From positions 1-64,000 of the forward strand of contig NZ_LVYV01000002.1 of assembly GCF_001618955.1 (NCBI RefSeq): a stretch of 64,000 bases of DNA. Reading direction: 5' to 3'. The stretch is from Tardiphaga robiniae. GTDB lineage: Bacteria > Pseudomonadota > Alphaproteobacteria > Rhizobiales > Xanthobacteraceae. The position numbers and the translations under genes are program-made. Positions 1 through 64,000 of this stretch are shown here, one piece after another (position 1 is the first letter of the stretch; the number at the start of each line of letters is the position of its first letter). Below the pieces are notes generated by a model. The model saw only the letters and a list, made by a program, of their open reading frames with translations. It made no database searches and was not told the DNA's origin.

Positions 1-2
1 AC

Positions 3-152
3 GACGCCAACGCCTACAAGCAGCGCAATCGGATCGAGCGCTGCTTCTGTCGTCTCAAGCACTTCCGGCGCTTCGCCACACGCTATGACCGACGAACTTC
101 TCACTTCGCCGGCTTTATCCACCTCGCTGCAGCGATGATCTGGAGCCAATGA
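3..152 (+). mobile_element. C-terminal end of an IS5-type transposase (gene cut by the window edge)
   Basis: An open frame entering from the left edge encodes 49 residues ending ...AAAMIWSQ followed by TGA. It contains the segment YKQRNRIERCFCRLKHFRRF, which matches the E-containing C-terminal region of IS5-family DDE transposases (R-x-x-x-E-R-x-F-x-x-L-K). Whether the upstream part is intact cannot be seen here. No clear IS terminal inverted repeat was identified between its stop and the palindromic repeat that follows. Confidence 0.75.
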
Positions 153-184
153 ATGTCGATCCGTCCTAGAGCCTTTCTTTATCG

Positions 185-233
185 GAGCATGATCCGATCC
201 GAAAACCGGCATCCACTTTTCGGGATCATGCTC
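185..233. repeat. Palindromic intergenic repeat, GAGCATGATCC type
   Basis: The outer arms GAGCATGATCC (185-195) and GGATCATGCTC (223-233) are perfect inverted repeats, with inner CGAAAA/TTTTCG arms. A second copy with the same architecture lies at 26768-26816. Such elements are common between genes in Bradyrhizobium relatives. The last base overlaps the stop codon of the DUF2336 gene. Confidence 0.8.
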
Positions 234-1210
234 TAGCGCCCCGACGAATTCCGCGTCACGCGCGTGATATCCTCGCCTGGCTGAACGCTCGGCCGTGCCT
301 GTGGCACGCTTGGCCGCGCGCGCTGCCGCTCATCATCATAGAGCGCGGGGCGGAACTTGGCGCGCGTCGCTGCCATATGCGCGCCGCGCCAGGCGGCCAC
401 CATGATCAGTGCCGAGCGCTCGCTCAGCACGTCATACATGCGCGCGATCCGGTAGACATTGGTCACGGACGTGCCGAATTCCGGATTGAGGAACAGCAAC
501 ACGCGCTGGAAGATGTCGCTCCGCATGCCGAGCGCCTTGGCGCAGCAGGCGAGGGGCTCGCCGCCGGGGTCGCTCACGACCTGCTCGGCAATGGCGGCAG
601 GCAGCATCAAGGCTTCGCTCAGCTCGCGCGCAAAGTTGTCGCGGTCTTCGGCGAAGGCGGCCATTTCAAGAATGTGCATGGCGCGTGCGGCGCGCGCTTG
701 CGGAATCCGGGCGGAGGATCGCAGCGGCGTTTCGGCGAGATTATGCAGGATCTGCGCACGCTCGCTGCTTGATGCGGCAAAGAACAGCGTGCTGATCTCG
801 GACGCGTCCCTGGGTGCCATGGCCATATTGGCGGCGACACGCATCTGCGCTTCGCTCGGCTGCTTCACGGTCGGCGCAAGAGATTCTGCGGCGGAAATGG
901 GCTGCGCGAGCGGCACCGATTGGCCGGGTTCGGTCGGGCGCAGATTGAGCCGATTAAGGATCGCGCGCGGGGTGTTCGGATAGATCGACAGCCGCGCGCG
1001 CACCGCGGCGCGGGTGGCGTCGTCGACCTGATCGATCAGGCGCGCGGTGAGTTCGACGAACTGCTTCTCTTCGTCGATCGTATGGTTCGGTGCCTGGACA
1101 TAAAGATCCGTCAGCACGCGCAACAGGGTCGGTCGCACGTCCACACCTTCGCGACGCGAGAGCGTCAGCAATCCGTCAAAGCCCGGAAACATAGGAGGTG
1201 AGGCAGGCAT
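233..1210 (-). CDS. DUF2336 domain-containing protein
   Basis: 325-residue soluble protein. The N-terminal segment (FDGLLTLSRREGVDVRPTLL, then LTDLY...IDEEKQFVELTARLIDQVD) and the helical repeats that follow fit the DUF2336 family, a helical, HEAT-like family common in Alphaproteobacteria whose role is unknown. No signal peptide, membrane segment or catalytic motif is visible. The C-terminal 30 residues are basic and proline-rich, probably disordered. It is monocistronic: the next gene on this strand starts about 100 bases upstream. The ATG at 1210 lacks a good Shine-Dalgarno sequence and an in-frame ATG at 1192 is an alternative. Confidence 0.75.
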   Translation of the reverse strand: MPASPPMFPGFDGLLTLSRREGVDVRPTLLRVLTDLYVQAPNHTIDEEKQFVELTARLIDQVDDATRAAVRARLSIYPNTPRAILNRLNLRPTEPGQSVPLAQPISAAESLAPTVKQPSEAQMRVAANMAMAPRDASEISTLFFAASSSERAQILHNLAETPLRSSARIPQARAARAMHILEMAAFAEDRDNFARELSEALMLPAAIAEQVVSDPGGEPLACCAKALGMRSDIFQRVLLFLNPEFGTSVTNVYRIARMYDVLSERSALIMVAAWRGAHMAATRAKFRPALYDDERQRARPSVPQARPSVQPGEDITRVTRNSSGR

Positions 1211-1315
1211 GGCATACGCTTACTAAGGGAACCTTGCCTCAAATTATCGCGGACGCATTAATATGTGTTTAACCATGGGCCGCTGGCCGAGCAGATCCGA
1301 TTCCGACGAGTCGCT

Positions 1316-2350
1316 TCAGGCCTGAGCGTTGTAATATTGCGGCATCTCGCGCGGCCTGATGGCCCGTTCGGCCCGGCGGCCCATGAAATACACGCCTGAC
1401 GCCGCGTCGGCGCGGGCACGCGAGCGGCCGAGGCGATCGAAGTAGCGCAGCCAGAAGAATGGCAGGGTGAAGAGGCGCGAGAATTTGTCGCCGGCGCCCA
1501 GCGTGCGTGAAAAATACCGGATCGACCAGAGCAGGCCGATACCGGCGCCATTGACGGCTCCGGCATCGATCTCGGTGAATTTCTTGAACAGCCAGCGATG
1601 TCCGCTTTGCGTGAAGCGCGAGAAGTCATAGGCGCGTTCGTGCACCTGCTGCATGAAGGGCGTCTCGGCATAGACAATGCCGTTCTGGCGCAGCACCCGA
1701 TGGATTTCGGCCGCGACGGTGGCCGGCTCCAGAACGTGTTCGAGCACAGCCTGAATCCAGACGCCGTCAAAGGTCGCGTCCTCGAATGGCAGCTTGTGCG
1801 CATCAGCGACCAGCGCGGTGTTGTCGGTGGAGAACACGTCGGTTCCGACGACTTCGACATCCGGATCATCGTAGAGGCAGTCCGCACCGGAGCCGACGGT
1901 GCCACCGCCGACAACGAGCACGACGGGTCTCGCAGTCTCCTGCTTGAGAAGGTCGAGGAATTTCTCGCAGTTTTTGGCCGCGACAGGATTTTCACCAAAC
2001 GTGAAGCGATGCAGGCGCGTACCGATCGATTGGCCGGCGACATCCCGCGGCATCACCGAGCCATTGTCGCGATGATACAGGCGGCGGTCGAACACGCTGG
2101 ACTCGAAGTCAATGAGTACCGGCTGCCCATCGACAACCGGGAATCCGGCGTCGCTGTAGTCACAATTGTAGTTCACGCAAGACGGCTTGGTCTGAATGTC
2201 GGAGATCGACGAGCCGCAGCGCGGACAGCGCATGCGGAATTTCCAGTCCGTAGAATGGGAGCATTCCATCAGGGTTCCAACGATGTCGCTCATGAAAAAA
2301 TGCGTCCCTATATCATTCCACTTTTGGTCGATGCTGCGACGCCCAATCAT
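1316..2350 (-). CDS. SAM-dependent methyltransferase with N-terminal zinc-ribbon (Trm112-like) segment
   Basis: About 344 residues. The N-terminus has a CPRCG...CVNYNC cysteine cluster followed by GFPVVDGQPVLIDF, a Trm112-like pattern that probably binds zinc. The class I Rossmann fold follows: motif I VVLVVGGGTVGSG, acidic VVGTDVF, then LPFEDATFDGVWIQAVLEHV and a LRQNGIVYAETPF post-motif, typical of Methyltransf_11. The substrate is unknown; sugar, lipid or small-molecule O-methylation are possible. The frame stays open to 2902, but that upstream part is low complexity. The ATG at 2350 has a nearby TTGAGGAA; ATGs at 2371, 2293 and 2269 are alternatives. Confidence 0.75.
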   Translation of the reverse strand: MIGRRSIDQKWNDIGTHFFMSDIVGTLMECSHSTDWKFRMRCPRCGSSISDIQTKPSCVNYNCDYSDAGFPVVDGQPVLIDFESSVFDRRLYHRDNGSVMPRDVAGQSIGTRLHRFTFGENPVAAKNCEKFLDLLKQETARPVVLVVGGGTVGSGADCLYDDPDVEVVGTDVFSTDNTALVADAHKLPFEDATFDGVWIQAVLEHVLEPATVAAEIHRVLRQNGIVYAETPFMQQVHERAYDFSRFTQSGHRWLFKKFTEIDAGAVNGAGIGLLWSIRYFSRTLGAGDKFSRLFTLPFFWLRYFDRLGRSRARADAASGVYFMGRRAERAIRPREMPQYYNAQA

Positions 2351-2467
2351 GTTCCTCAAGGCGGCCAGCATATGGCGGCATGGCGGCGTTAACATGCTGT
2401 TAACCATGACTGTCCTTAATGACGGTGCGTCGGCAAAACGGGCGAAGCGGCGCGGAGAGACTGGATA

Positions 2468-2674
2468 ATGAGCACCATCATCAAGTTCCCGGCGGATGCG
2501 GCAGCGCGCAGGCTGGGTGTGAATGTGGCGCCGTCTCCCCGCGAAACCTCCGCAGAAATCCTGATCCTGCCGGTGATTCGAATCGAGCGTCAGATCGACG
2601 ACAGCAATGGTGGCAGCGGCCCGGAAGAGGGCACTGCGCCGGGACGCCGCCGCAAGCGCCGCGCCCGTTCCTGA
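2468..2674 (+). CDS. Small conserved hypothetical protein (68 aa)
   Basis: 68 residues beginning MSTIIKFPADAAARR and ending in the basic run RRRKRRARS. GGAGAG lies about 10 bases before the ATG. The gene is divergent from the methyltransferase gene and 16 bases before the following lipoprotein gene, so the two are probably co-transcribed. The N-terminal motif resembles small proteins seen repeatedly in Bradyrhizobium-type genomes. It has no membrane segment or recognisable domain and its function is unknown. Confidence 0.6.
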   Translation: MSTIIKFPADAAARRLGVNVAPSPRETSAEILILPVIRIERQIDDSNGGSGPEEGTAPGRRRKRRARS

Positions 2675-2690
2675 TCCAGGATCCAGCACC

Positions 2691-3470
2691 ATGTCGGCGA
2701 TATCCCAACCGAACCGGATACGGCTTCGGCGCCTGACTCCATCCCTGACAGTCGTCACCTTGATCGGCTGTGCGCTCGGCGGCTGCGCCGGCGGCGATTT
2801 CGGCCGCACCCGCAACAATGCGGTGACCGACGATATGCATCGCTGGATCGGCGTCGAGGCCACTGGCAGCGTCGGCCTGAAGTCGTCGGAATTCCAGCTC
2901 ACCGATCTCGAGCGCCAGTTGCGCGATCTCGCTTATCCGCTGATCGAGCCGCCGCATTCGCGCCCCCTGTGGAAGAGCGTGTTCGGTGACTACAAGCCGA
3001 TCGCATCGCCATGGCGGCAGAACGTCACCTACGATCGCACGGCCTATGGCCGGCTCCTGATCGACGAGCCGCATCGCTCGCATACGTCCCGCTACAGCGT
3101 GCTGATGGACGACGCGCGCGACGACATCCTGCGCTTCGAGGCCTTCTATTCGACGGCTGCGAAAGTCATCGAACTCGATCGCAAACGCAATGCCAGCCTG
3201 AAACTGGTGTCGGCGCTGGAGCCGAAGGAGCGTGCCGACGCCATCGCACGCATGGATGAGAACGCGCTGATCGTGCAATGGGTCGAGCAATGTCTGCAGC
3301 GCCGGGTGTCGTCCTATAAGTGGGCGCTGGAACGCATGGTGATCCACGCCCCCGATGGCATGGCATCGGGGGCCGATATGCTGATCGGCGAATTGGCGGC
3401 GCAGACCACGGCCATGGCCGGCAGCCTCACGCCGGTTCGCCCCGGCAAGGTGCTCCAGGTCGGCGGATAG
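2691..3470 (+). CDS. Putative lipoprotein of unknown function
   Basis: 259 residues from the ATG at 2691. A basic N-terminus (NRIRLRRLTPS) and a hydrophobic stretch lead to the lipobox LGGC, so it is probably an exported lipoprotein. The mature part is soluble and mostly helical, with several Arg-rich amphipathic segments, and shows no domain I can name. It lies directly behind the 68-aa gene. The open frame extends upstream to 2607, but the start at 2691 places the signal sequence at the N-terminus and was chosen for that reason. Confidence 0.65.
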   Translation: MSAISQPNRIRLRRLTPSLTVVTLIGCALGGCAGGDFGRTRNNAVTDDMHRWIGVEATGSVGLKSSEFQLTDLERQLRDLAYPLIEPPHSRPLWKSVFGDYKPIASPWRQNVTYDRTAYGRLLIDEPHRSHTSRYSVLMDDARDDILRFEAFYSTAAKVIELDRKRNASLKLVSALEPKERADAIARMDENALIVQWVEQCLQRRVSSYKWALERMVIHAPDGMASGADMLIGELAAQTTAMAGSLTPVRPGKVLQVGG

Positions 3471-3478
3471 CTGGACGT

Positions 3479-3512
3479 GTAGGGTTGATTACGCTTCGCT
3501 AATCCGCGCTAC
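3479..3512. repeat. Imperfect palindrome overlapping a gene end
   Basis: GTAGGGTTGATTA and TAATCCGCGCTAC are inverted repeats (10 of 13 positions) around CGCTTCGC. It looks like the GTAGGG...CTAC repetitive palindromes scattered through rhizobial genomes. It supplies the last seven codons and the stop of the fatty acid hydroxylase gene on the minus strand. Confidence 0.55.
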
Positions 3513-4469
3513 GGCGTCGGACGTTTCCACTGGCTTCACCTGATCGTCCGGCACGGTCTGGCGGCCAAGAATCTGCCGCGCGCCCTTGCGCGAAAATGGC
3601 TGCGCGATCTGTCCCAGAAAATCCGATGCAACCTTGCCGCTGATGCCGAGCCGGTCCGGCGACGCCTTGGCGGGATTGAGATAGGTGCCGAACACATGGT
3701 CCCACACCATGATGTTCTCGCAATAATTGCTGTTGCCTTCCTTCAGCGTCTTTGAATGATGCCAGCGATGCAGTTTTGGCGTCGCAAAGATCGGATCGAA
3801 CAGCGCCGTGCGCGTCTCCACATTGCAATGGGTGAGCAGGCCCGTGATGGCCGTCACCGCGCCGACCCACAGGAAGACCGGCAGCGGCGCATCGAGCAGG
3901 TAGAGCGGCGCCTGGCTGAGCGCCATCTTGATCAGCGAGTCGATCACGTGGAAGCGTCCGGTATTCACCACCCAGAGCCGGACCACGCTGTGATGAAGCG
4001 CATGAAAGCGCCAGAAGAACAGGTTTTCATGCGCGATCCGGTGTGACCAGTAGAGGCCGAATTCGGCAATCACCAGCGCGAGCACGACCTGCGCGATCAG
4101 CGGCCACTGTGTGGGCCACAGATGCGAGGCGTGATCGTCCGCGCGCGTCAGGGTCGCCATCGCCATCGGAGCGATCGCGGTGGCGGCGACAGCCAGTTGC
4201 GCCGTGCCCTTGGTCAGCAGCGTATGCCCGATGTCATTCAGCGTTTCGCCATCATGCTGCAGCCATTCCTCACGATGCGGCATCAGCCGTTCGAGGGCGA
4301 CGATGGCGAGAAACAGCGCGGCATAGACGATATTGAACCAGAACAGCGGCGCAGCGCTGGCGAAGGCCATGCCGGCACCGAGCAGCGCCCCGAAATACAG
4401 CAGCGGCCACCAGATCAGGGACAGGAAATAGCTGGCGGCCGTATCGGACGGCTCTTGGTCGTGTTGCAT
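3489..4469 (-). CDS. Fatty acid hydroxylase / sterol desaturase superfamily membrane protein
   Basis: 326 residues with several hydrophobic helices. It carries the diiron histidine clusters of the superfamily: HRIAHE (about residue 146), HALHH (about 160) and LHRWHHS (about 235). Members hydroxylate or desaturate lipid carbon chains at the inner membrane using O2; the exact substrate cannot be read from sequence. It is monocistronic and convergent with the lipoprotein gene. The C-terminal residues VARISEA come from a repetitive palindrome (3479-3512), so the natural C-terminus may once have been different. Confidence 0.85.
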   Translation of the reverse strand: MQHDQEPSDTAASYFLSLIWWPLLYFGALLGAGMAFASAAPLFWFNIVYAALFLAIVALERLMPHREEWLQHDGETLNDIGHTLLTKGTAQLAVAATAIAPMAMATLTRADDHASHLWPTQWPLIAQVVLALVIAEFGLYWSHRIAHENLFFWRFHALHHSVVRLWVVNTGRFHVIDSLIKMALSQAPLYLLDAPLPVFLWVGAVTAITGLLTHCNVETRTALFDPIFATPKLHRWHHSKTLKEGNSNYCENIMVWDHVFGTYLNPAKASPDRLGISGKVASDFLGQIAQPFSRKGARQILGRQTVPDDQVKPVETSDAVARISEA

Positions 4470-4603
4470 GGAGGCCCCGCATTCGCGCCGATTCGTGGGT
4501 CGGCGATGGATGCGGAGCTTCGCTGCGGGAGATTGCAGGCAGATTACGCCAGAGGGCTCCCTGGACGTTTTCCATGCGCAATAACGTCACGGCCGAGGTC
4601 GCC

Positions 4604-5422
4604 TTACAGCTGATAATTCACGCCGATGCGGACGATATTGCCGGTGATGTCCGAATCGACACCAATCATTTTTGTCCCCCGCCAAAAGGTGTTGCTGGTC
4701 AGCGTGGTCGCCGTATTGCCGATGGTCCCGAGATTGAAATGCAGATACTCGATCTTCGCCGTCCAGTTCGATGCAATCTTCGTTTCCAGGCCGCCGCCGA
4801 TCGTCCAGCCGACCAGCGTCTCTGACGCGGTGCCGGTGGAGCAGAGAACGTTTCTGGCACAGGGTTGTGTCGGTTCTGGCACAATACCGGTCGAGACCTT
4901 GGCCTGTCCGTAAGCGAGACCACCGGTAGCAAATAGCAGCGTATCCGGTGTTGCCAGATAGCCCAGTCGCGCGCGTGCCGTGCCGAACCATGACAACTCG
5001 GTCGTGTGGCTGGTCAGGGTTGCGGGATTGGCACCGATTTCCGGCGCGTCGTAGGTGGCAGTGCTGGCCGACCTGGCATAGGAGAAGTCGGCTTCGAGGC
5101 CGGTGACCCATTGGCCGAATTGCCAGTTGTAGCCAATTTCGCCGCCGCCGATGGCACCGCTGAGGCGTGAATCAAGCGCGCGCGGCATCGAACCTTGTGA
5201 CTGGAAAAAGGGAATGAAGACCGTGTCGATCGCCGAAATGCTCGAAGCGCTTTCGGCCCAGCGATAGCCGACGGTGCCGCCGATATAGGCGCCGGCCCAG
5301 CCTGGCAGTGGAGCAGGCGCCGCTTTGTAATGCGGTTGAGCGAGATTGTCTGCGGACAACGCCGGAGTTGATGCCAACAGAACGCAACCAATTACGCAGA
5401 CGAATTTCGCAGATGTCGACAT
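4604..5422 (-). CDS. Outer-membrane beta-barrel protein (Omp25/Omp31-like porin family)
   Basis: 272 residues from the ATG at 5422, which is preceded by GGAGAG. The signal peptide MSTSAKFVCVIGCVLLASTPALSA is followed by WAGAYIGGTVGYRW, the usual first strand of alphaproteobacterial Omp25/31-type barrels. The rest is alternating amphipathic strands (GEIGYNWQFGQWVTGLEADFSY; ARLGYLATPDTLLFATGGLAYG) ending GNIVRIGVNYQL. It is an eight-stranded barrel in the outer membrane with a likely structural role. An in-frame ATG at 5473 would add residues before the signal peptide and is less likely. Confidence 0.85.
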   Translation of the reverse strand: MSTSAKFVCVIGCVLLASTPALSADNLAQPHYKAAPAPLPGWAGAYIGGTVGYRWAESASSISAIDTVFIPFFQSQGSMPRALDSRLSGAIGGGEIGYNWQFGQWVTGLEADFSYARSASTATYDAPEIGANPATLTSHTTELSWFGTARARLGYLATPDTLLFATGGLAYGQAKVSTGIVPEPTQPCARNVLCSTGTASETLVGWTIGGGLETKIASNWTAKIEYLHFNLGTIGNTATTLTSNTFWRGTKMIGVDSDITGNIVRIGVNYQL

Positions 5423-5657
5423 CAAGCTCTCCAGATACGTCGGGGCGTGAATTCCAGATACGAAAGCCCTCACGCAGCAGGTCTTTCGGCAGGCGCATCC
5501 GGATCACCCGGAGTCGCCGTCGCCACTGCTACGCGTGGCGGAATTCCGTGTCGTCACCCCGAAGTATGATGTGGTAAAATATGCTGCGTGTGCGCGTCCG
5601 GAAATTGACTTCGATCTCGCCCTGCCACACCAGAGCGCGCGCAATCACGGATTTGGA

Positions 5658-6797
5658 ATGTTCATGGACGTTGTCGACAATGACGTACTCTCTTCAATCA
5701 TCGGAGATATCTACGACTGCGTTCTGAACCGTGAGGGATGGTCGAGTGTTCTCACCCGCATCACGCAGACGATGGATGCGGCCTACACCACGATTGCGCT
5801 GGCTGGCACGTCGGACAATCACGGCCGGTTTGCTGCCCAGTCGCCCTGGGATGCCGAGCGCATGCGCGCGCTGCAGGACTACAGTTTCGATGCTATTCCG
5901 GGCCTGAAAGCTGCGGTGGTCGGCGATATCGATACGCCTGTATCGACGCTCTCGCTGATGCCCGAAAGTGAATTGCAGCAGACCGCGTTCTTTCGCAATT
6001 GGGCCGAACCGCAGGGATTGCGCGAAGGATGCATTGTCAAATTCGTTCATACGCCGGATCGCATCGGTCTGCTCGGCTGCACCACCTGGGCGGACAAGGC
6101 TGCCGTATCTGCCGAGGATCAACGGTTTCTGACCTTGCTGTCTCCGCATTTGCGCAGGGCGGCGATGATCAGCGACCTGCTCGATGACGTGCGCGTGACG
6201 GCGCATCTGTTTCGCGAATCCCTCGAGAACCTTGCTGTGCCCGTCGTGCTGACCGACGCGGTCGGATCGGTGCTCCATGCCAATGCAAGTGCCGAACGCA
6301 TGTTTGCAACGGATGGTCCGATCCTGCGTCAGGGGCGAACCATTCAGGCGCAGAACGCATTGATGGGCGATGCCTTGTTGCAGGCGATCGCAAGCGCTGC
6401 ATCTGACCTCTCGCTCGGCGGCAAAGGCATTGGCTTGCCAGTGTCGGCGGCAGGGCAACCGCCCGCTGTCGCCTATGTCTTGCCTTTGACTGATGGTACG
6501 GCGCGCGCCGCTTTCCGCCCCGCATGTGCGGCCGTCTTCGTCTCGACAACGACCTCGGCCTCTCCAATGCCGGAGGCCGTGTTGACGACGCTGTTCGAGC
6601 TCACGCCCGCCGAAGCGCGCGTGCTCGTGAGCGCCGGAAAGGGGCTCAACCCGTCCCAGACTGCTACTTTGCTTGGGATCTCAGAGAATACGCTGAAGAC
6701 ACATCTCAACCGGATCTACGCCAAGACCGGCAGGTCACGGCAGGCTGATCTCGTGAAGCTCGTGGCGGATATCGGCACGCCGCTGGCAACGGGATAG
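5658..6797 (+). CDS. LuxR-type helix-turn-helix transcriptional regulator
   Basis: About 379 residues. The C-terminal 65 residues are a LuxR/GerE helix-turn-helix (LTPAEARVLVSAGKGLNPSQTATLLGIS...LKTHLNRIYAKTGRSRQADLV). The N-terminal 300 residues contain a PAS-like middle (VVLTDAVGSVLHANASAERMF), suggesting ligand or redox sensing. The signal is unknown. The gene stands alone, divergent from the outer-membrane barrel gene, and could regulate it. Two start codons (5658 and 5664) are close together; the open frame runs further upstream without a convincing ribosome-binding site. Confidence 0.8.
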   Translation: MFMDVVDNDVLSSIIGDIYDCVLNREGWSSVLTRITQTMDAAYTTIALAGTSDNHGRFAAQSPWDAERMRALQDYSFDAIPGLKAAVVGDIDTPVSTLSLMPESELQQTAFFRNWAEPQGLREGCIVKFVHTPDRIGLLGCTTWADKAAVSAEDQRFLTLLSPHLRRAAMISDLLDDVRVTAHLFRESLENLAVPVVLTDAVGSVLHANASAERMFATDGPILRQGRTIQAQNALMGDALLQAIASAASDLSLGGKGIGLPVSAAGQPPAVAYVLPLTDGTARAAFRPACAAVFVSTTTSASPMPEAVLTTLFELTPAEARVLVSAGKGLNPSQTATLLGISENTLKTHLNRIYAKTGRSRQADLVKLVADIGTPLATG

Positions 6798-6819
6798 CTG
6801 ATGGCGCGATAGCGAGCGC

Positions 6820-7398
6820 TCAGCGCTTGCCCTTCACCGGCGCAGCCGGCGGATCGGTCTGCACCCGACAATTCGATGCGGCGAGGGATGCCTGGGCCTG
6901 AATCATCAGGCCGGGTTCGGCGGCGAGCGCCTTCAGCACGATCAGGCCGGTCGCGGTCGGCGAGTCGATGATGAGGCGGTCGGCGGACGTGACGTCCTCT
7001 TCCTCGGGCAGCGCTTCGTGCTGCGCCTCGGTCATCAGATCGAGCTCGATGACGCGGCGGCCGGCGGAGCGGTCGTTGATCGCGTAGTAAGCGACGTCGC
7101 TGCGGGTGTAGAACGACACCGATGTGTAGGACTGGCTGACCGGCACGGTGAGCTTGATCGGTCCTTTGGCCAGATCGTAGCGGCAGACGGCCATGGCGAA
7201 GGCCGGGTCCATGAACGGCAACAGCGCATTGGCCGGCTCGGTCTGCGGCAGCGGCGACACCGTATTCTCCTTGGTGACCGAGGAGAGCCGCGAATAGGCG
7301 TCTTGCGTTGCGATGCGCGGTAGTGCCAGCACGCTGACAAGATGCACGATGCCGCCAAGCACGACACCGCCGATGAGCGCGAACATCAGCCGGATCAT
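6820..7398 (-). CDS. DUF1254-type membrane-anchored protein
   Basis: 192 residues with an N-terminal transmembrane anchor (MIRLMFALIGGVVLGGIVHLVSVLAL), then a periplasmic domain containing PFMDPAFAMAVCRYDLAKGPIKLTVP and SVSFYTRSDVAYYAIND, typical of DUF1254. It starts inside the end of the DUF1214 gene (4-base overlap), so the two are translationally coupled. In many bacteria DUF1254 and DUF1214 are parts of one protein; here they are separate subunits. The function is unknown; position behind PBP1A suggests an envelope role. Confidence 0.75.
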   Translation of the reverse strand: MIRLMFALIGGVVLGGIVHLVSVLALPRIATQDAYSRLSSVTKENTVSPLPQTEPANALLPFMDPAFAMAVCRYDLAKGPIKLTVPVSQSYTSVSFYTRSDVAYYAINDRSAGRRVIELDLMTEAQHEALPEEEDVTSADRLIIDSPTATGLIVLKALAAEPGLMIQAQASLAASNCRVQTDPPAAPVKGKR

Positions 7399-7973
7399 GG
7401 GCAGCTCACCGTGGCGATGGCGGGCATAGGCGCGTCTTTCTGCGTTCGGGTGGCAACGCCAACCGGCGTATCGTACAGCCGCAGCATCAACACATAGCGT
7501 TCCAGCGCGCTGGTCGGCAGCCAGTTGCCGGCGCGCGAGCGTGCAGCGATGCGGATCTCGAACGCGCCGTCGGCATTGCGCACCACTTCCTGGCTGGTGA
7601 AGCCGTAGCGCTGCAATGTGTTGGGCACCAGACGGCCCTTGGTGTCATAGAGTGAGAGCGTCCAGAAGCGCGCCGCCGGTGTCACGCCTGACACGACGAT
7701 ATCGCAGCGACCGTCCAGCGGCTTTTTCTTGTCGTCGGTGGTGGCAGTGAAGGTGACGCCGTCGCCGGTGCCGATCGGCAATTCGCCCGATCGTGCAATG
7801 GACGCACGCGCATAGGGATCGATCTCGCTGGTGCCGGTGCGCGGGCGCGCAGTCCATGCACCGATCGTGAGTGTGCCAAGGTCTGTGCCGCGGGTCGCGG
7901 TGGTCCAGGTCAGACCGAGACCGACAGCAGTGGCGATCGCGAGCGCCAGGAGCGTGAGGAAGATCAGCCGCAC
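7395..7973 (-). CDS. DUF1214-type membrane-anchored protein
   Basis: 192 residues: an N-terminal membrane anchor (MRLIFLTLLALAIATAVGLGL) and a periplasmic DUF1214 domain recognisable by DPYARASIARSGELPIG and FWTLSLYDTKGRLVPN, ending LMLRLYDTP...P. Partner of the overlapping DUF1254 gene. It begins 24 bases after the PBP1A gene, so PBP1A-DUF1214-DUF1254 is probably one operon. The family has no firmly established biochemical role. Confidence 0.78.
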   Translation of the reverse strand: MRLIFLTLLALAIATAVGLGLTWTTATRGTDLGTLTIGAWTARPRTGTSEIDPYARASIARSGELPIGTGDGVTFTATTDDKKKPLDGRCDIVVSGVTPAARFWTLSLYDTKGRLVPNTLQRYGFTSQEVVRNADGAFEIRIAARSRAGNWLPTSALERYVLMLRLYDTPVGVATRTQKDAPMPAIATVSCP

Positions 7974-7997
7974 GTGCGCACCGTCATGATAGCAGCT

Positions 7998-10331
7998 TCA
8001 GTTCTTGCGCGACGCGGGGGCGGTTGCGGATGTGGTCGTTTTGGCATCCGGTGCATCATTCGCCGACGCGTAGCTCTCGGGGAAGGCCAGCGTGGAGGAG
8101 GCGCGGGGCTTCAACGGTTCGTTGGATGATGTGCGGCCGGCGGTCTTGCCGGCGTCGTCGAGCAGCTTCTCGACACGCAGCAGGACGTCGGCGCCGCGGC
8201 GCGTCAGCACCGGCGGCGGGCCGGGCTTGGCGTCCTGCGCGTTGGCCGCCATGACGGATGAGGCGGCTGCAGCAGGATTCTTGGTACCCGCGCCGACGCC
8301 CGGGATTTCCTTGATCTCGATACCCTGATGGGCGGCGACCATGATGTCGTGCCATGTCTGCGCCGGCAGCGAGCCGCCGGTCATGCGGTTGGTCGGCGAG
8401 TAGTCGTCATTGCCGTACCAGACCGCGCAGCTGAAGTTGCCGGTGTAGCCGACGAACCAGGCGTCGCGATACGCATTGGTGGTGCCGGTCTTGCCTGCGG
8501 TCGGGATGCCGTCCAGCGCGGCGCGGCGCGCGGTGCCCTCGCTGACCACGTGGCTCATCATGCCGGCCATATCGGCGGCGACGGAGGCGGGGATCGCCTG
8601 CAACTGTTTCGGACCGTCGCGATCGAACCGCCAGACGAGGTCGCCTGCGCCGGTGCGCACTTCCAGCACCGCATGCGGCTTCGCCGAGCGACCCTTGTTC
8701 GGGAAGGTCGCATAGGCAACGGCGTGTTCAAGCACCGTCACTTCGGTGGAGCCGATCGGCAGCGACGGCGTATCGAGCAGCGGCGCCTTGATGCCGAAGC
8801 GGCGCGCGGTCTCGACGATCTTGGCGCGGCCGGCCTTGGCCGGATTCTGCGCGCCCTTGCCGAGCGCGATCGAGATCTTCACCGGCACGACGTTGATCGA
8901 ACGGGTGATCGCCTGCGTCAGGGTCACGTTGCCGGAATAGGAGTGGCCGTAGTTCTGCGGGCACCAGTTGCCGATACAGACCGGGCCGTCGAGGATGATC
9001 GAGGTCGGCTTGTAACCGTTGAGCAACGCCGTCGTGTAGACATAGGGCTTGAACGAGGAACCGGGCTGGCGCATCGCGTCCACCGCTCGGTTGAACTGGC
9101 TTGCGCCATAGTCGCGGCCGCCCACCATGGCGCGGACGCCGCCTTCGAGGTCCGACACCACGGTGGCGGCCTGCGTCGCATGATAGTCGCGGCCGAACTG
9201 GCGCAACTGGTTTTCGACGGCGGCTTCGGCGGCGCGCTGCACATTCATGTCGATGGCGGTGCGGACCACGAACACGCGTTCGACATAGGATTTCGGGAAT
9301 GTATCGACGAGCTTGCGCATCTCATCGAATGCCCAGTCGAGATAGTAGTTCGGCGAGATTTCCTGACGACGATCGACGGCGACGGCGGGATTGCGCCGGG
9401 CGCCGAACACCTGGCCTTCGGTCATGAAGCCGGCATCGACGAGGTTGTCGAGCACCACGTTGGCGCGGGCGCGCGCGGCGGGCAGGTTGATATGCGGCGC
9501 GTATTTGGTCGGGGCCTTGAATAGGCCGGCGAGCATCGCGGCTTCCGCGAGGTTCACGTCGCGCGCGGATTTGTTGAAATAGAAATGCGCGGCGCCGTCG
9601 ACGCCGAAAGTGCCGCCGCCCATGTAAGCGCGGTCGAGATAGAGCTTCAGAATTTCGTTCTTGGTCAGGCGGGTTTCCAGCCAGATCGCCAGGAACGCTT
9701 CGTTGACCTTGCGCTCGATGGTGCGCTCGTTGGACAGGAACAGATTTTTCGCGAGCTGCTGCGTCAGCGACGAACCGCCCTGGCGCACGCCGCCGGCCTG
9801 CGCGTTGGTGACCAGCGCACGCGCGGTGCCGGCGATGTCGATGCCGAAGTGATCGTAGAAGCGGCGGTCCTCGGTGGCGAGGGTAGCCTTGATCAGATTG
9901 TCCGGGAAATCTTCCAGCGGAATGGAGTCGTTGTGCTTGATGCCGCGGCTGCCGATTGGATTGCCGTAGCGATCCAAAAACGTCACTGCGAGATCGGACT
10001 TCTTCAGCCAGTCTTCGTCGGCAGTTTCGCGAAACGCCGGCTGCGCCAAAGCGAGCATCAGGATCAGGCCGCCGAGGCCGATGGTGGCCATTTCCGACAG
10101 CGGCTCAATGAACACCCAGCGCTTCCAGCGACCGACATAGAAGCGGTCCATGAAGGTGGAGTAGCGCTCCCACAGTTCGCGGGTGCCGCGGCCGGATGAG
10201 AACAGGCCGGAATCGATACGCGCATCCAGATCCAGCAGGAAATGCCGGAACTTGGTCTTCCAACGGGATGGCACGATCTGAGGCACAGGGGCCCTTGGTT
10301 TGTTGCAGCGCTCGCGTGCACCCACCGGCAC
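7998..10331 (-). CDS. Class A penicillin-binding protein 1A (glycosyltransferase/transpeptidase)
   Basis: 777 residues. A cytoplasmic N-terminus and one membrane helix (about residues 80-95) precede a GT51 glycosyltransferase domain (EDRRFYDHFGID near 154, GGSSLTQQLAKNLFL, ERKVNEAFLAIWLE) and a transpeptidase domain with SSFK (about 425), SIN and KTGT (about 613). It polymerises and cross-links peptidoglycan in the periplasm. The C-terminal 100 residues are Ala/Pro-rich and low complexity. First gene of a probable three-gene operon. The ATG at 10331 gives an unusually long cytoplasmic leader; a GTG at 10286 is an alternative start. Confidence 0.93.
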   Translation of the reverse strand: MPVGARERCNKPRAPVPQIVPSRWKTKFRHFLLDLDARIDSGLFSSGRGTRELWERYSTFMDRFYVGRWKRWVFIEPLSEMATIGLGGLILMLALAQPAFRETADEDWLKKSDLAVTFLDRYGNPIGSRGIKHNDSIPLEDFPDNLIKATLATEDRRFYDHFGIDIAGTARALVTNAQAGGVRQGGSSLTQQLAKNLFLSNERTIERKVNEAFLAIWLETRLTKNEILKLYLDRAYMGGGTFGVDGAAHFYFNKSARDVNLAEAAMLAGLFKAPTKYAPHINLPAARARANVVLDNLVDAGFMTEGQVFGARRNPAVAVDRRQEISPNYYLDWAFDEMRKLVDTFPKSYVERVFVVRTAIDMNVQRAAEAAVENQLRQFGRDYHATQAATVVSDLEGGVRAMVGGRDYGASQFNRAVDAMRQPGSSFKPYVYTTALLNGYKPTSIILDGPVCIGNWCPQNYGHSYSGNVTLTQAITRSINVVPVKISIALGKGAQNPAKAGRAKIVETARRFGIKAPLLDTPSLPIGSTEVTVLEHAVAYATFPNKGRSAKPHAVLEVRTGAGDLVWRFDRDGPKQLQAIPASVAADMAGMMSHVVSEGTARRAALDGIPTAGKTGTTNAYRDAWFVGYTGNFSCAVWYGNDDYSPTNRMTGGSLPAQTWHDIMVAAHQGIEIKEIPGVGAGTKNPAAAASSVMAANAQDAKPGPPPVLTRRGADVLLRVEKLLDDAGKTAGRTSSNEPLKPRASSTLAFPESYASANDAPDAKTTTSATAPASRKN

Positions 10332-10577
10332 CGCGCGGACGTCATGCTGAAATAATGCGGCAACCCGGCGGCAGGTTTGCGGCCGCCGGAGAGTCGTTCA
10401 AGTTCTAGCCGAGCAGGGCGGATAAACCAATGGCATTGCTTATCATTTGCACGACAGAGCTAACAGCTTGCCGGTTTTGCCCTTGTTTGCGAGCCGGCCG
10501 ACACGATGTTGCTTGCAGAGCCTGCACCGCAACTCCTAGAAGTGCGTTTCGCCGCAACCTGGATCGATTCAAATCGC

Positions 10578-11090
10578 ATGACCGCGCGTCCCCCGCGTCC
10601 TTCCGCACAGGAGGGAATGTTCTGGAAAACCAAGACGTTGGAAGAGATGTCCGGCGCCGAGTGGGAAAGCCTGTGCGACGGCTGCGGACGCTGCTGCCTG
10701 GAGAAGCTGGAAGACGAGGATACCGGCAAGATCTATTACACCCATGTGTCCTGCCGATTGCTCGATGCGGGTCTTTGCGCCTGCAAGGATTATCCGAACC
10801 GCTCCGACCATGTTCCCGATTGCGTGCGGCTGACCCCCGACAATGTCCGCACGCTGAGCTGGCTGCCGCCGAGCTGCGGCTACAAGCTCGCGGCCGAGGG
10901 GCGCGATCTCTACTGGTGGCATCCGCTGATCTCGGGCAGCGCCGACACCGTCCATGAAGCCGGCGTATCGGTCCGCGGGCGGGTCGAGGGCAGCGAGGAC
11001 ACGATCTCCGACGACGAGTTGCAGGATCACATCGTGACCTGGCCGGCGCTGCTGCCGCGCAAGGCGAAGCTGAAGAAGCGGCCGGCGTAG
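10578..11090 (+). CDS. YcgN-family cysteine-cluster protein
   Basis: About 170 residues. It matches the E. coli YcgN family closely: [26 protein letters not shown], then [30 protein letters not shown] and [10 protein letters not shown]. The eight or nine cysteines suggest metal (zinc or iron) binding; the function is unknown. It is divergent from PBP1A. The ATG at 10578 gives the short lead before FWKTK typical of the family; the ATG at 10617 has AGGAGG very close in front and cannot be excluded. Confidence 0.85.
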
Positions 11091-11283
11091 AATCCGCGGC
11101 GCGCGGTGTTCGATCACGCGCATATGACGGTCAGATGATCGCCGCGGGACGCTCCCATGCAAGGAAACAACTGTTGCTGCACGGGGCGGGGGAATAGATT
11201 TCTTCCAAAGAGAGTCTGCGCGCGGGAGTTGGCGCCGATCCGGCTCTCCGGTTACCTCCCAAGCCCTTTGAATCCGAAGTTTC

Positions 11284-12897
11284 ATGAACAAGATCGAACG
11301 ACAGAGCCGGTCAGCGGCCGATGATCAGGTATTGCCCGGGGAAATCCCGTCGGATGCGGTCCTGTCGGATGAGCTCGCGCAGGAACTGTCGCGGATCCCC
11401 ACCGAAGTGATCGAACCCGGCGATGCGCCGCTCCTCGTGAAGGCGCCGCTGACCCCCGCCGAAGTCCGCACCATCCTGATGAGCCTGCTGCTGACCATGT
11501 TCCTGGCGGCGCTCGACCAGACCATCGTCGCCACCGCGCTGCCGACCATCGGCCGGCAATTCGCCGATGTGAACAATCTGTCCTGGGTCATCACCGCCTA
11601 TCTGCTGGCATCGACCGCGGTGGCACCGGTGTTCGGCACGCTCAGCGATATCTATGGCCGCCGCGCGATGATCATCACCGCGATGGCGCTGTTCATGGTC
11701 GGCTCGATCATGTGCGCATTGGCGCCGAACATGATCGTGCTGATCATCGCGCGCGCTTTGCAGGGCCTCGGCGGCGGCGGCATTTTGCCGATCGTGCAGG
11801 TGGTGATTTCCGACGTGGTGTCGCCGCGTGAGCGCGGCCAGTATCAGGCTTATTTCAGTGGCGTGTGGGTGGCGGCCGGCATCGGCGGCCCGATCATCGG
11901 CGGGCTGTTCGCCGAACATCTGCACTGGTCGATGATCTTCTGGATCAACATTCCGCTCGGCGTGGGATCGCTGGCGCTGTTGCTGCCGAAGATGAAGAAG
12001 CTTCCCGTGTTCCATCGCCGCCGCAAGGTCGACTGGCTCGGCGGCGTGCTGCTGATGGCCTCGGCCGTTGTCTTCATGCTGGTGCTGACATGGGGCGGCA
12101 CCAAATTCTCGTGGGCATCGCCGACCATCGTCGCGATGATCGGCGCAGCGGCGGTGATGGCGTTCGCCTTCATCTGGCACGCGATCCATCACGACGAGCC
12201 GTTCCTGCCGTTGCCACTGATGTCGGGCTCGGTGGTACCTTTCGCGATGGCCGCCGGCGGCTGCGCGATGGGCGCGATGCTCGGGCTCACCGTGCATATG
12301 CCGCTCTATTACGAAGTCGTCTACGGCCTGACGGCAGGCGAGGCCGGCGTCGCGCTGATCCCGATCGCGGCGGTGTCGGTCGGGGGCGCCGCCTTTGCCG
12401 GCCACATGATGACCAAGGCGAAACACTACAAGCGCGTGGCGATCGCCGGCACCGCCATGTCGGCGCTGATGGGCCTGCTGCTGGCGCTGATGACGCCGCT
12501 GCCGCTGTGGGCGCTGCTGACGATGCTTGGCCTGTTCTCCATCGGGCTTGGCACGGTGTTTCCCGTCAGCCTCGTCTCGATCCAGAACGCCGTGCCGCGA
12601 CCACAGATCGGCACTGCCACCGGCGCGATGAACTTCTTCCGCGCGCTGATGGCGTCGTTCACCGTTGCCGCCTTCACCACCATTCTTCTGATGGCTCTGG
12701 GCACGGACATCTCGATATCAGGCGAACATGCCGCCAGCACGCATCCGATCGCGGCCAGCGATATGGTCAGCGCCTTCCGCTACGTGTTCGAAGCTGCGGC
12801 CGCCCTGCTGGCGCTGTCGACGCTGTTCCTGCTGCTGATGGAAGAACGCCCGCTGGCAGGACCGGCAAAAGCGAAGCCGTCACTGGTTTCGGAATAG
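11284..12897 (+). CDS. MFS multidrug exporter, DHA2 (EmrB/QacA) family
   Basis: 537 residues. A 55-residue cytoplasmic N-terminus precedes about 14 membrane helices. Family motifs are LDQTIVATALPTIGRQF (TM1), the motif-A-like GTLSDIYGRRAM loop after TM2, and motif C-like GLGGGGILPIVQVVISDVVSPRERG. It should be an inner-membrane proton-driven exporter of amphiphilic compounds or drugs. Its last 17 codons recur at 13828-13884, evidence that DNA was inserted or rearranged just downstream of this gene. Confidence 0.88.
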   Translation: MNKIERQSRSAADDQVLPGEIPSDAVLSDELAQELSRIPTEVIEPGDAPLLVKAPLTPAEVRTILMSLLLTMFLAALDQTIVATALPTIGRQFADVNNLSWVITAYLLASTAVAPVFGTLSDIYGRRAMIITAMALFMVGSIMCALAPNMIVLIIARALQGLGGGGILPIVQVVISDVVSPRERGQYQAYFSGVWVAAGIGGPIIGGLFAEHLHWSMIFWINIPLGVGSLALLLPKMKKLPVFHRRRKVDWLGGVLLMASAVVFMLVLTWGGTKFSWASPTIVAMIGAAAVMAFAFIWHAIHHDEPFLPLPLMSGSVVPFAMAAGGCAMGAMLGLTVHMPLYYEVVYGLTAGEAGVALIPIAAVSVGGAAFAGHMMTKAKHYKRVAIAGTAMSALMGLLLALMTPLPLWALLTMLGLFSIGLGTVFPVSLVSIQNAVPRPQIGTATGAMNFFRALMASFTVAAFTTILLMALGTDISISGEHAASTHPIAASDMVSAFRYVFEAAAALLALSTLFLLLMEERPLAGPAKAKPSLVSE

Positions 12898-13210
12898 GGC
12901 GACTAGCAAGTAGCCCGCATGAGCGCAGCGATATGCGGGAGCTGTCCCCGGATGTCGCTGCGCTCATCCGGGCTACGCTTCCTGGGCAGAAAAATTGGAG
13001 CTGCAGCACCGTCGTGGCGAGCTGCTGAATCACGTCAACGGCAATACCATCAAGCCGCAATAGCTGCCCCCAATGCTTTGTCTGCCTTCGGCGGCACAGC
13101 GAACATGCGCTGGGTTGTCCCTGCAGTGAATGACCCGAATGGAACCTTGGCTTCGTTTAGGTTCCGATGCACAATTCAGGACTTTCTGTAAGCGCAAGAT
13201 ATGAGGGCGA
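12898..13210. other. Gene-free stretch between the exporter and hexapeptide genes
   Basis: Apart from the palindromic repeat at 12910-12976 I see no supported gene here. A 90-codon open frame (12919-13191) has repeat-derived, low-complexity translation and was rejected. Base composition drops in GC toward 13200, where the inserted gene starts. Confidence 0.5.
12910..12976. repeat. Palindromic repeat, GTAGCCCG...CGGGCTAC type
   Basis: GTAGCCCGCATGAGCGCAGC (from 12910) is an imperfect inverted repeat of GCTGCGCTCATCCGGGCTAC (to 12976); the two inner flanks (GATATGCGGGA and TCCCCGGATGTC) also pair. This class of GTAGCCCGGATGAGC palindrome is frequent between genes in bradyrhizobial genomes. It sits 12 bases after the exporter stop codon and could also act as a transcription barrier. 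Confidence 0.75.
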
Positions 13211-13822
13211 ATGCCATTTCTCACCGAACATATAACCGCATTTTCTGACTCGCCACTCGCCGCGCTGACTGAAAAGACGCCTTGGGCGCTTACAACAAAC
13301 TCTGTCTTGGCAGTTCGACGTCTTTTGAGTGGGATTAGCGAAGATTTTCGCATTTCGGGGGACGTCGCGGTTCATCCCACAGCGACGGTGGAAGCTGGCG
13401 CGCTAATTAAGGCGCCAGCGATTATCGGACCGGGGTGTTTCATAGCCGCCGGCTCACTGATCCGTGGCGGGTGTTGGCTAGAAGAGAATTGTATCATCGG
13501 TCCGGGCTGCGAACTAAAATCCTCTTTTTTGTTTTCCGGATCGAAGTTGGCGCATTTCAATTTTGTCGGAGACAGCGTCGTTGGGGCGAGAGTGAATCTT
13601 GAGGCCGGCTCTATAGTCGCCAACTTTCGAAATGAGTTTGCCGATCCAAAGATTCTGATTTTGCATGCAGGGGAGATCGTCGACACCGGCGTGGACAAAT
13701 TTGGCGCACTTATCGGGGACGACTGCAAGTTCGGTGCGAACGCCGTTATCGCTCCCGGAGCAATCTTTGAAAGGGGAGCAATCATTGCACGGTTGGCTTT
13801 GGTAGATCAGCGACCGAGATGA
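13211..13822 (+). CDS. Left-handed beta-helix (hexapeptide-repeat) acyltransferase-like protein
   Basis: 203 residues. After about 50 residues come hexapeptide repeats of the LpxA superfamily (VAVHPTATVEAGALIKAPAIIGPGCFIAAGSLIRGGCWLEENCIIGPGCEL, then VVGARVNLEAGSIVANF and GALIGDDCKFGANAVIAPGAIFERGAII). The pattern resembles the C-terminal half of GlmU-type and nucleotidyl-sugar acyltransferases, without a nucleotidyltransferase domain. The start has GAGGG seven bases upstream. It has visibly lower GC than its neighbours and is flanked by two copies of the exporter gene end, so it was probably acquired. The substrate is unknown. Confidence 0.75.
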   Translation: MPFLTEHITAFSDSPLAALTEKTPWALTTNSVLAVRRLLSGISEDFRISGDVAVHPTATVEAGALIKAPAIIGPGCFIAAGSLIRGGCWLEENCIIGPGCELKSSFLFSGSKLAHFNFVGDSVVGARVNLEAGSIVANFRNEFADPKILILHAGEIVDTGVDKFGALIGDDCKFGANAVIAPGAIFERGAIIARLALVDQRPR

Positions 13823-13827
13823 TAGTT

Positions 13828-13884
13828 ACGCCCGCTGGCCGGACCGGCAAAGGCAAAGCCGTCAGTGGTTTCGGAGTAAGGCGA
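13828..13884 (+). pseudogene. Second copy of the 3' end of the DHA2 exporter gene
   Basis: These 57 bases match 12846-12902 with 6 mismatches. They encode PLAGPAKAKPSVVSE followed by TAA, against PLAGPAKAKPSLVSE and TAG in the intact gene. No upstream part of the gene is present. It marks the right border of the segment carrying the palindrome and the hexapeptide gene. Confidence 0.8.
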
Positions 13885-13899
13885 AGCCGTCATCCGACT

Positions 13900-15387
13900 T
13901 CAGAAATGTTCCGCTGCCACGCGAGTGAAGGCGATGTCCTTAACCAGCGGGTCGAGCGGGACTGCCACGCTCGCAATATTCCCGTCTTCGCCGGTGGAAA
14001 ATGAGAGGGAAAGCCGGCTCGGCAGTAGGCCGCTAGGTGACTCAGGTGCCTCGGGCAGCTCGAACGTGTCCGAGTCCCGATGCGCGAGCGGCTCCGACAT
14101 GCCGCGAAACGCCCAATGCAATTTGCCTTCGGCATGCGTGATCGTCATGCGGCCATAGCCCGGATGCTTGTAGTTACCGGCATAATCCGCGAGGGCACGG
14201 TGCGGCTCGGTGGCCGGCGTCGGTGCGGCTTTCCCGGCCTGCAGCCAAGCCTCGTATTGCGTCACGAATTTGCGGCGTTGCTCGCGGAAGCGACCGAAGC
14301 AGGGTACCGGTTCCTTGCCGCAGACGCGGTCGAAGACATAATTCGCGAGGATGTGCGGAGCGAGTATCGGAGTCATGCCATTATTGACGAGCACTGCGAC
14401 ACCGACGCCCCGATCGGGCAACATCATCATCAGCGCGTTCGTGCCGGTGAAGCCGCCTCCGTGCCACACGACGCGCTCTCCGCGATACCAGTGCGAGCGG
14501 AAGCCGAAACCGTAATGCACATCGCTGTACTCGGCGAAGCCGGTTGCCCCGACATGCACGCGCGGCTTCTGGAGCTCCTGTATCAAGCCGGATGACAGAA
14601 GACGTTGTCCTTCAAACGCGCCCTGGCCGAGATGAAAACGAAGCCAGTTCGCGAAGCTTGTAATCGACGTGCTCATGCCGCCCGCAGCCGGCACGCTGAT
14701 GGGCCAGAGTTTCGTGCGCTGACAAGTGTCTCCCATCATCCCGTAGGGCACGGCCGCGTCGGTGGCTGCGGCAAGCTCCTCCACAGTGAACGTCACCTTC
14801 ATGTCCAGCTTGTCGGTCAGCGAGCGGGTGAATTCGGCCCAGGTCCGGCCACTGACGCGCTCGGCTACCATGCTCGCAATGAGGTAGCCGAGGTTTGAAT
14901 ACTGAAAGGCGCTGCGAATGTCGGCGCTCGGTTCGAGATAGCGCAGCGCTGCCAGCATTTGGGCGGGTGACAGATCGCCGGGCAGCCAGATCCAATCGTG
15001 ACGTGGCAATCCGGAATGGTGGCACAGCAAGTCGCGCACCGTGACGCGGTCGCTCGCAACGGCGTCGTAGAGCCGGAATTCCGGGATGTATTCCCGCACT
15101 GGCTTCTTCCAGTCCATGCGTCGCTCGTCGACCAATAGAGCCAGGCCGGTAGCGGCGAACGACTTCGAGACCGACATGCTTTGAAACTGCGTGTCCGTCG
15201 TGACTTTCAGGCCGGCTTCGATATCGCGAAGGCCATAGGTCCCAATGAACGCAACCTCCAAGTCTTGCACGATAGCAACGGCGAGGCCCGGGACCTTCCA
15301 CTCCTTCATGACCTCTACGACAAGATGTTCGAATTCAGGAATGAACGCCGCAACGGATTGGCTGCCTGCGACAGGTTCAGATGCCAT
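13900..15387 (-). CDS. Serine hydrolase, class C beta-lactamase family
   Basis: About 495 residues. The nucleophile motif is SVSK in FQSMSVSKSFAATGL (about residue 75), the tyrosine motif YSN in FQYSNLGYLIA, and the third box is HGGG in RVVWHGGGFTG. The C-terminal 100 residues (ADYAGNYKHPGYGRMTITHAEGKL) form a DUF3471-like beta domain. Relatives include esterases and D-aminopeptidases as well as beta-lactamases. No signal peptide is evident, so it is probably cytoplasmic. The ATG at 15387 was preferred over the GTG at 15405. Confidence 0.85.
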   Translation of the reverse strand: MASEPVAGSQSVAAFIPEFEHLVVEVMKEWKVPGLAVAIVQDLEVAFIGTYGLRDIEAGLKVTTDTQFQSMSVSKSFAATGLALLVDERRMDWKKPVREYIPEFRLYDAVASDRVTVRDLLCHHSGLPRHDWIWLPGDLSPAQMLAALRYLEPSADIRSAFQYSNLGYLIASMVAERVSGRTWAEFTRSLTDKLDMKVTFTVEELAAATDAAVPYGMMGDTCQRTKLWPISVPAAGGMSTSITSFANWLRFHLGQGAFEGQRLLSSGLIQELQKPRVHVGATGFAEYSDVHYGFGFRSHWYRGERVVWHGGGFTGTNALMMMLPDRGVGVAVLVNNGMTPILAPHILANYVFDRVCGKEPVPCFGRFREQRRKFVTQYEAWLQAGKAAPTPATEPHRALADYAGNYKHPGYGRMTITHAEGKLHWAFRGMSEPLAHRDSDTFELPEAPESPSGLLPSRLSLSFSTGEDGNIASVAVPLDPLVKDIAFTRVAAEHF

Positions 15388-15614
15388 TGGGACAAGCCTC
15401 GACACTTCTGGTTAAGCGCAAGCTGAAATGCAGACGATACCCGGCTCCACGATACTCCCAAGTCCCGCTGCTCCGGGCGAGCGCACACATAGTTACCGCA
15501 TGATTAATTCATAATTGAGCCTGTTGGTGAACCTTCCTGCAACCTCTGCCGCTTAGGTTGAGTTCAGTTTTCAGGCGGCGTGGAAGAAATCCGCAGCCGT
15601 ATCAGGAGGTTTCA

Positions 15615-15779
15615 GTGTTGCGTTTGATTGCGAAATTTATCGACGATGAGTCCGGTGCAACGGCCATCGAATATGCGCTGATCGCTGCCGGCATCAGCCT
15701 TGCGATCATCGTCGCCGTGCAGGGCCTTGGTACCACGCTGAACGGGCGCTACGCCGCCGTGAATACCTCGCTGAAATAG
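15615..15779 (+). CDS. Flp/Fap-type IVb pilin subunit (GTG start)
   Basis: 54 residues from a GTG at 15615, six bases after a perfect AGGAGG. The sequence LRLIAKFIDDESGATAIEYALIAAGISLAIIVAVQGLG has the Flp pilin signature: a short basic leader, the G-A-T-A-I-E-Y-A-L-I processing and helix motif, then a hydrophobic helix. It would be cleaved by a CpaA/TadV prepilin peptidase and assembled by a Tad machine. No tad genes are present nearby, so it must rely on a machine encoded elsewhere. The ATG of the longer open frame (15558) lies well before the ribosome-binding site. Confidence 0.85.
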   Translation: MLRLIAKFIDDESGATAIEYALIAAGISLAIIVAVQGLGTTLNGRYAAVNTSLK

Positions 15780-15936
15780 GGCAGCGAAGACCGGCCGGTG
15801 CCGGGCGCGCCGCCATTGCAATCGACAAAAGACATGGCTGTCTTGTCGAAACGCAATGTCGTGAATGTCCTATCGATTGCGATGCTGCACCCTATATGAT
15901 CGTGCGCGGGCCTCGAGCCTGCGCATTTTCATATGG

Positions 15937-16230
15937 ATGACCATCATGACATTGAATTCGCGTTTGAAGCTTTCGGCATTGGCCGGTTTGGGATTTGCGG
16001 CATTCGTCCTCGCGGGAGCGACGCCGGCCTCGGCGGCTGGTGCGCAATTCTGCATCGCCCAGAGTGGCGCCAACGGCCAATCCTCCTATGTCGGCAACTG
16101 CATCTTTTCTGACTACCAGCAATGCATCAATGCTGCCGTCGGTACGCGAGGCAACTGCGTGGGCAACGTCGAGTATCGCGGCGGAGCTGCCACGGAACCG
16201 GCGCCGCAACGTCGCCGGCGCGCGCGGTGA
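15937..16230 (+). CDS. DUF3551 small secreted protein
   Basis: About 97 residues. The signal peptide RLKLSALAGLGFAAFVLAGATPASAA is followed by a mature domain with FCIAQSGANGQSSYVGNCIFSDYQQCINAAVGTRGNCVGNVEYR, the four-cysteine DUF3551 pattern found mainly in Bradyrhizobium relatives. It is probably periplasmic with two disulfides; function unknown. It is followed 29 bases later by a paralogue. Start choice between ATG at 15937 and 15946 is uncertain. Confidence 0.75.
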   Translation: MTIMTLNSRLKLSALAGLGFAAFVLAGATPASAAGAQFCIAQSGANGQSSYVGNCIFSDYQQCINAAVGTRGNCVGNVEYRGGAATEPAPQRRRRAR

Positions 16231-16259
16231 GTGATCGCCCGCTCGTGAAGGACGCATCG

Positions 16260-16568
16260 ATGACAACAAGGATTCGCGGGCTCGTATGGGCTGTGGCTGC
16301 GATTGCCATCGCGTCGGCGTCGTTGCCGGGTGTGGATTCTGCGCAGGCGCGGCCATCGGTCGCGGCCCGCTCCGGTATTCCGCCGTTCTGCGTGTTGACC
16401 GGCGGCCCTCGTGGACCGGGGAGTGTGCCGCAGATCTGCCGGTTCTTCGACTATCAACAATGCCTGCAGGCCGCGGCCGAGCTGCGCGGCAATTGCGTGG
16501 TCAATATCGACTATCCCGGCAAGATCACCGGAGCGCCGGGAGCGGCGTGGTCGCAGCCGCCGCGATAG
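16260..16568 (+). CDS. DUF3551 small secreted protein, second copy
   Basis: 102 residues. The signal peptide MTTRIRGLVWAVAAIAIASASLPGVDSAQA is followed by PPFCVLTGG...QICRFFDYQQCLQAAAELRGNCVVNIDYPG, with the same cysteine spacing as the upstream gene. GAAGGA lies about 10 bases before the ATG. The two genes are tandem paralogues, clearly diverged. Probably periplasmic; function unknown. Confidence 0.75.
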   Translation: MTTRIRGLVWAVAAIAIASASLPGVDSAQARPSVAARSGIPPFCVLTGGPRGPGSVPQICRFFDYQQCLQAAAELRGNCVVNIDYPGKITGAPGAAWSQPPR

Positions 16569-16850
16569 CCAGTGCGTTGATCGCTCGGACAAAATTCCAA
16601 TTTAAGGACTAAATTCAAAGTCTAGGATTTTTAGCCTTGACAGCGTCGCGCTGTCGAAGTAGGTTTACGGCATGCTCCACAATTGGGTTCGCAGGAAACG
16701 CCGCTGCTGATTGGCCGCGAATCTGCCCGTCGCTGTTCAGCCCGGTGTGGCGGTGAATGCCCGGAACATCGATCCAAATCCCGCGTTGCTTTCCATACGG
16801 TGCCGCAAGGAATCTCATCGGCATCCAACAGCAAGCGAAACGAGGGTGCC

Positions 16851-17018
16851 ATGACAACCAGGAATTCGGCAACCAAGCAAAAAGAGCAGATCGTCGAATC
16901 CGCGACGGAGGCACGCCAGGCCGAACCGGGCCCGTCGATCCTCGCGCTTTTGGCGATCAGCCTCGGCCTCGCTGTGCTGATCCTCGGCGTGGTCTGGTTT
17001 GTGTTCTTCAGGACGTGA
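16851..17018 (+). CDS. Small single-pass membrane protein (55 aa)
   Basis: 55 residues: a polar, charged N-terminus (MTTRNSATKQKEQIVESATEARQ) and one C-terminal membrane helix (ILALLAISLGLAVLILGVVWFVFF) ending FRT. The start is supported by GAGGG seven bases upstream. Its topology resembles small tail-anchored membrane proteins. No family recognised. It stands between the DUF3551 pair and the packaging-gene remnant. Confidence 0.6.
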   Translation: MTTRNSATKQKEQIVESATEARQAEPGPSILALLAISLGLAVLILGVVWFVFFRT

Positions 17019-17092
17019 TCGGTTCTGGCGATCCGCCGATCAATTTCAGTTAGTCCGGCATGATCGACTGACAACAGCAACGAGTTCCCAAC

Positions 17093-17818
17093 ATGGTCAG
17101 AAAGCCAATGGCCCGCCCGGCGAGAAAGCCGGCGCGGGCTGCTGTCGTTGTGAAGGCCGCGCGGAAACCGAGGGCGGCGAAGAAGAGCTCCAAGAACTCG
17201 AAAGTAAAGAATTCACAGAAAACATGGAGCGCCGTTAACCCGGCCACCATGGAAGCAGCCGCTGAAAAAATCCGGGCCAGCGTGGCGGCCCGGAAGAGGA
17301 CGATTGCGGCAACGACAATCTTCGCCGGACCGGGGAGGCCGAAACCAGCATCTGCTGCTGAAGTTGATATACCTCCAACTCAAATCAAGAAGCGACCGGC
17401 CGCAATGAAAGCTGTTGCCAAGAAGCGGTCGAGCGCTCCGCGTGCAAGACGGCGAACGGCAGTCGATCGGTTCAATGATTTGCCGCCTGACGCGCCGCTG
17501 ACCGATCGCGTCACCCATGCCATCGAACGCGAACTCGATTCGATCCAGAAGATCGTTGGCCGCCGGCGCGTAAATGAAGCGTTGCGCACAGAGGCCGAGC
17601 GCCGCGCCCGCACGCTGGCTTCCCTGGCGCGCACATTGACCGAACTGAAGAAAGTGCAGGGCGGCAACGAACAGAGGCCCGCCGAAGATGACGACCGTCC
17701 CCGAGACCTCGACGAACTCCGTCGACGCATTTCTGAACGTCTTGCAAGACGGCCTGGCGGGCGATCGCCAATTCCTGTCGACGGGAATGACGCGGGGCGA
17801 GAGAGGCTTCCTGAGTGA
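17093..17818 (+). CDS. Possible phage/GTA terminase small subunit (TerS-like)
   Basis: 241 residues. The first 110 are very basic and Ala-rich (KPMARPARKPARAAVVVKAARKPRAAKKSS), likely disordered and DNA-binding. The C-terminal part is helical and coiled (LTDRVTHAIERELDSIQKIVGRRR...ERRARTLASLARTLTELKKVQ). That 'ARTLASLARTLxEL' helix and the position directly before and overlapping a TerL-like gene suggest the small terminase (gp1) of an alphaproteobacterial gene-transfer agent or related prophage. This is an inference from context; the basic N-terminus is longer than expected. Confidence 0.45.
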   Translation: MVRKPMARPARKPARAAVVVKAARKPRAAKKSSKNSKVKNSQKTWSAVNPATMEAAAEKIRASVAARKRTIAATTIFAGPGRPKPASAAEVDIPPTQIKKRPAAMKAVAKKRSSAPRARRRTAVDRFNDLPPDAPLTDRVTHAIERELDSIQKIVGRRRVNEALRTEAERRARTLASLARTLTELKKVQGGNEQRPAEDDDRPRDLDELRRRISERLARRPGGRSPIPVDGNDAGRERLPE

Positions 17819-18275
17819 GTGCTGGAATGTCTTCGCGCATGCGCATCAGGTGCCGCCTGACATCGCGCCGAATGGTGCGCCGTGGCTGACATGGCTCATG
17901 ATTGGCGGACGGGGCGCAGGCAAGACACGCGCCGGTGCCGAATGGGTGCGTGCGCAGGCGCTCGGTCAGGCGCCACTGGCGCACGAAAAAGCCCGTCGCA
18001 TTGCGCTTGTTGGCGAACTGACGGTGGAATGCGCCGCTTTGTGGTGCGTGCTGATGCATGAGTTCTGGACCGGCGACATCCAGACCATCAACGCGCTCGT
18101 TAACGCTACGGCCCTGCTGGTGACCTATTGGGGGTTCCGATTCGGCGTGCTAGGCGTCTATATCAGCGGCCGCACCCGCGAAAAGGTCAGTGCGGTCACC
18201 GGGCAGGATACGCCCGGCATGGTCGAGAAGCTGGTCAAGGCGCTGACGGTTAAAGACGGTGTGAAGAAAAAGTAA
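17688..18275 (+). pseudogene. Truncated large terminase (TerL) fused in frame to a holin-like tail
   Basis: 195 residues. The first 110 match the N-terminus of GTA/prophage large terminases: GERGFLSECWNVFAHAHQVPP, then WLTWLMIGGRGAGKTRAGAEWVRAQ with the Walker A GGRGAGKT, and ARRIALVGE. After that the ATPase continues no further. The next residues (LTVECAALWCVLMHEFWTGD...ALLVTYWGFRFGVLGVYISGRTREK) are hydrophobic and resemble the end of a 3-TM holin of the GTA type. The nuclease domain and all head and tail genes are missing, so this looks like a large internal deletion that joined the first and last genes of a cluster. It overlaps the preceding gene by 131 bases; an internal ATG lies at 17787. 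Confidence 0.65.
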
Positions 18276-18351
18276 GGTTGGCGGCCGTCGCCATTCATGG
18301 AGTGTTCACGCGTTCGGGCATCAATTCGGATTGTGAACGCGGAGAAGTCAC

Positions 18352-19017
18352 TTGCGCCTGCTTGTTGTCGAAGATGATCCCGATCTCAACCGTCAGCTCA
18401 CCACGGCGCTGACCGATGCCGGCTATGTCGTCGATCGCGCCTTCGATGGCGAGGAGGGGCATTTCCTCGGCGACAGCGAGCCCTACGACGCCGTGGTGCT
18501 CGATATCGGCCTGCCGAAGATGGATGGCATCTCGGTGCTGGAAGCCTGGCGCCGCAACCACCGCATCATGCCGGTGCTGATCCTCACCGCGCGCGACCGC
18601 TGGAGCGACAAGGTGCAGGGCTTCGATGCCGGCGCTGACGATTACGTCGCCAAACCGTTCCATCTCGAAGAGGTGCTGGCCCGTATCCGCGCGCTGCTGC
18701 GCCGCTCCACCGGCCATGCCCAGTCGGAGCTCACTTGCGGACCCGTGTCGCTGGATACCCGCACCGGCCGCGTCAGCGTCTCCGGCAATCCGATCAAGAT
18801 GACGTCTCACGAATACCGGCTGCTGTCCTATCTGATGCATCACACCGGCCGCGTGATCTCGCGCACCGAACTGGTCGAGCATCTCTACGATCAGGACTTC
18901 GATCGCGACAGCAACACCATCGAGGTGTTCGTCGGCCGCATCCGCAAGAAGCTCGACGTCGATATCATCCAGACCGTGCGCGGTCTTGGCTATCTGCTCA
19001 CGCCGCCGCAGCCGTGA
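18352..19017 (+). CDS. OmpR/PhoP-type response regulator (TTG start)
   Basis: 221 residues. The receiver domain has EDD near the N-terminus, the phospho-acceptor Asp in DAVVLDIGLPKMDG (about 51) and the Lys in DDYVAKPF. A C-terminal winged helix (SHEYRLLSYLMHHTGRVISRTEL...TIEVFVGRIRKKL...IQTVRGLGYLL) follows. Start is TTG at 18352 with GGAGAAG upstream. The sensor kinase gene follows at once. Most similar in layout to PhoP-type regulators of envelope or Mg2+ stress; the actual signal is unknown. Confidence 0.88.
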   Translation: MRLLVVEDDPDLNRQLTTALTDAGYVVDRAFDGEEGHFLGDSEPYDAVVLDIGLPKMDGISVLEAWRRNHRIMPVLILTARDRWSDKVQGFDAGADDYVAKPFHLEEVLARIRALLRRSTGHAQSELTCGPVSLDTRTGRVSVSGNPIKMTSHEYRLLSYLMHHTGRVISRTELVEHLYDQDFDRDSNTIEVFVGRIRKKLDVDIIQTVRGLGYLLTPPQP

Positions 19018-19039
19018 TCATCTCCGGGATCATGCGCTG

Positions 19040-20416
19040 ATGCGCAACAGCTCGCTCGCAACGCGGCTGTTCCTGTCGGCGACGGCCTGGGTGGTGGTGA
19101 TCCTCCTGCTCACCGGAATCGTCCTGTCCTCGGTCTATCGCAGCGCCACCGAGCGCGCCTTCGATCGCCGCCTCAATCTCTATCTCCGCACCCTGGTGGC
19201 CGAAGTTGCCAATCCGCCGGACACGCCGGATCACGATACGCCATCGCTCGGCGAGCCGCTGTTCGAACTGCCGCTGTCGGGCTGGTACTGGGAAATCGCG
19301 CCCACCGAAGGCGCGAAGACCGAGATGCGGGCCTCGCGCTCGCTGTGGGACAAGAAACTGCCCAAGCTCGAAGACCAGGGCGTCGAGCTCACGGCGTCGG
19401 GCATCCGCCAGGGCTATGTGGACGGGCCGGAAGACCAGCGCTTGCGCATGGTGGAGCGTCCCGTCGATCTCGGCGCCGACGGCAAATTCCGCATCAGCGT
19501 TGCCGGCGACGCCACCGAGATTTTCGAGGAAACCCGCACCTTCGACTATTATCTTGGCGGCACTTTCGCTGCACTCTCGATCGTGCTCGTGCTCACCACG
19601 ATCTTCCAGGTCCGCTTCGGTCTCGCGCCGCTGAAGCGCATGTCGGATGCCATTGCCGATATTCGGTCCGGCCGTGCCGAGCGGCTCGAGGGCACATTCC
19701 CTGTCGAGATCTCACCTCTGGCGGGCGAGATGAACGCGCTGCTCGATGCTAACCGCGCCATCGTCGAGCGCGCGCGCACCCATGTCGGCAATCTCGCCCA
19801 TGCCATCAAGACGCCGCTGTCAGTCATCGTCAACGAGGCGAACAGCCGTGGTGTCGACCCCTTTGCGAGCAAGGTCTTGGAGCAGGCCGATGTGATGCGC
19901 GATCAGGTGACGCATCATCTCGAGCGCGCGCGGATCGCGGCGCGCGTCACTATCGTCGGCACCGTCACCGATGTCGCGCCGGCGCTGGAGGCGCTGTGCC
20001 GAACGATGCAGAAGATTCACCGGGATCGCGGCATCACCATCGATCTTGAGGCAGATGCCGCGGCGAAATTCCGTGGCGAAAAACAGGACATCGAGGAGAT
20101 GGTCGGCAACCTCGTCGACAATGCCTGTAAATGGGCGGACTCCCATGTCACCATCGGCGTGCAGGTCGAGCGCACCGGCGGTGCCGATCCGGCGTCGAAG
20201 CTGCGGATCATCGTCGATGACGACGGACGCGGGCTGTCGGATACCGAACGCGCCCAGGTCGCGCGCCGCGGCCAGCGGCTCGACGAGACCAAGCCGGGGT
20301 CAGGTCTGGGTCTGTCTATCGTGGTCGATCTGGCCGCGCTCTATGGCGGTAGCCTGACACTCAGCAAGGCGCCGATCGGCGGGCTGCGGGCCGAGCTGGT
20401 GCTGCCTGGTGTCTGA
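19040..20416 (+). CDS. Sensor histidine kinase (PhoQ-type), partner of the preceding regulator
   Basis: 458 residues. Membrane helix 1 (about 13-35), a periplasmic domain of about 140 residues, helix 2 (YYLGGTFAALSIVLVLTTIFQV), HAMP, H-box NLAHAIKTPLSVIVNEA, N-box MVGNLVDNACKWA, and G-boxes DDDGRGL and GSGLGLSIV. It starts 22 bases after the response regulator, so the two form an operon and a two-component system. It autophosphorylates in response to an envelope signal and passes phosphate to the regulator. Confidence 0.88.
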   Translation: MRNSSLATRLFLSATAWVVVILLLTGIVLSSVYRSATERAFDRRLNLYLRTLVAEVANPPDTPDHDTPSLGEPLFELPLSGWYWEIAPTEGAKTEMRASRSLWDKKLPKLEDQGVELTASGIRQGYVDGPEDQRLRMVERPVDLGADGKFRISVAGDATEIFEETRTFDYYLGGTFAALSIVLVLTTIFQVRFGLAPLKRMSDAIADIRSGRAERLEGTFPVEISPLAGEMNALLDANRAIVERARTHVGNLAHAIKTPLSVIVNEANSRGVDPFASKVLEQADVMRDQVTHHLERARIAARVTIVGTVTDVAPALEALCRTMQKIHRDRGITIDLEADAAAKFRGEKQDIEEMVGNLVDNACKWADSHVTIGVQVERTGGADPASKLRIIVDDDGRGLSDTERAQVARRGQRLDETKPGSGLGLSIVVDLAALYGGSLTLSKAPIGGLRAELVLPGV

Positions 20417-20514
20417 GTTCCGGCCTTGTTGCGCCCCGTTGTCGCCCGAATTATCCCGTTCGTAACGTCTTTGACGTTTCCTGTGTTCCGGTTTGCGGTC
20501 GGGGTCTGCGGTCC

Positions 20515-20985
20515 ATGGTCAAGTTCAACGCCTTCTGTGTTGCCGCCGTCGCGCTGGCGCTGGGTGGTTGCGACGTGACGACGTCGGAAGGCGGGTTGGG
20601 CCTCGGCACCGATACGATCGCCCGGGCCTATAGCAGCACCAAGTCGGCCGTTGGCCTGTCCGAGGAAAACGCAGCGGTCGCGGTGACCAATGCCGCCTTT
20701 GGCGGCTTGATCGGCGCCAAGCTCGGCGCCCAGCTCAACGACGAGGATCGCCGGCTGGCCTACGAGGCCCAGATCGCTGCCCTCGACCGCGGTGCACCCG
20801 GTGCTCCGGTGCCCTGGCGCAACGCTACGTCGGGACGCTATGGCAATATCGTCGCCGGCCCGGCCTATAACCAGAAGGGCCGGGAATGCCGCGGCTTTTC
20901 CCACACGGTCACCGTGAATGGTGACCTCAAGACGGCTCGCGGGACCGCCTGTCGCAGCCCTGAAGGCACCTGGGCGGCTGCCTGA
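20515..20985 (+). CDS. Small lipoprotein, RT0821/Lpp0805-like surface antigen family
   Basis: 156 residues. The signal sequence VKFNAFCVAAVALALGGCD has the lipobox LGGC. A glycine-rich segment (AAFGGLIGAKLGAQLNDEDRRLAYEAQIAALD) is followed by PVPWRNATSGRYGNIVAG and a C-terminal ECRGFSHTVTVNGDLKTARGTACRSPEGTW. This matches the family of '17 kDa surface antigen'-type lipoproteins often annotated as RT0821/Lpp0805. It should be anchored to the outer membrane; role unknown. Monocistronic. Confidence 0.75.
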   Translation: MVKFNAFCVAAVALALGGCDVTTSEGGLGLGTDTIARAYSSTKSAVGLSEENAAVAVTNAAFGGLIGAKLGAQLNDEDRRLAYEAQIAALDRGAPGAPVPWRNATSGRYGNIVAGPAYNQKGRECRGFSHTVTVNGDLKTARGTACRSPEGTWAAA

Positions 20986-21084
20986 TCCCGGTTCCTCAAC
21001 GCCTTCTTAACGGGGCGCCTGCTACAAAAATCGGTGGCGATTTTCGGTTGTAGATCGACCGGAAAGCACGGATTCCTAGGCTGC

Positions 21085-22464
21085 ATGAACAAAACCTCGA
21101 TCGATCGCTTGCGGGAGTATTTGGCGCAACTGCCCGAGCAGTCGCAGATGCTGCTGATGCGCGAATATGAGCGCGCGATCGAGCGCGGCGAAGACGTCGT
21201 GGTCGCCAATTTCGTGCTCGACCTGCTGCGCGGCGTGGTTCGTGGCCACGAGAATGCAGTGCGCCCGCGCGTCGAGGATCCCACCCGTCTCGTCTTCAAA
21301 TCGCTCGAGCCGTTCCTTGTCGAAGGTGTGGGCAATGTCCGGCCCGGACAGATCCGGCGCGCCTCGCTGCTGCCGATCTGGCAGTGGCTGGAGCGCGACG
21401 CCGCAGACGCCGTGCGCGAGTTCGAGGCGGCGGTCACCGTATCGCCCGAGCCGGGCGCTTCGGACATCGAGCGCGCCGTCAAGAAATTCCAGCAGGCGGC
21501 AGCAGCTGCCATTGCCGCTGTCACCTCGGGTAATCGCGGCGCGGCCCGCATCGGGCCGACCCATGCCGTCGAAGACCTGCCGTCCATCGGCGCGGTGCTG
21601 AAGGCGCGCGAGCAACTCGACGGCTTTTCCGGCAAGCTGCCGAGCGTGCTGCGCAGCTTCGGCGATAGCCAGATCGCCTCGGTGAACAGCGCGCTGAACG
21701 TGCCGACGCTGACCACACCGCAAGTCCTGCCATTCGCGCTGTCGCTGGTGATGCAGCGGCTGGCGGCGCCGTGGCAGATCATCCGGCTGGCCGTGAAGAT
21801 TGCGGCCTCCGACGATGAGATCCGCGTGGCCGCCACGCCCTATGGCGTCGCCGTGACCATGGCGCTGTCCGATCTCAATCGCGTCGCGGCCGAACTGCGC
21901 TCCGATATCAGGCGCGGCAAGTTCGACAGCGCCCCCGAACATCTCAAGGTCGCCCATGACGGCGTGCGCGGCCTGCGCACCGAACTCGACATGCGCAACG
22001 ATTCCACTTGGGGCCGCCAGATGGCGTCGATCCGGGTGGAGATTTCCTCGACGCTGCAGTCGGAGATCGAGAGCGTGCCGGGCAGGGTGCGGCGTCTGCT
22101 GCGCCAGCGCCCTGACAAGGATATTGCCGCGACGGCGACGATCGATTTCGCCGAGGTCGAGGAGACCGTGGCGCTGATCAATTTCGTCGCGGTGTGCCGG
22201 ACCTATGCCAGCGAACTCGCCATCAACGAGGTGACGCTGCGGACCTATTCCGACCTGCAGCAATATGTCGAGAAGTCCACGGAGTCGCTGGTGCAGTCGC
22301 TGCGCGCCGGCGATGCCCGCGTCCGTAGCTACCGGCAGATGCAGGCCAAGGCCGCGATCCGCTTCTGCCAGGTGCTGTTCGGCCAGGAATATGCCTCGCT
22401 GATGAGCCGCGCCGCCGAACAGGCCATGGTCGTGGTCGAGCGCAAGCCGAAGCGGGCGGGTTAG
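21085..22464 (+). CDS. Conserved hypothetical protein, 459 aa
   Basis: 459 residues from the ATG at 21085 (NKTSIDRLREYLAQLPEQSQMLLMREYERAIERGEDVVVANFVLDLLRG). It is almost entirely helical, charged, and has no signal peptide, membrane helix or nucleotide motif. The opening helix looks like a short oligomerisation or docking segment. I do not recognise a domain. Base composition is like its neighbours, suggesting a long-resident gene. The frame is open upstream to 21034. Confidence 0.7.
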   Translation: MNKTSIDRLREYLAQLPEQSQMLLMREYERAIERGEDVVVANFVLDLLRGVVRGHENAVRPRVEDPTRLVFKSLEPFLVEGVGNVRPGQIRRASLLPIWQWLERDAADAVREFEAAVTVSPEPGASDIERAVKKFQQAAAAAIAAVTSGNRGAARIGPTHAVEDLPSIGAVLKAREQLDGFSGKLPSVLRSFGDSQIASVNSALNVPTLTTPQVLPFALSLVMQRLAAPWQIIRLAVKIAASDDEIRVAATPYGVAVTMALSDLNRVAAELRSDIRRGKFDSAPEHLKVAHDGVRGLRTELDMRNDSTWGRQMASIRVEISSTLQSEIESVPGRVRRLLRQRPDKDIAATATIDFAEVEETVALINFVAVCRTYASELAINEVTLRTYSDLQQYVEKSTESLVQSLRAGDARVRSYRQMQAKAAIRFCQVLFGQEYASLMSRAAEQAMVVVERKPKRAG

Positions 22465-22523
22465 GCCAGGCGATGCGAAATGGCTCGTCGGCGATGTGAC
22501 ATCCGCATCGCCTCATCCCGAGA

Positions 22524-24599
22524 TCAGAGCGCCAATTGAATGCGATTGGCTTCGTTGCCGTTCTGTGCGGCCGGAACGGCACAGCAGATCAGCACTTTAT
22601 CGTCGGCCACCGCAGCGGCTGGCTCTTTGACGTAGGTCACCGCTCCCGCCAGAAGCTTCGTTCGGCAGGTGCCGCAATGCCCCTCACGACAACCGAAATC
22701 TGGGCTTAGGCCGCGCGATTCCGCGAGGTCGAGCAACGATCCCGACTCTGGTGTCCAGCGCGCTTCCTTCAATGACTCTGTGAACACGACGTGCACCGAT
22801 GTCGACGACGATAGCTGGCGCGCCGGCGCTGTCGCCGGGCTGTCGACGGCTCGCACCAGTGACGCGGGGCCGAATGCTTCGGCGTGGATATGGTTGTCAG
22901 CGATGTTCAGTGCACGAAGACCGTCATAGAGCGACTGCATGAATCCGGAAGGTCCGCAGAGATAGTAATCGTAGTCGCCAACCGGCATGAACCGTGACAG
23001 CAGGGCCATGTCGATACGCCCCGCAGCGTCGTAGTCGGGACCTTCTTCGGCATCCGTGATGTCGCCGAGAACTCGGATGACCCGGACTGCGCCTCCAGCG
23101 GAGGCCGCAAGTTCATCCAATTCGTTGCCGAAGGGGCGCTCGTTCTTCGAACGGGCTGCCTGAAAAAGCACGGTCGGTCGAATCTTGAGCGTCCGCAGCC
23201 CTTCGTAAATCACATGCCGCAGCATCGCGAGCATCGGCGTGATGCCGATGCCGCCCGCCAGCAGCACCGCTGGCCGCGCCTGAGTGGCGTCGATCGTGAA
23301 TTCACCGGCGGGCGCCCTTGCTTCGATCACGTCGCCAATATTGATGCCGTCGTGTAGCCGCTGCGACACCAGTCCGTCGCGTTTGACGCTGATGCGGTAG
23401 ACGTGATCCGAAGGCGCGACCGACAGCGTATAGGTTCGGATGGCGGTCTTCTCCGCGCTGTCAATGGGCAGTCTGATCGGGAGGTACTGTCCGGCGCGAT
23501 GAGGCAGGAGACCGGCGCCGTCGGCCGGCTCCAGATGGAACGACCTGACCGTTGCGCTCTCATCGACGATGTTGATGACCTTGAACGGCCGCCATTTGGT
23601 CGCAAGTTCTGCAGCCCGCAGACGACCGGCTGCCTGCTCCCAACTGCCTGTCATGAGTGTGCTCGGCGCCCATCCGTCCGGCCGGAACGCCCAGCGCAGG
23701 GGCAGGGCACCGCGCCGAAGAACGACACGCCGCGCGTTGAATTGCCAAAGGCGCTCGGCGCCCTGGAAGGCGGCGATCTCCGGGGAGTCCAGGATGACGC
23801 GGGCGTCACCGGTCATCTGCAGCACGTTGCCGGTCTCGAAATCGACGAACAGCAGTCCAGCCTTTCCGTTGACGAGGATGTTGCCCAGCGTGGCGAAGAA
23901 GAGATTGCCTGCGAAATCCGGGATTGTCAGCGTGCCGTCGTCAGCAACGCGCACGAAACCGGGATTGCCGCCGCGGCTCGAGACGTCGACCTGTCGACGG
24001 GATTCTCGCTCGACATAGGACGCGACAAAGAACATGTCGGCGGCTTCGATCATGCGGCGTGCCGTTGCGTCGATTTCGGCTTTGTCTTCGATATTTCCCG
24101 TAAACAGTTCGCGTGGATCGCGGACGAACTCATAATCGCGGAGCTGGATGTAGCGCGGGCAATTGCCGAAACTTTGGTTGACATCAAAATGAATGGCGTA
24201 ATTGTCCGACGCCCCGATGATGCCGTTGACGCGATTGCGCCTGCGCGTGTGAAGTTCGATGCCGAGCAGGCCGATTGCATCGCCCTCGTGCATACCTTCG
24301 CTGGCGGGATCGCGTGGCTCTCTGACGACATCGATATCGAGCGATTGCGCTGTTGGCGATGAGATGAAGCCGGGCTTGCCGGTGACAAATGTTGCCCATG
24401 CGTCACCTGCGCCGTCGACGCTGCCGAGCGCGATGAAGGGGATCTGGGCGTAGAAATCCCGGTGTTGCGTCGGCATGTAATCGCGCACGATACGCCTGCC
24501 GAGTTCATCCATGTGAGCCGAAACGCCGACCTTTTCCTGGATCGCCTTCTCGCCCGCGTGCCAGATGTCCAGTTTTGATAGCGACATAGTATCGGTCAT
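22524..24599 (-). CDS. PNPOx-like / ferredoxin-NAD(P) reductase / [2Fe-2S] ferredoxin fusion protein
   Basis: 691 residues. Residues 1-300 form a pyridoxamine-phosphate-oxidase-like flavin domain (FYAQIPFIALGSVDGAGDAWATFVTGKPGF...VNGKAGLLFVDFETGNVLQMTGDARV). Next is an FAD/NAD reductase (YLPIRLP..., VLLAGGIGITPMLAML, YLCGPSGFMQSL). A plant-type ferredoxin with CREGHCGTC and a fourth Cys in VLICCAVP ends the chain. The layout suggests NAD(P)H electrons pass to or from the cluster with flavin chemistry on the PNPOx part. The substrate is unknown. The start at 24599 follows GAGAGCGGA. The upstream GST gene may be co-transcribed. Confidence 0.85.
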   Translation of the reverse strand: MTDTMSLSKLDIWHAGEKAIQEKVGVSAHMDELGRRIVRDYMPTQHRDFYAQIPFIALGSVDGAGDAWATFVTGKPGFISSPTAQSLDIDVVREPRDPASEGMHEGDAIGLLGIELHTRRRNRVNGIIGASDNYAIHFDVNQSFGNCPRYIQLRDYEFVRDPRELFTGNIEDKAEIDATARRMIEAADMFFVASYVERESRRQVDVSSRGGNPGFVRVADDGTLTIPDFAGNLFFATLGNILVNGKAGLLFVDFETGNVLQMTGDARVILDSPEIAAFQGAERLWQFNARRVVLRRGALPLRWAFRPDGWAPSTLMTGSWEQAAGRLRAAELATKWRPFKVINIVDESATVRSFHLEPADGAGLLPHRAGQYLPIRLPIDSAEKTAIRTYTLSVAPSDHVYRISVKRDGLVSQRLHDGINIGDVIEARAPAGEFTIDATQARPAVLLAGGIGITPMLAMLRHVIYEGLRTLKIRPTVLFQAARSKNERPFGNELDELAASAGGAVRVIRVLGDITDAEEGPDYDAAGRIDMALLSRFMPVGDYDYYLCGPSGFMQSLYDGLRALNIADNHIHAEAFGPASLVRAVDSPATAPARQLSSSTSVHVVFTESLKEARWTPESGSLLDLAESRGLSPDFGCREGHCGTCRTKLLAGAVTYVKEPAAAVADDKVLICCAVPAAQNGNEANRIQLAL

Positions 24600-24615
24600 C
24601 GGTCCGCTCTCGTTG

Positions 24616-24655
24616 GCGTGTGTCGGGCGTATGCCCGGATACGCCCGACACACGC
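24616..24655. repeat. Perfect 16-bp inverted repeat between the GST and oxidoreductase genes
   Basis: GCGTGTGTCGGGCGTA, an 8-base loop TGCCCGGA, and TACGCCCGACACACGC. It sits in the 58-base gap between the GST stop and the oxidoreductase start, both on the minus strand. There is no T-run after it on that strand, so it may be an mRNA-processing or attenuating hairpin rather than a plain terminator. Confidence 0.8.
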
Positions 24656-24657
24656 AG

Positions 24658-25275
24658 TTAAGCCGCAGCGGCGAGGCCGACGGGTGTTTTGGCGAAAGGC
24701 ACAAAGCCGGGCAGCGCTTCGGTGCGGCGCAAGAAGGCGTTCACCTTGGGATAGCCGGACAGATCGACATTTCCTTCCGGCGCACTTGCGATGTAGCTGT
24801 AGAGCGCCACATCCGCGATGGTCGGACCATTGCCGACAAGCCACTCGCGATTGGCGAGATGCGCTTCGACGAGTGCCAACAAGGCGTGTGCGCGCTCGAT
24901 GACTTCCTCTGGATTGAAGCTCCTGCCGAAAACGGTGATCAGCCGTGCAGCGGCAGGACCATAAGCCAGTTGGCCGGCGGCGACGGACAGCCAGCGCTGG
25001 ATGGCCGCGCTTCCCTTCGCGTCATCGGGCAGCCACTCGGTTCGGCCGGATGTCTTGGCGAGATAAACGAGTATGGCGTTCGAGTCGGAGACAACAGTGC
25101 CATTGTCATCGAGGACCGGCACCTGACCGAACGGATTGAGCGCAAGGAAATCCGGCGTCTTGTGTGCGCCCGACTTCAGGTCAACCTCGATGAGTTCGTG
25201 GGGCAGGCCAAGGAGCGAAGCGAACAGATGCGCGCGATGAGAGTGGCCGGACAGTGGATGGTGATAGAGCTTCAT
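24658..25275 (-). CDS. Glutathione S-transferase family protein
   Basis: 205 residues from the ATG at 25275 ([22 protein letters not shown]), preceded by GAGGATC. Thioredoxin-like N-terminal domain with the GSH-contact segment [27 protein letters not shown]. The helical C-terminal domain contains [21 protein letters not shown], the usual N-capping box. It conjugates glutathione to electrophiles or reduces peroxides in the cytosol. It is followed by the oxidoreductase gene, with a strong hairpin between. Confidence 0.88.
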
Positions 25276-25648
25276 GATTGTGATCCTCAATTCGTGGTCG
25301 GGTTCATTCCCGTTCAGCGAATGCAAGTTGCTTCATGATCCGGCGCGCGAGAATGCACGCTCTGCGCACTTCATCATTGCGCCGGATGAAATAACCGCGG
25401 CTTTTGTCGGCGCGCGACAGGGCCGATAGCGGTTTCGTCAATCGCGTCGATGGGTCTTCCCGGAGGGCATCCGCGTCGCGGAGGGGCGTTACTCGGAAAG
25501 CGGGCTCGCAGCCGCCGCAATCCTTGATCCAGAACAAGCGTCCTGACGTCGCGATGGCATAAAAGTCAATTGCGCGGCGTCGGTGGCCATGGTGTAACCC
25601 GGCAAAGACGTCGTTTAGATCGACTCAAGACTACGCTGGAACCCATTG
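25276..25648. other. Intergenic region between the GST and ccmI genes (373 bases)
   Basis: The divergent promoters of the GST gene (minus) and ccmI (plus) must lie here. A 77-codon open frame on the minus strand (25304-25537, translation rich in Arg/Lys, no recognised family) is present but has no convincing ribosome-binding site. No RNA gene or repeat was recognised. Confidence 0.4.
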
Positions 25649-26767
25649 ATGGCCTTATGGTTTGTGTTCGCCTTGATGACCGCCGCAGCGATTTTCGCTG
25701 TGTTGTGGCCGCTTGGCCGGACGCGCTCCAATGCCGGTGGCACCGAGGCCAGCGTCTACCGGGATCAGCTCACTGAAATTACCCGCGATGCGGATGCCGG
25801 GCTGATCGGGCCGACCGAGGCCGAGGCCGCGCGTGTCGAGATCAGCCGTCGTCTGCTGGCCGCGGTCGATGCCGAGGGCGCGGCGTCCGTCGGCAGCAGT
25901 CCCGGTTTTCGCCGTGCGGTGTCGCTGCTGGCACTGATCGGCCTGCCGCTGCTGGCCATCGGCTTCTATCTGCCGCTCGGCTCGCCTGCCATGCCGGACT
26001 TTCCGCTCGCCACGCGCAACCAGTCGCCAAGCCCCACCCAGCCGCTGGACAATCTCGTCGCACAGGTCGAGCAGCATCTCGAGAAAAACCCGACCGACGG
26101 CCGTGGCTGGACCGTGCTTGCGCCGGTGCTGGCGAAGATCGGACGTACCGACGATGCGGTGCGCGCGTTCCGCAATGCGATCACCTATGCCGGCGATACA
26201 GCCGCGCGCCGCGCCGATCTCGGCGAGGCCATGGCGATGGCAGCCAATGGTGTCATCACCGCGGATGCCAAGACCGAATTCGAACGTGCTGTCGCGCTCG
26301 ATGCCGGTGAGGTCAAGGCACGCTACTTCCTGGGCCTCGCGGCTGAGCAGGACGGGCGTGGCAGCGACGCGGCGGTGATCTGGCGCGACATGCTGGCAAA
26401 GGGACCTGCGGATGCGCCGTGGCGTCCGGTGGTCACGGCGGCCCTGGCGCGCGTCGGCGGCAGCGCTCCGAAATCAGGCCCGAACCTGCCGGCGCTGTCG
26501 GAAGATACGATCGCGTCGGTACAGGGCATGAATGCAGGCGACCGCAATGCGATGATCCATGGCATGGTCGACCGGCTCGCCACGCGGCTCAAGCAGGACG
26601 GCAGCGACGTCGAGGGATGGTTGCGGCTGGTGCGGGCCTATATGGTGCTCGGTGAGCGCGACAAGGCAAAGAGCGCGCTGGCGGATGCACGGGAGGCGGT
26701 CGGGTCCAATGCGGAACGGCTGCGCCAATTGAATGACGGCCTGAAAGACACGGGGCTGGATGGGTAA
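25649..26767 (+). CDS. ccmI: Cytochrome c biogenesis protein CcmI (CycH)
   Basis: 372 residues. Two membrane helices (residues 3-19 and about 90-110) flank a cytoplasmic loop containing VYRDQLTEITRDADAGLIGPTEAEAARVEISRRLL, the CcmI signature. The periplasmic C-terminal part holds TPR repeats (DGRGWTVLAPVLAKIGRTDDAVRAFRNAI...) that bind apocytochrome c and deliver it to the CcmF/H haem ligation complex. First gene of a ccmI-E-F-H operon. The ATG at 25649 was chosen over the TTG at 25646. Confidence 0.92.
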   Translation: MALWFVFALMTAAAIFAVLWPLGRTRSNAGGTEASVYRDQLTEITRDADAGLIGPTEAEAARVEISRRLLAAVDAEGAASVGSSPGFRRAVSLLALIGLPLLAIGFYLPLGSPAMPDFPLATRNQSPSPTQPLDNLVAQVEQHLEKNPTDGRGWTVLAPVLAKIGRTDDAVRAFRNAITYAGDTAARRADLGEAMAMAANGVITADAKTEFERAVALDAGEVKARYFLGLAAEQDGRGSDAAVIWRDMLAKGPADAPWRPVVTAALARVGGSAPKSGPNLPALSEDTIASVQGMNAGDRNAMIHGMVDRLATRLKQDGSDVEGWLRLVRAYMVLGERDKAKSALADAREAVGSNAERLRQLNDGLKDTGLDG

Positions 26768-26816
26768 ACGCATGATGCCGAAAAGTGTGCAGCGGTTTTC
26801 GGACAACATCATGCGT
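26768..26816. repeat. Palindromic repeat inside the ccm operon
   Basis: Outer arms ACGCATGATG/CATCATGCGT and inner arms CCGAAAA/TTTTCGG. Same architecture as the element at 185-233. It fills most of the 63-base ccmI-ccmE gap, so it is transcribed as part of the operon mRNA. Confidence 0.8.
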
Positions 26817-26830
26817 CTTGAAGGTGAAGC

Positions 26831-27319
26831 ATGACACGCAAGCAGCGACGATTGACGATGATAGGTGGAGCGCTGGTGGTGCTCGCTATCGCGGCCGGAC
26901 TCGTGCTGAACGCGTTGCGCGACTCCATCGTGTTCTTCTCGACGCCGCAGATGGTTGCCGAAAAGCAGATACCGGTCGGCAAACGCTTCCGTCTCGGCGG
27001 CATGGTCGAGCAGGGCTCGCTGGTGCGCGGCGACAATCTGGCTGTCAGCTTCAAGGTGTCCGATGGCGGCGCGACGCTGCCGGTGAACTACAAGGGCATC
27101 CTGCCTGATCTGTTCCGCGAGGGGCAGGGCGTCGTCGCCGAAGGCGCGATGGATGCGTCGGGCGTGTTCAAGGCCGATACGGTGCTGGCGAAGCACGACG
27201 AGAACTACATGCCGAAGGAAGTCGCTGACGCGCTCAAGAAACAGGGGCGCTGGCAGGAAGGCGAGGGCGGCAAGCCCGTGATGTCGCAGGGCGCTGCCAA
27301 GCCTGTGGTGACGCAGTGA
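26831..27319 (+). CDS. ccmE: Haem chaperone CcmE (CycJ)
   Basis: 162 residues. N-terminal membrane anchor ([21 protein letters not shown]) and a periplasmic OB-fold with [27 protein letters not shown] and [19 protein letters not shown]. The haem-binding site is KHDENYMP, with the covalent His at about residue 121. It takes haem from CcmCD and passes it to CcmFH. Its TGA overlaps the GTG start of ccmF by 4 bases, so the genes are translationally coupled. Confidence 0.93.
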
Positions 27320-29298
27320 TTGCCGAAGCGGGACACTATGCACTGGTGCTGGCGCTCGCGCTGGCGCTGATCCAGTCGACCGTGCCGATCGTCGGTGCAC
27401 GGCTGCGCGATCCTGCGCTGATGAATGTCGCGCGCTCCACGGCGCTGGCGCAGTTGTTGTTCGCCGGACTGTCGTTTCTGGCGCTGACGACGCTCTATGT
27501 GACGTCGGATTTCTCCGTCGCCAATGTGTTCGAGAATTCGCATTCCGCCAAGCCGCTGCTCTACAAGATCACCGGTGTTTGGGGAAACCACGAAGGCTCG
27601 ATGCTGCTGTGGGTGTCGATCCTCGCACTGTTCGGCGGGCTGGTTGCCGCCTTCGGCAATAATTTGCCGCTGTCGCTGCGCGCGCATGTGCTGGCGGTGC
27701 AGGGCTGGATCGCCGCGGCGTTCTATCTGTTCATCCTGATGACCTCGAATCCGTTCCTGCGCCTGGCACAGCCGCCGCTCGAGGGCCGCGATCTCAATCC
27801 GGTGCTGCAGGATATCGGCCTCGCGGTGCATCCGCCGATGCTCTATCTCGGCTATGTCGGCTTCTCCATCGCATTCTCCTTCGCCGTCGCCGCGCTGATC
27901 GAAGGCCGCATCGATGCCGCCTGGGCGCGCTGGGTGCGGCCATGGACGCTGGTGGCGTGGATCTTCCTGACGCTCGGAATCGCGATGGGCTCGTACTGGG
28001 CCTATTACGAACTTGGCTGGGGCGGCTGGTGGTTCTGGGATCCGGTCGAGAACGCGTCGCTGATGCCGTGGCTGTCCGGCACCGCGTTGCTGCATTCGGC
28101 CGTGGTGATGGAGAAACGCAACGCGCTGAAGGTCTGGACCATCCTGCTGGCGATCCTGACCTTCTCGCTGTCGCTGCTCGGCACCTTCCTGGTGCGCTCC
28201 GGCGTCCTCACCTCGGTTCATGCGTTCGCGACTGATCCCACACGTGGCGTGTTCATCCTGCTGATCCTGTGCGTGTTCATCGGTGGCAGCCTGACGCTGT
28301 ATATGTGGCGCGCGTCGTCACTGAAGCAGGGCGGCCTGTTCGCGCCGATCTCGCGCGAGGGCGCGCTGGTGCTGAACAATCTGTTCCTCACCACGGCCTG
28401 CGCCACAGTGTTCATCGGCACGCTGTATCCGCTGGCGCTGGAAATGCTGACCGGCGAGAAAATCTCGGTGGGCGCGCCGTTCTTCAATCTCACTTTCGGG
28501 CCGCTATTCGTGCCGCTGCTGCTGGCGATGCCGTTCGGACCGCTGCTGGCGTGGAAGCGCGGCGATCTCAGAGGCGTCACGCAGCGGCTGATGGCGGCCG
28601 GCATTGCCGCGCTTCTGGCGGTGGCACTGGTCTGGGCATGGACGACCGGCGGCGCGGCGCTGGCACCGCTGGCGATCGGGCTCGGCGTGTTCGTGATTGC
28701 CGGATCGATCGTCGATATGGCTGAGCGCACGATGCTGTTTCGTCTGCCGTTCGGAGGCGCGTTTCGCCGTGCGCGCGGATTGCCGCGTGCGGCCTGGGGC
28801 ACGGCCTTCGCCCATGCCGGCATTGGTGTGGCGCTGATCGGCATCGTCTGCGAGTCGACATGGAACACCGAATATATCGGCACCATGAAGCCGAACGATG
28901 TAGCCAGGCTCGCTGGTTATGAGCTCACGCTCAAGGATGTCACGCAGCGACAAGGGCCGAATTTCCGCGAGAGTCTTGCGCGTTTCAAGGTGACGCGCGG
29001 TGGTGACGAGATCGGCGAGATGACGCCATCGAAGCGCAATTTCACGGCGCGGCAGTCCTCCACCACGGAAGCCGCGCTGCTGTCGCGCGGCGCCAGCCAG
29101 CTCTATATCTCGCTCGGCGAGGAAGCCGCGGGCGGCGCGGTTGCCGTGCGGATGTATCACAAGCCGCTGGTGCTGATGATCTGGTGGGGACCGGTGCTGA
29201 TGGCTTTCGGTGGGCTACTGTCGCTGTCCGACCGGCGGCTACGCGTCGGCGCGCCGAAGCCGGCAAAGGCATCGCGCGCACTGCAGCCGGCGGAGTGA
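27316..29298 (+). CDS. ccmF: Haem lyase subunit CcmF (CycK), GTG start
   Basis: 660 residues with many membrane helices. The WWD haem-handling domain is [19 protein letters not shown] (about 235). Conserved histidines occur in [31 protein letters not shown] and GTALLHSAV. With CcmH and CcmI it attaches haem to CXXCH motifs of apocytochromes in the periplasm. The GTG start is inside the ccmE stop. Strong similarity over the full length. Confidence 0.95.
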
Positions 29299-29302
29299 TG
29301 GC

Positions 29303-29797
29303 GTGACACGCATTGTCGCAAGCCTCATCGCCGTGATGTTCCTGCTCGCTGCGCCGCTCGCGCATGCGGTGCAGCCCGACGAGATCATGAAGGACCCGGC
29401 GCAGGAAGGCCGCGCGCGCAACCTGTCGAAGGAGCTGCGCTGCATGGTCTGTCAGAACCAGTCCATCGACGATTCCGATGCACCGCTGGCGCGCGACCTG
29501 CGTCTGCTGGTGCGCGAGCGCATCGCCACTGGCGAAAGCGACAAACAGGTGCTGGATTTCCTGGTAGCGCGTTATGGCGAATTCGTGCTGCTGAAGCCGC
29601 GGCTCAACCTGCACACGCTGCTGCTGTGGCTGCTGACGCCACTGGTGCTGATTGGTGGCGGCTTCGCCTTGTGGTGGCACAATCGGCGCCGGGGCAGGGC
29701 TGCAAGCGATGATGATGCCGTGATGAAACTCACCGCTGAGGAAGAGGCGCGGATCGAGCGGCTGATCGCGGCGCAGAGCGAGACCAAGCCGTCCTAG
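29303..29797 (+). CDS. ccmH: Cytochrome c maturation protein CcmH (CycL), GTG start
   Basis: 164 residues: signal peptide, the thioredoxin-type motif LRCMVCQNQSIDDSDAPLARDLR (RCxxC, about residue 46), a helical bundle (LLVRERIATGESDKQVLDFLVARYGEFVLLKP) and a C-terminal membrane helix. It reduces the apocytochrome CXXCH disulfide before haem attachment. The GTG at 29303 follows GGAG; four bases separate it from the ccmF stop. Last gene of the operon. Confidence 0.93.
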   Translation: MTRIVASLIAVMFLLAAPLAHAVQPDEIMKDPAQEGRARNLSKELRCMVCQNQSIDDSDAPLARDLRLLVRERIATGESDKQVLDFLVARYGEFVLLKPRLNLHTLLLWLLTPLVLIGGGFALWWHNRRRGRAASDDDAVMKLTAEEEARIERLIAAQSETKPS

Positions 29798-29819
29798 GCC
29801 GGCCGTTGCTGCGGCCGGC
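29798..29819. terminator. Hairpin between convergent ccmH and gntR-type gene ends
   Basis: GCCGGCCG, loop TTGCTG, CGGCCGGC, directly after the ccmH stop and two bases before the stop of the opposite-strand gene. GC-rich stem without a clear T-run; it probably acts as a bidirectional barrier. Confidence 0.45.
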
Positions 29820-29821
29820 GT

Positions 29822-30508
29822 CTATTCGGCGGGCAACACCGCCTGGATGTTGCGGCCGGTGCGTTCAATATGCTCCCGCAAGATCCGCGTTGCATCGCGG
29901 GTGCGCCGCTCGATCATCGCATGAGCCATGGCCGTGTGTTCTGCAGGCACATCGCGATCCGGCTGATGTTTCTTCAGGAAGATGCGGCGATAGCGATCGC
30001 TCTGGTCGTGCAGTGTCGCGCAGAACTGCCGCAGCAACGGCATCTGGCACGCCGAGATCAGTTCGGCGTGGAAGGCGCGATGCGCGATCTCCCAGGCTTC
30101 CTGTTCTGCGGCCGAGCGTGAGCCGCGCTTGCAGCGGCTGAGCTGATGCAGCGAGCCGAGCACGCGTCCTTCCCAGGCGACATCGCCGTGTTCGATGGCT
30201 TCCTTGACGGCGAGGCCTTCGAGTTCGACGCGCAGCCGGATGATCTCGGCGAGATTGCTCGCCGAGACCGGCGTGACGCGATAGCCGCGCTGGTCGATCA
30301 GCGCGACGAGTCCGTCGTTCTCCAGACGACACAGCGCTTCGCGCAGCGGGCTGAGGCTGACGCCGAAAGCGGTACGCAGGCGATCGAGATTGAGCTTGCT
30401 GCCCGGTAGCAGGTCGCCGCGCATGATCGAGTCCCGCAAGCGGGCGACGAGCGTGGTGGACAATGTGGTCGGAATGGCGCCGGCCGTGGTGGTGCGTGCG
30501 GTGCTCAT
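29822..30508 (-). CDS. GntR-family regulator, FadR (FCD) subfamily
   Basis: 228 residues. N-terminal winged helix (LVARLRDSIMRGDLLPGSKLNLDRLRTAFGVSLSPLREALCRLENDGLVALIDQRGYRV) and a C-terminal all-helical FCD ligand domain (EIIRLRVELEGLAVKEAIEHGD...HRAFHAELISAC). It lies 6 bases after the amidohydrolase gene on the same strand, so they share a transcript. It probably represses the module around it (amidohydrolase, solute-binding protein, CMD protein) until a carboxylate substrate binds. Confidence 0.88.
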   Translation of the reverse strand: MSTARTTTAGAIPTTLSTTLVARLRDSIMRGDLLPGSKLNLDRLRTAFGVSLSPLREALCRLENDGLVALIDQRGYRVTPVSASNLAEIIRLRVELEGLAVKEAIEHGDVAWEGRVLGSLHQLSRCKRGSRSAAEQEAWEIAHRAFHAELISACQMPLLRQFCATLHDQSDRYRRIFLKKHQPDRDVPAEHTAMAHAMIERRTRDATRILREHIERTGRNIQAVLPAE

Positions 30509-30514
30509 GATGGC

Positions 30515-31414
30515 CTATCCGATGCTCTCGAAACCGTAGAGCGAAGCAGGATTATCCACCAGTGCCAATTGCTGCGCTTTGGGATCCGGCAGCCAGAGCG
30601 GGATGAGATTAACGAGGTCGCCATCGTTCGGCATCGCGACCGGACAGATCGGATGCGGCCAGTTGCTGCCCCAGAGGATGCGGTCGGGACGCGCTTCGAC
30701 TACGCGCGCGATCATCGGCAGCATGTCGCGATGCGGATAGGGCTCTGCAGAGAGGCGATACAGGCTGGCGAGCTTGATCCAGCAGCGGTCGGTGTCGAGC
30801 AATCGCAGCAAGGTTCGAAACGGTTCGGAATCGACGCCTTCCGCAGCGCTGATCCGGGCGAGGTGATCCAGCACGAACGGACTGCGGACCTGCATCAGTT
30901 GTGGCGCGACATCGACGAGCTCGCTCGCTCTGTTGAAATGCAGCACGAGATGCCAGCCGAAATCGAACGTCTCGTCCGCGAGGCCGCGCAAATGCGCGAA
31001 GGATGCGCCGCCGCTGACGACGGTGGACATCCGGCAGCCCCGCATGCCGCGGAGATGCATGTCTTCGAGCTCCTGCTGTGGCAGGCCCGACGGGATCACG
31101 GCCACCCCGCGCAGTCGTTTCGGATTGAGGTCGAGGGCCGCGAGGGTCGCGCTATTGTCGGTGCCGTGAGCACCGCCATGCACGATGACGGCGCGGTCGA
31201 TCCCGAGCGTTTCGTGGAGCTGCATCAGGTCGTCATAGGTGCAGTCTTCGGGCGTGTAGCTGCGCTGTTCACTGAACGGAAATTCGGCCTGCGGGCCGAA
31301 GACGTGGACATGGGTATCGCAGGCACCACGCGGCATCACGAATGCAGGACGCTTCGGATGGCGATCGGGGCCGGGGCAGGGCTTCGGTGGGGCGCCAGGC
31401 GTATGCGCACTCAT
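30515..31414 (-). CDS. Amidohydrolase family protein, 2-pyrone-4,6-dicarboxylate lactonase-like
   Basis: 299 residues from the ATG at 31414 (AAGGGAG upstream). It has the TIM-barrel amidohydrolase motifs CDTHVHVFGP near the N-terminus and ILWGSNWPHP near the end, with the intervening DRAVIVHGGAHGTDN and WHLVLHFN strands. This arrangement is that of the LigI/PDC hydrolase branch, enzymes acting on lactones or dicarboxylates from aromatic breakdown. The true substrate is open. Neighbours are a GntR regulator and a divergent solute-binding protein, fitting a small catabolic unit. Confidence 0.8.
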   Translation of the reverse strand: MSAHTPGAPPKPCPGPDRHPKRPAFVMPRGACDTHVHVFGPQAEFPFSEQRSYTPEDCTYDDLMQLHETLGIDRAVIVHGGAHGTDNSATLAALDLNPKRLRGVAVIPSGLPQQELEDMHLRGMRGCRMSTVVSGGASFAHLRGLADETFDFGWHLVLHFNRASELVDVAPQLMQVRSPFVLDHLARISAAEGVDSEPFRTLLRLLDTDRCWIKLASLYRLSAEPYPHRDMLPMIARVVEARPDRILWGSNWPHPICPVAMPNDGDLVNLIPLWLPDPKAQQLALVDNPASLYGFESIG

Positions 31415-31550
31415 CGTGGCAACTCCCTTCAAATAAGCGATCTTTGTTCGCTGAAAATAAACGGTGGCAAGCAGTCGATTTGACGACAGCCTTGAGTAGT
31501 GCCAACATAAAATCGACGAAGCAAGAAAAATCGATTATTTGGAGGTTCGC
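31415..31550. promoter_or_regulatory. Divergent promoter region with repeated TCGATTT boxes
   Basis: Between the amidohydrolase and solute-binding-protein genes. The heptamer TCGATTT occurs at 31475-31481 and its complement AAATCGA at 31510-31516 and 31528-31534. These are candidate operators for the GntR protein encoded at 29822-30508. The spacing is 18 bases between the last two. Confidence 0.35.
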
Positions 31551-32519
31551 ATGCGGCACGTGGTTTCTGCACTGGTGGCTCTGGTCATGGTTTCGCTGGT
31601 CGGCCAGGCCGCCCATGCAGGGTTTCCCGAACGCGGCATCAAGATCGTGGTGCCGTTTCCTGCCGGCGGATCGAACGACGTCGTTGCCCGCTTGCTCGGC
31701 ACCAAGCTGCAGGAGCTCTGGGGACAGCCGGTGGTGATCGACAACCGTGCCGGCGGCGGCGGCAACATTGGCGCGGATGCCGTCGTGCGCTCGCCCGCCG
31801 ATGGCTATACATTGCTGCTGACGGCGCCCGGCCCGCTCGCGGTCAATCAGTCGCTCTATGCGCAACTCCCCTTCAATCCTGCGCAGGATTTCACGCCGGT
31901 GGCGTTGATCGCATCGGTTCCGATCGTGTTGGCCGTCAATCCGGGCGTGAAGGCGACGACGGTGGCTGAGTTGATCGCGCTCGCCAAGGCGTCGCCGGGC
32001 AAACTCAATTTCGGCTCGTCCGGCCTTGGGTCGACCAATCATCTAGCGGGCGAGCTGCTGAAGGCGCGCGCCGGCATCGATATCGTGCATGTGCCGTATC
32101 GCGGTGCGGCGCCGGCGATGAATGACCTGATCGCCGGTCAGATTCCGATGATGTTCGACAACATGCCGGCTATTCGTCCGCAGGTTCAGGGCGGCACGAT
32201 CCGCGCGATTGCCGTGGCCGGCGCAGCACGTTCGCCTCTGTTCCCGGAGCTGCCGACCATGGCGGAGGCGGGTGTCGCGAATTTCGAGGCGTCGTCATGG
32301 TTTGGCCTCGTCGCGCCGGCCAAGATGCCGCCGGATGTGATGAAGGTGCTGATCGACGGGGTGACCAAGGTGCTGAAGGACCCCGACATGGTGAAGCGTC
32401 TCGCCGATGTCGGCGCCGAGCCCGGCGCGTTGTCAGGCGACGCGTTCGCTGCGTTTCTGCGCGCCGAGTCGGAAAAATGGGGCCAGGTGGTGAAGACAGC
32501 GGGTGCCAAGGTCGAGTAG
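31551..32519 (+). CDS. Bug/TctC-family periplasmic solute-binding protein
   Basis: 322 residues from the ATG at 31551, five bases after GGAGG. Signal peptide ending VGQAAHAGFP. Family motifs are IKIVVPFPAGGSNDVVARLLG, VIDNRAGGGGNIGAD, NFGSSGLGSTNHLAGELL and GAAPAMNDLIAGQIPMMFDN. Proteins of this family capture carboxylates for TctAB permeases, but no permease gene is adjacent; it may share one or act as a sensor. Probably induced together with the amidohydrolase. Confidence 0.88.
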   Translation: MRHVVSALVALVMVSLVGQAAHAGFPERGIKIVVPFPAGGSNDVVARLLGTKLQELWGQPVVIDNRAGGGGNIGADAVVRSPADGYTLLLTAPGPLAVNQSLYAQLPFNPAQDFTPVALIASVPIVLAVNPGVKATTVAELIALAKASPGKLNFGSSGLGSTNHLAGELLKARAGIDIVHVPYRGAAPAMNDLIAGQIPMMFDNMPAIRPQVQGGTIRAIAVAGAARSPLFPELPTMAEAGVANFEASSWFGLVAPAKMPPDVMKVLIDGVTKVLKDPDMVKRLADVGAEPGALSGDAFAAFLRAESEKWGQVVKTAGAKVE

Positions 32520-32556
32520 GACCTCGGGCCGCAATCGATTTGAAAACGGGAATCAT

Positions 32557-32952
32557 ATGACGAAGAAAATTGCTGAGCTCGACGAGCTGAAGTCCCGCTA
32601 CGAGGGGATGATTGGCTTCACGCCGCCGAAGATCGCCAAGCGACTGGAACTGGGCATGCGCGTCGATCCCGCTCTGGTCACGGCGCTGGAGGACTGGCGG
32701 ATTGCGGCGCTGACGCCTACGGCGCTGGATCAGAAGACCGTGCAATTGATGTCGTTCGCGATCCTGCTGGTCCAGACGTCCGAAGCTGCTGCCAATCACG
32801 CAAAGGCTGCGATCAAGGCCGGGGCCACGCTTGAGGAACTGCACGCAAGTGCCGGAATCGCTGCGCTGTTCCGCGGCGTTGCAGCCTTCAACATGGCCGG
32901 CGAAATCCTGGCCGGTCTGTTCCCGGAGACGGGTCAAAAGACCGGCGGTTGA
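32557..32952 (+). CDS. Carboxymuconolactone decarboxylase (CMD)-family protein without the redox cysteines
   Basis: 131 residues, all helical: LDELKSRYEGMIGFTPPKIAKRLELG, DQKTVQLMSFAILLVQTSEAAANHAKAAIKAGATLEELHAS. It has the CMD/AhpD helix pair and the conserved His (NHAKAAIKAGA) but no cysteine anywhere, so AhpD-type peroxidase chemistry is excluded and a lactone-decarboxylase-like or binding role is more likely. It is 37 bases after the solute-binding protein gene, same operon. The longer frame from 32503 lacks support. Confidence 0.78.
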   Translation: MTKKIAELDELKSRYEGMIGFTPPKIAKRLELGMRVDPALVTALEDWRIAALTPTALDQKTVQLMSFAILLVQTSEAAANHAKAAIKAGATLEELHASAGIAALFRGVAAFNMAGEILAGLFPETGQKTGG

Positions 32953-33141
32953 TACCGCCGCTGCATCTGCCGATATCGGGGTGATTCAGGCGCGTTGTCC
33001 CCCGCGTCATCCCGCCACACCTGCATCTCCCAGATTACCAAACCTTAATTCCCCTGCCAGCCCGCGGTAAGGTGGAAACCTCCATCTTCAGACCACACAA
33101 GGCGCCTTGCCCCCCGCGCCGTTGCTCTGGAGATTTTCTCG

Positions 33142-34737
33142 ATGTCCGACCGCCCCAACGATTTTTCCGAATTGCCGTCCTACAAGGCGTCCCGCCGTTC
33201 GCTGTTCTCTGCGCGTAAATTCGCGCTGATGGCGTCGGTCGTTGCGGGCCTTGGTGTTGCCGCCTATGGCCTGTCGCCGTCGAATAGCCCGGTCGACATC
33301 TTCACCACCACCGCGCATGCGCAGGTCGACAAGCAGGTCAAATCGCAGGCCGCGCAGCCGGTCGGTTTTGCCGACATCGTCGAGCGCGTGAAGCCATCGG
33401 TGATCTCGGTCAAGGTCAACATGAAGGAAAAGGTCGCATCGAAGGATGACGACAACAACGGCGACTCGCCGTTCCAGCCGGGCTCCCCGATGGAGCGCTT
33501 CTTCAAGCGCTTCGGCCAGGACGGCGTGCCCCCGGGCATGCGCGGTGGTCCGCGCGGCGGCGGCCGTGGCGTCGTGAGCGGTCAGGGCTCGGGCTTCTTC
33601 ATCTCGGCTGACGGTTTCGCCGTGACCAACAATCACGTGGTCGATGGCGCCGACAAGGTCGAGGTCTCGACCGACGACGGCAAGACCTATTCGGCCAAGG
33701 TGATCGGCACCGATCCGCGCACCGATCTGGCGCTGATCAAGGTTGAGGGCCGCACCGACTTCCCGTTCGCCAAGCTCGCCGACGGCAAGCCGCGGATCGG
33801 CGACTGGGTGCTGGCAGTCGGCAACCCGTTCGGCCTCGGCGGCACCGTGACAGCAGGTATCGTTTCGGCCTCGGGCCGCGACATCGGCAGCGGACCGTAT
33901 GACGATTTCATCCAGATCGATGCGCCCGTGAACAAGGGCAATTCGGGTGGTCCGGCTTTCGATACGTCGGGCGAAGTGATGGGCGTCAACACTGCGATCT
34001 ACTCGCCCTCGGGCGGCAGCGTCGGCATCGCGTTCTCGATTCCGGCCTCCACCGTGAAGACGGTGATCGCGCAGCTCAAGGACAAGGGTTCGGTCTCGCG
34101 TGGCTGGATCGGCGTGCAGATCCAGCCGGTGACGCAGGACATCGCCGACAGTCTCGGCCTGAAGAAGGCGGAAGGCGCATTGGTTGCCGAACCGCAGGCC
34201 GATGGTCCCGCTGCCAAGGCCGGCATCAAGTCGGGTGACGTCATCACCTCGGTGAATGGCACGCCGGTGAAGGATGCACGCGAGCTCGCCCGTACCATCG
34301 GCGGCTTTGCGCCGGGCAACACGGTGAAACTCAACGTGCTGCAAAAGGGTGAGGACAAGGTTCTGTCGATGACACTCGGCCAGTTGCCGAACACGGTGGA
34401 GGCGAAGGCCGACATCGATGGCGGTGACAAGGGATCGTCGTCGCGCGGCAGCGACGTGCCTCGGCTTGGCCTCACGGTCTCGCCCGCGAGCAGTGTCGCC
34501 GGTGCCGGCAAGGACGGTGTCGTCGTGACGGGCGTCGATCCGAAGAGCGCCGCTGCCGAGCGTGGCTTCAAGGAAGGCGACGTCATTCTCGAAGTCGCAG
34601 GCAAGAGCGTGACCAATCCAGGCGATGTGCGCGAGGCGATTGTCGCCGCGCACAACGACAACAAGAACAGCGTGCTGATCAGGGTTCGCTCGAACGGCTC
34701 CTCGAAGTTCGTGGCCGTTCCCCTCGCGAAGAGCTGA
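33142..34737 (+). CDS. degQ: Periplasmic serine protease, DegP/DegQ (HtrA) family
   Basis: 531 residues. An uncleaved or late-cleaved N-terminal signal anchor (KFALMASVVAGLGVAAYGL) is followed by the trypsin-like domain with catalytic His (NNHVVDGAD, about 165), Asp (DPRTDLALIK, about 194) and Ser (NKGNSGGPAF, about 268). Two PDZ domains follow (GWIGVQIQPV...; LGLTVSPASS...). It degrades or chaperones misfolded envelope proteins. The ATG has TGGAG about 10 bases upstream. A row of hairpins follows the stop codon. Whether it is DegP or DegQ cannot be decided from sequence alone. Confidence 0.9.
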   Translation: MSDRPNDFSELPSYKASRRSLFSARKFALMASVVAGLGVAAYGLSPSNSPVDIFTTTAHAQVDKQVKSQAAQPVGFADIVERVKPSVISVKVNMKEKVASKDDDNNGDSPFQPGSPMERFFKRFGQDGVPPGMRGGPRGGGRGVVSGQGSGFFISADGFAVTNNHVVDGADKVEVSTDDGKTYSAKVIGTDPRTDLALIKVEGRTDFPFAKLADGKPRIGDWVLAVGNPFGLGGTVTAGIVSASGRDIGSGPYDDFIQIDAPVNKGNSGGPAFDTSGEVMGVNTAIYSPSGGSVGIAFSIPASTVKTVIAQLKDKGSVSRGWIGVQIQPVTQDIADSLGLKKAEGALVAEPQADGPAAKAGIKSGDVITSVNGTPVKDARELARTIGGFAPGNTVKLNVLQKGEDKVLSMTLGQLPNTVEAKADIDGGDKGSSSRGSDVPRLGLTVSPASSVAGAGKDGVVVTGVDPKSAAAERGFKEGDVILEVAGKSVTNPGDVREAIVAAHNDNKNSVLIRVRSNGSSKFVAVPLAKS

Positions 34738-34797
34738 TCACCGCACATGAACGGAGAGTGTCGCCGGCATAGTCGCCCCCGCTGACGGCTCTTTCCA

Positions 34798-34912
34798 GGG
34801 GGCGAGCCACAAACTCGCTCCCACTGCTTCCTTTCGATGGAAAACAGCCCCCTTCCGTCGAAAGGCCAATGGGCGGTGAAGTTTCCCCCAGCTTCACCGC
34901 CTATTCTTCTTT
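34798..34912 (+). ncRNA. Three consecutive stem-loops downstream of degQ: terminator, possible small RNA
   Basis: Hairpin 1: 34798-34806 with 34814-34822 (9 bp, one G-U, loop CCACAAA). Hairpin 2: 34830-34842 with 34853-34865 (13 bp, one G-U, loop AACAGCCCCC). Hairpin 3: 34872-34881 with 34892-34901 (10 bp perfect, loop TTTCCCCCAG), then a T-rich stretch TATTCTTCTTT. The C-rich loops and row of stems resemble rhizobial small RNAs that bind Shine-Dalgarno sequences. At minimum hairpin 3 ends the degQ transcript. Confidence 0.5.
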
Positions 34913-35017
34913 CTGCCCCGAAGGATAACCGGCGGGCATTCCGCCGCCTTGCATGAAAGCCCGGTGCGCGCCATGGTGACCGAGACTCACAATATTCACA
35001 GCGAATCCGATCCCCAG

Positions 35018-35698
35018 ATGCGTCTGCTCATCATCGAAGACGACCGCGAATCCGCCGACTATCTGGTCAAGGCTTTCCGTGAGGTCGGCCATGTCGCCGA
35101 TCACGCCAGCGATGGCGAGGAAGGTTTCGCGCTCGCCGATTCCGGCGATTACGACGTGCTGGTGGTCGATCGCATGTTGCCGAAGCGCGATGGACTCTCC
35201 GTCATCGGCGGTCTGCGTGACAAGGGTAACCGGACGCCGGCCTTGATCCTCTCAGCGCTGGGGCAGGTCGACGACCGCATCAAGGGCCTGCGCGCCGGCG
35301 GCGACGATTATCTGCCAAAACCATATTCATTCGCCGAGCTGCTCGCGCGCGTCGAAGTGCTGTCGCGCCGCCAGGGCGGTCCCGCCGAAGAAACGACCTA
35401 TCGCGTCGGTGATCTCGAACTCGACCGGCTGTCCCATGGCGTGACGCGCGGTGGCCAGGAACTGATCCTGCAGCCCCGCGAATTCCGGCTGCTCGAATAT
35501 CTCATGAAACATGCTGGGCAGGTGGTCACTCGCACCATGCTGCTGGAAAACGTCTGGGATTATCACTTCGATCCGCAGACCAACGTGATCGATGTCCATA
35601 TCTCGCGCCTGCGCTCGAAGATCGACAAGGGTTTTGAGCGTCCGCTGCTGCATACCATCCGCGGCGCCGGCTATATGGTCCGCGACGGGATGAAATAG
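35018..35698 (+). CDS. OmpR-family response regulator
   Basis: 226 residues from the ATG at 35018 (RLLIIEDDRESADYL). Receiver domain with phospho-acceptor Asp in DVLVVDRMLPKRDG and Lys in DYLPKPYSF. C-terminal winged helix (LQPREFRLLEYLMKHAGQVVTRTMLLENVWDYHFDPQTNVIDVHISRLRSKI...IRGAGYMV). In-frame ATGs at 34973 and 34949 could extend it. The likely partner kinase is at 38451, but two unrelated genes lie between. It may respond to envelope stress, given the protease gene upstream. Confidence 0.85.
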   Translation: MRLLIIEDDRESADYLVKAFREVGHVADHASDGEEGFALADSGDYDVLVVDRMLPKRDGLSVIGGLRDKGNRTPALILSALGQVDDRIKGLRAGGDDYLPKPYSFAELLARVEVLSRRQGGPAEETTYRVGDLELDRLSHGVTRGGQELILQPREFRLLEYLMKHAGQVVTRTMLLENVWDYHFDPQTNVIDVHISRLRSKIDKGFERPLLHTIRGAGYMVRDGMK

Positions 35699-35734
35699 GC
35701 GGCGAGGCATCTCCGCCCCGCCGCCCTGGCGGGA

Positions 35735-36475
35735 TCAGCGCTTGAGCCAGTCGTCGAGACGGATTGCTCCGATGCGTGCGCCGGCATCAGGCGTCAACGA
35801 GCGATCATCGACCGGTGTGCCGAAGTAACCGACATGAATGTCGGCGATAACCTGGCGTGGGTCCTGCTTTGCCGTCAGATATTTGCGCCCGAGTGCATCG
35901 AGCGGGAGCGGCTCGGGCCCGGCCACCTCAACGATGCCGTTCACCGGCGCCTCCACCGCCAGATCGACCATGGCGGCTGCCACGTCCGCAGATGCGATGG
36001 GCTGGATCAGAGCCGGCGCCAAGCGGATCACGTCGCCGTCCGTGCCGCCTTGCACGATGGCGGGGATGAATTCGAAGAACTGTGTCGCCCGCAGGATCGT
36101 GTAGGGCATTCCGGACGCCTTGATGAGATCCTCCTGGGCCAGCTTGGCACGGAAGTAGCCGCTGGCCTGAAGGCGCTCGCTCCCGACCACAGACAGGGCC
36201 AGATGATGCTGGACGCCTGCGGCCTTTTCCGCCGCGAGCAGGTTGCGGCTGGATGTCTGGAAGAAGTCCATCACCGGCCCGTCCTCGAATGATGGCGAAT
36301 TCGCCACGTCGATGACGACGTTTGTCCCGGACATGGCCTCGGCCAGTCCTTCCCGCGTCAGGGCGTTGACGCCCGTCGACGGCGAGGCCGCGAAGACCTT
36401 GTGGCCCAGTTTGCTCAAGCCGCTCACGACCTGCGTACCGATGAGGCCGCTACCTCCGATGACGACGATTTTCAT
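35735..36475 (-). CDS. NAD(P)-binding SDR/NmrA-like protein
   Basis: 246 residues starting KIVVIGGSGLIGTQVVSGLSKLGHKV, the glycine-rich GGSGLIG Rossmann motif of the atypical SDR/NmrA group. Other parts: TNVVIDVANSPSFED, ALSVVGSERLQASGYFRAKLAQEDLIKASGMPYTILRATQFFEF. It lacks a clear catalytic YxxxK dyad in the classic place (YFRAK is nearest). Such proteins are quinone reductases, redox sensors or isomerases. Divergent from the wHTH-TPR regulator at 36713, which probably controls it. Confidence 0.82.
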   Translation of the reverse strand: MKIVVIGGSGLIGTQVVSGLSKLGHKVFAASPSTGVNALTREGLAEAMSGTNVVIDVANSPSFEDGPVMDFFQTSSRNLLAAEKAAGVQHHLALSVVGSERLQASGYFRAKLAQEDLIKASGMPYTILRATQFFEFIPAIVQGGTDGDVIRLAPALIQPIASADVAAAMVDLAVEAPVNGIVEVAGPEPLPLDALGRKYLTAKQDPRQVIADIHVGYFGTPVDDRSLTPDAGARIGAIRLDDWLKR

Positions 36476-36712
36476 GATATTTTCTCCCTTTCACACGGTG
36501 ACGATCGTGTGGGCGGATCATGCGCCGCGACGCACAGGAAGACTTTGCCGCAACCTTCGTTTTCTCTTGAGTTTCGCTTGGATGTTCGTTCAGAAAGGGC
36601 CGGCTGGCATGTCGCCGCCGATGGCGCGCGACAGGCCAGCTTGTGGGGTCGGTTCTGTTGCCTCCTGAGGGCTTTAGCGGTTCATCGCCGCCAGCCGAAA
36701 ACGCAGGCAGTC

Positions 36713-38308
36713 ATGGAGCGCCGAGTGCCGTATCTGTTCGCAGGCTATGTCCTCGATCCCGACCGCAGAGAGCTGTCGCATGGCAGCGACAAGGTGGCGA
36801 TCACGCCGCAGGCTTTCGACCTGCTGCTGCATCTGGTGCAGAACCGCGACCACGTCGTCAGCAAGGATGCCCTTCTCGATGCCGTGTGGGCGGGACGGAT
36901 CGTGTCGGAGTCGACGCTGGCCAGTCACATCAATGCGGTACGCAAGGCGCTGGGCGATAGCGGCGATGAACAGCGGCTGCTGAAGACGGTGGCGCGCAAG
37001 GGCTTTCGCTTCGTCGGCGATGTGACCGAGACGGCAATGCCGGCGCGGTCTGACGCGGCGGTTGCCGATCACGCTACATCGACGGTGAACCCGGACGCCG
37101 CGCTGACGTTGCCCGATCGGCCGTCGATCGCAGTATTGCCGTTCCTCAATCTGAGCGGCGATCCGCAGCAGGACTATTTCGTCGATGGCATGGTCGAGGA
37201 CATCATCCTCGCGCTGTCGCGACTTCGCTGGCTGTTCGTCATCGCCCGCAACTCCAGTTTCACGTTTAAAGGTCGTGCTGTGGACGTCCGCCAGGTCGGA
37301 CGCGAACTTGGCGTGCGCTATGTGCTGGAAGGCAGCGTGCGCCGTGTGGCGAACCGCGTGCGCATTACCGGACAGCTCGTCGATACCACCACGGGCATGC
37401 ATCTGTGGGGCGAGCGCTTCGAGAGTGTTGTTGATGACATCTTCGATCTGCAGGACCAGGTCACGGAAAGTGTCGTGGGTGCCATCGCGCCGCAGCTTGA
37501 ATTTGCGGAGATCGAGCGCGCCAAACGGAAGCCAACCGAAAGCCTCGACGCCTATGATTACTACCTGCGCGGACTGGCGAATTTTCATGTGTCGACGCGC
37601 GATGGGATCGATGCGGCATTGGCGAATTTCTACAAAGCCATCGAGCTCGATCCAGACTTCGCTGCGGCCTATGGGATGGCCGCGGGATGCTTCTACTGGC
37701 GCAAGATGAACCGCTGGCTTTCCGATCGTGTGGCTGACGGGCGTGAAGCGGCGCGGCTTGCCGAGCGCGCTGTGACGCTTGGCAAGAATGATGCGGTAGC
37801 GCTGACACGCGGCGGCCATGCCTGGCCGCATTTCGGCGGCGACCTGCATGCCTGCGTCGCCTATGTCGATCGTGCGCTGGTGCTCAATCCCAATCTGTCG
37901 ACGATCTGGTATCTCGGCGGCTATCAACGCGTTTCGCTCGGCGAGCACGACGAGGCCATCGCCTATTTTTCACGCGCCATGCGGCTCAGTCCGCTCGATC
38001 CCGAGACATTCCAGATGCATACGGGAATTGCGATGTCGCATCTCTATTCGCGACGCTTCGATGTCGCGCTGGATTGCTTGCGGGAGGCGTCGCGCGAGGT
38101 CCCGAACATTCTTCGGGTCGCCGCATTCCAGGCCGCTGCGCATGCTCTGGGTGGGCGAATGGAAGAGGCGCGTGAGGCGATGGGCCATGTGCGCCGGCTC
38201 GATCCCACATTGCGGCTCAGCAATATTGACGACTGGCTGCTGGTGCGGCGACCGCAGGACTTCGCACTTGCATCGGAAGGCCTGCGAAAAGCCGGTCTTC
38301 CGGAGTGA
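36713..38308 (+). CDS. Winged-helix transcription factor with TPR domain (CadC/TolB-like N, TPR C)
   Basis: 531 residues from the ATG at 36713. OmpR-type winged helix (LFAGYVLDPDRRELSHGSDKVAITPQAFDLLLHLVQNRDHVVSKDALLDAVWAGRIVSESTLASHINAVRKAL). Then a domain found with adenylate cyclases and TPR regulators (SIAVLPFLNLSGDPQQDYFVDGMVEDIILALSRLRWLFVIARNSSF), and C-terminal TPR-like repeats (about residue 290 on). No receiver domain, so it senses a ligand or protein directly. Probably controls the divergent NAD(P)-binding gene. The pair appears inserted between a response regulator and its kinase. Confidence 0.82.
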   Translation: MERRVPYLFAGYVLDPDRRELSHGSDKVAITPQAFDLLLHLVQNRDHVVSKDALLDAVWAGRIVSESTLASHINAVRKALGDSGDEQRLLKTVARKGFRFVGDVTETAMPARSDAAVADHATSTVNPDAALTLPDRPSIAVLPFLNLSGDPQQDYFVDGMVEDIILALSRLRWLFVIARNSSFTFKGRAVDVRQVGRELGVRYVLEGSVRRVANRVRITGQLVDTTTGMHLWGERFESVVDDIFDLQDQVTESVVGAIAPQLEFAEIERAKRKPTESLDAYDYYLRGLANFHVSTRDGIDAALANFYKAIELDPDFAAAYGMAAGCFYWRKMNRWLSDRVADGREAARLAERAVTLGKNDAVALTRGGHAWPHFGGDLHACVAYVDRALVLNPNLSTIWYLGGYQRVSLGEHDEAIAYFSRAMRLSPLDPETFQMHTGIAMSHLYSRRFDVALDCLREASREVPNILRVAAFQAAAHALGGRMEEAREAMGHVRRLDPTLRLSNIDDWLLVRRPQDFALASEGLRKAGLPE

Positions 38309-38450
38309 ACCTGGCTGAAAGATAAAATTCCCAGAGCGCGGCGACATTACCAACATCTCATATTCACGCCCTGTTTGTTACAGCTTGCGCCTGCTAGAAC
38401 AGGGGATGACTTCCAGAACCTTCCATTTCCGCACGTCGCGAGCGTGACCC

Positions 38451-39911
38451 GTGACGGCTATCGGTAAACTGTTTCGCACGACGGCCTTCCGGTTGACGCT
38501 GGCCTATCTGCTGCTGTTCGCGCTGTTTGCAGCATCGCTGCTCGGCTATTTCGCCTGGAATACACACCGGCTGATCAACGATCAGATCACGACCACGGTC
38601 AATGACGAAATGACCGAGCTGAGCGATCTGTTCGGGCGGCGCGGCTTGCGGGGAATCGTGGGCGCCATCGAGAACCGGGCGCTGCGTCCTGGCGCCAACC
38701 TCTATCTGATCACGACACCGGCGGGTCAATCCATCGCCGGCAACGTGTCCTCACTGGCGCCCGGCGTGATGGCGACCACGGGCTGGTCCGAGACCGCTTA
38801 TCGCCGGCTCGACGATCCCGACTCGTCCAACCATCGCGCGCTGGTGAAGGTGACGCAATTGAGCAGCGGCTTTCGGCTACTGATCGGCCATGATCTCGAA
38901 GAACGCCGGCGCCTGTTCGACATCGTCGGCGATGCCGCGAAGTGGTCGGTGTTGATCGTCGTTGTCCTTGGACTCGGCGGCGGCATCTTCGTCGCCAGCC
39001 GCGTGCTGCGGCGGATCGACGCGATGACCGGCACCACCCAGCGTATCATGGCGGGTGATCTCTCCGGCCGTCTGCCGGTCGGACGCAGTGGCGACGAACT
39101 CGACCGTCTTGCGGAAAATCTCAATGCCATGCTGGAGCGTATCGAGGCGCTGATGACGGGGCTGAAGGAAGTCTCGGACAATATCGCCCATGATCTCAAG
39201 ACGCCGCTCACGCGGCTGCGCAATCGGGCCGAGGAGGCGCTGGCGCGATCCAGCAACGAGGCCGAATATCGCGCGGCGCTGGAACGCACCATCGAGGAAT
39301 CCGATGGTCTGATCCGGACCTTCAATGCGCTGCTGATGATCGCACGCGCTGAATCGGGCCAGGCGCGCGACAACATGGACAATTTCGATGCTGCTGAAGT
39401 GGCCGAGGGCATCCACGAGCTCTACGAACCGCTCGCTGAAGACAGCGACCTCATACTGACCGTCAAGACCGCGGCTGCGCCGCTGCGCGGCAACCGCGAA
39501 CTGATCAGCCAGGCGCTCGCCAATCTCGTCGAAAACGCCATCAAATATGGCAAGCCCGAGGGCGTGGACGGGAACACTGATGGCGTCGAAGCTGCGACCG
39601 CCAGGGACATCGTCATCGAGGCGCGGCGCGAGGGCGATCAGGTGCTGCTCAGCGTGTCCGATCATGGTCCAGGCATCCCGGAAGCCGACCGGAAACATGC
39701 GGTAGAGCGCTTCGTGCGGCTGGAAGCGAGCCGCACATTGCCCGGTTCCGGTCTTGGTCTCAGTCTCGCATCTGCCGTGGCCACACTGCATGGCGGTGAA
39801 TTGCAGCTAGGCGACAATCATCCGGGGTTGCGGGTCACGCTGGCGCTACCGGTAGCGGCTGCCGAAGGCCTTGCGGGTCAAACGGGGAATGTGCCACAGA
39901 AGTCGGCATGA
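38451..39911 (+). CDS. Sensor histidine kinase (GTG start), likely partner of the regulator at 35018
   Basis: 486 residues from GTG at 38451. Membrane helix 1 (LTLAYLLLFALFAASLLGYFAW), a periplasmic domain of about 120 residues, helix 2 (WSVLIVVVLGLGGGIFVASRVL), HAMP, H-box NIAHDLKTPLTRLRNRAEEAL, N-box LANLVENAIKYG, and GSGLGLSLASAVATLHGGELQL. Its stop overlaps the glnE start by 4 bases. In this type of genome the regulator normally sits directly before the kinase; here 2.75 kb separate them. Confidence 0.87.
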   Translation: MTAIGKLFRTTAFRLTLAYLLLFALFAASLLGYFAWNTHRLINDQITTTVNDEMTELSDLFGRRGLRGIVGAIENRALRPGANLYLITTPAGQSIAGNVSSLAPGVMATTGWSETAYRRLDDPDSSNHRALVKVTQLSSGFRLLIGHDLEERRRLFDIVGDAAKWSVLIVVVLGLGGGIFVASRVLRRIDAMTGTTQRIMAGDLSGRLPVGRSGDELDRLAENLNAMLERIEALMTGLKEVSDNIAHDLKTPLTRLRNRAEEALARSSNEAEYRAALERTIEESDGLIRTFNALLMIARAESGQARDNMDNFDAAEVAEGIHELYEPLAEDSDLILTVKTAAAPLRGNRELISQALANLVENAIKYGKPEGVDGNTDGVEAATARDIVIEARREGDQVLLSVSDHGPGIPEADRKHAVERFVRLEASRTLPGSGLGLSLASAVATLHGGELQLGDNHPGLRVTLALPVAAAEGLAGQTGNVPQKSA

Positions 39912-42871
39912 CTTCAGCCGCAACAGGCGAGGGCCAGCTTCCGCTGGCCGCGCAATTCGTCAGCGGACCGCAGCTGTTCGCCCCCGCCGATGCCGAGCAG
40001 CGCTTCGGCGAATGGCTTGCCGATCTCGCGCCGGACGATGCTGGCGCGTTTCGTGCGATCACCGACCAATTTCCGCATGTCAGGGCGATCCTGCTCGGCA
40101 TTGCCGAGGCGTCGCCCTATCTGTTCGACCTGATCCGTGCCGATGCCGCACGTGCGTTGCGGCTGCTGCGTTGCGATCCTCAACAGCATCTCGCCACTCT
40201 GATCGCTGAGACCTCGGCGAATGTCGCTGCCGCTGGCGGCGATCCCGATGTCATGCATCTGCTGCGACGCATGAAATCCGAAGCGGCCTTGTTGATTGCG
40301 CTGTGCGATATCGGCGGCGTCTGGCCGGTGATGCGCGTCACGCGGGCGCTAACCGATCTTGCTGTATCCTCCGTTCAGACGACGGTGCGTTATCTGCTGC
40401 GCCAGGACGCGGCACGCAAGCGCATCCTGCCGCCGGATCCCGATCATCCGGAGCAGGGCAGTGGCCTGATCGTGCTGGCCATGGGCAAGATGGGTGCCGG
40501 CGAGCTGAACTATTCCAGCGACATCGACCTGATCGTGTTCTTCGATATCGAGGCACATACGCTGGCCGAGGATATCGAGCCGAATTCATTCTTCGTTCGC
40601 ATCGCGCAGGGCGTGTCGCGGCTGCTGCAGCAGCGCACCGGCGACGGCTATGTGTTCCGCGTCGATCTGCGACTGCGACCCGATCCGGCCTCGACGCCGG
40701 TAGCCGTCTCGACGGCGTCGGCGCTGCATTATTATGAGCGCGAAGGCCGCACATGGGAGCGCGCGGCGATGATCAAGGCGTCGCCTTGCGCCGGTGACTT
40801 CAAGGCCGGTGAAGCACTGCTGGCCGAGATCGCGCCTTTCGTCTGGCGCAAGCATCTGGATTTTGCAGCACTTGCCGACGTCCATGGCATGAAACGGCAG
40901 ATGCAGACGTTTCGCGGGCAGAATGAAATCTCCGTCGAGGGCCACAATGTCAAGGTCGGGCGTGGGGGCATCCGTGAGATCGAATTCTTCGCGCAGACCC
41001 AGCAGTTGATTGCCGGCGGGCGCCATCCGGAATTGCGCGTGCGGCCGACGCTGGAGGCGCTGAACATTCTCGCTGCCAGCAACTGGATCACTTATGAAGC
41101 GCGCGATGAACTGACGCTCGCCTATAACTTCCTGCGCCGCGTCGAGCACCGGCTGCAGATGATTGCCGACGAGCAGACCCATTCGCTACCCGATGACGTT
41201 GGCGCCATGGAGCGCTTTGCGCGCTTCTTCGGCTATGACAGCCGCGAAGCCTTTGCTAGCGATCTTCTGGTGCATCTCAATTGCGTGCAGGGGCATTATG
41301 GCCGCCTGTTTGAAGGCGATCCGATCGACGACGCGCATCTTCCGGCAGTCGACTACAAAGCAGGCGCAGTGGACCAGCGGCTTCTCGAACATTTCACCAA
41401 GCTCGGTTTCCGCAAGCCGGTCATGGTGGCGGAGACGGTGCAGCACTGGATGACGGATGACTATCGCGCGCTCAAATATGAGGGCACGCGTCAGGCATTC
41501 ATGGAATTCGTGCCAGCGCTGATCGTCGGGCTGGCTGACGCCGAAGAGCCCGATCTCGCAGTAGTCGCCTTCGACCGGTTTCTGCAGGCGTTGCAGCGCG
41601 GCGGTCGGCTGATCTCGCTCCTCAGCCAGCATCGCGATCTCGTCGCTCTGGTGGCGCTGGTGCTCGGCGCGGCGCCGCGTCTCGGCGACATGCTGGCGCG
41701 GCAGCCGCAGATCATGGACGGCCTCATCGATCCGCGTTTCTTCGGCGCCATGCCGGACCAGCGCGAACTCTCGATGCGTCTTGCGGCGACCCTCGAAGAC
41801 GCCAATTCCTATGAAGAATTTCTCGATCGTCTCAGGCTGTTCGGGCAGGAGAGCCTGTTCCTGATCGGCACGCGCATTCTCTCGGGCACGGTGTCGGCGC
41901 AGCAGGCGGGCATCGCGTTCGCCGACGTGGCCGAAGGCATTGCGCATACACTGCACGGGTTGGTGCTCGACCAGTTCGTTGCCCAGCACGGCCGCATCAA
42001 GGATCAGCAGACCGCGATCGTGGCGATGGGCAAGCTCGGCAGCCGCGAGATGACCGCCGCGTCCGATCTTGATCTGATCCTGATTTACGACTTCGATCAT
42101 GACGCGCCGGATTCCGATGGACCACGCCCGCTGCACGGCGCGCAATATTTTGCGCGGCTGACGCAGCGCCTGATCAGCGCCTTCACCACGCGCACCAACT
42201 ATGGCGTGCTTTACGAGGTCGATATGCGGCTTCGCCCGTCGGGCCGGGCTGGTCCGTTGGCGTCGCGCATCGACTCCTTCGCTGAATATCAGGAGACCGA
42301 GGCCTGGACCTGGGAGCACATGGCGCTGACGCGCGCGCGGGTGATTTCGGCGACGCCTGCGTTCCGCGAGAAGATCGAATTGGTCATCCGCGAGGTGCTG
42401 ACGCGTCCGCGTGAAACCACGATCATTGCAAACGACGTTGCCGAGATGCGTCAGGCCATCGCCGAGGAAAAGGGCGAAGACGATATTTGGGATCTGAAAC
42501 ATGCCGCGGGTGGCATGGTCGATATCGAATTCATCGCGCAATATCTGCAGCTGGTACATGCCGCAGAGAAGCCCGAGATCCTCAGCATCAGCACACAACA
42601 GGTGCTGGAGAATGCGGCGCGACTGGGCATTCTGTCGCCGTCTGCTGTCGATGTGCTGCGTCCGGCAGTGCGGCTCTATCACGACCTCACGCAGGTGCTG
42701 CGGCTATGCGTGAGCGACAAGTTCAAGCCTGAGACCGCAGGGACGGATCTGTTGCGCATGCTCGCACGGGTGAGCAACGAGCCGGACTTCTCTTCGCTGC
42801 AAGCACGCGTCCACGAGACGCAGGCTGACGTGCGCCAGGTGTTCCGCCTGGTCGTGGAAGGCGTAAGTTAG
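39908..42871 (+). CDS. glnE: Bifunctional glutamine synthetase adenylyltransferase / adenylyl-removing enzyme
   Basis: 987 residues. Two nucleotidyltransferase domains: the N-terminal deadenylase with GMGKMGAGELNYSSDIDLIVF (about 194) and RVDLRLRPDP, and the C-terminal adenylylase with GKLGSREMTAASDLDLILIYD (about 707) and YEVDMRLRPSGRAGPL. Full length for GlnE. It adds or removes AMP on glutamine synthetase in response to PII and glutamine, setting nitrogen assimilation. Coupled to the kinase gene by a 4-base overlap, which is odd functionally but suggests shared transcription. Confidence 0.95.
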   Translation: MTSAATGEGQLPLAAQFVSGPQLFAPADAEQRFGEWLADLAPDDAGAFRAITDQFPHVRAILLGIAEASPYLFDLIRADAARALRLLRCDPQQHLATLIAETSANVAAAGGDPDVMHLLRRMKSEAALLIALCDIGGVWPVMRVTRALTDLAVSSVQTTVRYLLRQDAARKRILPPDPDHPEQGSGLIVLAMGKMGAGELNYSSDIDLIVFFDIEAHTLAEDIEPNSFFVRIAQGVSRLLQQRTGDGYVFRVDLRLRPDPASTPVAVSTASALHYYEREGRTWERAAMIKASPCAGDFKAGEALLAEIAPFVWRKHLDFAALADVHGMKRQMQTFRGQNEISVEGHNVKVGRGGIREIEFFAQTQQLIAGGRHPELRVRPTLEALNILAASNWITYEARDELTLAYNFLRRVEHRLQMIADEQTHSLPDDVGAMERFARFFGYDSREAFASDLLVHLNCVQGHYGRLFEGDPIDDAHLPAVDYKAGAVDQRLLEHFTKLGFRKPVMVAETVQHWMTDDYRALKYEGTRQAFMEFVPALIVGLADAEEPDLAVVAFDRFLQALQRGGRLISLLSQHRDLVALVALVLGAAPRLGDMLARQPQIMDGLIDPRFFGAMPDQRELSMRLAATLEDANSYEEFLDRLRLFGQESLFLIGTRILSGTVSAQQAGIAFADVAEGIAHTLHGLVLDQFVAQHGRIKDQQTAIVAMGKLGSREMTAASDLDLILIYDFDHDAPDSDGPRPLHGAQYFARLTQRLISAFTTRTNYGVLYEVDMRLRPSGRAGPLASRIDSFAEYQETEAWTWEHMALTRARVISATPAFREKIELVIREVLTRPRETTIIANDVAEMRQAIAEEKGEDDIWDLKHAAGGMVDIEFIAQYLQLVHAAEKPEILSISTQQVLENAARLGILSPSAVDVLRPAVRLYHDLTQVLRLCVSDKFKPETAGTDLLRMLARVSNEPDFSSLQARVHETQADVRQVFRLVVEGVS

Positions 42872-42875
42872 CCTC

Positions 42876-42916
42876 CTCCTGGAAATTCAAGCTCGGCGAG
42901 CCGCAATTTCCAGGAG
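42876..42916. terminator. Hairpin between glnE and the convergent Bug gene
   Basis: CTCCTGGAAATT and AATTTCCAGGAG form a perfect 12-bp stem; the loop contains a smaller inverted repeat GCTCG/CGAGC. It lies 5 bases after the glnE stop. Probably a bidirectional terminator, though no T-run follows. Confidence 0.6.
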
Positions 42917-42958
42917 ATCAGTTGCATCGACCGTCCGGTCGAGACAAACGCGGCGCTA

Positions 42959-43927
42959 TCACTGCTCCGGCTTGACCTTGCCGATCTCGACGACCGTCTT
43001 CCAGCGGGTGAGTTCTTTTTCCAGGAAGCTCTGAAATTCCGCACTCGTATTGGCGACGACCTCGAAGCCGCTATCGGTCAGCCGCTTCTTGAGATCGGGC
43101 GAGGTGAGGGCGGTGGTGATCGATGTCTCGAGCTTGGTCTTCACATCGGCCGGAAGGCCCTTGGGCGCGACGAAGGCCTGCCAGGAATAGATATTGAGAT
43201 CGTCGACGCCGACTTCCTTCATCGTTGGCGTTTGCGGGAATGAATCGGAGCGCGTGTCACTGGTAACGGCCAGAATTTTCATCTTGCCGCCTCGGATGTA
43301 GTTGGCGACTGCGCCGAGATTCTGGAAGGAGACGTCGACATGTCCGCCCATCAGGTCCGTATGGGCCTGCGAGCCGCCCTTGTAGGGCGTATGGATACCG
43401 GTGGTCCCCGTTTTCTGCCAAAACAACACCGCCGTCAGATGGTCGGACGAGCCCACGCCCGATGAGGCGAACGTGACCTTGTCCGGATTCTTCTTGAGAT
43501 AGTCGATGAGTTCCTGGACGGTATTGGCCGGGAAATCGGGGCGCGTGATCAGCACGTTGGGATTGCGCACAGCGACACTGAGCAGATCGAAATTCTGGAG
43601 CGGGTGATAGCCTGGGTCCTTGTAAAGCACCGGATTGATCGCGATGACCCCGATCGAGCCCACCATCAGTGTGTAGCCATCCGGCTTTGAGCGAGCGAGT
43701 TGTGTCGCGCCGATGGAGCCGTTGGCGCCGGGTTTGTTCTCGATGATGAAGGACTGCCCGAAGCTTTCCTGCATCTTCTGTGTCGTCATGCGCGCTGTCG
43801 TATCGCTTGCTCCGCCGGCCGTGAAAGGCACGATCACCGTCACGGATTTCGCGGGATAGTCTTGCGCGACTGCCATGCCCGGCACTGTCAGACAGAATGC
43901 CGCCGCGGCGAGATGGCTCAGTTTCAT
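42959..43927 (-). CDS. Bug/TctC-family periplasmic solute-binding protein
   Basis: 322 residues from the ATG at 43927, with GGAGGAAA upstream. Signal peptide MKLSHLAAAAFCLTVPGMAVA followed by VTVIVPFTAGGASDTTARMTTQKMQESFGQSFIIENKPGANGSIGATQLA and TFASSGVGSSDHLTAVLFWQKTG. Typical length. It captures an unknown carboxylate. No permease gene is adjacent. An upstream in-frame ATG (44005) would precede the signal sequence and is not used. Confidence 0.88.
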   Translation of the reverse strand: MKLSHLAAAAFCLTVPGMAVAQDYPAKSVTVIVPFTAGGASDTTARMTTQKMQESFGQSFIIENKPGANGSIGATQLARSKPDGYTLMVGSIGVIAINPVLYKDPGYHPLQNFDLLSVAVRNPNVLITRPDFPANTVQELIDYLKKNPDKVTFASSGVGSSDHLTAVLFWQKTGTTGIHTPYKGGSQAHTDLMGGHVDVSFQNLGAVANYIRGGKMKILAVTSDTRSDSFPQTPTMKEVGVDDLNIYSWQAFVAPKGLPADVKTKLETSITTALTSPDLKKRLTDSGFEVVANTSAEFQSFLEKELTRWKTVVEIGKVKPEQ

Positions 43928-44287
43928 CGTCGTTTCCTCCACTGGAATGCTTTTGTTTATTGAACAGGCGACAATCTCCGTGTCGCTCTTGTCTGGACGG
44001 CTCATCCACGTGCTGAAGAGCAGTGTGTATTGTGAGTTCAGGAACTCCCTTCAATCGGCAACCGCTGCAGTCTTGTTGGCAGATACTTCGCAGATGGTGG
44101 CTTTGAATTGACGTGTCACACACGAAGAATCGCGTCTCAGTCCAGACGCGCCGTGTCGACACGCCAATATAGCGACCTGCAACCTTTAGTATAGGTATGG
44201 ACGAGGTCCTCCCAAGCGGCCATTTGACGCTTGGGTATCATGCCATGGGCATTGGCTCGGCCCGGTTAGGCGGGAAGCAATTGACGC
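43928..44287. other. Intergenic region upstream of the Bug gene (360 bases)
   Basis: Contains the promoter of the Bug gene (minus strand) and the end region of the PAS kinase gene. Lower GC than the genes around it. No open frame with a ribosome-binding site, RNA gene or strong hairpin was recognised. Confidence 0.45.
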
Positions 44288-46612
44288 CTAGGCGGCCTCG
44301 GAGATTTCCGCTGGCCTGTGTCTGCCGCGGAGCGGGATGGTGACGCAGACCACGGTGCCGGTGCCGAGCTTGGAGCGCAGCTTCATCGATCCGCCGTGCA
44401 GGCTGGTCAGCGATTTGGCGATAGCGAGGCCGAGGCCAGAGCCGTGATAGGTCTTGGCGAGCTGGCTCTCGACCTGCTCGAACGGGCGTCCCAGACGCTT
44501 CAGCGACTGCGGGGCGATGCCGATGCCACTATCGGCGATCATCAGTGCGACGGAGTCGCGCAGCACGCGGCTGCGCACGGTGACACGGCCGCCATCGGGT
44601 GTGAACTTCACTGCATTCGAGAGCAGATTGACCAGGATCTGCTTGATGGCGCGGCGGTCGGCCACCACCGGTGCATCAGCCGCGATGTCGGCGCTGAGTG
44701 TCAGATTCTTGTCGTCGGCACGGCCGGAGACGACACGCAGCGCTTCGGACAGCGTCTGTCCGAGATCGAGCGGCTCAAGGTCCAGCTGCATACGACCTGC
44801 CTCGATCTTCGACATATCGAGAATGTCATTGATGACTTCGAGCAGGTAGTGACCGCTGGTGAGAATGTCGTGGCAGTATTCGGCATATTTGTCGGAGCCG
44901 AGATTGCCGAACATGCCGCTGCCCATGATTTCCGAGAAGCCGATAATGGCATTCAGCGGAGTGCGCAGTTCGTGGCTCATATTGGCCAGGAATTTCGACT
45001 TGGTCTGGTTGGCTTCCTCGGCGCGGTTCTTCTCGTCGGAATATTTCTGAGCGAGGTCCGCAAGTTCGAGCGCCTGTTTCTCCAGCGCAGCCTGGGAGTG
45101 CTTGAGATCGATGACGCTGGCGCGAAGGCGCAGATCGTTGTCGACCAGCTTGTGCTCGTGCTCCTTGATGCGGGTGATGTCGGTGCCGACGGAGACGTAG
45201 CCGCCGTCCTTGGTACGGCGCTCGCTGATATGCAGCCAGCTGCCGTCCTCGATCTGCGCTTCGAAGGTACGGGCGCCAGGGGCCGCAGCGCCGGATTCCG
45301 CGAGACGCGAGCGGACCTCGGGCATGCTGCCGACTTCGAGCACGGTCTCGTAGGACGTCCCGGGCGACACCGCCGAGTCCGGCAGCTTGTGCAGGCGCTG
45401 GAAATGCGAGTTGCAGAGCACCAGGCGATCTTCCGCGTCCCACAGCACGAAGGCTTCGGGAATGGTCTCGATCGCGTCGCGCAGCCGGACGTCGGCCTCG
45501 ACGGTCTTCTCGGCGAGGCTCTTCTGTTCGGTGACGTCGATGGCGATGCCGATCAGGTGCTGGCTGCCATCGTTCTGGCCTTGCGCGAGCTCGCAGCGCA
45601 ATTGCAGCCAGATCCAGTGGCCGTTGCTGTGCTGCATGCGGAAGGTCTGGTCGATGTGATCGATCTTGAACGAAATCAGCTGATCGGCGATCTCGAACAG
45701 GTTGATGTCGTCGGATTGTACCAGCGCGTTGACTTCGCCGAAGGTCAGCAGGTCGCTGCGGCTGTCGAGGCCCAGCATGGTGAACATCGACTGCGACCAG
45801 AAGATGCGACCGCGCGACAGATCCCAGTCCCACAATCCGCAGCGGCCGCGATTGAGGGCGGTGTCGATGCGGCCGCGTACGGCGTCGTTGATCGCGTCGC
45901 CTTCGCGGGCGCGGGTCGATTGCCAGTGGAAGGCGAAGCCGAGGATCAGCACCACGAAGCCGGTGGTGGCCGAGAGCGTGATCGACAGCGCGGAGTCCGA
46001 GCGCCAGATCGGCTCGTTGTTCTCCTGAATGACGACCACCTGGCCCGGCAGCGCCTTGACGATGCGACGGGTGGCCAATGCATGGCTGTTGTCGGGCAGC
46101 TTCACATCGACAACGTCAGTGCGTGGACCCTGCGCAGCCATGGCCTGCGTCGCGCTGAGGACGTCGAGGATGCGATTGGCGTCGCCAGGCGGCAGGTCGA
46201 TTGGCACGCGCGCGAGAATGCTTTGATCGGCGCCCAGCACGATGACGTGGCGTCCCCCGGCGATCCCCCAGGATGGAATCAGACTGGGCAGCAGGCTCTG
46301 CAGGCGCTCGACGGCAGCAGAACGATCCTGACGGATGGTGCCGTTGCGTTCGAGACGCTCGGCGAGCAGATCGGCGAGCGCTGCGAGATCGCGCTTCATC
46401 GATGCCTGCTTCTGTCGGCTCTGATCGACCACCTGTACGAAGGCGCCGAAGAAGATCGTGATGAGAAAAGCGATGATGAGTGTAGGGACGGCTCGGCGAA
46501 GTGCCGGCTCTGCGATCAGCAGCCTGTGATAGGCCGGTTTCGCGATAGACTGCGCCAATCCTTTGATCGAATCGGATTGGACGCATGCGTTGTCCGCATG
46601 CGCACGCGACAT
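44288..46612 (-). CDS. PAS-domain sensor histidine kinase (PleC/DivJ-like core)
   Basis: 774 residues from the ATG at 46612 (GAGGGGG upstream). Two membrane helices (PTLIIAFLITIFFGAFVQVV and SITLSATTGFVVLILGFAF) flank a periplasmic domain. Two PAS domains follow (GLWDWDLSRGRIFWS..., ETIPEAFVLWDAEDRLVLCN...), then a coiled linker, H-box FLANMSHELRTPLNAIIGFSEIMGSGMFG, N-box LVNLLSNAVKFTPDGG and GSGLGLAIAKSLTSLHGG. The H-box wording is that of the PleC/DivJ/PdhS group that phosphorylates DivK or PleD. No response regulator gene adjoins. Confidence 0.87.
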   Translation of the reverse strand: MSRAHADNACVQSDSIKGLAQSIAKPAYHRLLIAEPALRRAVPTLIIAFLITIFFGAFVQVVDQSRQKQASMKRDLAALADLLAERLERNGTIRQDRSAAVERLQSLLPSLIPSWGIAGGRHVIVLGADQSILARVPIDLPPGDANRILDVLSATQAMAAQGPRTDVVDVKLPDNSHALATRRIVKALPGQVVVIQENNEPIWRSDSALSITLSATTGFVVLILGFAFHWQSTRAREGDAINDAVRGRIDTALNRGRCGLWDWDLSRGRIFWSQSMFTMLGLDSRSDLLTFGEVNALVQSDDINLFEIADQLISFKIDHIDQTFRMQHSNGHWIWLQLRCELAQGQNDGSQHLIGIAIDVTEQKSLAEKTVEADVRLRDAIETIPEAFVLWDAEDRLVLCNSHFQRLHKLPDSAVSPGTSYETVLEVGSMPEVRSRLAESGAAAPGARTFEAQIEDGSWLHISERRTKDGGYVSVGTDITRIKEHEHKLVDNDLRLRASVIDLKHSQAALEKQALELADLAQKYSDEKNRAEEANQTKSKFLANMSHELRTPLNAIIGFSEIMGSGMFGNLGSDKYAEYCHDILTSGHYLLEVINDILDMSKIEAGRMQLDLEPLDLGQTLSEALRVVSGRADDKNLTLSADIAADAPVVADRRAIKQILVNLLSNAVKFTPDGGRVTVRSRVLRDSVALMIADSGIGIAPQSLKRLGRPFEQVESQLAKTYHGSGLGLAIAKSLTSLHGGSMKLRSKLGTGTVVCVTIPLRGRHRPAEISEAA

Positions 46613-46799
46613 ACTTAGCCCCCTCGGAAGAATCTCGCCCGCGTCGCTCGAAACAACTGCCCCGCCACTTCGAATCGCAAGACCAATAAGAATCCACTTT
46701 GCCATGGCTGTCGAGAGTCAACGAAACGTTAACGTGAAATAAATCGTATCCACCGGAGAATTTCATCACTGTTCGGTACTTGCATGAGTCCGAAACAGG

Positions 46800-46830
46800 A
46801 ACGCCGCGCATGAGAATCATGCGCGGCGTT
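46800..46830 (-). terminator. Terminator after the zinc-type oxidoreductase gene
   Basis: Perfect 14-bp stem AACGCCGCGCATGA/TCATGCGCGGCGTT with a 3-base loop, 26 bases after the stop of the oxidoreductase gene on the minus strand. Only a short TTT follows. It separates that gene from the PAS kinase gene. Confidence 0.65.
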
Positions 46831-46856
46831 GAAATCGAAGACTCGCGGAGCGCGCG

Positions 46857-47825
46857 TTACAACGTCACCACGATCTTGCCGAGATGCTTGTTGGCTTCCA
46901 TGTGGTCGAACGCCGTTCCGATGTCGTCGAATGCGTAGACCTTGTCGATGGGCAGTTTCAGTTGGCCCGCTTCGACGGCCGGCCAGATGTCCGCGCGCAC
47001 CGCGCTGAAGATGTCGCGAATCTCCTGCAGTGACCTCGTGCGGAACGTCACGCCGATATAGTTGATGCGGCGTGCGGCATGGAGATCGAAATTGAAATCG
47101 CCATGCGTGCCGCCGAGGCGGCCGACATTGACGATGCGGCCCATCACCTTCGTCGCTTTCAGGTTCTGATTGGCGACGGGGCCGGAGATCTGATCGATGA
47201 TCAGATCAACACCATCGCCACCCGTGGCCTTGAGCACCTGATCGACCCAGCCGGCATCTTTCGAATCGATGGCGAGGTCGGCGCCGAAGTCCTTCAGCCG
47301 GGCGCGACGTGCGGCGTCGGTGGATGAACCGATCACCGTCTTGGCGCCCTTGAGCCTGGCGATCTGCAGCGCCATCAGGCCGACGCCGGAGCTGGCGCCC
47401 TGGATCAGGACCGATTGGCCGGATTGCAGTCCGCCATTCGTCACCAGCGCATTGTGCATCGTGGTGATGGCGACGGGCAGGGTGCAGGCATCCTCGAAAC
47501 TCATGCTGGCTGGCATGTGAAACAGCCGGCCGTGATCGGTGACGGCGAATTCGGCAAAGGCCGCACCGCCGGAACCCATCACGCGATCCCCGACCTTGAC
47601 GCCCCTGGCCTGCGGGCCGAGTTCGGCGATCTCACCGGCCCATTCCATTCCCAGCACCGTACCGACGCCGCCGGCAACGCCGTGGACATGGCCCTTGGTC
47701 ATGCCGAGGTCGGCGCGGTTGAGGCCGCAGGCCTTCACCTTGACCAGCACCTGCGTGCCGGTGGGTGAGGGCTTCGGGACATCACCGATCGCAGCGCCAT
47801 TGGCGCCGTAAACATAAGCTTTCAT
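46857..47825 (-). CDS. Zinc-less quinone oxidoreductase-type dehydrogenase (MDR family)
   Basis: 322 residues. GroES-like N-terminal domain (VKVKACGLNRADLGMTKGHVHGVAG...LGMEWAGEIAELG) and a Rossmann domain with SVLIQGASSGVGLMALQIARLKGAKTVIGSS. It lacks the structural and catalytic zinc ligands of alcohol dehydrogenases, which places it with NADPH:quinone oxidoreductases or enoyl reductases. It lies 20 bases after the nitronate monooxygenase-like gene, same operon. Substrate unknown. Confidence 0.85.
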   Translation of the reverse strand: MKAYVYGANGAAIGDVPKPSPTGTQVLVKVKACGLNRADLGMTKGHVHGVAGGVGTVLGMEWAGEIAELGPQARGVKVGDRVMGSGGAAFAEFAVTDHGRLFHMPASMSFEDACTLPVAITTMHNALVTNGGLQSGQSVLIQGASSGVGLMALQIARLKGAKTVIGSSTDAARRARLKDFGADLAIDSKDAGWVDQVLKATGGDGVDLIIDQISGPVANQNLKATKVMGRIVNVGRLGGTHGDFNFDLHAARRINYIGVTFRTRSLQEIRDIFSAVRADIWPAVEAGQLKLPIDKVYAFDDIGTAFDHMEANKHLGKIVVTL

Positions 47826-47845
47826 GGTTCTGCTTTCCGTTCCGT

Positions 47846-48985
<1,140 letters not shown>

Positions 48986-48992
48986 CTAATTC

Positions 48993-49769
48993 CTATTGGT
49001 GGAATTCGTTATGCAGCTCGCCGATGCCGTCGATGGCGATGGTCACCGTGTTGACCGGCTCCTTCATCACGCCGACGCCGACAGAGGTGCCGCAGCAGAT
49101 GAGATCGCCGGGGACCAGGGTCATGTCATGCGAGATCGCCGACACGAGCCGCTGCGCGCTGAAGATCATGTCCGAGATCGGATAGTTCTGCCGCTCTTCA
49201 CCATTGAGGATGGTGCGGATATGGAGCGTCGCCGGATCGATGCCGGTCGTGATGACGGGACCGAATGGGCCGAAACCGTCGAAACTCTTGGCTCGCGCCC
49301 ATTGCGGGAAGGTCGAATCGCGATTGAGGACATCGGACGCGGTGATATCGTTGACGCAGGTATAACCGAAGATGACAGCGTCGGCCTGATCCGGTGAGAT
49401 ATTGCTGCAGGTCTTGCCGATGACGATACCGAGTTCGCCTTCATAGGTGGTCTTGCCCTCGTAGCTGACCGGCTTGCGCACAACCGCGCCGGGCGCCGTG
49501 ATGCTGGATGGAGATTTCAGGAGATAGAGCGGCTCCTTCGGCTCGGGAACATTCAGCTTGGCGGCGAGGGCGTGAAAGTTGTTCCAGAGCGCGATCATCT
49601 TCGACGGTGCGCAGGGCGCCAGCAGCGTGACATCGGAAAGCTTGAGATACTGGCCGGTCGGCTTGGCCCCGCCGAACATGTCGCCGTTGTGAACGGCAAT
49701 CTCGCCATCGTCCGCGAGCGTGCCGAAGCACATGTGGTCATGATGCCGGAAGCGAACCCAGTTCGTCAT
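48993..49769 (-). CDS. Fumarylacetoacetate hydrolase (FAH) family protein
   Basis: 258 residues from the ATG at 49769 (AGGA upstream). C-terminal FAH fold with the metal-ligand region YEGELGIVIGKTCSNI, VFGYTCVNDITASDVLNRD, WARAKSFDGFGPFGP and LVPGDLICCGTSVGVG. Enzymes of this group hydrolyse, decarboxylate or isomerise 2-oxo acids using Mg2+. It starts 16 bases after the PanE-like gene and is in the same operon. The substrate could be an acylpyruvate or oxaloacetate; not decidable here. Confidence 0.87.
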   Translation of the reverse strand: MTNWVRFRHHDHMCFGTLADDGEIAVHNGDMFGGAKPTGQYLKLSDVTLLAPCAPSKMIALWNNFHALAAKLNVPEPKEPLYLLKSPSSITAPGAVVRKPVSYEGKTTYEGELGIVIGKTCSNISPDQADAVIFGYTCVNDITASDVLNRDSTFPQWARAKSFDGFGPFGPVITTGIDPATLHIRTILNGEERQNYPISDMIFSAQRLVSAISHDMTLVPGDLICCGTSVGVGVMKEPVNTVTIAIDGIGELHNEFHQ

Positions 49770-49785
49770 CTTGTTGCGTCCTGCA

Positions 49786-50760
49786 CTAGTAGAGGCCGGC
49801 AACCTTGGCGCGCTGGGCAACCAGTGCCAGAACGGAATCGATGGCCGGCGTCGGGATGCCGGTGAGGCGCCCCATCTCCTGCACCACGGTGACCAGTGGA
49901 TCGATCTCCATCGGCCGGCCGCGTTCCAGGTCCTGCAGCATCGATGTCTTGTGCGCGCCGACCTTGCGCGCGCCTTCGATACGGCGCTCGGCATCGACGC
50001 GAAAGCCGATACCGAAACTCTCGGCGATCGACTGGGCTTCCAGCATCATCGTCTTCGATAGTGCGCGCGTCGCCGGATCGGTACAGATCACATCCAGTGT
50101 CGCATGGGTGAGGGCGCTGATCGGATTGAAGCAGACATTGCCCCACAATTTCAGCCAGATCTCGTCGCGAATGCGATCGAGCACCGGCGCCTTCAATCCG
50201 GCCTTTTCGAACATCGCGGCCAGCCGTTCGACATCGGCGGTGCGTTCGCCCGATGGCTCGCCGAGCGGAAACTTGTCGCCATAGACATGCCGGATCACGC
50301 CGGGCGCTTCGATCTCGGTGGCGGGATAGACGATGCAGCCGATGGCGCGTGCGGCGCCGATTTCTTCCCACTGCCGTCCGCCGGGATCGACGCTTTCCAG
50401 CGCCGTGCCTTCGAACTGATTGCCGTGCCTGTGGAAGTACCAATAGGGAATGCCGTTCACCGCGGTGACAATGCGTGTTCTTGGTCCGAGCAGCGGCTGC
50501 ATCTGTTCGATCACGCCGGTGATCGAATGGGCCTTCAGGCAAATGATGACATAATCCTGCTCGCCGAGTTCTGCTGGATCGTCGGTGCAGGGGATATGCA
50601 CGATGCGTTCTTCTCCTGCTATCAGCAGCTTCAGTCCATGCGCGCGCATCGCCGCAAGATGCGCGCCGCGTGCGACAAGGCTGACATCGGCGCCAGCCCG
50701 TGCGAGCTGAACGCCGAGATAGCCGCCGATGGCGCCGGCGCCGTAGATGCAGATCTTCAT
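49786..50760 (-). CDS. 2-dehydropantoate 2-reductase (PanE/ApbA) family protein
   Basis: 324 residues. N-terminal NADPH fold KICIYGAGAIGGYLGVQLARAGADVSLVARG and the catalytic C-terminal domain with IWLKLWGNVCFNPISALTHAT (active Lys) and HKTSMLQDLERGRPMEIDPL (active Glu). The family includes ketopantoate reductase and, in Methylobacterium, an oxalyl-CoA reductase encoded by a panE paralogue (panE2). Here the gene is 112 bases downstream of the CBS gene at the edge of the oxalate cluster, with a terminator-like hairpin between, so both readings are possible. Confidence 0.85.
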   Translation of the reverse strand: MKICIYGAGAIGGYLGVQLARAGADVSLVARGAHLAAMRAHGLKLLIAGEERIVHIPCTDDPAELGEQDYVIICLKAHSITGVIEQMQPLLGPRTRIVTAVNGIPYWYFHRHGNQFEGTALESVDPGGRQWEEIGAARAIGCIVYPATEIEAPGVIRHVYGDKFPLGEPSGERTADVERLAAMFEKAGLKAPVLDRIRDEIWLKLWGNVCFNPISALTHATLDVICTDPATRALSKTMMLEAQSIAESFGIGFRVDAERRIEGARKVGAHKTSMLQDLERGRPMEIDPLVTVVQEMGRLTGIPTPAIDSVLALVAQRAKVAGLY

Positions 50761-50794
50761 GAGATGTCACCGAGGCAACGAGCGCGGACAAGGC

Positions 50795-50838
50795 AAAAGA
50801 ACTGGCATCACGGACCGCTGGCGGTCCGTGTCGATGCC
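50795..50838 (-). terminator. Terminator-like hairpin after the CBS gene
   Basis: Core stem CACGGACCGC/GCGGTCCGTG (50809-50830) with additional outer pairing GGCAT/ATGCC. On the minus strand it is followed by AGTTCTTTTGC. It lies 35 bases after the CBS stop and 35 bases before the PanE-like start; read-through is possible. Confidence 0.6.
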
Positions 50839-50872
50839 GGTATGAAACGCGAAGTGAGCTTGAGGCTAGGCC

Positions 50873-51304
50873 TCAGGCGACCGCTGCATGCGCTTGCGGT
50901 GCATCCTCATGGTCGAGCACCCTGCTGATGTCGCGGATGCTGATCACGCCGATCAGCGTGTGATCGTCGATGACCGGGACGTGCCGAATGTGATGCTTGT
51001 TCATCAGGTGGCGGACATGTTCGAGCGTGTCAGTCGAGTGGCAGGAAATCAATTCCTGGACCGAGATCATATCCGAGACCTTGCGATTGACGCCAGCGGC
51101 GCCGTGTTCGGCGATCGCGCGAACCACGTCGCGTTCGGAGAACATGCCGACCGCGGTGTTGCCCTCGGTGCGGCACACGTCCTTCACGACCAGTGCACTG
51201 ATATTGCCTGTCCGGAGCAACTGCGCCGCGATGGCGACAGTCTCGTTCATGCGGACAGTGGCGATACGGGTGCTCTTCCTACGCAGGATATCTCCGACTT
51301 GCAT
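50873..51304 (-). CDS. CBS-pair domain protein
   Basis: 143 residues: MQVGDILRRKSTRIATVRMNETVAIAAQLLRTGNISALVVKDV...VGMFSERDVVRAIAEHG and a second CBS with ISVQELISCHSTDTLEHVRHLMNKHHIRHVPVIDDHTLIGVISIRDISRVL. This is a stand-alone Bateman module, which normally binds adenosyl nucleotides (AMP, ATP, SAM). Cytosolic. It has its own promoter with the 17-bp operator of the oxalate cluster, so it belongs to that regulon. What it regulates is unknown; possible targets are the transporters or the acyl-CoA enzymes. Confidence 0.87.
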   Translation of the reverse strand: MQVGDILRRKSTRIATVRMNETVAIAAQLLRTGNISALVVKDVCRTEGNTAVGMFSERDVVRAIAEHGAAGVNRKVSDMISVQELISCHSTDTLEHVRHLMNKHHIRHVPVIDDHTLIGVISIRDISRVLDHEDAPQAHAAVA

Positions 51305-51354
51305 GGCAATAACCTCCCTTGGCTGATCGGCTGAGGATCGATCTTATCGGCGCA

Positions 51355-51383
51355 AGTTTGGTATACGGTATGCCAGTTGTCAA
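51355..51383 (-). promoter_or_regulatory. Promoter and operator of the CBS gene
   Basis: Read on the minus strand: TTGACA, two bases, the 17-bp inverted repeat TGGCATACCGTATACCA (51375-51359). The -10 is CAAACT after a 17-base spacer and shares its first two bases with the repeat's end. It lies 51 bases upstream of the start codon. A second, poor match (TGGTATGCCA) lies at about 51509 further upstream. Confidence 0.7.
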
Positions 51384-51528
51384 CGCAGAAACCAGGATAT
51401 CGAGGGGTGGGATCAAGAAAGAAAGTCAGTGTTTCTGACGTTTGTTTGCTGCATGGCGTGCATTTTCCGATGTGCTTCTAGCGGACTGGCGATATCCAGT
51501 CGGAGCTCTGGTATGCCAGTTGGGCATG

Positions 51529-51556
51529 AAAAAGAGGCGCACTCGCGTGCGCCCCT
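51529..51556 (-). terminator. Rho-independent terminator of the first OFA transporter gene
   Basis: On the minus strand the stem GGCGCAC, loop GCGA, GTGCGCC is followed by TCTTTTTC. It lies about 28 bases after the stop codon of the gene ending at 51582. Confidence 0.75.
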
Positions 51557-51581
51557 GAAATCTTGAACGAGCTTCGATTGA

Positions 51582-52892
51582 TCAGGCGGTCTTGGCGCTG
51601 TGCGCCGCGGCTTCCGGTACGGCAGGCTCGCTCCCCAGAATGAATGCACGTCGCATCGGCTTGATAACGAACAGAGCGAGCAACGCAGCCGTGGCATTGA
51701 GCGCAACGGCGATCACAAACACGGCCTGCCATCCATAGCTCGCTGCGATCAGGCTTGCGAGTGGTACCAACAATGCCGCCGTGCCCTTCGCGGTGTAGAG
51801 CATGCCGTTATTCGTCGCGGCGTATTTGGCGCCGAACGTATCGCCTGACGTTGCCGGGAACAGACTGTAGATCTCACCGAACACGCCGAAATAGACGGCC
51901 GTCGCCAGTACGAAGACGAGTGGGTTGTGGCCATAGGCCGACAGCGTCAGCAGCATCAGCGCGGCGGTGCCGAAGGCGATGAACATGGTGTGTTCGCGAC
52001 CGATCTGATCCGACAACCAACCGAAGAGCGGGCGGCCGAACCCGTCAAAGATGCGATCGAGCGAGATGGCGAAGGTCAGTGCTGCCATCTGGAAGCCGGC
52101 CAATGTCACCGGAGAATTCGCAATATTGTAGTCGTGCGCGATCGGCGCGATCTGCGCTGCAGTCATCAAACCACCGGCGGCGACCATCACGAAGACCAGA
52201 TACATGACCCAGAAGATCGGGCTGCGCAGCACTTGCGGCGGGGTGAAATCCGTCTTTGTCTGCGGCAGATTGAGTTGTTTCTTCGTCACCGGCACGGCTT
52301 GCCCAGGCGGACGCATGAAGAAGGCGAGCATGAAAACGATCACGCCCTGGCCGATGCCGAAGGTAAAGAAGGCATGTTGATAGCCGCTCTCGGCAATCAT
52401 ATGCGCGATCGGCACGACGGTGATCGCAGCGCCAGCGCCGAAGCCTGCCGCCGTGGCGCCCGCAGCGAGGCCGCGGCGATCGGGAAACCACTTCAGCGCG
52501 TTGCCGACGCAGGTGCCGTAGACCGAACCGGCGCCGATGCCACCGACGACGGCGCCGGCGTAGAGCATGACCAGCGAGTCTGCATAGGAGTTCAGCACCC
52601 AGGCGAGGCTGATCATGGCTCCGCCGAACATGATGACGGCACGGGGACCGTATTTGTCGACGAACCACGCTTCGACCGGTACCAGCCAGGTCTCGACGAC
52701 GACGAACAGGGTGAAGGCAAGCTGGATCGCGGCGCGACCCCAGTGATACTTGGCGTCGATCGGATCGACGAACAGCGTCCATCCGTATTGCAGATTGGCG
52801 ATCATCGCCATGCAGACGATGCCCATCACGAGTTGAATCCAGCGGAAGCTGCCGGGTGGGTTAGACGCGGTGGTGAAGTCTGGCTGAGCCAT
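51582..52892 (-). CDS. MFS transporter, oxalate/formate antiporter (OFA) family, copy 1
   Basis: 436 residues with about 12 membrane helices. Motifs shared with OxlT: ANLQYGWTLFVDPI (TM1), VYGTCVGNALKWFPDRRGLAAGATAAGFGAGA (TM4-5) and GMLYTAKGTAALLVPLASL with the Lys (about 366) that matches the substrate-binding Lys355 of OxlT; DRIFDGFGRPLFGWLSD is the motif-A repeat. It should exchange oxalate for formate, or import a related carboxylate, at the inner membrane. It has its own operator-bearing promoter and terminators on both sides. Confidence 0.88.
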   Translation of the reverse strand: MAQPDFTTASNPPGSFRWIQLVMGIVCMAMIANLQYGWTLFVDPIDAKYHWGRAAIQLAFTLFVVVETWLVPVEAWFVDKYGPRAVIMFGGAMISLAWVLNSYADSLVMLYAGAVVGGIGAGSVYGTCVGNALKWFPDRRGLAAGATAAGFGAGAAITVVPIAHMIAESGYQHAFFTFGIGQGVIVFMLAFFMRPPGQAVPVTKKQLNLPQTKTDFTPPQVLRSPIFWVMYLVFVMVAAGGLMTAAQIAPIAHDYNIANSPVTLAGFQMAALTFAISLDRIFDGFGRPLFGWLSDQIGREHTMFIAFGTAALMLLTLSAYGHNPLVFVLATAVYFGVFGEIYSLFPATSGDTFGAKYAATNNGMLYTAKGTAALLVPLASLIAASYGWQAVFVIAVALNATAALLALFVIKPMRRAFILGSEPAVPEAAAHSAKTA

Positions 52893-52977
52893 CGTGTTTC
52901 CTCCGATGCGCGCTTTTTCCCTTGCGGCGTGGTGTCGCTAAGGTTGTGGCGTATTGCCGCAGGCGTCGCTTGGTCGG

Positions 52978-53006
52978 AGACTGGTATATTATATTCCAAG
53001 ATGCAA
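52978..53006 (-). promoter_or_regulatory. Promoter and operator of the first OFA transporter gene
   Basis: Read on the minus strand: TTGCAT, two bases, TGGAATATAATATACCA (52998-52982), with -10 CAGTCT after a 17-base spacer. Same geometry as the CBS and second OFA promoters. It lies about 86 bases upstream of the start codon. The -10 is the weakest of the set. Confidence 0.6.
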
Positions 53007-53072
53007 GGTGGTCTTGGCCGATTGTTGCGTGAAGGCGATCACGCCTTGGCGAGCAGCGCATCGCCCATGCAA

Positions 53073-53100
53073 AACGCGCTCAGCCGGGGCTGAGCGCGTT
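53073..53100 (-). terminator. Terminator of the second OFA transporter gene
   Basis: 13-bp perfect stem AACGCGCTCAGCC/GGCTGAGCGCGTT around GG, 24 bases after the stop codon at 53124. On the minus strand TTTTGC follows; on the plus strand GTTTTC, so it may work in both directions. Confidence 0.75.
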
Positions 53101-53123
53101 GTTTTCTTGAGGCTTTTTGCGTT

Positions 53124-54413
53124 TTAGGTCGCAAGCGCCTTGCTGACGACGACCTTACGCCAAGGCTTCAGCACCGCAATGGCGAGCAGTGAAGCCAGGA
53201 TATTGGCGCCGGCTGCAATCAGAAACACGCTGTCCCACGTGCCCGATGACTGCTGCATGTAGTTCGCGACCGGCACCAGAAGTGCTGCCGTACCCTTTGC
53301 CGTATAGAGCAGGCCGGCATTGGTCGTTGCGAACTTGGAGCCGAAGGTGTCGGTGCAGGTCGATGGGAAGAGCGAGTAGATCTCACCCCAGGCGAAGAAC
53401 ACAAAGCCCGACAACAGCACGAACCACAGCGGATCGTGACCCCACATATACAGCGCCCAGATGCCGACGCCTTCCATGCCGAAGGCGATGAACATCGTGT
53501 TCTCGCGGCCGATCATATCGGAAATCCAGCCGAAGAACGGACGTGTCAGTCCGTTGAGTACGCGGTCGATGGTGGCTGCGAAGGTGACCGCCGTCATCGT
53601 CATGGCCATTAGCGTGACGGGGACGTTGTCGATCTTCCAGTCGGCCGCAATCGGCTTCAGGTTGGCCGTCACCATCAGGCCGCCGGCACCGACGATCACG
53701 AACATGAAGTACATCAGCCAGAAGATCGGATGGCGGATGACTTCTGTCGGCGCGTAGTTGCGGCGGGTCTGGATCACGTTGGCGTTCTGCGTGACCGCCG
53801 GTACCTGTCCAGCCTTTGGCGCGAACAGGAAGAAGGAGAGGATCACGATGATGATGCCTTGCCCGAGACCGAAATACAGAAATGCGGTCTGGAAGCCGGA
53901 ATCCTGGATCATGGCCTGGATCGGCGCGACCGTGAGGGCGGAGCCTGCACCAAAGCCTGCAGCGGTGATGCCAGCCGCGAGGCCGCGCTTGTCAGGAAAC
54001 CACTTCAGGGCATTGCCGACGCAGGTACCGTAGACGCCGCCAGCGCCGATGCCCGCAACGATCATGCCGAGATAGAAGCCGTTGAGCGTTTCCGCCTGTG
54101 CATTGATCGCCCAGCCGATGCCGCAGAGGATGCCGCCGATAAGGACGACGAGCTTCGGGCCGTATTTATCGACGAACCATCCTTCGATCGGCACCAGCCA
54201 GGTCTCGAACAGAACGAAGAGGGTGAAGGCCCACTGGATCGACGCACGATCCCAGCCAAACTTCTTCTGGATGTCGGGGACGAAGAAGGTCCAGCCGTAT
54301 TGATAGTTGGCGATCATGACCATCGCGCCAACGCCGATGGCGAGTTGTGTCCAGCGGTAGGTATCGCTGACACGTACGGCAGCTGGCGCCGCCCCGTGAA
54401 CTGCATCAGTCAT
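53124..54413 (-). CDS. oxlT: MFS transporter, oxalate/formate antiporter (OFA) family, copy 2
   Basis: 429 residues with about 12 membrane helices. It is a paralogue of the downstream gene and shares ANYQYGWTFFVPDI, VYGTCVGNALKWFPDKRGLAAGITAAGFGAGSALTV, LNGLTRPFFGWISDMIGRENTMFIAF and GLLYTAKGTAALLVPVANY, with the Lys (about 371) equivalent to OxlT Lys355. An oxalate:formate exchange would supply Frc with oxalate and remove the formate it makes. Its own promoter carries the 17-bp operator. Symbol given by family only; direct function is inferred. Confidence 0.88.
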   Translation of the reverse strand: MTDAVHGAAPAAVRVSDTYRWTQLAIGVGAMVMIANYQYGWTFFVPDIQKKFGWDRASIQWAFTLFVLFETWLVPIEGWFVDKYGPKLVVLIGGILCGIGWAINAQAETLNGFYLGMIVAGIGAGGVYGTCVGNALKWFPDKRGLAAGITAAGFGAGSALTVAPIQAMIQDSGFQTAFLYFGLGQGIIIVILSFFLFAPKAGQVPAVTQNANVIQTRRNYAPTEVIRHPIFWLMYFMFVIVGAGGLMVTANLKPIAADWKIDNVPVTLMAMTMTAVTFAATIDRVLNGLTRPFFGWISDMIGRENTMFIAFGMEGVGIWALYMWGHDPLWFVLLSGFVFFAWGEIYSLFPSTCTDTFGSKFATTNAGLLYTAKGTAALLVPVANYMQQSSGTWDSVFLIAAGANILASLLAIAVLKPWRKVVVSKALAT

Positions 54414-54463
54414 AGTTCCTCCTAAAGCGCTGTTCTATTGAGAGCTCGACAGCTGCGAAGGAT

Positions 54464-54492
54464 AGTTTGGTATATGATATGCCAACTAACAA
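54464..54492 (-). promoter_or_regulatory. Promoter and operator of the second OFA transporter gene
   Basis: Read on the minus strand: TTGTTA, two bases, TGGCATATCATATACCA (54484-54468), then -10 CAAACT after a 17-base spacer, identical to the CBS promoter's -10. It lies 51 bases upstream of the start codon, the same distance as in the CBS promoter. Confidence 0.7.
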
Positions 54493-54565
54493 GCGAAATC
54501 TTGCCAATTTGTCGCTGCAAGTTTCGCATGACTGAATGCTGTACTGCGATACTACAAGACAGCAC

Positions 54566-54593
54566 AAAGCCGGCGGTCCAGACCGCCGGCTTT
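54566..54593. terminator. Bidirectional terminator after tctA
   Basis: 13-bp perfect stem AAAGCCGGCGGTC/GACCGCCGGCTTT with a 2-base loop, 30 bases after the tctA stop on the minus strand. Flanked by short T-runs on both strands. Confidence 0.75.
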
Positions 54594-54622
54594 TGGGTTT
54601 GAACAGTTATTTGTATCGTTAC

Positions 54623-56128
54623 TTACGCTGCTGCAGTGCGAGTACGCAGCCGGGTGAAGCCGTTCTGGATCACCGACCAGAACAGCGCGATCAGGCCGAG
54701 GATCATGATGCTGCTGACCAGCGTGTTCGAGAAGAAGATCCCGAGCGATCCCTGCGACCCCAGCAGCGACTGACGGAAGGCTTCCTCGGCCTTGTCGCCG
54801 AGCACGATAGCGAGCACCAGCGGGGCGAGGGGATAATTACACTTCTTCAGCGCATAACCGATGATGCCAAACACCAGCATCATCACCACGTCGAAGGTGG
54901 AGTTGTGCACGGAGTAGGCGCCGATCGCACAGAGCACCAGGATCAGCGGTGCGATGATGCTGAACGGCACCCGCAGGATCGCGGCGAACACCGGCACGCA
55001 GGTCAGCACGATGATCAGACCGACGAGATTGCCGAGATACATCGAGGCAATCAGGCCCCAGACGAATTCCTTCTGCTCGACGAACAGCATCGGTCCGGGC
55101 TGCAGGCCCCAGATCAGCAGACCACCAAGAAGCACGGCGGCAGTTGGCGAACCGGGGACGCCGAGCGAAAGCATCGGCAGCAGGGCCGCGGTGCCGGCGG
55201 CGTGTGCGGCCGTTTCCGGAGCGATGACGCCTTCGATCTCGCCCTTGCCGAAGTTATTGCCGTTCTTGGAGACGCGTTTGGCGATGCCGTAACTCATAAA
55301 GGACGCGGGTGTCGCGCCTGCGGGCGTAACACCCATCCAGCAGCCGATGACGCAGGAGCGCAGTGACGTCATCCAGTATTGCGGCAGACTCATCCAGGTG
55401 CGGAGCACGACGCGCAGATCGATCTTCGCCTTGCCGCCCTGGAAGCGCAGGCCTTCTTCCATGGTGAGGAAGATTTCGCCGAGGCCGAACAGGCCGATGA
55501 CGGCGATCAGGAAGTCGAAGCCATTGAGGAGTTCGGTCGAGCCGAACGTGAGTCGTAGTTGTCCCGTGATGGAATCGAGGCCGACTGCGGCGAGGGCAAA
55601 ACCGATCATCATCGCCGCAATGGTCTTGAAAGGTGGCTCCTTACTCAGCCCGACGAAACTGCAGAATGCCAGGAAATAGACAGCGAATTTCTCCGCGGGC
55701 CCGAATCGTAAGGCGAAGCCTGCGACCAGCGGCGCGACCAGGGTGATCATGACGACGGCGAACAGTGCGCCAACAAAAGAGGAGGTGAAGGCGGCGGTGA
55801 GTGCTTCGGCAGCCTTGCCCTGCTGCGCCATCGGATAGCCGTCGAATGTCGTGGCCACCGACCATGGCTCTCCGGGGATGTTGAACAGAATCGAGGTGAT
55901 CGCGCCCCCGAACAATGCGCCCCAATAGATGCAGGACAGCATGATGATGGCCGATGTCGGCGGCATGCTGAAGGTGAGGGGCAGCAAGATCGCGACACCG
56001 TTGGCGCCACCAAGGCCGGGCAGCACGCCGATGATGACGCCGAGCACGATGCCCAGGACCATCACTGCGATGTTGAAAGGCTGCAACGCGACGGCGAAGC
56101 CCTGGAACAGATTAGCAATTTCTTCCAT
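54623..56128 (-). CDS. tctA: Tripartite tricarboxylate transporter, large permease TctA
   Basis: 501 residues with about 12 membrane helices. It shows the TctA signature GVLPGLGGANGVAILLPLTFSMPPTSAIIMLSCIYWGALFGGAITSILFNIPGEPWSVATTFDGYPMAQQGKA compressed in the first 110 residues and AAHAAGTAALLPMLSLGVPGSPTAAVLLGG in the middle. It forms the transport path for a carboxylate captured by the TctC protein. Last gene of a tctCBA operon inside the oxalate cluster. The substrate is not shown by sequence. Confidence 0.92.
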   Translation of the reverse strand: MEEIANLFQGFAVALQPFNIAVMVLGIVLGVIIGVLPGLGGANGVAILLPLTFSMPPTSAIIMLSCIYWGALFGGAITSILFNIPGEPWSVATTFDGYPMAQQGKAAEALTAAFTSSFVGALFAVVMITLVAPLVAGFALRFGPAEKFAVYFLAFCSFVGLSKEPPFKTIAAMMIGFALAAVGLDSITGQLRLTFGSTELLNGFDFLIAVIGLFGLGEIFLTMEEGLRFQGGKAKIDLRVVLRTWMSLPQYWMTSLRSCVIGCWMGVTPAGATPASFMSYGIAKRVSKNGNNFGKGEIEGVIAPETAAHAAGTAALLPMLSLGVPGSPTAAVLLGGLLIWGLQPGPMLFVEQKEFVWGLIASMYLGNLVGLIIVLTCVPVFAAILRVPFSIIAPLILVLCAIGAYSVHNSTFDVVMMLVFGIIGYALKKCNYPLAPLVLAIVLGDKAEEAFRQSLLGSQGSLGIFFSNTLVSSIMILGLIALFWSVIQNGFTRLRTRTAAA

Positions 56129-56185
56129 GTCGAGTAGTCCTCAGAAAGAGACCGGCAGACGCAACGGAATTAGAGATCGCGGAAA

Positions 56186-56683
56186 TTAGAGACCAAGCAG
56201 ATCCTCGAGCGGCCCTTTGGGGAGCGGCACGAGGAACCAGCGTTCGAAGATCAGGTAGGTTACGACGGGCATGCCGAGAGAGATGGCCGCGACGATGGGC
56301 CAATTATATTTTCCGAGCCAGCGCATGAACCATGCGATGAAGATCAGCGACGATACGTAGAGGCCGATAAACGGCAGGACGCCGACATAGATGCCGGTGG
56401 GAATGACGACGCTGAAGACCTGGCGCAACTGGCCCCATTCGGCGAACAGGCTGCCGTTGTCCTCGCGCAGTGTATTCCAGAGATTGATCAGACTGGAGAT
56501 GATGATGAACAGCCCGATATAGAACGGGAAGAACCCGGCTTTCGGACCCTCCGCGCCCCAATTGATACCGGCCTTGATGCTGCCATAGACGACGATGGCG
56601 CCGAACAGGCCGATGACAGTGGTGACGCCGGCTTCGACGGATTTGTGAGACGGGCCTGCGGCGCGCGTGTGCTGAGTGGTCAT
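56186..56683 (-). CDS. tctB: Tripartite tricarboxylate transporter, small permease TctB
   Basis: 165 residues, four hydrophobic helices (VTTVIGLFGAIVVYGSIKAG; FFPFYIGLFIIISSLINLW; VVIPTGIYVGVLPFIGLYVSSLIFIAWFM; IVAAISLGMPVVTYLIFERWFLVPLPKG). The closing FERWFxVPLPKGPLE is typical of TctB. Partner of TctA in the membrane complex. Located between tctC and tctA, with 57 bases to tctA and 90 to tctC. Confidence 0.88.
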   Translation of the reverse strand: MTTQHTRAAGPSHKSVEAGVTTVIGLFGAIVVYGSIKAGINWGAEGPKAGFFPFYIGLFIIISSLINLWNTLREDNGSLFAEWGQLRQVFSVVIPTGIYVGVLPFIGLYVSSLIFIAWFMRWLGKYNWPIVAAISLGMPVVTYLIFERWFLVPLPKGPLEDLLGL

Positions 56684-56728
56684 GAAAAGCTCTGTGTGAG
56701 AGTTCTGCGTCGGTCAGCGTGCGATGTG

Positions 56729-56759
56729 CGCCGGACCTGATGTGCGATCAGGTCCGGCG
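56729..56759 (-). other. Intercistronic hairpin between tctC and tctB
   Basis: Perfect 13-bp stem CGCCGGACCTGAT/ATCAGGTCCGGCG with a 5-base loop, 15 bases after the tctC stop, with no T-run on the minus strand. In binding-protein operons such hairpins protect the upstream message, giving excess binding protein over permease. Confidence 0.7.
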
Positions 56760-56773
56760 TCGTTGCGCCAGCG

Positions 56774-57787
56774 TCAGTTGCCTTGCGCGAGGAAGCCCGC
56801 TTCCTTCATCAGCGTCTCGTGGCGCTTCTCTTCGGTGCCAACCCAGCCGGCATATTCGCTGCCGGTCATGAAGGTCGTATTGAAGGCGCCGCTCTTCATC
56901 AGGTCCTGCCACTCGGGTGTCGCGCGGACCTTCTTGAACAACTCGACATAATAGTCGATCTGATCCTTCGTCGCTTTCGGCCCCATGAAGATGCCGCGCA
57001 GCATCACATATTCGATGTCGAGCCCCTGCGACTTGCAGGTTGGAATGTCCTTCCAGCCCTTGCCGTCGGCGACCTGTTCGTCATAGGCCATCGGTTTGCT
57101 GTCGAAGACGCAGAGCGGACGCACCTTGCCGCCGCGCCACTGCGCAACAGCCTCGATCGGATTGTTCACGGTTGAATCGACGTGCTGACCGACGAGCTGC
57201 ACGGCGACTTCACCGCCGCCCTTGTAGGGGATGTAAGTGAACTTGCTGCCGATCGCCTTCTCCAGCGCGACCGTGATGATCTGGTCTTCCTGCTTCGAGC
57301 CCGTGCCGCCCATCTTGATCGTGCCGGCCGGTGCGGCCTTCACGGCGTCGATATATTCCTTCACCGTCTTGTACGGTTTGTCGGCATTTACCCACAGCAC
57401 GAACTCGTCGAGCGCCAGCATCGCGACCGGGGTGAGATCCTTCCAGTTGAAGGGAATGCCGGTGGCGAGCGGTGTCGTGAACAGGTTTGACAACGTGATG
57501 ATGATCTTGTGCGGATTGTTGTTCGCCGACTTCACGTCGAGGAAACCTTCACCGCCCGCGCCACCCGACTTGTTGATGACGACAAGCGGCTGCTTCATCA
57601 GACTGTGCTTGGTGATGATGCCCTGAATGGTGCGCGCCATCTGATCGGCGCCGCCGCCGGTGCCCGCGGGAACGATCAATTCGACGGGGCGCGTCGGCTC
57701 CCATGCAGCAGATGCCGGGAGAGACGCTCCCAGGCAGAGAATGGATGCAGCGGCGGCCAGCGTGAGACATGAACCTAGGTGTTTCAT
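56774..57787 (-). CDS. tctC: Tripartite tricarboxylate transporter substrate-binding protein TctC
   Basis: 337 residues. Signal peptide ending CLGASLPASAAWEP, then PVELIVPAGTGGGADQMARTIQGI, LVVINKSGGAGGEGFLDVKSA, GTIKMGGTGSKQEDQIITVALEKAIGSKFTYIPYKGGGEVAVQLVGQHVDSTVNNPIEAV. Diverged from the two other Bug proteins in this window. It delivers a carboxylate to TctAB. First gene of tctCBA, expressed from a promoter about 290 bases upstream that carries the cluster's operator. Confidence 0.9.
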   Translation of the reverse strand: MKHLGSCLTLAAAASILCLGASLPASAAWEPTRPVELIVPAGTGGGADQMARTIQGIITKHSLMKQPLVVINKSGGAGGEGFLDVKSANNNPHKIIITLSNLFTTPLATGIPFNWKDLTPVAMLALDEFVLWVNADKPYKTVKEYIDAVKAAPAGTIKMGGTGSKQEDQIITVALEKAIGSKFTYIPYKGGGEVAVQLVGQHVDSTVNNPIEAVAQWRGGKVRPLCVFDSKPMAYDEQVADGKGWKDIPTCKSQGLDIEYVMLRGIFMGPKATKDQIDYYVELFKKVRATPEWQDLMKSGAFNTTFMTGSEYAGWVGTEEKRHETLMKEAGFLAQGN

Positions 57788-58083
57788 TGTTTCTCTCCCA
57801 TTCGTTTTGATAGCGTCGATCGTTCGTCGACTTTGAAATCGTCAGTGCGTGGTCGGGTCTTCCTTCGAATGTCCTGACTGCAGATGTTCAAACGCGCCCT
57901 TGCGCGCGCCATATGCGCACGTCAGACTGTCGAGCAACGAAGCGGCTCGCCTGCAAAAAGGATGGGTGGATCTGGATCGCTTTGTCATGGCGCGTACGGC
58001 ATTGCGTGCCCGCGAGGGCAGCGCAGCCTTTGTCCTCCCCAGGTATGCTTTCTGTTCAAACGTGAAGCATTACCCGTTCGCGC
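57788..58083 (-). other. Long untranslated leader of tctCBA, no supported gene
   Basis: Between the operator promoter at 58084-58112 and the tctC start. A 48-codon frame (57988-57842, minus) starts MTKRSRSTHPFC but has no ribosome-binding site. A small stem TGCCC-GCGA-GGGCA is present. The leader may carry post-transcriptional control, or a second promoter nearer tctC may exist. Confidence 0.4.
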
Positions 58084-58112
58084 ATTTTGGTATGCGATAT
58101 GCCAAGCGGCAA
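58084..58112 (-). promoter_or_regulatory. tctC: Promoter and operator upstream of tctCBA
   Basis: Read on the minus strand: TTGCCG, two bases, TGGCATATCGCATACCA (58104-58088), -10 CAAAAT after a 17-base spacer. Same geometry as the OFA and CBS promoters, but about 300 bases from the next recognised gene on this strand. Confidence 0.65.
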
Positions 58113-58191
58113 GCGATTAGAGCCGTTAAAAGCCGGGGAGGCTGAAATGTCGCAGGGAGCGCGAGACGTCGCTGCGATGCAACTACACAAA

Positions 58192-58220
58192 CAAAAAAAC
58201 GGCCCCGGAAATCCGGGGCC
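58192..58220 (-). terminator. Rho-independent terminator of the 45-aa gene
   Basis: On the minus strand GGCCCCGGA/TCCGGGGCC (9-bp stem) is followed by GTTTTTTTG. It lies about 67 bases after the stop of the small gene and upstream of the tct promoter, isolating the two. Confidence 0.85.
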
Positions 58221-58286
58221 AGTCGTCGGGAGGAACGCAGAGAATTTTGCGCGGGCCGGCCGCGCAAAAGTAGTGAAGTCGCAGCC

Positions 58287-58424
58287 TTACAGGCCGAAGC
58301 GGGGCAGGTCGCCGTTGCGGGCCGAGATGCGTGCGCTGGCCATCAGCGCGCGATCGAGCGAGGCCATGAAGCGAGCGAAGAAGCTGGTGGACGTGGTGAG
58401 GCCGAGAGAAGCAGTCTTCGACAT
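58287..58424 (-). CDS. 45-aa small protein of the oxalate regulon
   Basis: The frame from the ATG at 58424 encodes SKTASLGLTTSTSFFARFMA, continues SLDRALMASARISA and ends RNGDLPRFGL. AAGGATC lies 7 bases upstream of the ATG. An operator-bearing promoter 55 bases further up and a strong terminator behind it make this a complete stand-alone gene. The amphipathic, basic helix and ending -DLPRFGL loosely resemble DUF1127/YjiS-type small proteins. Function unknown; it could tune a transporter or enzyme of the pathway. Confidence 0.7.
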   Translation of the reverse strand: MSKTASLGLTTSTSFFARFMASLDRALMASARISARNGDLPRFGL

Positions 58425-58478
58425 GATCTGATCCTTTGCTGGAGGCCGCCGCGTCTTGGCGCCTCATCATCTGGGATC

Positions 58479-58507
58479 AATTTACGTATACCAGATGCCA
58501 AGGACAA
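58479..58507 (-). promoter_or_regulatory. Promoter and operator of the 45-aa gene
   Basis: Read on the minus strand: TTGTCC, one base, TGGCATCTGGTATACGT (58500-58484), with -10 TAAATT after a 17-base spacer. The right half of the repeat is less well conserved here than in the other sites, but the -10 is the best of the set. Confidence 0.65.
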
Positions 58508-58600
58508 TTGTCTTGTTTGCATGGCAGCATGAGGATTCTGCAGTGCGATATGGATCGATTTGATTTTCTTATTAAAGTTCCGCATTGGCCACCGTAAATG

Positions 58601-58627
58601 AAAAAAGGCCGCCAATCGGCGGCCTTT
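58601..58627. terminator. Terminator of the oxc-frc transcript
   Basis: AAAGGCCGCC/GGCGGCCTTT, 10-bp stem with a 4-base loop. On the minus strand a run of six T follows, 32 bases after the frc stop codon. Confidence 0.85.
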
Positions 58628-58658
58628 CGCATCTAATTATATGAAATCGCTTCCGAAA

Positions 58659-59936
58659 TTACTCAGCTGCGACCTTCCGCGGCGGATCGAGTGCGCCGGA
58701 GTCGTGGATTTCGGCCACCTGATGATCGCTGAAGCCCAGCACTTGCCTGAGGATTTCGTCGGTATGTTCGCCGAGCAGCGGCGAGCGCGTCACTTCAGTG
58801 GGGCTGGCCGATAGCTTAATCGGATTACCAACCGACAGATACTTGCCGCGCTCGGGGTGATCGACCTCGACCACGGTGCCGGTGGCGCGGAGCGACTGGT
58901 CTTCGGCCAATTCCTTCATGGACAGGATCGGGCCGCACGGGATGTCATCCTTGTTGAGGATTTCCATCGCCTCGAACTTGGTCTTGGTCATCGTCCACTG
59001 TTCGATGCGCGCGAAGATCGCGTTGAGCTTGGGCAGGCGCACCGCCGGCTTGGCATAGGCCGGGTCGGTCTTCCAGGTCGGTTCGCCGATCACGTCGCAG
59101 ATCTTCTCCCACACCGGCGCCTGAGTGATGAAGTAGATGTAAGCGTTCGGGTCGGTTTCCCAGCCCTTGCACTTCAGGATGCGACCGGGCTGGCCACCGC
59201 CGCTGTCGTTGCCGGCACGCGGCACGGCATCGCCGAACGGAATGCCTTCGCCGAACTGGCTGTATTCCTTGAGCGGGCCATGGGCGAGGCGCTGCTGGTC
59301 GCGCAGCTTGACGCGCGCGAGATTCAGCACGCCGTCCTGCATCGCGGCGGTGACCTTCTGGCCCTTGCCGGTCTGCGTGCGCTGATACAGCGCGGTAACG
59401 ATGCCGAGTGCGAGATGCAGACCAGTGCCGCTATCGCCGATCTGTGCGCCGGTGACGAGCGGCAGGCCGTCGCGGAAGCCGGTGGTGGAAGCTGCGCCGC
59501 CGGTGCACTGCGCGACGTTCTCATAGACCTTGCAGTCCTCATAGGGACCAGGACCAAACCCCTTGATCGAGGCGACGATCATCTTCGGGTTGATCTGCTG
59601 AATCTTCTCGAACGGGAAGCCCATGCGGTCGAGCACGCCGGGTCCGAAGTTCTCGACAAGAACATCGCACTCTTTCATCAGCGCGGTGAGGACTTCCTTG
59701 CCCTTCGGGTTCTTGGTGTCGAGGGTGATCGAACGCTTGTTGTGGTTCAGCATGGTGAAATACAGGCTGTCCACATTCGGCACGTCCTGTAGCTGGCCGC
59801 GGGTGATGTCGCCAACGCCGGGCCGTTCGACCTTGATCACATCGGCGCCGAACCATGCCAGCAACTGCGTGCAGGTTGGGCCGGATTGAACGTGGGTGAA
59901 GTCCAGAATGCGAACGCCTTTGAGCGCTTGTGTCAT
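58659..59936 (-). CDS. frc: Formyl-CoA:oxalate CoA-transferase
   Basis: 425 residues from the ATG at 59936 (GGGAG upstream). CoA-transferase family [79 protein letters not shown] with the catalytic Asp near residue 165 (Asp169 in Oxalobacter Frc), and [13 protein letters not shown]. It moves CoA from formyl-CoA to oxalate, giving oxalyl-CoA and formate. Works with Oxc in a cycle that decarboxylates oxalate. Second gene of the likely gntR-oxc-frc operon. Confidence 0.95.
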
Positions 59937-59978
59937 TGTTTTGCTCCCGTAACTATTTTTTGCCGGCTCGGCACATGG

Positions 59979-60007
59979 AGAAAAGGGGCGGGGCCTCACG
60001 ACCCCGC
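59979..60007 (-). other. Weak hairpin between oxc and frc
   Basis: GCGGGG (59988-59993) pairs with CCCCGC (60002-60007); on the minus strand CCCCTTTTCTCC follows. It might act as a partial terminator, lowering frc relative to oxc. Confidence 0.35.
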
Positions 60008-60018
60008 ATGGTCAGGTG

Positions 60019-61758
60019 TTATTTCTTCTTGCTCAGAACGCTCTGCGGATTGAGGTTGCCGATGCGGCCGCTCTCGCTGCCGGCCGCCGGATCGATCACC
60101 GCATTGATGAGCGTCGGCTTGCCGGAATCCATCGCCGCATTGACGGCGCGCTTGAGTTCGTCGGGCGAGGTCGCGTTGGTGCCGACGCCGCCGAAGGCTT
60201 CCATCATCTTGTCGTAGCGCGAACCCTTGACGAAGACCGTCGGTGCCACGTCGGAGCCGCCGGTCGGATTGACGTCGGTGCCGCGATAGATGCCGTCATT
60301 GTTGAAGACGACGATGCAGACCGGCAGATTGTAGCGACAGATCGTCTCCACCTCCATGCCGGAGAAACCGAACGCGCTGTCACCTTCGATCGCGAGGACA
60401 GGCTTGCCGGTTTCGACGGCCGCGGCGATGCAATAACCCATGCCGATGCCCATGATGCCCCAGGTGCCGACATCGATGCGCTTGCGCGGCTGATACATGT
60501 CAACGATGCCGCGGGCGAGGTCGAGCGTGTTGGCGCCTTCATTGACGAGCATCGCGTCGGGACGTTCGGCGATGATGGTGCGGAGAACGCCGAGCGCGCC
60601 GTGATAATCCATCGGAGAGTTGTTGTTCATCAGGCGCGGCGCCATCTTGGCGACGTTCTCTTCGCGCTTCTTGGTGACCGCATTGGCCCAGTCCACCGGC
60701 GCCTTCTGCCAGCCCTTGCCCATGCCATCGAGTAGAGCGGCGACGCAGGAGCCGATGTCACCGACGACAGGTGCGACGATCTCGACGTTGGAGTCCATTT
60801 CCTTCGGCTCGATGTCGATCTGGATGAACTTCTTCGGTGCATCACCCCAGCTCTTGCCCTTGCCGTGCGACAGCAGCCAGTTCAGGCGTGCGCCGATCAG
60901 CATGACGACATCGCTGTCTTTCAGGACCGTCGAACGTGCAGCACCCGCACACTGCGGATGGGTGTCAGGCAGAAGACCCTTGGCCATGCTCATCGGCAGG
61001 AACGGAATGCCGGAGGTTTCGACCAGCGCCTTCACCGCGTCGTCAGCCTGTGCATAAGCGGCGCCCTTGCCGAGGATGATCAGCGGCTTCTTCGCCGATT
61101 TCAGCACGTCGAGCGCGCGCTTGATCGAGTCCGGTGCAGGGATCTGCGCCGGTGCAGCATCGATCACCTTGACCAGCGACTTCTTGCCGGCGTCGGCATT
61201 CATCACCTGACCGAACAGCTTGGCGGGCAGATCGAGATAGACGCCGCCCGGACGGCCGGACACCGCAGCGCGGATCGCGCGCGCGAGACCGATGCCGATG
61301 TCCGCCGCATGCAGCACGCGGAACGCGGCCTTACACAGCGGCTTGGCGATCGCGAGCTGATCCATTTCTTCATAGTCGCCCTGCTGCAGGTCGACGATCT
61401 CGCGCTCGGATGAGCCGGAGATCAGGATCATCGGGAAGCAGTTGGTGGTGGCATGGGCCAGCGCCGTAAGGCCGTTGAGGAAGCCGGGTGCCGACACGGT
61501 CAGGCAGACGCCAGGCTTTTTGGTGAGATAGCCGGCGATCGATGCGGCATAGCCGGCGGCCTGTTCGTGACGGAACGACAGCACCCGGATGCCCTCGGCC
61601 TGCGCCATGCGGCCGAAGTCGGTAATTGGAATGCCCGGCACGCCATAGATTGTGTTGAGGCCATTGAGCTTGAGAGCATCGATGATCAGATGGAAGCCAT
61701 CGGTCAATTCCTGCTCGGCGGCTGCGTTGGTATCGATGCTCTGGACTACTGCGGACAT
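60019..61758 (-). CDS. oxc: Oxalyl-CoA decarboxylase
   Basis: 579 residues from the ATG at 61758 (GGGAGAG upstream). Thiamine-diphosphate enzyme: the conserved Glu in [19 protein letters not shown], and [29 protein letters not shown] (about 463), the GDx-NN Mg/TPP motif. Other Oxc landmarks are [13 protein letters not shown] and [16 protein letters not shown]. It converts oxalyl-CoA to formyl-CoA and CO2. Full length for the family. Sits between gntR (85 bases upstream) and frc (82 bases downstream). Confidence 0.96.
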
Positions 61759-61843
61759 CCCGCTCTCCCTGACTTTTCTTGTGACGGTTGGTCGTTGCTC
61801 AATTGGACGTGGTGCGGAGTAGTGAACCGTCGCGAGACGGCGC

Positions 61844-62575
61844 TTACGTAAACAATTCCTGGCCGTGGGCTTCGACATAAGAAGCCAGACCCAGTGTGTG
61901 ATCGCGTGCGCGCTTCTCGGCGAGCTCGGTATTGCGCTCCTCGAGCGCTTCGATGATGGCCAGATGCTCGGGCAGGGACGTCGCGGTACGGTCGGTGCGT
62001 CCGATCGTCAACTGACGATAGCCACGCACATGCAGCAGAATATCGTTGGTCATATCGACCAGTACCGGCGACTCGCTGAGCGAGATCAGCGCCTGGTGGA
62101 AAGCGATATTCGCTTTCGAATATTCCTCAACGTGGTCCTGCGGCAGACGGTCCTTGTTGAAGTCCTTGAAGAAGTCGCGCAGCGCCGAGATATCTTTCTT
62201 GCGTGCGGTAGTCGTGATCAGACGCGCGGCCATGCTTTCCAGCGCCGCCCAGGCGCGGATCATGTCGACGATCTCGACCTTGGTCTTTCTGACAACGACG
62301 ATGCCGCGGCGTGGCACGGTCTTTACGAAGCCATCCTGCTCCAGCATCGCAATGGCTTCGCGGATAGGTGTGCGGCTGACACCAAGTCGTTCCGACAGCG
62401 CGCGCTCGTCAAGCATCACCGGATCGGGCGAGGTGTAGATGTCCATCTTAAGAATGGCTTCTTTCAAGGCTTCATAGGCCTTGGTCTTGAAGCTGGTCTC
62501 CGGTGCAATCCGAACGATCGCGATATCGGCTTCAGACATGACGGACGGCGCCTTGGTTTGTTTTCGCGTGGGCAT
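61844..62575 (-). CDS. GntR-family regulator (FadR/FCD type) of the oxalate cluster
   Basis: 243 residues. Winged helix in the first 85 residues ([62 protein letters not shown]) and an FCD domain ([19 protein letters not shown]-like, with the metal-site residues in [17 protein letters not shown]). First gene of the likely gntR-oxc-frc operon, so it probably controls its own synthesis. The 17-bp TGGCAT..ATGCCA-type operators across this cluster fit the half-sites expected for FadR-subfamily GntR proteins. The ligand may be oxalate, oxalyl-CoA or formyl-CoA. Confidence 0.88.
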
Positions 62576-62626
62576 GAATCATCTCCAGTCGAGATGTCCT
62601 ACCACAGAAATAACGTCAAGAATTTT

Positions 62627-62652
62627 TGGCATACCAGATGCCAGCATGTCAA
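62627..62652 (-). promoter_or_regulatory. Operator and promoter of gntR-oxc-frc
   Basis: Read on the minus strand: TTGACA (62652-62647), three bases, then TGGCATCTGGTATGCCA (62643-62627). The -10 would lie at the end of the repeat (CAAAAA or nearby). It is 52 bases from the gntR start, as expected for autoregulation. Confidence 0.65.
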
Positions 62653-62691
62653 GATGACAGCTATTTCAGCAATTTTGCGCTGCAACGCGGC

Positions 62692-62724
62692 TTGACAATC
62701 AAGTTTCTGGCATACCAAATGCCA
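62692..62724 (+). promoter_or_regulatory. Operator and promoter of the acyl-CoA synthetase gene
   Basis: TTGACA (62692-62697), then TGGCATACCAAATGCCA (62708-62724). A -10 with 17-base spacing is CCAAAT inside the repeat. It differs from the other promoters in having the operator over the -10 rather than filling the spacer. It lies 38 bases from the ATG. Confidence 0.65.
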
Positions 62725-62762
62725 TCAATCCGTCTATTGGAAAAGACGTGAAGGAGGAAGCC

Positions 62763-64000
62763 ATGTCCCAATCGAATCTTGCCGTCAAAGAAGCAACACC
62801 ATCGGCGAAACAGGCCGTCCGCAAAGTTCTCGATGCGGTCAAAGCCGACAAGCGCACCAGCCTGACCGCCCCCGAGGGCAAGCTTGTGTGTGACGCCTAC
62901 GGCATTCCCGTGCCGAAGGAAGGCGTGGCCACCTCAGCCGCTGACGCTGCCAAGATGGCAAGCGGCATGGGCTTCCCGGTCGTGATGAAGATCGTCTCGC
63001 CGGACATTCTCCACAAGACTGAAGCGGGCGGCGTCATCGTCGGCGTCAAGACCGCCGAAGACGCGCAGAAAGCTTACGACACTATTCTGGCCAATGCCAA
63101 GAAGTACAAGGCCGACGCCAAGATAGAAGGTATCCAGGTTCAGCAAATGCTGATGGGCGGCACCGAAGTGATCATCGGTTCGATCACCGATGGTTCGTTC
63201 GGCAAGCTGGTGGCTTTCGGCCTCGGCGGCGTGCTGGTCGAAGTGCTGAAGGATGTGACATTCCGTCTCGCCCCCGCGACCAATGAAGATGCGCTGTCGA
63301 TGCTCGATGGCATCCAGGCCGCCGAGATGCTGCATGGCGTGCGCGGCGGCGATCCCGCCAACCGCGAAGCGCTGGCCGACATCATCGTCAAAGTATCGCA
63401 GCTTGTCAGCGATTTCCCGGAGATGGTCGAACTCGATCTCAACCCTGTCTTCGCCACCAAGAAGGATGCGATCGCCGCCGACGTGCGCATCGTCGTCGAT
63501 TTCGACTACCAACCGCGCCCGGCGCCGCGCTCCAACGCCGAAATCGTCACGGCGATGAACCGCATCATGATGCCGAAGGCCGTCGCTGTGATCGGCGCCT
63601 CCGCCGAAGATGGCAAGATCGGCAATTCGGTGATGAAGAACCTCATCAACGGCGGCTACAAGGGCGACATCTACCCGATCCATCCCAAGGCGGAAGAGAT
63701 CATGGGCCGCAAAGCCTATAAGAGCGTCAAGGATGTTCCGGGTGTGATCGATACCGCGGTATTCGCGATTCCCGCCAAGTTCGTTGCAGGTGCGCTGATC
63801 GAGTGCGGCGAGAAGAAAATTCCGGGCGCGGTGCTGATCCCGTCGGGCTTTGCCGAAGCCAATGAGCCTGCGCTGCAGGAAGAGATCGTCGAAATCGGCA
63901 AGAAATACGACGTCCGTCTGATGGGGCCGAATATCTATGGCTTCTATTATACGCCGGCCAATCTCTGCGCGACTTTCTGTACAGCCTATGACGTGAAGGG
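62763..64000 (+). CDS. ADP-forming acyl-CoA synthetase (acetate-CoA ligase family), cut by the window end
   Basis: The first 412 codons are visible, open to the window edge. Start ATG at 62763 with AAGGAGG upstream. The N-terminal ATP-grasp domain (GKLVCDAYGIPVPKEG...GFPVVMKIVSPDILHKTEAGGVIVGV, GGVLVEVLKD, ELDLNPVF) is followed by a CoA-binding Rossmann domain (PKAVAVIGASAEDGKIGNSVMKNLINGGYKGDIYPIHP). This is the reordered form of NDP-forming acyl-CoA ligases. Divergent from gntR and carrying the same operator, so it may make the first oxalyl-CoA or formyl-CoA; substrate unproven. Confidence 0.85.
   Translation, partial: MSQSNLAVKEATPSAKQAVRKVLDAVKADKRTSLTAPEGKLVCDAYGIPVPKEGVATSAADAAKMASGMGFPVVMKIVSPDILHKTEAGGVIVGVKTAEDAQKAYDTILANAKKYKADAKIEGIQVQQMLMGGTEVIIGSITDGSFGKLVAFGLGGVLVEVLKDVTFRLAPATNEDALSMLDGIQAAEMLHGVRGGDPANREALADIIVKVSQLVSDFPEMVELDLNPVFATKKDAIAADVRIVVDFDYQPRPAPRSNAEIVTAMNRIMMPKAVAVIGASAEDGKIGNSVMKNLINGGYKGDIYPIHPKAEEIMGRKAYKSVKDVPGVIDTAVFAIPAKFVAGALIECGEKKIPGAVLIPSGFAEANEPALQEEIVEIGKKYDVRLMGPNIYGFYYTPANLCATFCTAYDVK

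Follow-up and report, generated by a model that had tools for sequence, protein, structure and literature searches.

A 17-bp inverted repeat as putative operator of a probable local GntR repressor in an oxalate regulon of Tardiphaga that very probably reaches sucCD

Plants and soil are rich in oxalate, which Bradyrhizobium and its kin use; oxalotrophy in Bradyrhizobium is said to be the subject of Koch 2014. Among the described systems, the oxalate/acid operon yfdXWUVE of Escherichia coli carries homologues of frc (yfdW) and oxc (yfdU) and is likewise regulated, but by EvgA, an acid-response two-component regulator, and not by a GntR protein; as described in the passages of PMC3720670, it holds neither sucCD nor an oxalyl-CoA reductase homologue. 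The same oxc and frc are found in close relatives of the organism studied here, as in the Bradyrhizobium pair bll3156-bll3157 treated in PMC5996035. According to the passages of that paper, Frc and Oxc were higher in one cell fraction of arabinose-grown B. diazoefficiens, growth on arabinose being a condition thought to yield oxalate, and Oxc in the membrane fraction was similar on both carbon sources; the first observation counts for an oxalate regulon and the second against it. The term GntR occurs 0 times in PMC5996035, whose passages name neither an operator nor a link to sucCD. In the titles and abstract starts among the matches listed, a GntR regulator of oxalate genes was not named.

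The window, that is, the whole stretch of 64,000 nucleotides analysed, comes from a soil bacterium akin to Bradyrhizobium. It contains an oxalate degradation locus of the oxc-frc type, in which the equivalogs for oxc, frc and the oxalate/formate antiporters all score above their cut-offs. On the minus strand are located oxc (oxalyl-CoA decarboxylase, 60019..61758; TIGR03254, 1022.8 bits, cut-off 739.4), whose start at 61758 was picked by homology over a longer reading frame from 61878, frc (formyl-CoA:oxalate CoA-transferase, 58659..59942; TIGR03253, 746 bits, cut-off 504.2), the tripartite carboxylate transporter genes tctCBA (54623..57787), the two oxalate/formate antiporter genes, OFA copy 2 (53124..54413; TIGR04259, 653.7, cut-off 335) and OFA copy 1 (51582..52892; TIGR04259, 642.2, cut-off 335), and the gene of a CBS-domain protein (50873..51304). 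The next gene behind CBS, panE (49786..50760, minus strand), encodes a panE-family reductase that matches the 2-dehydropantoate 2-reductase subfamily with 546.9 bits and is a candidate oxalyl-CoA reductase; in the locus L063, the operator lies directly in front of it. A gene of the fumarylacetoacetate-hydrolase family (FAH; 48993..49823, minus strand) follows panE, likewise in several relatives, and on the plus strand an ADP-forming acyl-CoA ligase gene (acs; 62748..63998) extends past the window end. A search of Rfam over 48000-64000 (E up to 0.1) gave a single match, STnc40 at 51530-51601, at the end of OFA copy 1, which with 34.9 bits stays below the gathering score of 45 and was taken as a terminator-like hairpin; the tct leader gave no match in that search.

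The likely binder of the operator is the product of gntR (61844..62575, minus strand), an FCD-type GntR regulator with an N-terminal winged helix (PF00392, 46.9 bits, cut-off 27) and a C-terminal FCD domain (PF07729, 79.1 bits, cut-off 24.3). The metal-site ligands of FCD-type GntR proteins are D/N, H, H and H, and the FadR subgroup has seven C-terminal helices where the VanR subgroup has six. Residues N156, H160, H204 and H226, invariant among 20 aligned sequences and aligned to the D/H/H/H of two solved FCD proteins (7u5q, 7xp0), conform to the ligand pattern and mark a putative metal site. The structure model (pLDDT 80.8, pTM 0.72) has 6 helices from residue 99 onward, a count that favours the VanR over the FadR subgroup. 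GntR-family entries head its PDB fold list, the nearest being VanR Atu1419, a Brucella GntR and PmiR, and E. coli FadR appears first at rank 41. From the proposal of the first-pass annotation that a local FadR-type GntR is the binder, the local protein is retained as candidate by linkage; the FadR label is the part that these nearest structures correct. None of the named GntR models of NCBIfam (PhnR, NanR, CsiR, LldR, GlcC, PdhR, FadR) is passed, the best being PhnR with 94.7 bits against a cut-off of 271.5. The top fold match, VanR/Atu1419 from Agrobacterium fabrum (an FCD GntR; PDB 6z74, 6za3), is a repressor according to the entry titles and was solved with fortuitous citrate and with palindromic DNA. 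It is 24% identical to the protein described here and differs in that here the operator has 17 bp with outer TGG/CCA halves and the target pathway is that of oxalate. PmiR of Pseudomonas aeruginosa (7xp0, 7xp1), also a GntR protein, is 25% identical over the fold alignment, and its D/H/H/H is aligned to N156/H160/H204/H226.

All seven operator sequences listed by the first-pass annotation were found in the window at their positions and orientations, and six of them (51359, 52982, 54468, 58088, 62627 and 62708) fit TGGNATN5ATNCCA (TGGNATNNNNNATNCCA) exactly. Searching the 64-kb window for TGGCATATCATATACCA with up to 3 mismatches yielded 8 matches, which fall on 6 places since two places are hit on both strands; 100 dinucleotide shuffles gave an expectation of 0.05 matches, and none reached 8. 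A scoring matrix was built from 240 operator sites of relatives, Tardiphaga relatives of the window included; as all of these sites are exact consensus, any change at the fixed positions is penalised. With it, the six exact sites score 24-29 and the next-best match in the window, the site of a gene for 45 amino acids, scores 3.9. The operators fall into two classes, those with an internal third TGG half-site (gntR and acyl-CoA ligase) and those with two half-sites (e.g. CBS and OFA copy 2).

At CBS, both OFA genes and tct, all on the minus strand, the operator begins 2 nt past the -35 hexamer and, if a 17-bp spacer is read, shares bases 1 and 2 of the -10. The operator of CBS-panE-FAH, TGGCATACCGTATACCA (51359..51375; two-half-site class, matrix 27.1, 23 CBS sites in relatives), lies between TTGACA (51378-51383; the TTG position recurs in 21 of the 23 distinct CBS sites) and a putative -10, CAAACT (51355..51360), which shares two bases with it. 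OFA copy 1 has TGGAATATAATATACCA (52982..52998; matrix 24.0) between TTGCAT (53001-53006) and CAGTCT (52978-52983), the TTG position being kept in 18/18 distinct sites of relatives, and OFA copy 2 has TGGCATATCATATACCA (54468..54484; matrix 29.2) between TTGTTA (54487-54492; kept in 27/29) and CAAACT (54464-54469). The tctCBA operator, TGGCATATCGCATACCA (58088..58104; matrix 25.4), is placed between TTGCCG (58107-58112; kept in 13/13) and CAAAAT (58084-58089), about 300 nt before tctC, a distance of 265-336 nt in 13 relatives. Over these four target classes, 79 of 83 distinct sites of relatives have a TTG at a distance of exactly 8 nt ahead of the operator, and in 77 of the 83 the sixth -10 base is T. 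The arrangement differs at the two internal-TGG promoters. The gntR-oxc-frc operator, TGGCATCTGGTATGCCA (62627..62643, minus strand; matrix 24.5), has TTGACA (62647-62652) 9 nt upstream, as in 79/79 distinct sites of relatives, and the acyl-CoA ligase operator, read on the other strand (TGGCATACCAAATGCCA, 62708..62724, plus; matrix 28.0), has TTGACA (62692-62697) 16 nt upstream, as in 65/78, so that it overlaps the -10 region and does not fill the spacer. The earlier description of an operator filling a 17-base spacer holds at CBS, OFA and tct for the spacer itself, with the addition that the -10 is overlapped too, and it does not extend to gntR and acs. The fixed position of the -35 relative to the operator supports that a bound protein would block RNA polymerase.

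The remaining site, in front of the gene for a conserved small protein of 45 aa (58287..58424, minus strand; no NCBIfam match), is TGGCATCTGGTATACGT (58484..58500, minus strand), with a -35 TTGTCC (58502-58507) and a -10 TAAATT (58479-58484) whose first base is the last T of the operator. It has 2 mismatches to TGGNATNNNNNATNCCA, a level at which the window has 22 matches versus 18.65 expected, so that the window by itself gives it no significance and it resembles chance. However, TGGYATNTGGYATRCVT, with T at position 17, is present in 56/56 upstream stretches of orthologues (52 of them distinct; the set includes that of the window and is limited to orthologues whose alignment starts at residue 1 and for which 200 bp upstream were available). 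This conservation speaks against the chance origin suggested by the matrix score and mismatch level, and the site was therefore accepted as a variant operator.

In named relatives, gntR is preceded by two operators within 400 bp in 80/80 loci, and 243 of 247 exact sites lie no more than 450 bp before gntR, acs, OFA1, OFA2, CBS or tctC; the reversed pattern used as control occurs 0 times in 1.53 Mb. Among distant gntR homologues (46-57% identity), an operator-like site scoring at least 13 is close before gntR in 9 of 16 loci and absent in the other 7. The organism's own genome has 10 exact matches (2 for the reversed control) and 48 places with at most one mismatch to TGGYATN5ATRCCA (control, 14), a scan blind to variants that deviate as much as the 45-aa site. 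Seven of the 48 score at least 24, six in the oxalate locus and one before sucCD, the genes of succinyl-CoA synthetase elsewhere on the genome; the rest score 17.0 and lower. Among these near-matches, then, unrelated promoters do not score equally, and the promoters concerned lead to the curated equivalogs oxc, frc and two oxalate/formate antiporters, in agreement with the first-pass view that one operator defines an oxalate regulon. That view named the seven window promoters, which are retained; sequence comparison indicates that the regulon very probably goes beyond them, to sucCD. Rejected as targets in the own genome were C34:26969 (17.0, flanked by an XRE-type gene and one resembling serine hydrolases), C53:285034 (8.4, overlapping the start of an aldehyde-dehydrogenase-like ORF), and, by score, C45:89372 (4.5) and C53:305819 (-0.7).

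The sucCD site is thus the only place outside the locus that scores like the locus operators among the 48 near-matches. Of 70 genomes that have a single sucC together with a close gntR (a set including G182, 80% complete, where gntR was not found), 66 carry a site at the sucC promoter; it is absent from G005, G114, G188 and G195, and has one mismatch in G154. It was found in 0/21 genomes lacking a close gntR and in 0/12 where the gntR locus lacks an intact oxc (11 loci inspected, the G108 locus apart; absence of oxc refers to the gntR locus, and oxc was checked in part of the genomes of one sucC sample). For g20, a genus, the site is present in the single gntR-bearing member sampled and missing from the four read of five sampled without gntR. 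From the 60-genome sample, G180 (sucC not found) and G192 (5' end missing) were dropped from the sucC count; G138 and G024, in both sucC samples, were counted once, and the sucC upstream stretch of G067 has only 161 bp. Genomes with a G number take their genus names from contig coordinates that they have in common with named records, and these names are therefore presumptive. The Fisher tests ignore the shared ancestry of the genomes. Genomes with a second sucCD have the operator at the housekeeping copy in 0/11 cases. In two of the Bradyrhizobium group the operator or an operator-like site stands at the second copy, and in nine other genomes the second sucCD adjoins oxalate genes.

We consider it highly probable that the repeat is the operator of the local FCD-type GntR, acting as a repressor relieved by oxalate or a derivative and regulating the locus and sucCD; what we infer is that GntR binds, that it represses, how the genes group into operons, which effector acts and what the sucCD site is for. 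In this reading, GntR dimers would occupy the operator when oxalate is lacking, sitting both in the gap that separates -35 from -10 and on these elements, and would exclude RNA polymerase from gntR-oxc-frc, acyl-CoA ligase, the 45-aa gene, tctCBA, both antiporters and CBS-panE-FAH. The repressor would be released once its FCD pocket, with the putative N/H/H/H metal site, takes up oxalate or one of its derivatives, for example oxalyl-CoA. With sucCD under the same GntR, succinyl-CoA synthetase would be raised together with oxalate use, probably to provide succinyl-CoA as CoA donor once the reductase drains oxalyl-CoA and formyl-CoA is not regenerated. The introduction passage of PMC12188714 states that succinyl-CoA, with sucAB and sucCD as source, can replace formyl-CoA as CoA donor in oxalate activation, a biochemical statement only, and the passages of that paper do not name a shared operator or regulator. 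Against this explanation counts that the related CoA-transferases YfdE and UctC gave no reaction with succinyl-CoA and oxalate, as reported in the passages of PMC3720670.

It would be strange for a TCA gene to be repressed in this way unless basal expression came from a further promoter, e.g. from mdh. The cost of repressing such an enzyme without oxalate, together with a sucC operator that begins about 67-76 nt before the start codon at a promoter whose elements are hard to make out by eye, the -10 being poor, could suggest that GntR acts as activator or dual regulator at some promoters, notably sucCD. We regard this as improbable, given that elsewhere the operator lies over the spacer or the -10, a position from which a bound protein would be expected to obstruct polymerase. 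Slightly less improbable, though still unlikely, is that the sucC site does not belong to the oxalate regulon and is a promoter feature of another kind, retained by shared ancestry: the sequences round it are alike in the Bradyrhizobium group, whose 54/56 are not 56 independent events. Yet the 17 bp stay constant while their surroundings, compared by eye, are unlike one another in Tardiphaga, the Bradyrhizobium group and G135, and both the presence of an operator or operator-like site at the second sucCD and not at the housekeeping copy in two Bradyrhizobium-group genomes and the second sucCD kept beside oxalate genes in nine others argue against mere inheritance. That another FCD/GntR paralogue binds the operator is very unlikely; the genome does hold 15 GntR-family matches, the local one included, but the nearest of the 14 others is just 33% identical, the operator pair accompanies gntR in all 80 named loci, and the sucC operator is missing in all 21 genomes read without a close gntR.

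A local GntR regulon with repression by the neighbouring regulator, as preferred here, is of a known kind, and the link to sucCD is the surprise. The operator displays the whole oxalate gene set together, adds a likely oxalyl-CoA reductase, and hints how oxalate may get CoA when formyl-CoA is not regenerated; the GntR and promoter pair is a possible part for an oxalate biosensor. Taking a wider view, to which we lean by a small degree, an oxalate repressor would have captured a TCA enzyme, with a lone sucCD under the oxalate operator in Tardiphaga/Bradyrhizobium and a second sucCD inside the regulon in other lineages. Succinyl-CoA synthetase would then be the CoA-charging step of oxalate assimilation, freeing the oxalyl-CoA reductase branch from formyl-CoA, and the two operator classes would give regulator/ligase genes and transporters responses of graded strength. 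Enzyme duplication and promoter rewiring of a single copy look like alternative solutions, of which sucCD would be a clear case.

The seven operator sequences that the first-pass annotation had placed at the promoters of the oxalate locus are borne out by the window sequence. Six of them match TGGNATNNNNNATNCCA exactly and the operator cluster, with eight matches at up to three mismatches against 0.05 expected, lies far above chance; the site of the 45-aa gene carries two mismatches and has no significance by window statistics alone. With a matrix built from 240 exact operator sites of relatives, the six sites score 24.0–29.2, followed in the window by the 45-aa site (3.9) and then by matches of 1.8 and 1.3. 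The genome containing the window (6.36 Mb) holds ten exact operator matches, and 48 places lie within one mismatch of TGGYATN5ATRCCA (14 for the reversed control). Seven of these near-matches score at least 24, namely the six window sites and a site at C1:928989 that starts 73 nt before sucC, behind mdh. Since the next-best near-match scores 17.0, the matrix does not, within the reach of this one-mismatch scan, match many unrelated promoters, the outcome named beforehand as speaking against a regulon.

Conservation was followed in the best 80 named loci around close gntR relatives, the window protein sharing 100% identity, across 243 residues, with its counterpart in Tardiphaga robiniae LMG 26467 (L136). 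These loci hold 247 exact operator sites, 243 of them no more than 450 bp ahead of gntR, acs, OFA1, OFA2, CBS or tctC and the other four without assignment, and all 80 have two sites within 400 bp upstream of gntR. The reversed pattern gave no match in the 1.53 Mb of these loci, a lenient control because it contains TA steps, which are likely rarer here.

The proposal that the operator fills the spacer between the −35 and −10 elements holds for CBS, OFA1, OFA2 and tct, with a correction. At these promoters 79 of 83 distinct sites have TTG exactly 8 nt ahead of the operator, and 77 of 83 have the final T of the −10 (CANNNT, read at 17 bp spacing); hence the operator begins at the third spacer base, fills the rest of the spacer and extends over two bases of the −10, its first and second. 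The distinct sites number 74 at gntR and 75 at acs, or 79 and 78 when counted with longer flanks. At gntR, TTGACA is found 9 nt before the operator (79/79), and at acs 16 nt before it (65/78), so that there the operator overlaps the −10. From this arrangement, the natural reading is that a bound operator would block RNA polymerase sterically. The two operators of the gntR-acs gap (62627–62724) have a spacing of 81 bp in 61 of 80 loci and of 79–82 bp in 78, unlike the operator-to-acs distance, which ranges from −30 to 190 with homology-based starts; this constancy could reflect packing of the divergent promoters or else cooperative binding. Between the tct operator and tctC runs a leader of about 300 nt (57788–58087; 265–336 nt in 13 relatives) without Rfam match.

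The operators fall into two classes. All 74 distinct gntR sites have TGG at positions 8–10, and all 75 acs sites have CCA there when read toward acs; a middle triplet of that kind occurs in only one of the 83 CBS, OFA and tct sites. It is also present in the 45-aa sites, through the pattern common to all of them, and in most Bradyrhizobium-group sucC sites (TGGTATATGGTATGCCA), the Tardiphaga sucC site being without it. Middle-triplet sites contain an overlapping 10-bp palindrome, TGGYATRCCA, within the 17-bp one, and thus three half-sites.

Upstream of the 45-aa gene, TGGYATNTGGYATRCVT is found in 56/56 stretches from orthologues (52 distinct; window included). Position 17 is T in this variant, versus A in the full operator, and a TANATT-like −10 begins with this T; the promoter therefore appears to have given up operator symmetry in exchange for a better −10. 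A second conserved element, approximately TGCTGC(C/T)ATGCAAAC, lies just upstream of the −35 (58511–58530, minus strand) in most of the 52 distinct promoters, and some relatives, e.g. loci L183, L192 and L143, have an additional operator-like sequence about 153–156 nt before the gene. The protein (58287–58424) has an RNGDLPxFGL-like end and no NCBIfam match, and is present in 40 of the 80 loci, some of which are incomplete at their ends.

Domain matches identify the window regulator as an FCD-type GntR. The nearest folds to its AlphaFold model (pLDDT 80.8) are VanR Atu1419, a Brucella GntR and PmiR. Residues N156, H160, H204 and H226, which we take to be the FCD metal ligands, are invariant in 20 aligned sequences, and oxalate would be a fitting ligand since it is a strong metal chelator. 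Among 16 loci around more distant gntR homologues (46–57% identity), 14 adjoin oxc and nine (L221, L223, L225, L226, L227, L228, L229, L233, L235) have an operator-like site scoring at least 13 close before gntR; the sites of L222, L230 and L232 are weak (3 to 7), and L220, L224, L231 and L234 have none above 2 there.

The oxc, frc and two antiporter products score above equivalog cut-offs. A match to Rfam STnc40 below gathering score at the end of OFA1 (51530–51601, minus strand) is probably a terminator hairpin. The CBS promoter leads toward panE as well, whose family presumably includes panE2. In PMC12686821, panE2 is used as an oxalyl-CoA reductase. In locus L063 an operator stands directly before panE, and in L058 (genome G050) only two short pieces of oxc are left between gntR and frc, which suggests loss of the decarboxylase with retention of panE. 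In L046 the tctC matches are split by about 0.9 kb, and L050 has a second, partial frc some 1.6 kb behind the complete gene; insertions or partial duplication are possible.

The one-operator oxalate regulon stands, both as observation and as interpretation, with its geometry and extent corrected. A local GntR regulon is of a familiar kind; a literature search found no oxalate assignment of such a regulon in the window's family. The extension concerns sucC, whose promoters were read in 60 family genomes and a further 60 of genus g25 (inferred to be Bradyrhizobium), two genomes being in both. The operator precedes sucC in 54 of 56 single-copy g25 genomes with a readable 5′ region, one with a mismatch and one in an 80% complete genome in which gntR was not found; elsewhere the counts are 7/7 in genus g1, 4/4 in four more g25 genomes, 1/1 in G135 and 0/2 in G005 and G114, in total 66 of 70 single-copy genomes. 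A second sucC(D) lies near oxalate genes in nine family genomes, and two g25 genomes have a second sucC preceded by operator or operator-like sites (G163, scores 23 and 26; G200, 16). In these 11 genomes the housekeeping sucC has no operator (0/11). Eight of them have the second sucCD immediately behind an operator or behind a transporter gene that an operator leads. Of the other three, G065 has it after tctA, with no exact operator found ahead of the tct genes, G095 has more than 3 kb in between, and the G112 contig stops short. In G106 and G139 the sole sucCD lies within an OFA2-acs-sucCD-gntR row behind operators. The sucC operator is absent from all 12 genomes without intact oxc at the gntR locus (a locus seen in 11 of them) and from all 21 without close gntR, including four siblings in G135's own genus.

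The genomes behind all these sucC counts have common ancestry and do not give independent events, but the sucC operator pattern has shifted in step across several lineages. According to PMC12188714, succinyl-CoA made through sucAB and sucCD can stand in for formyl-CoA when oxalate is activated, whereas in PMC3720670 YfdE and UctC did not react with succinyl-CoA, which speaks against such replacement. In the proposed mechanism, sucCD would recharge CoA for oxalate while the reductase branch uses up oxalyl-CoA. It is this sucCD pattern that specialists would not have expected.
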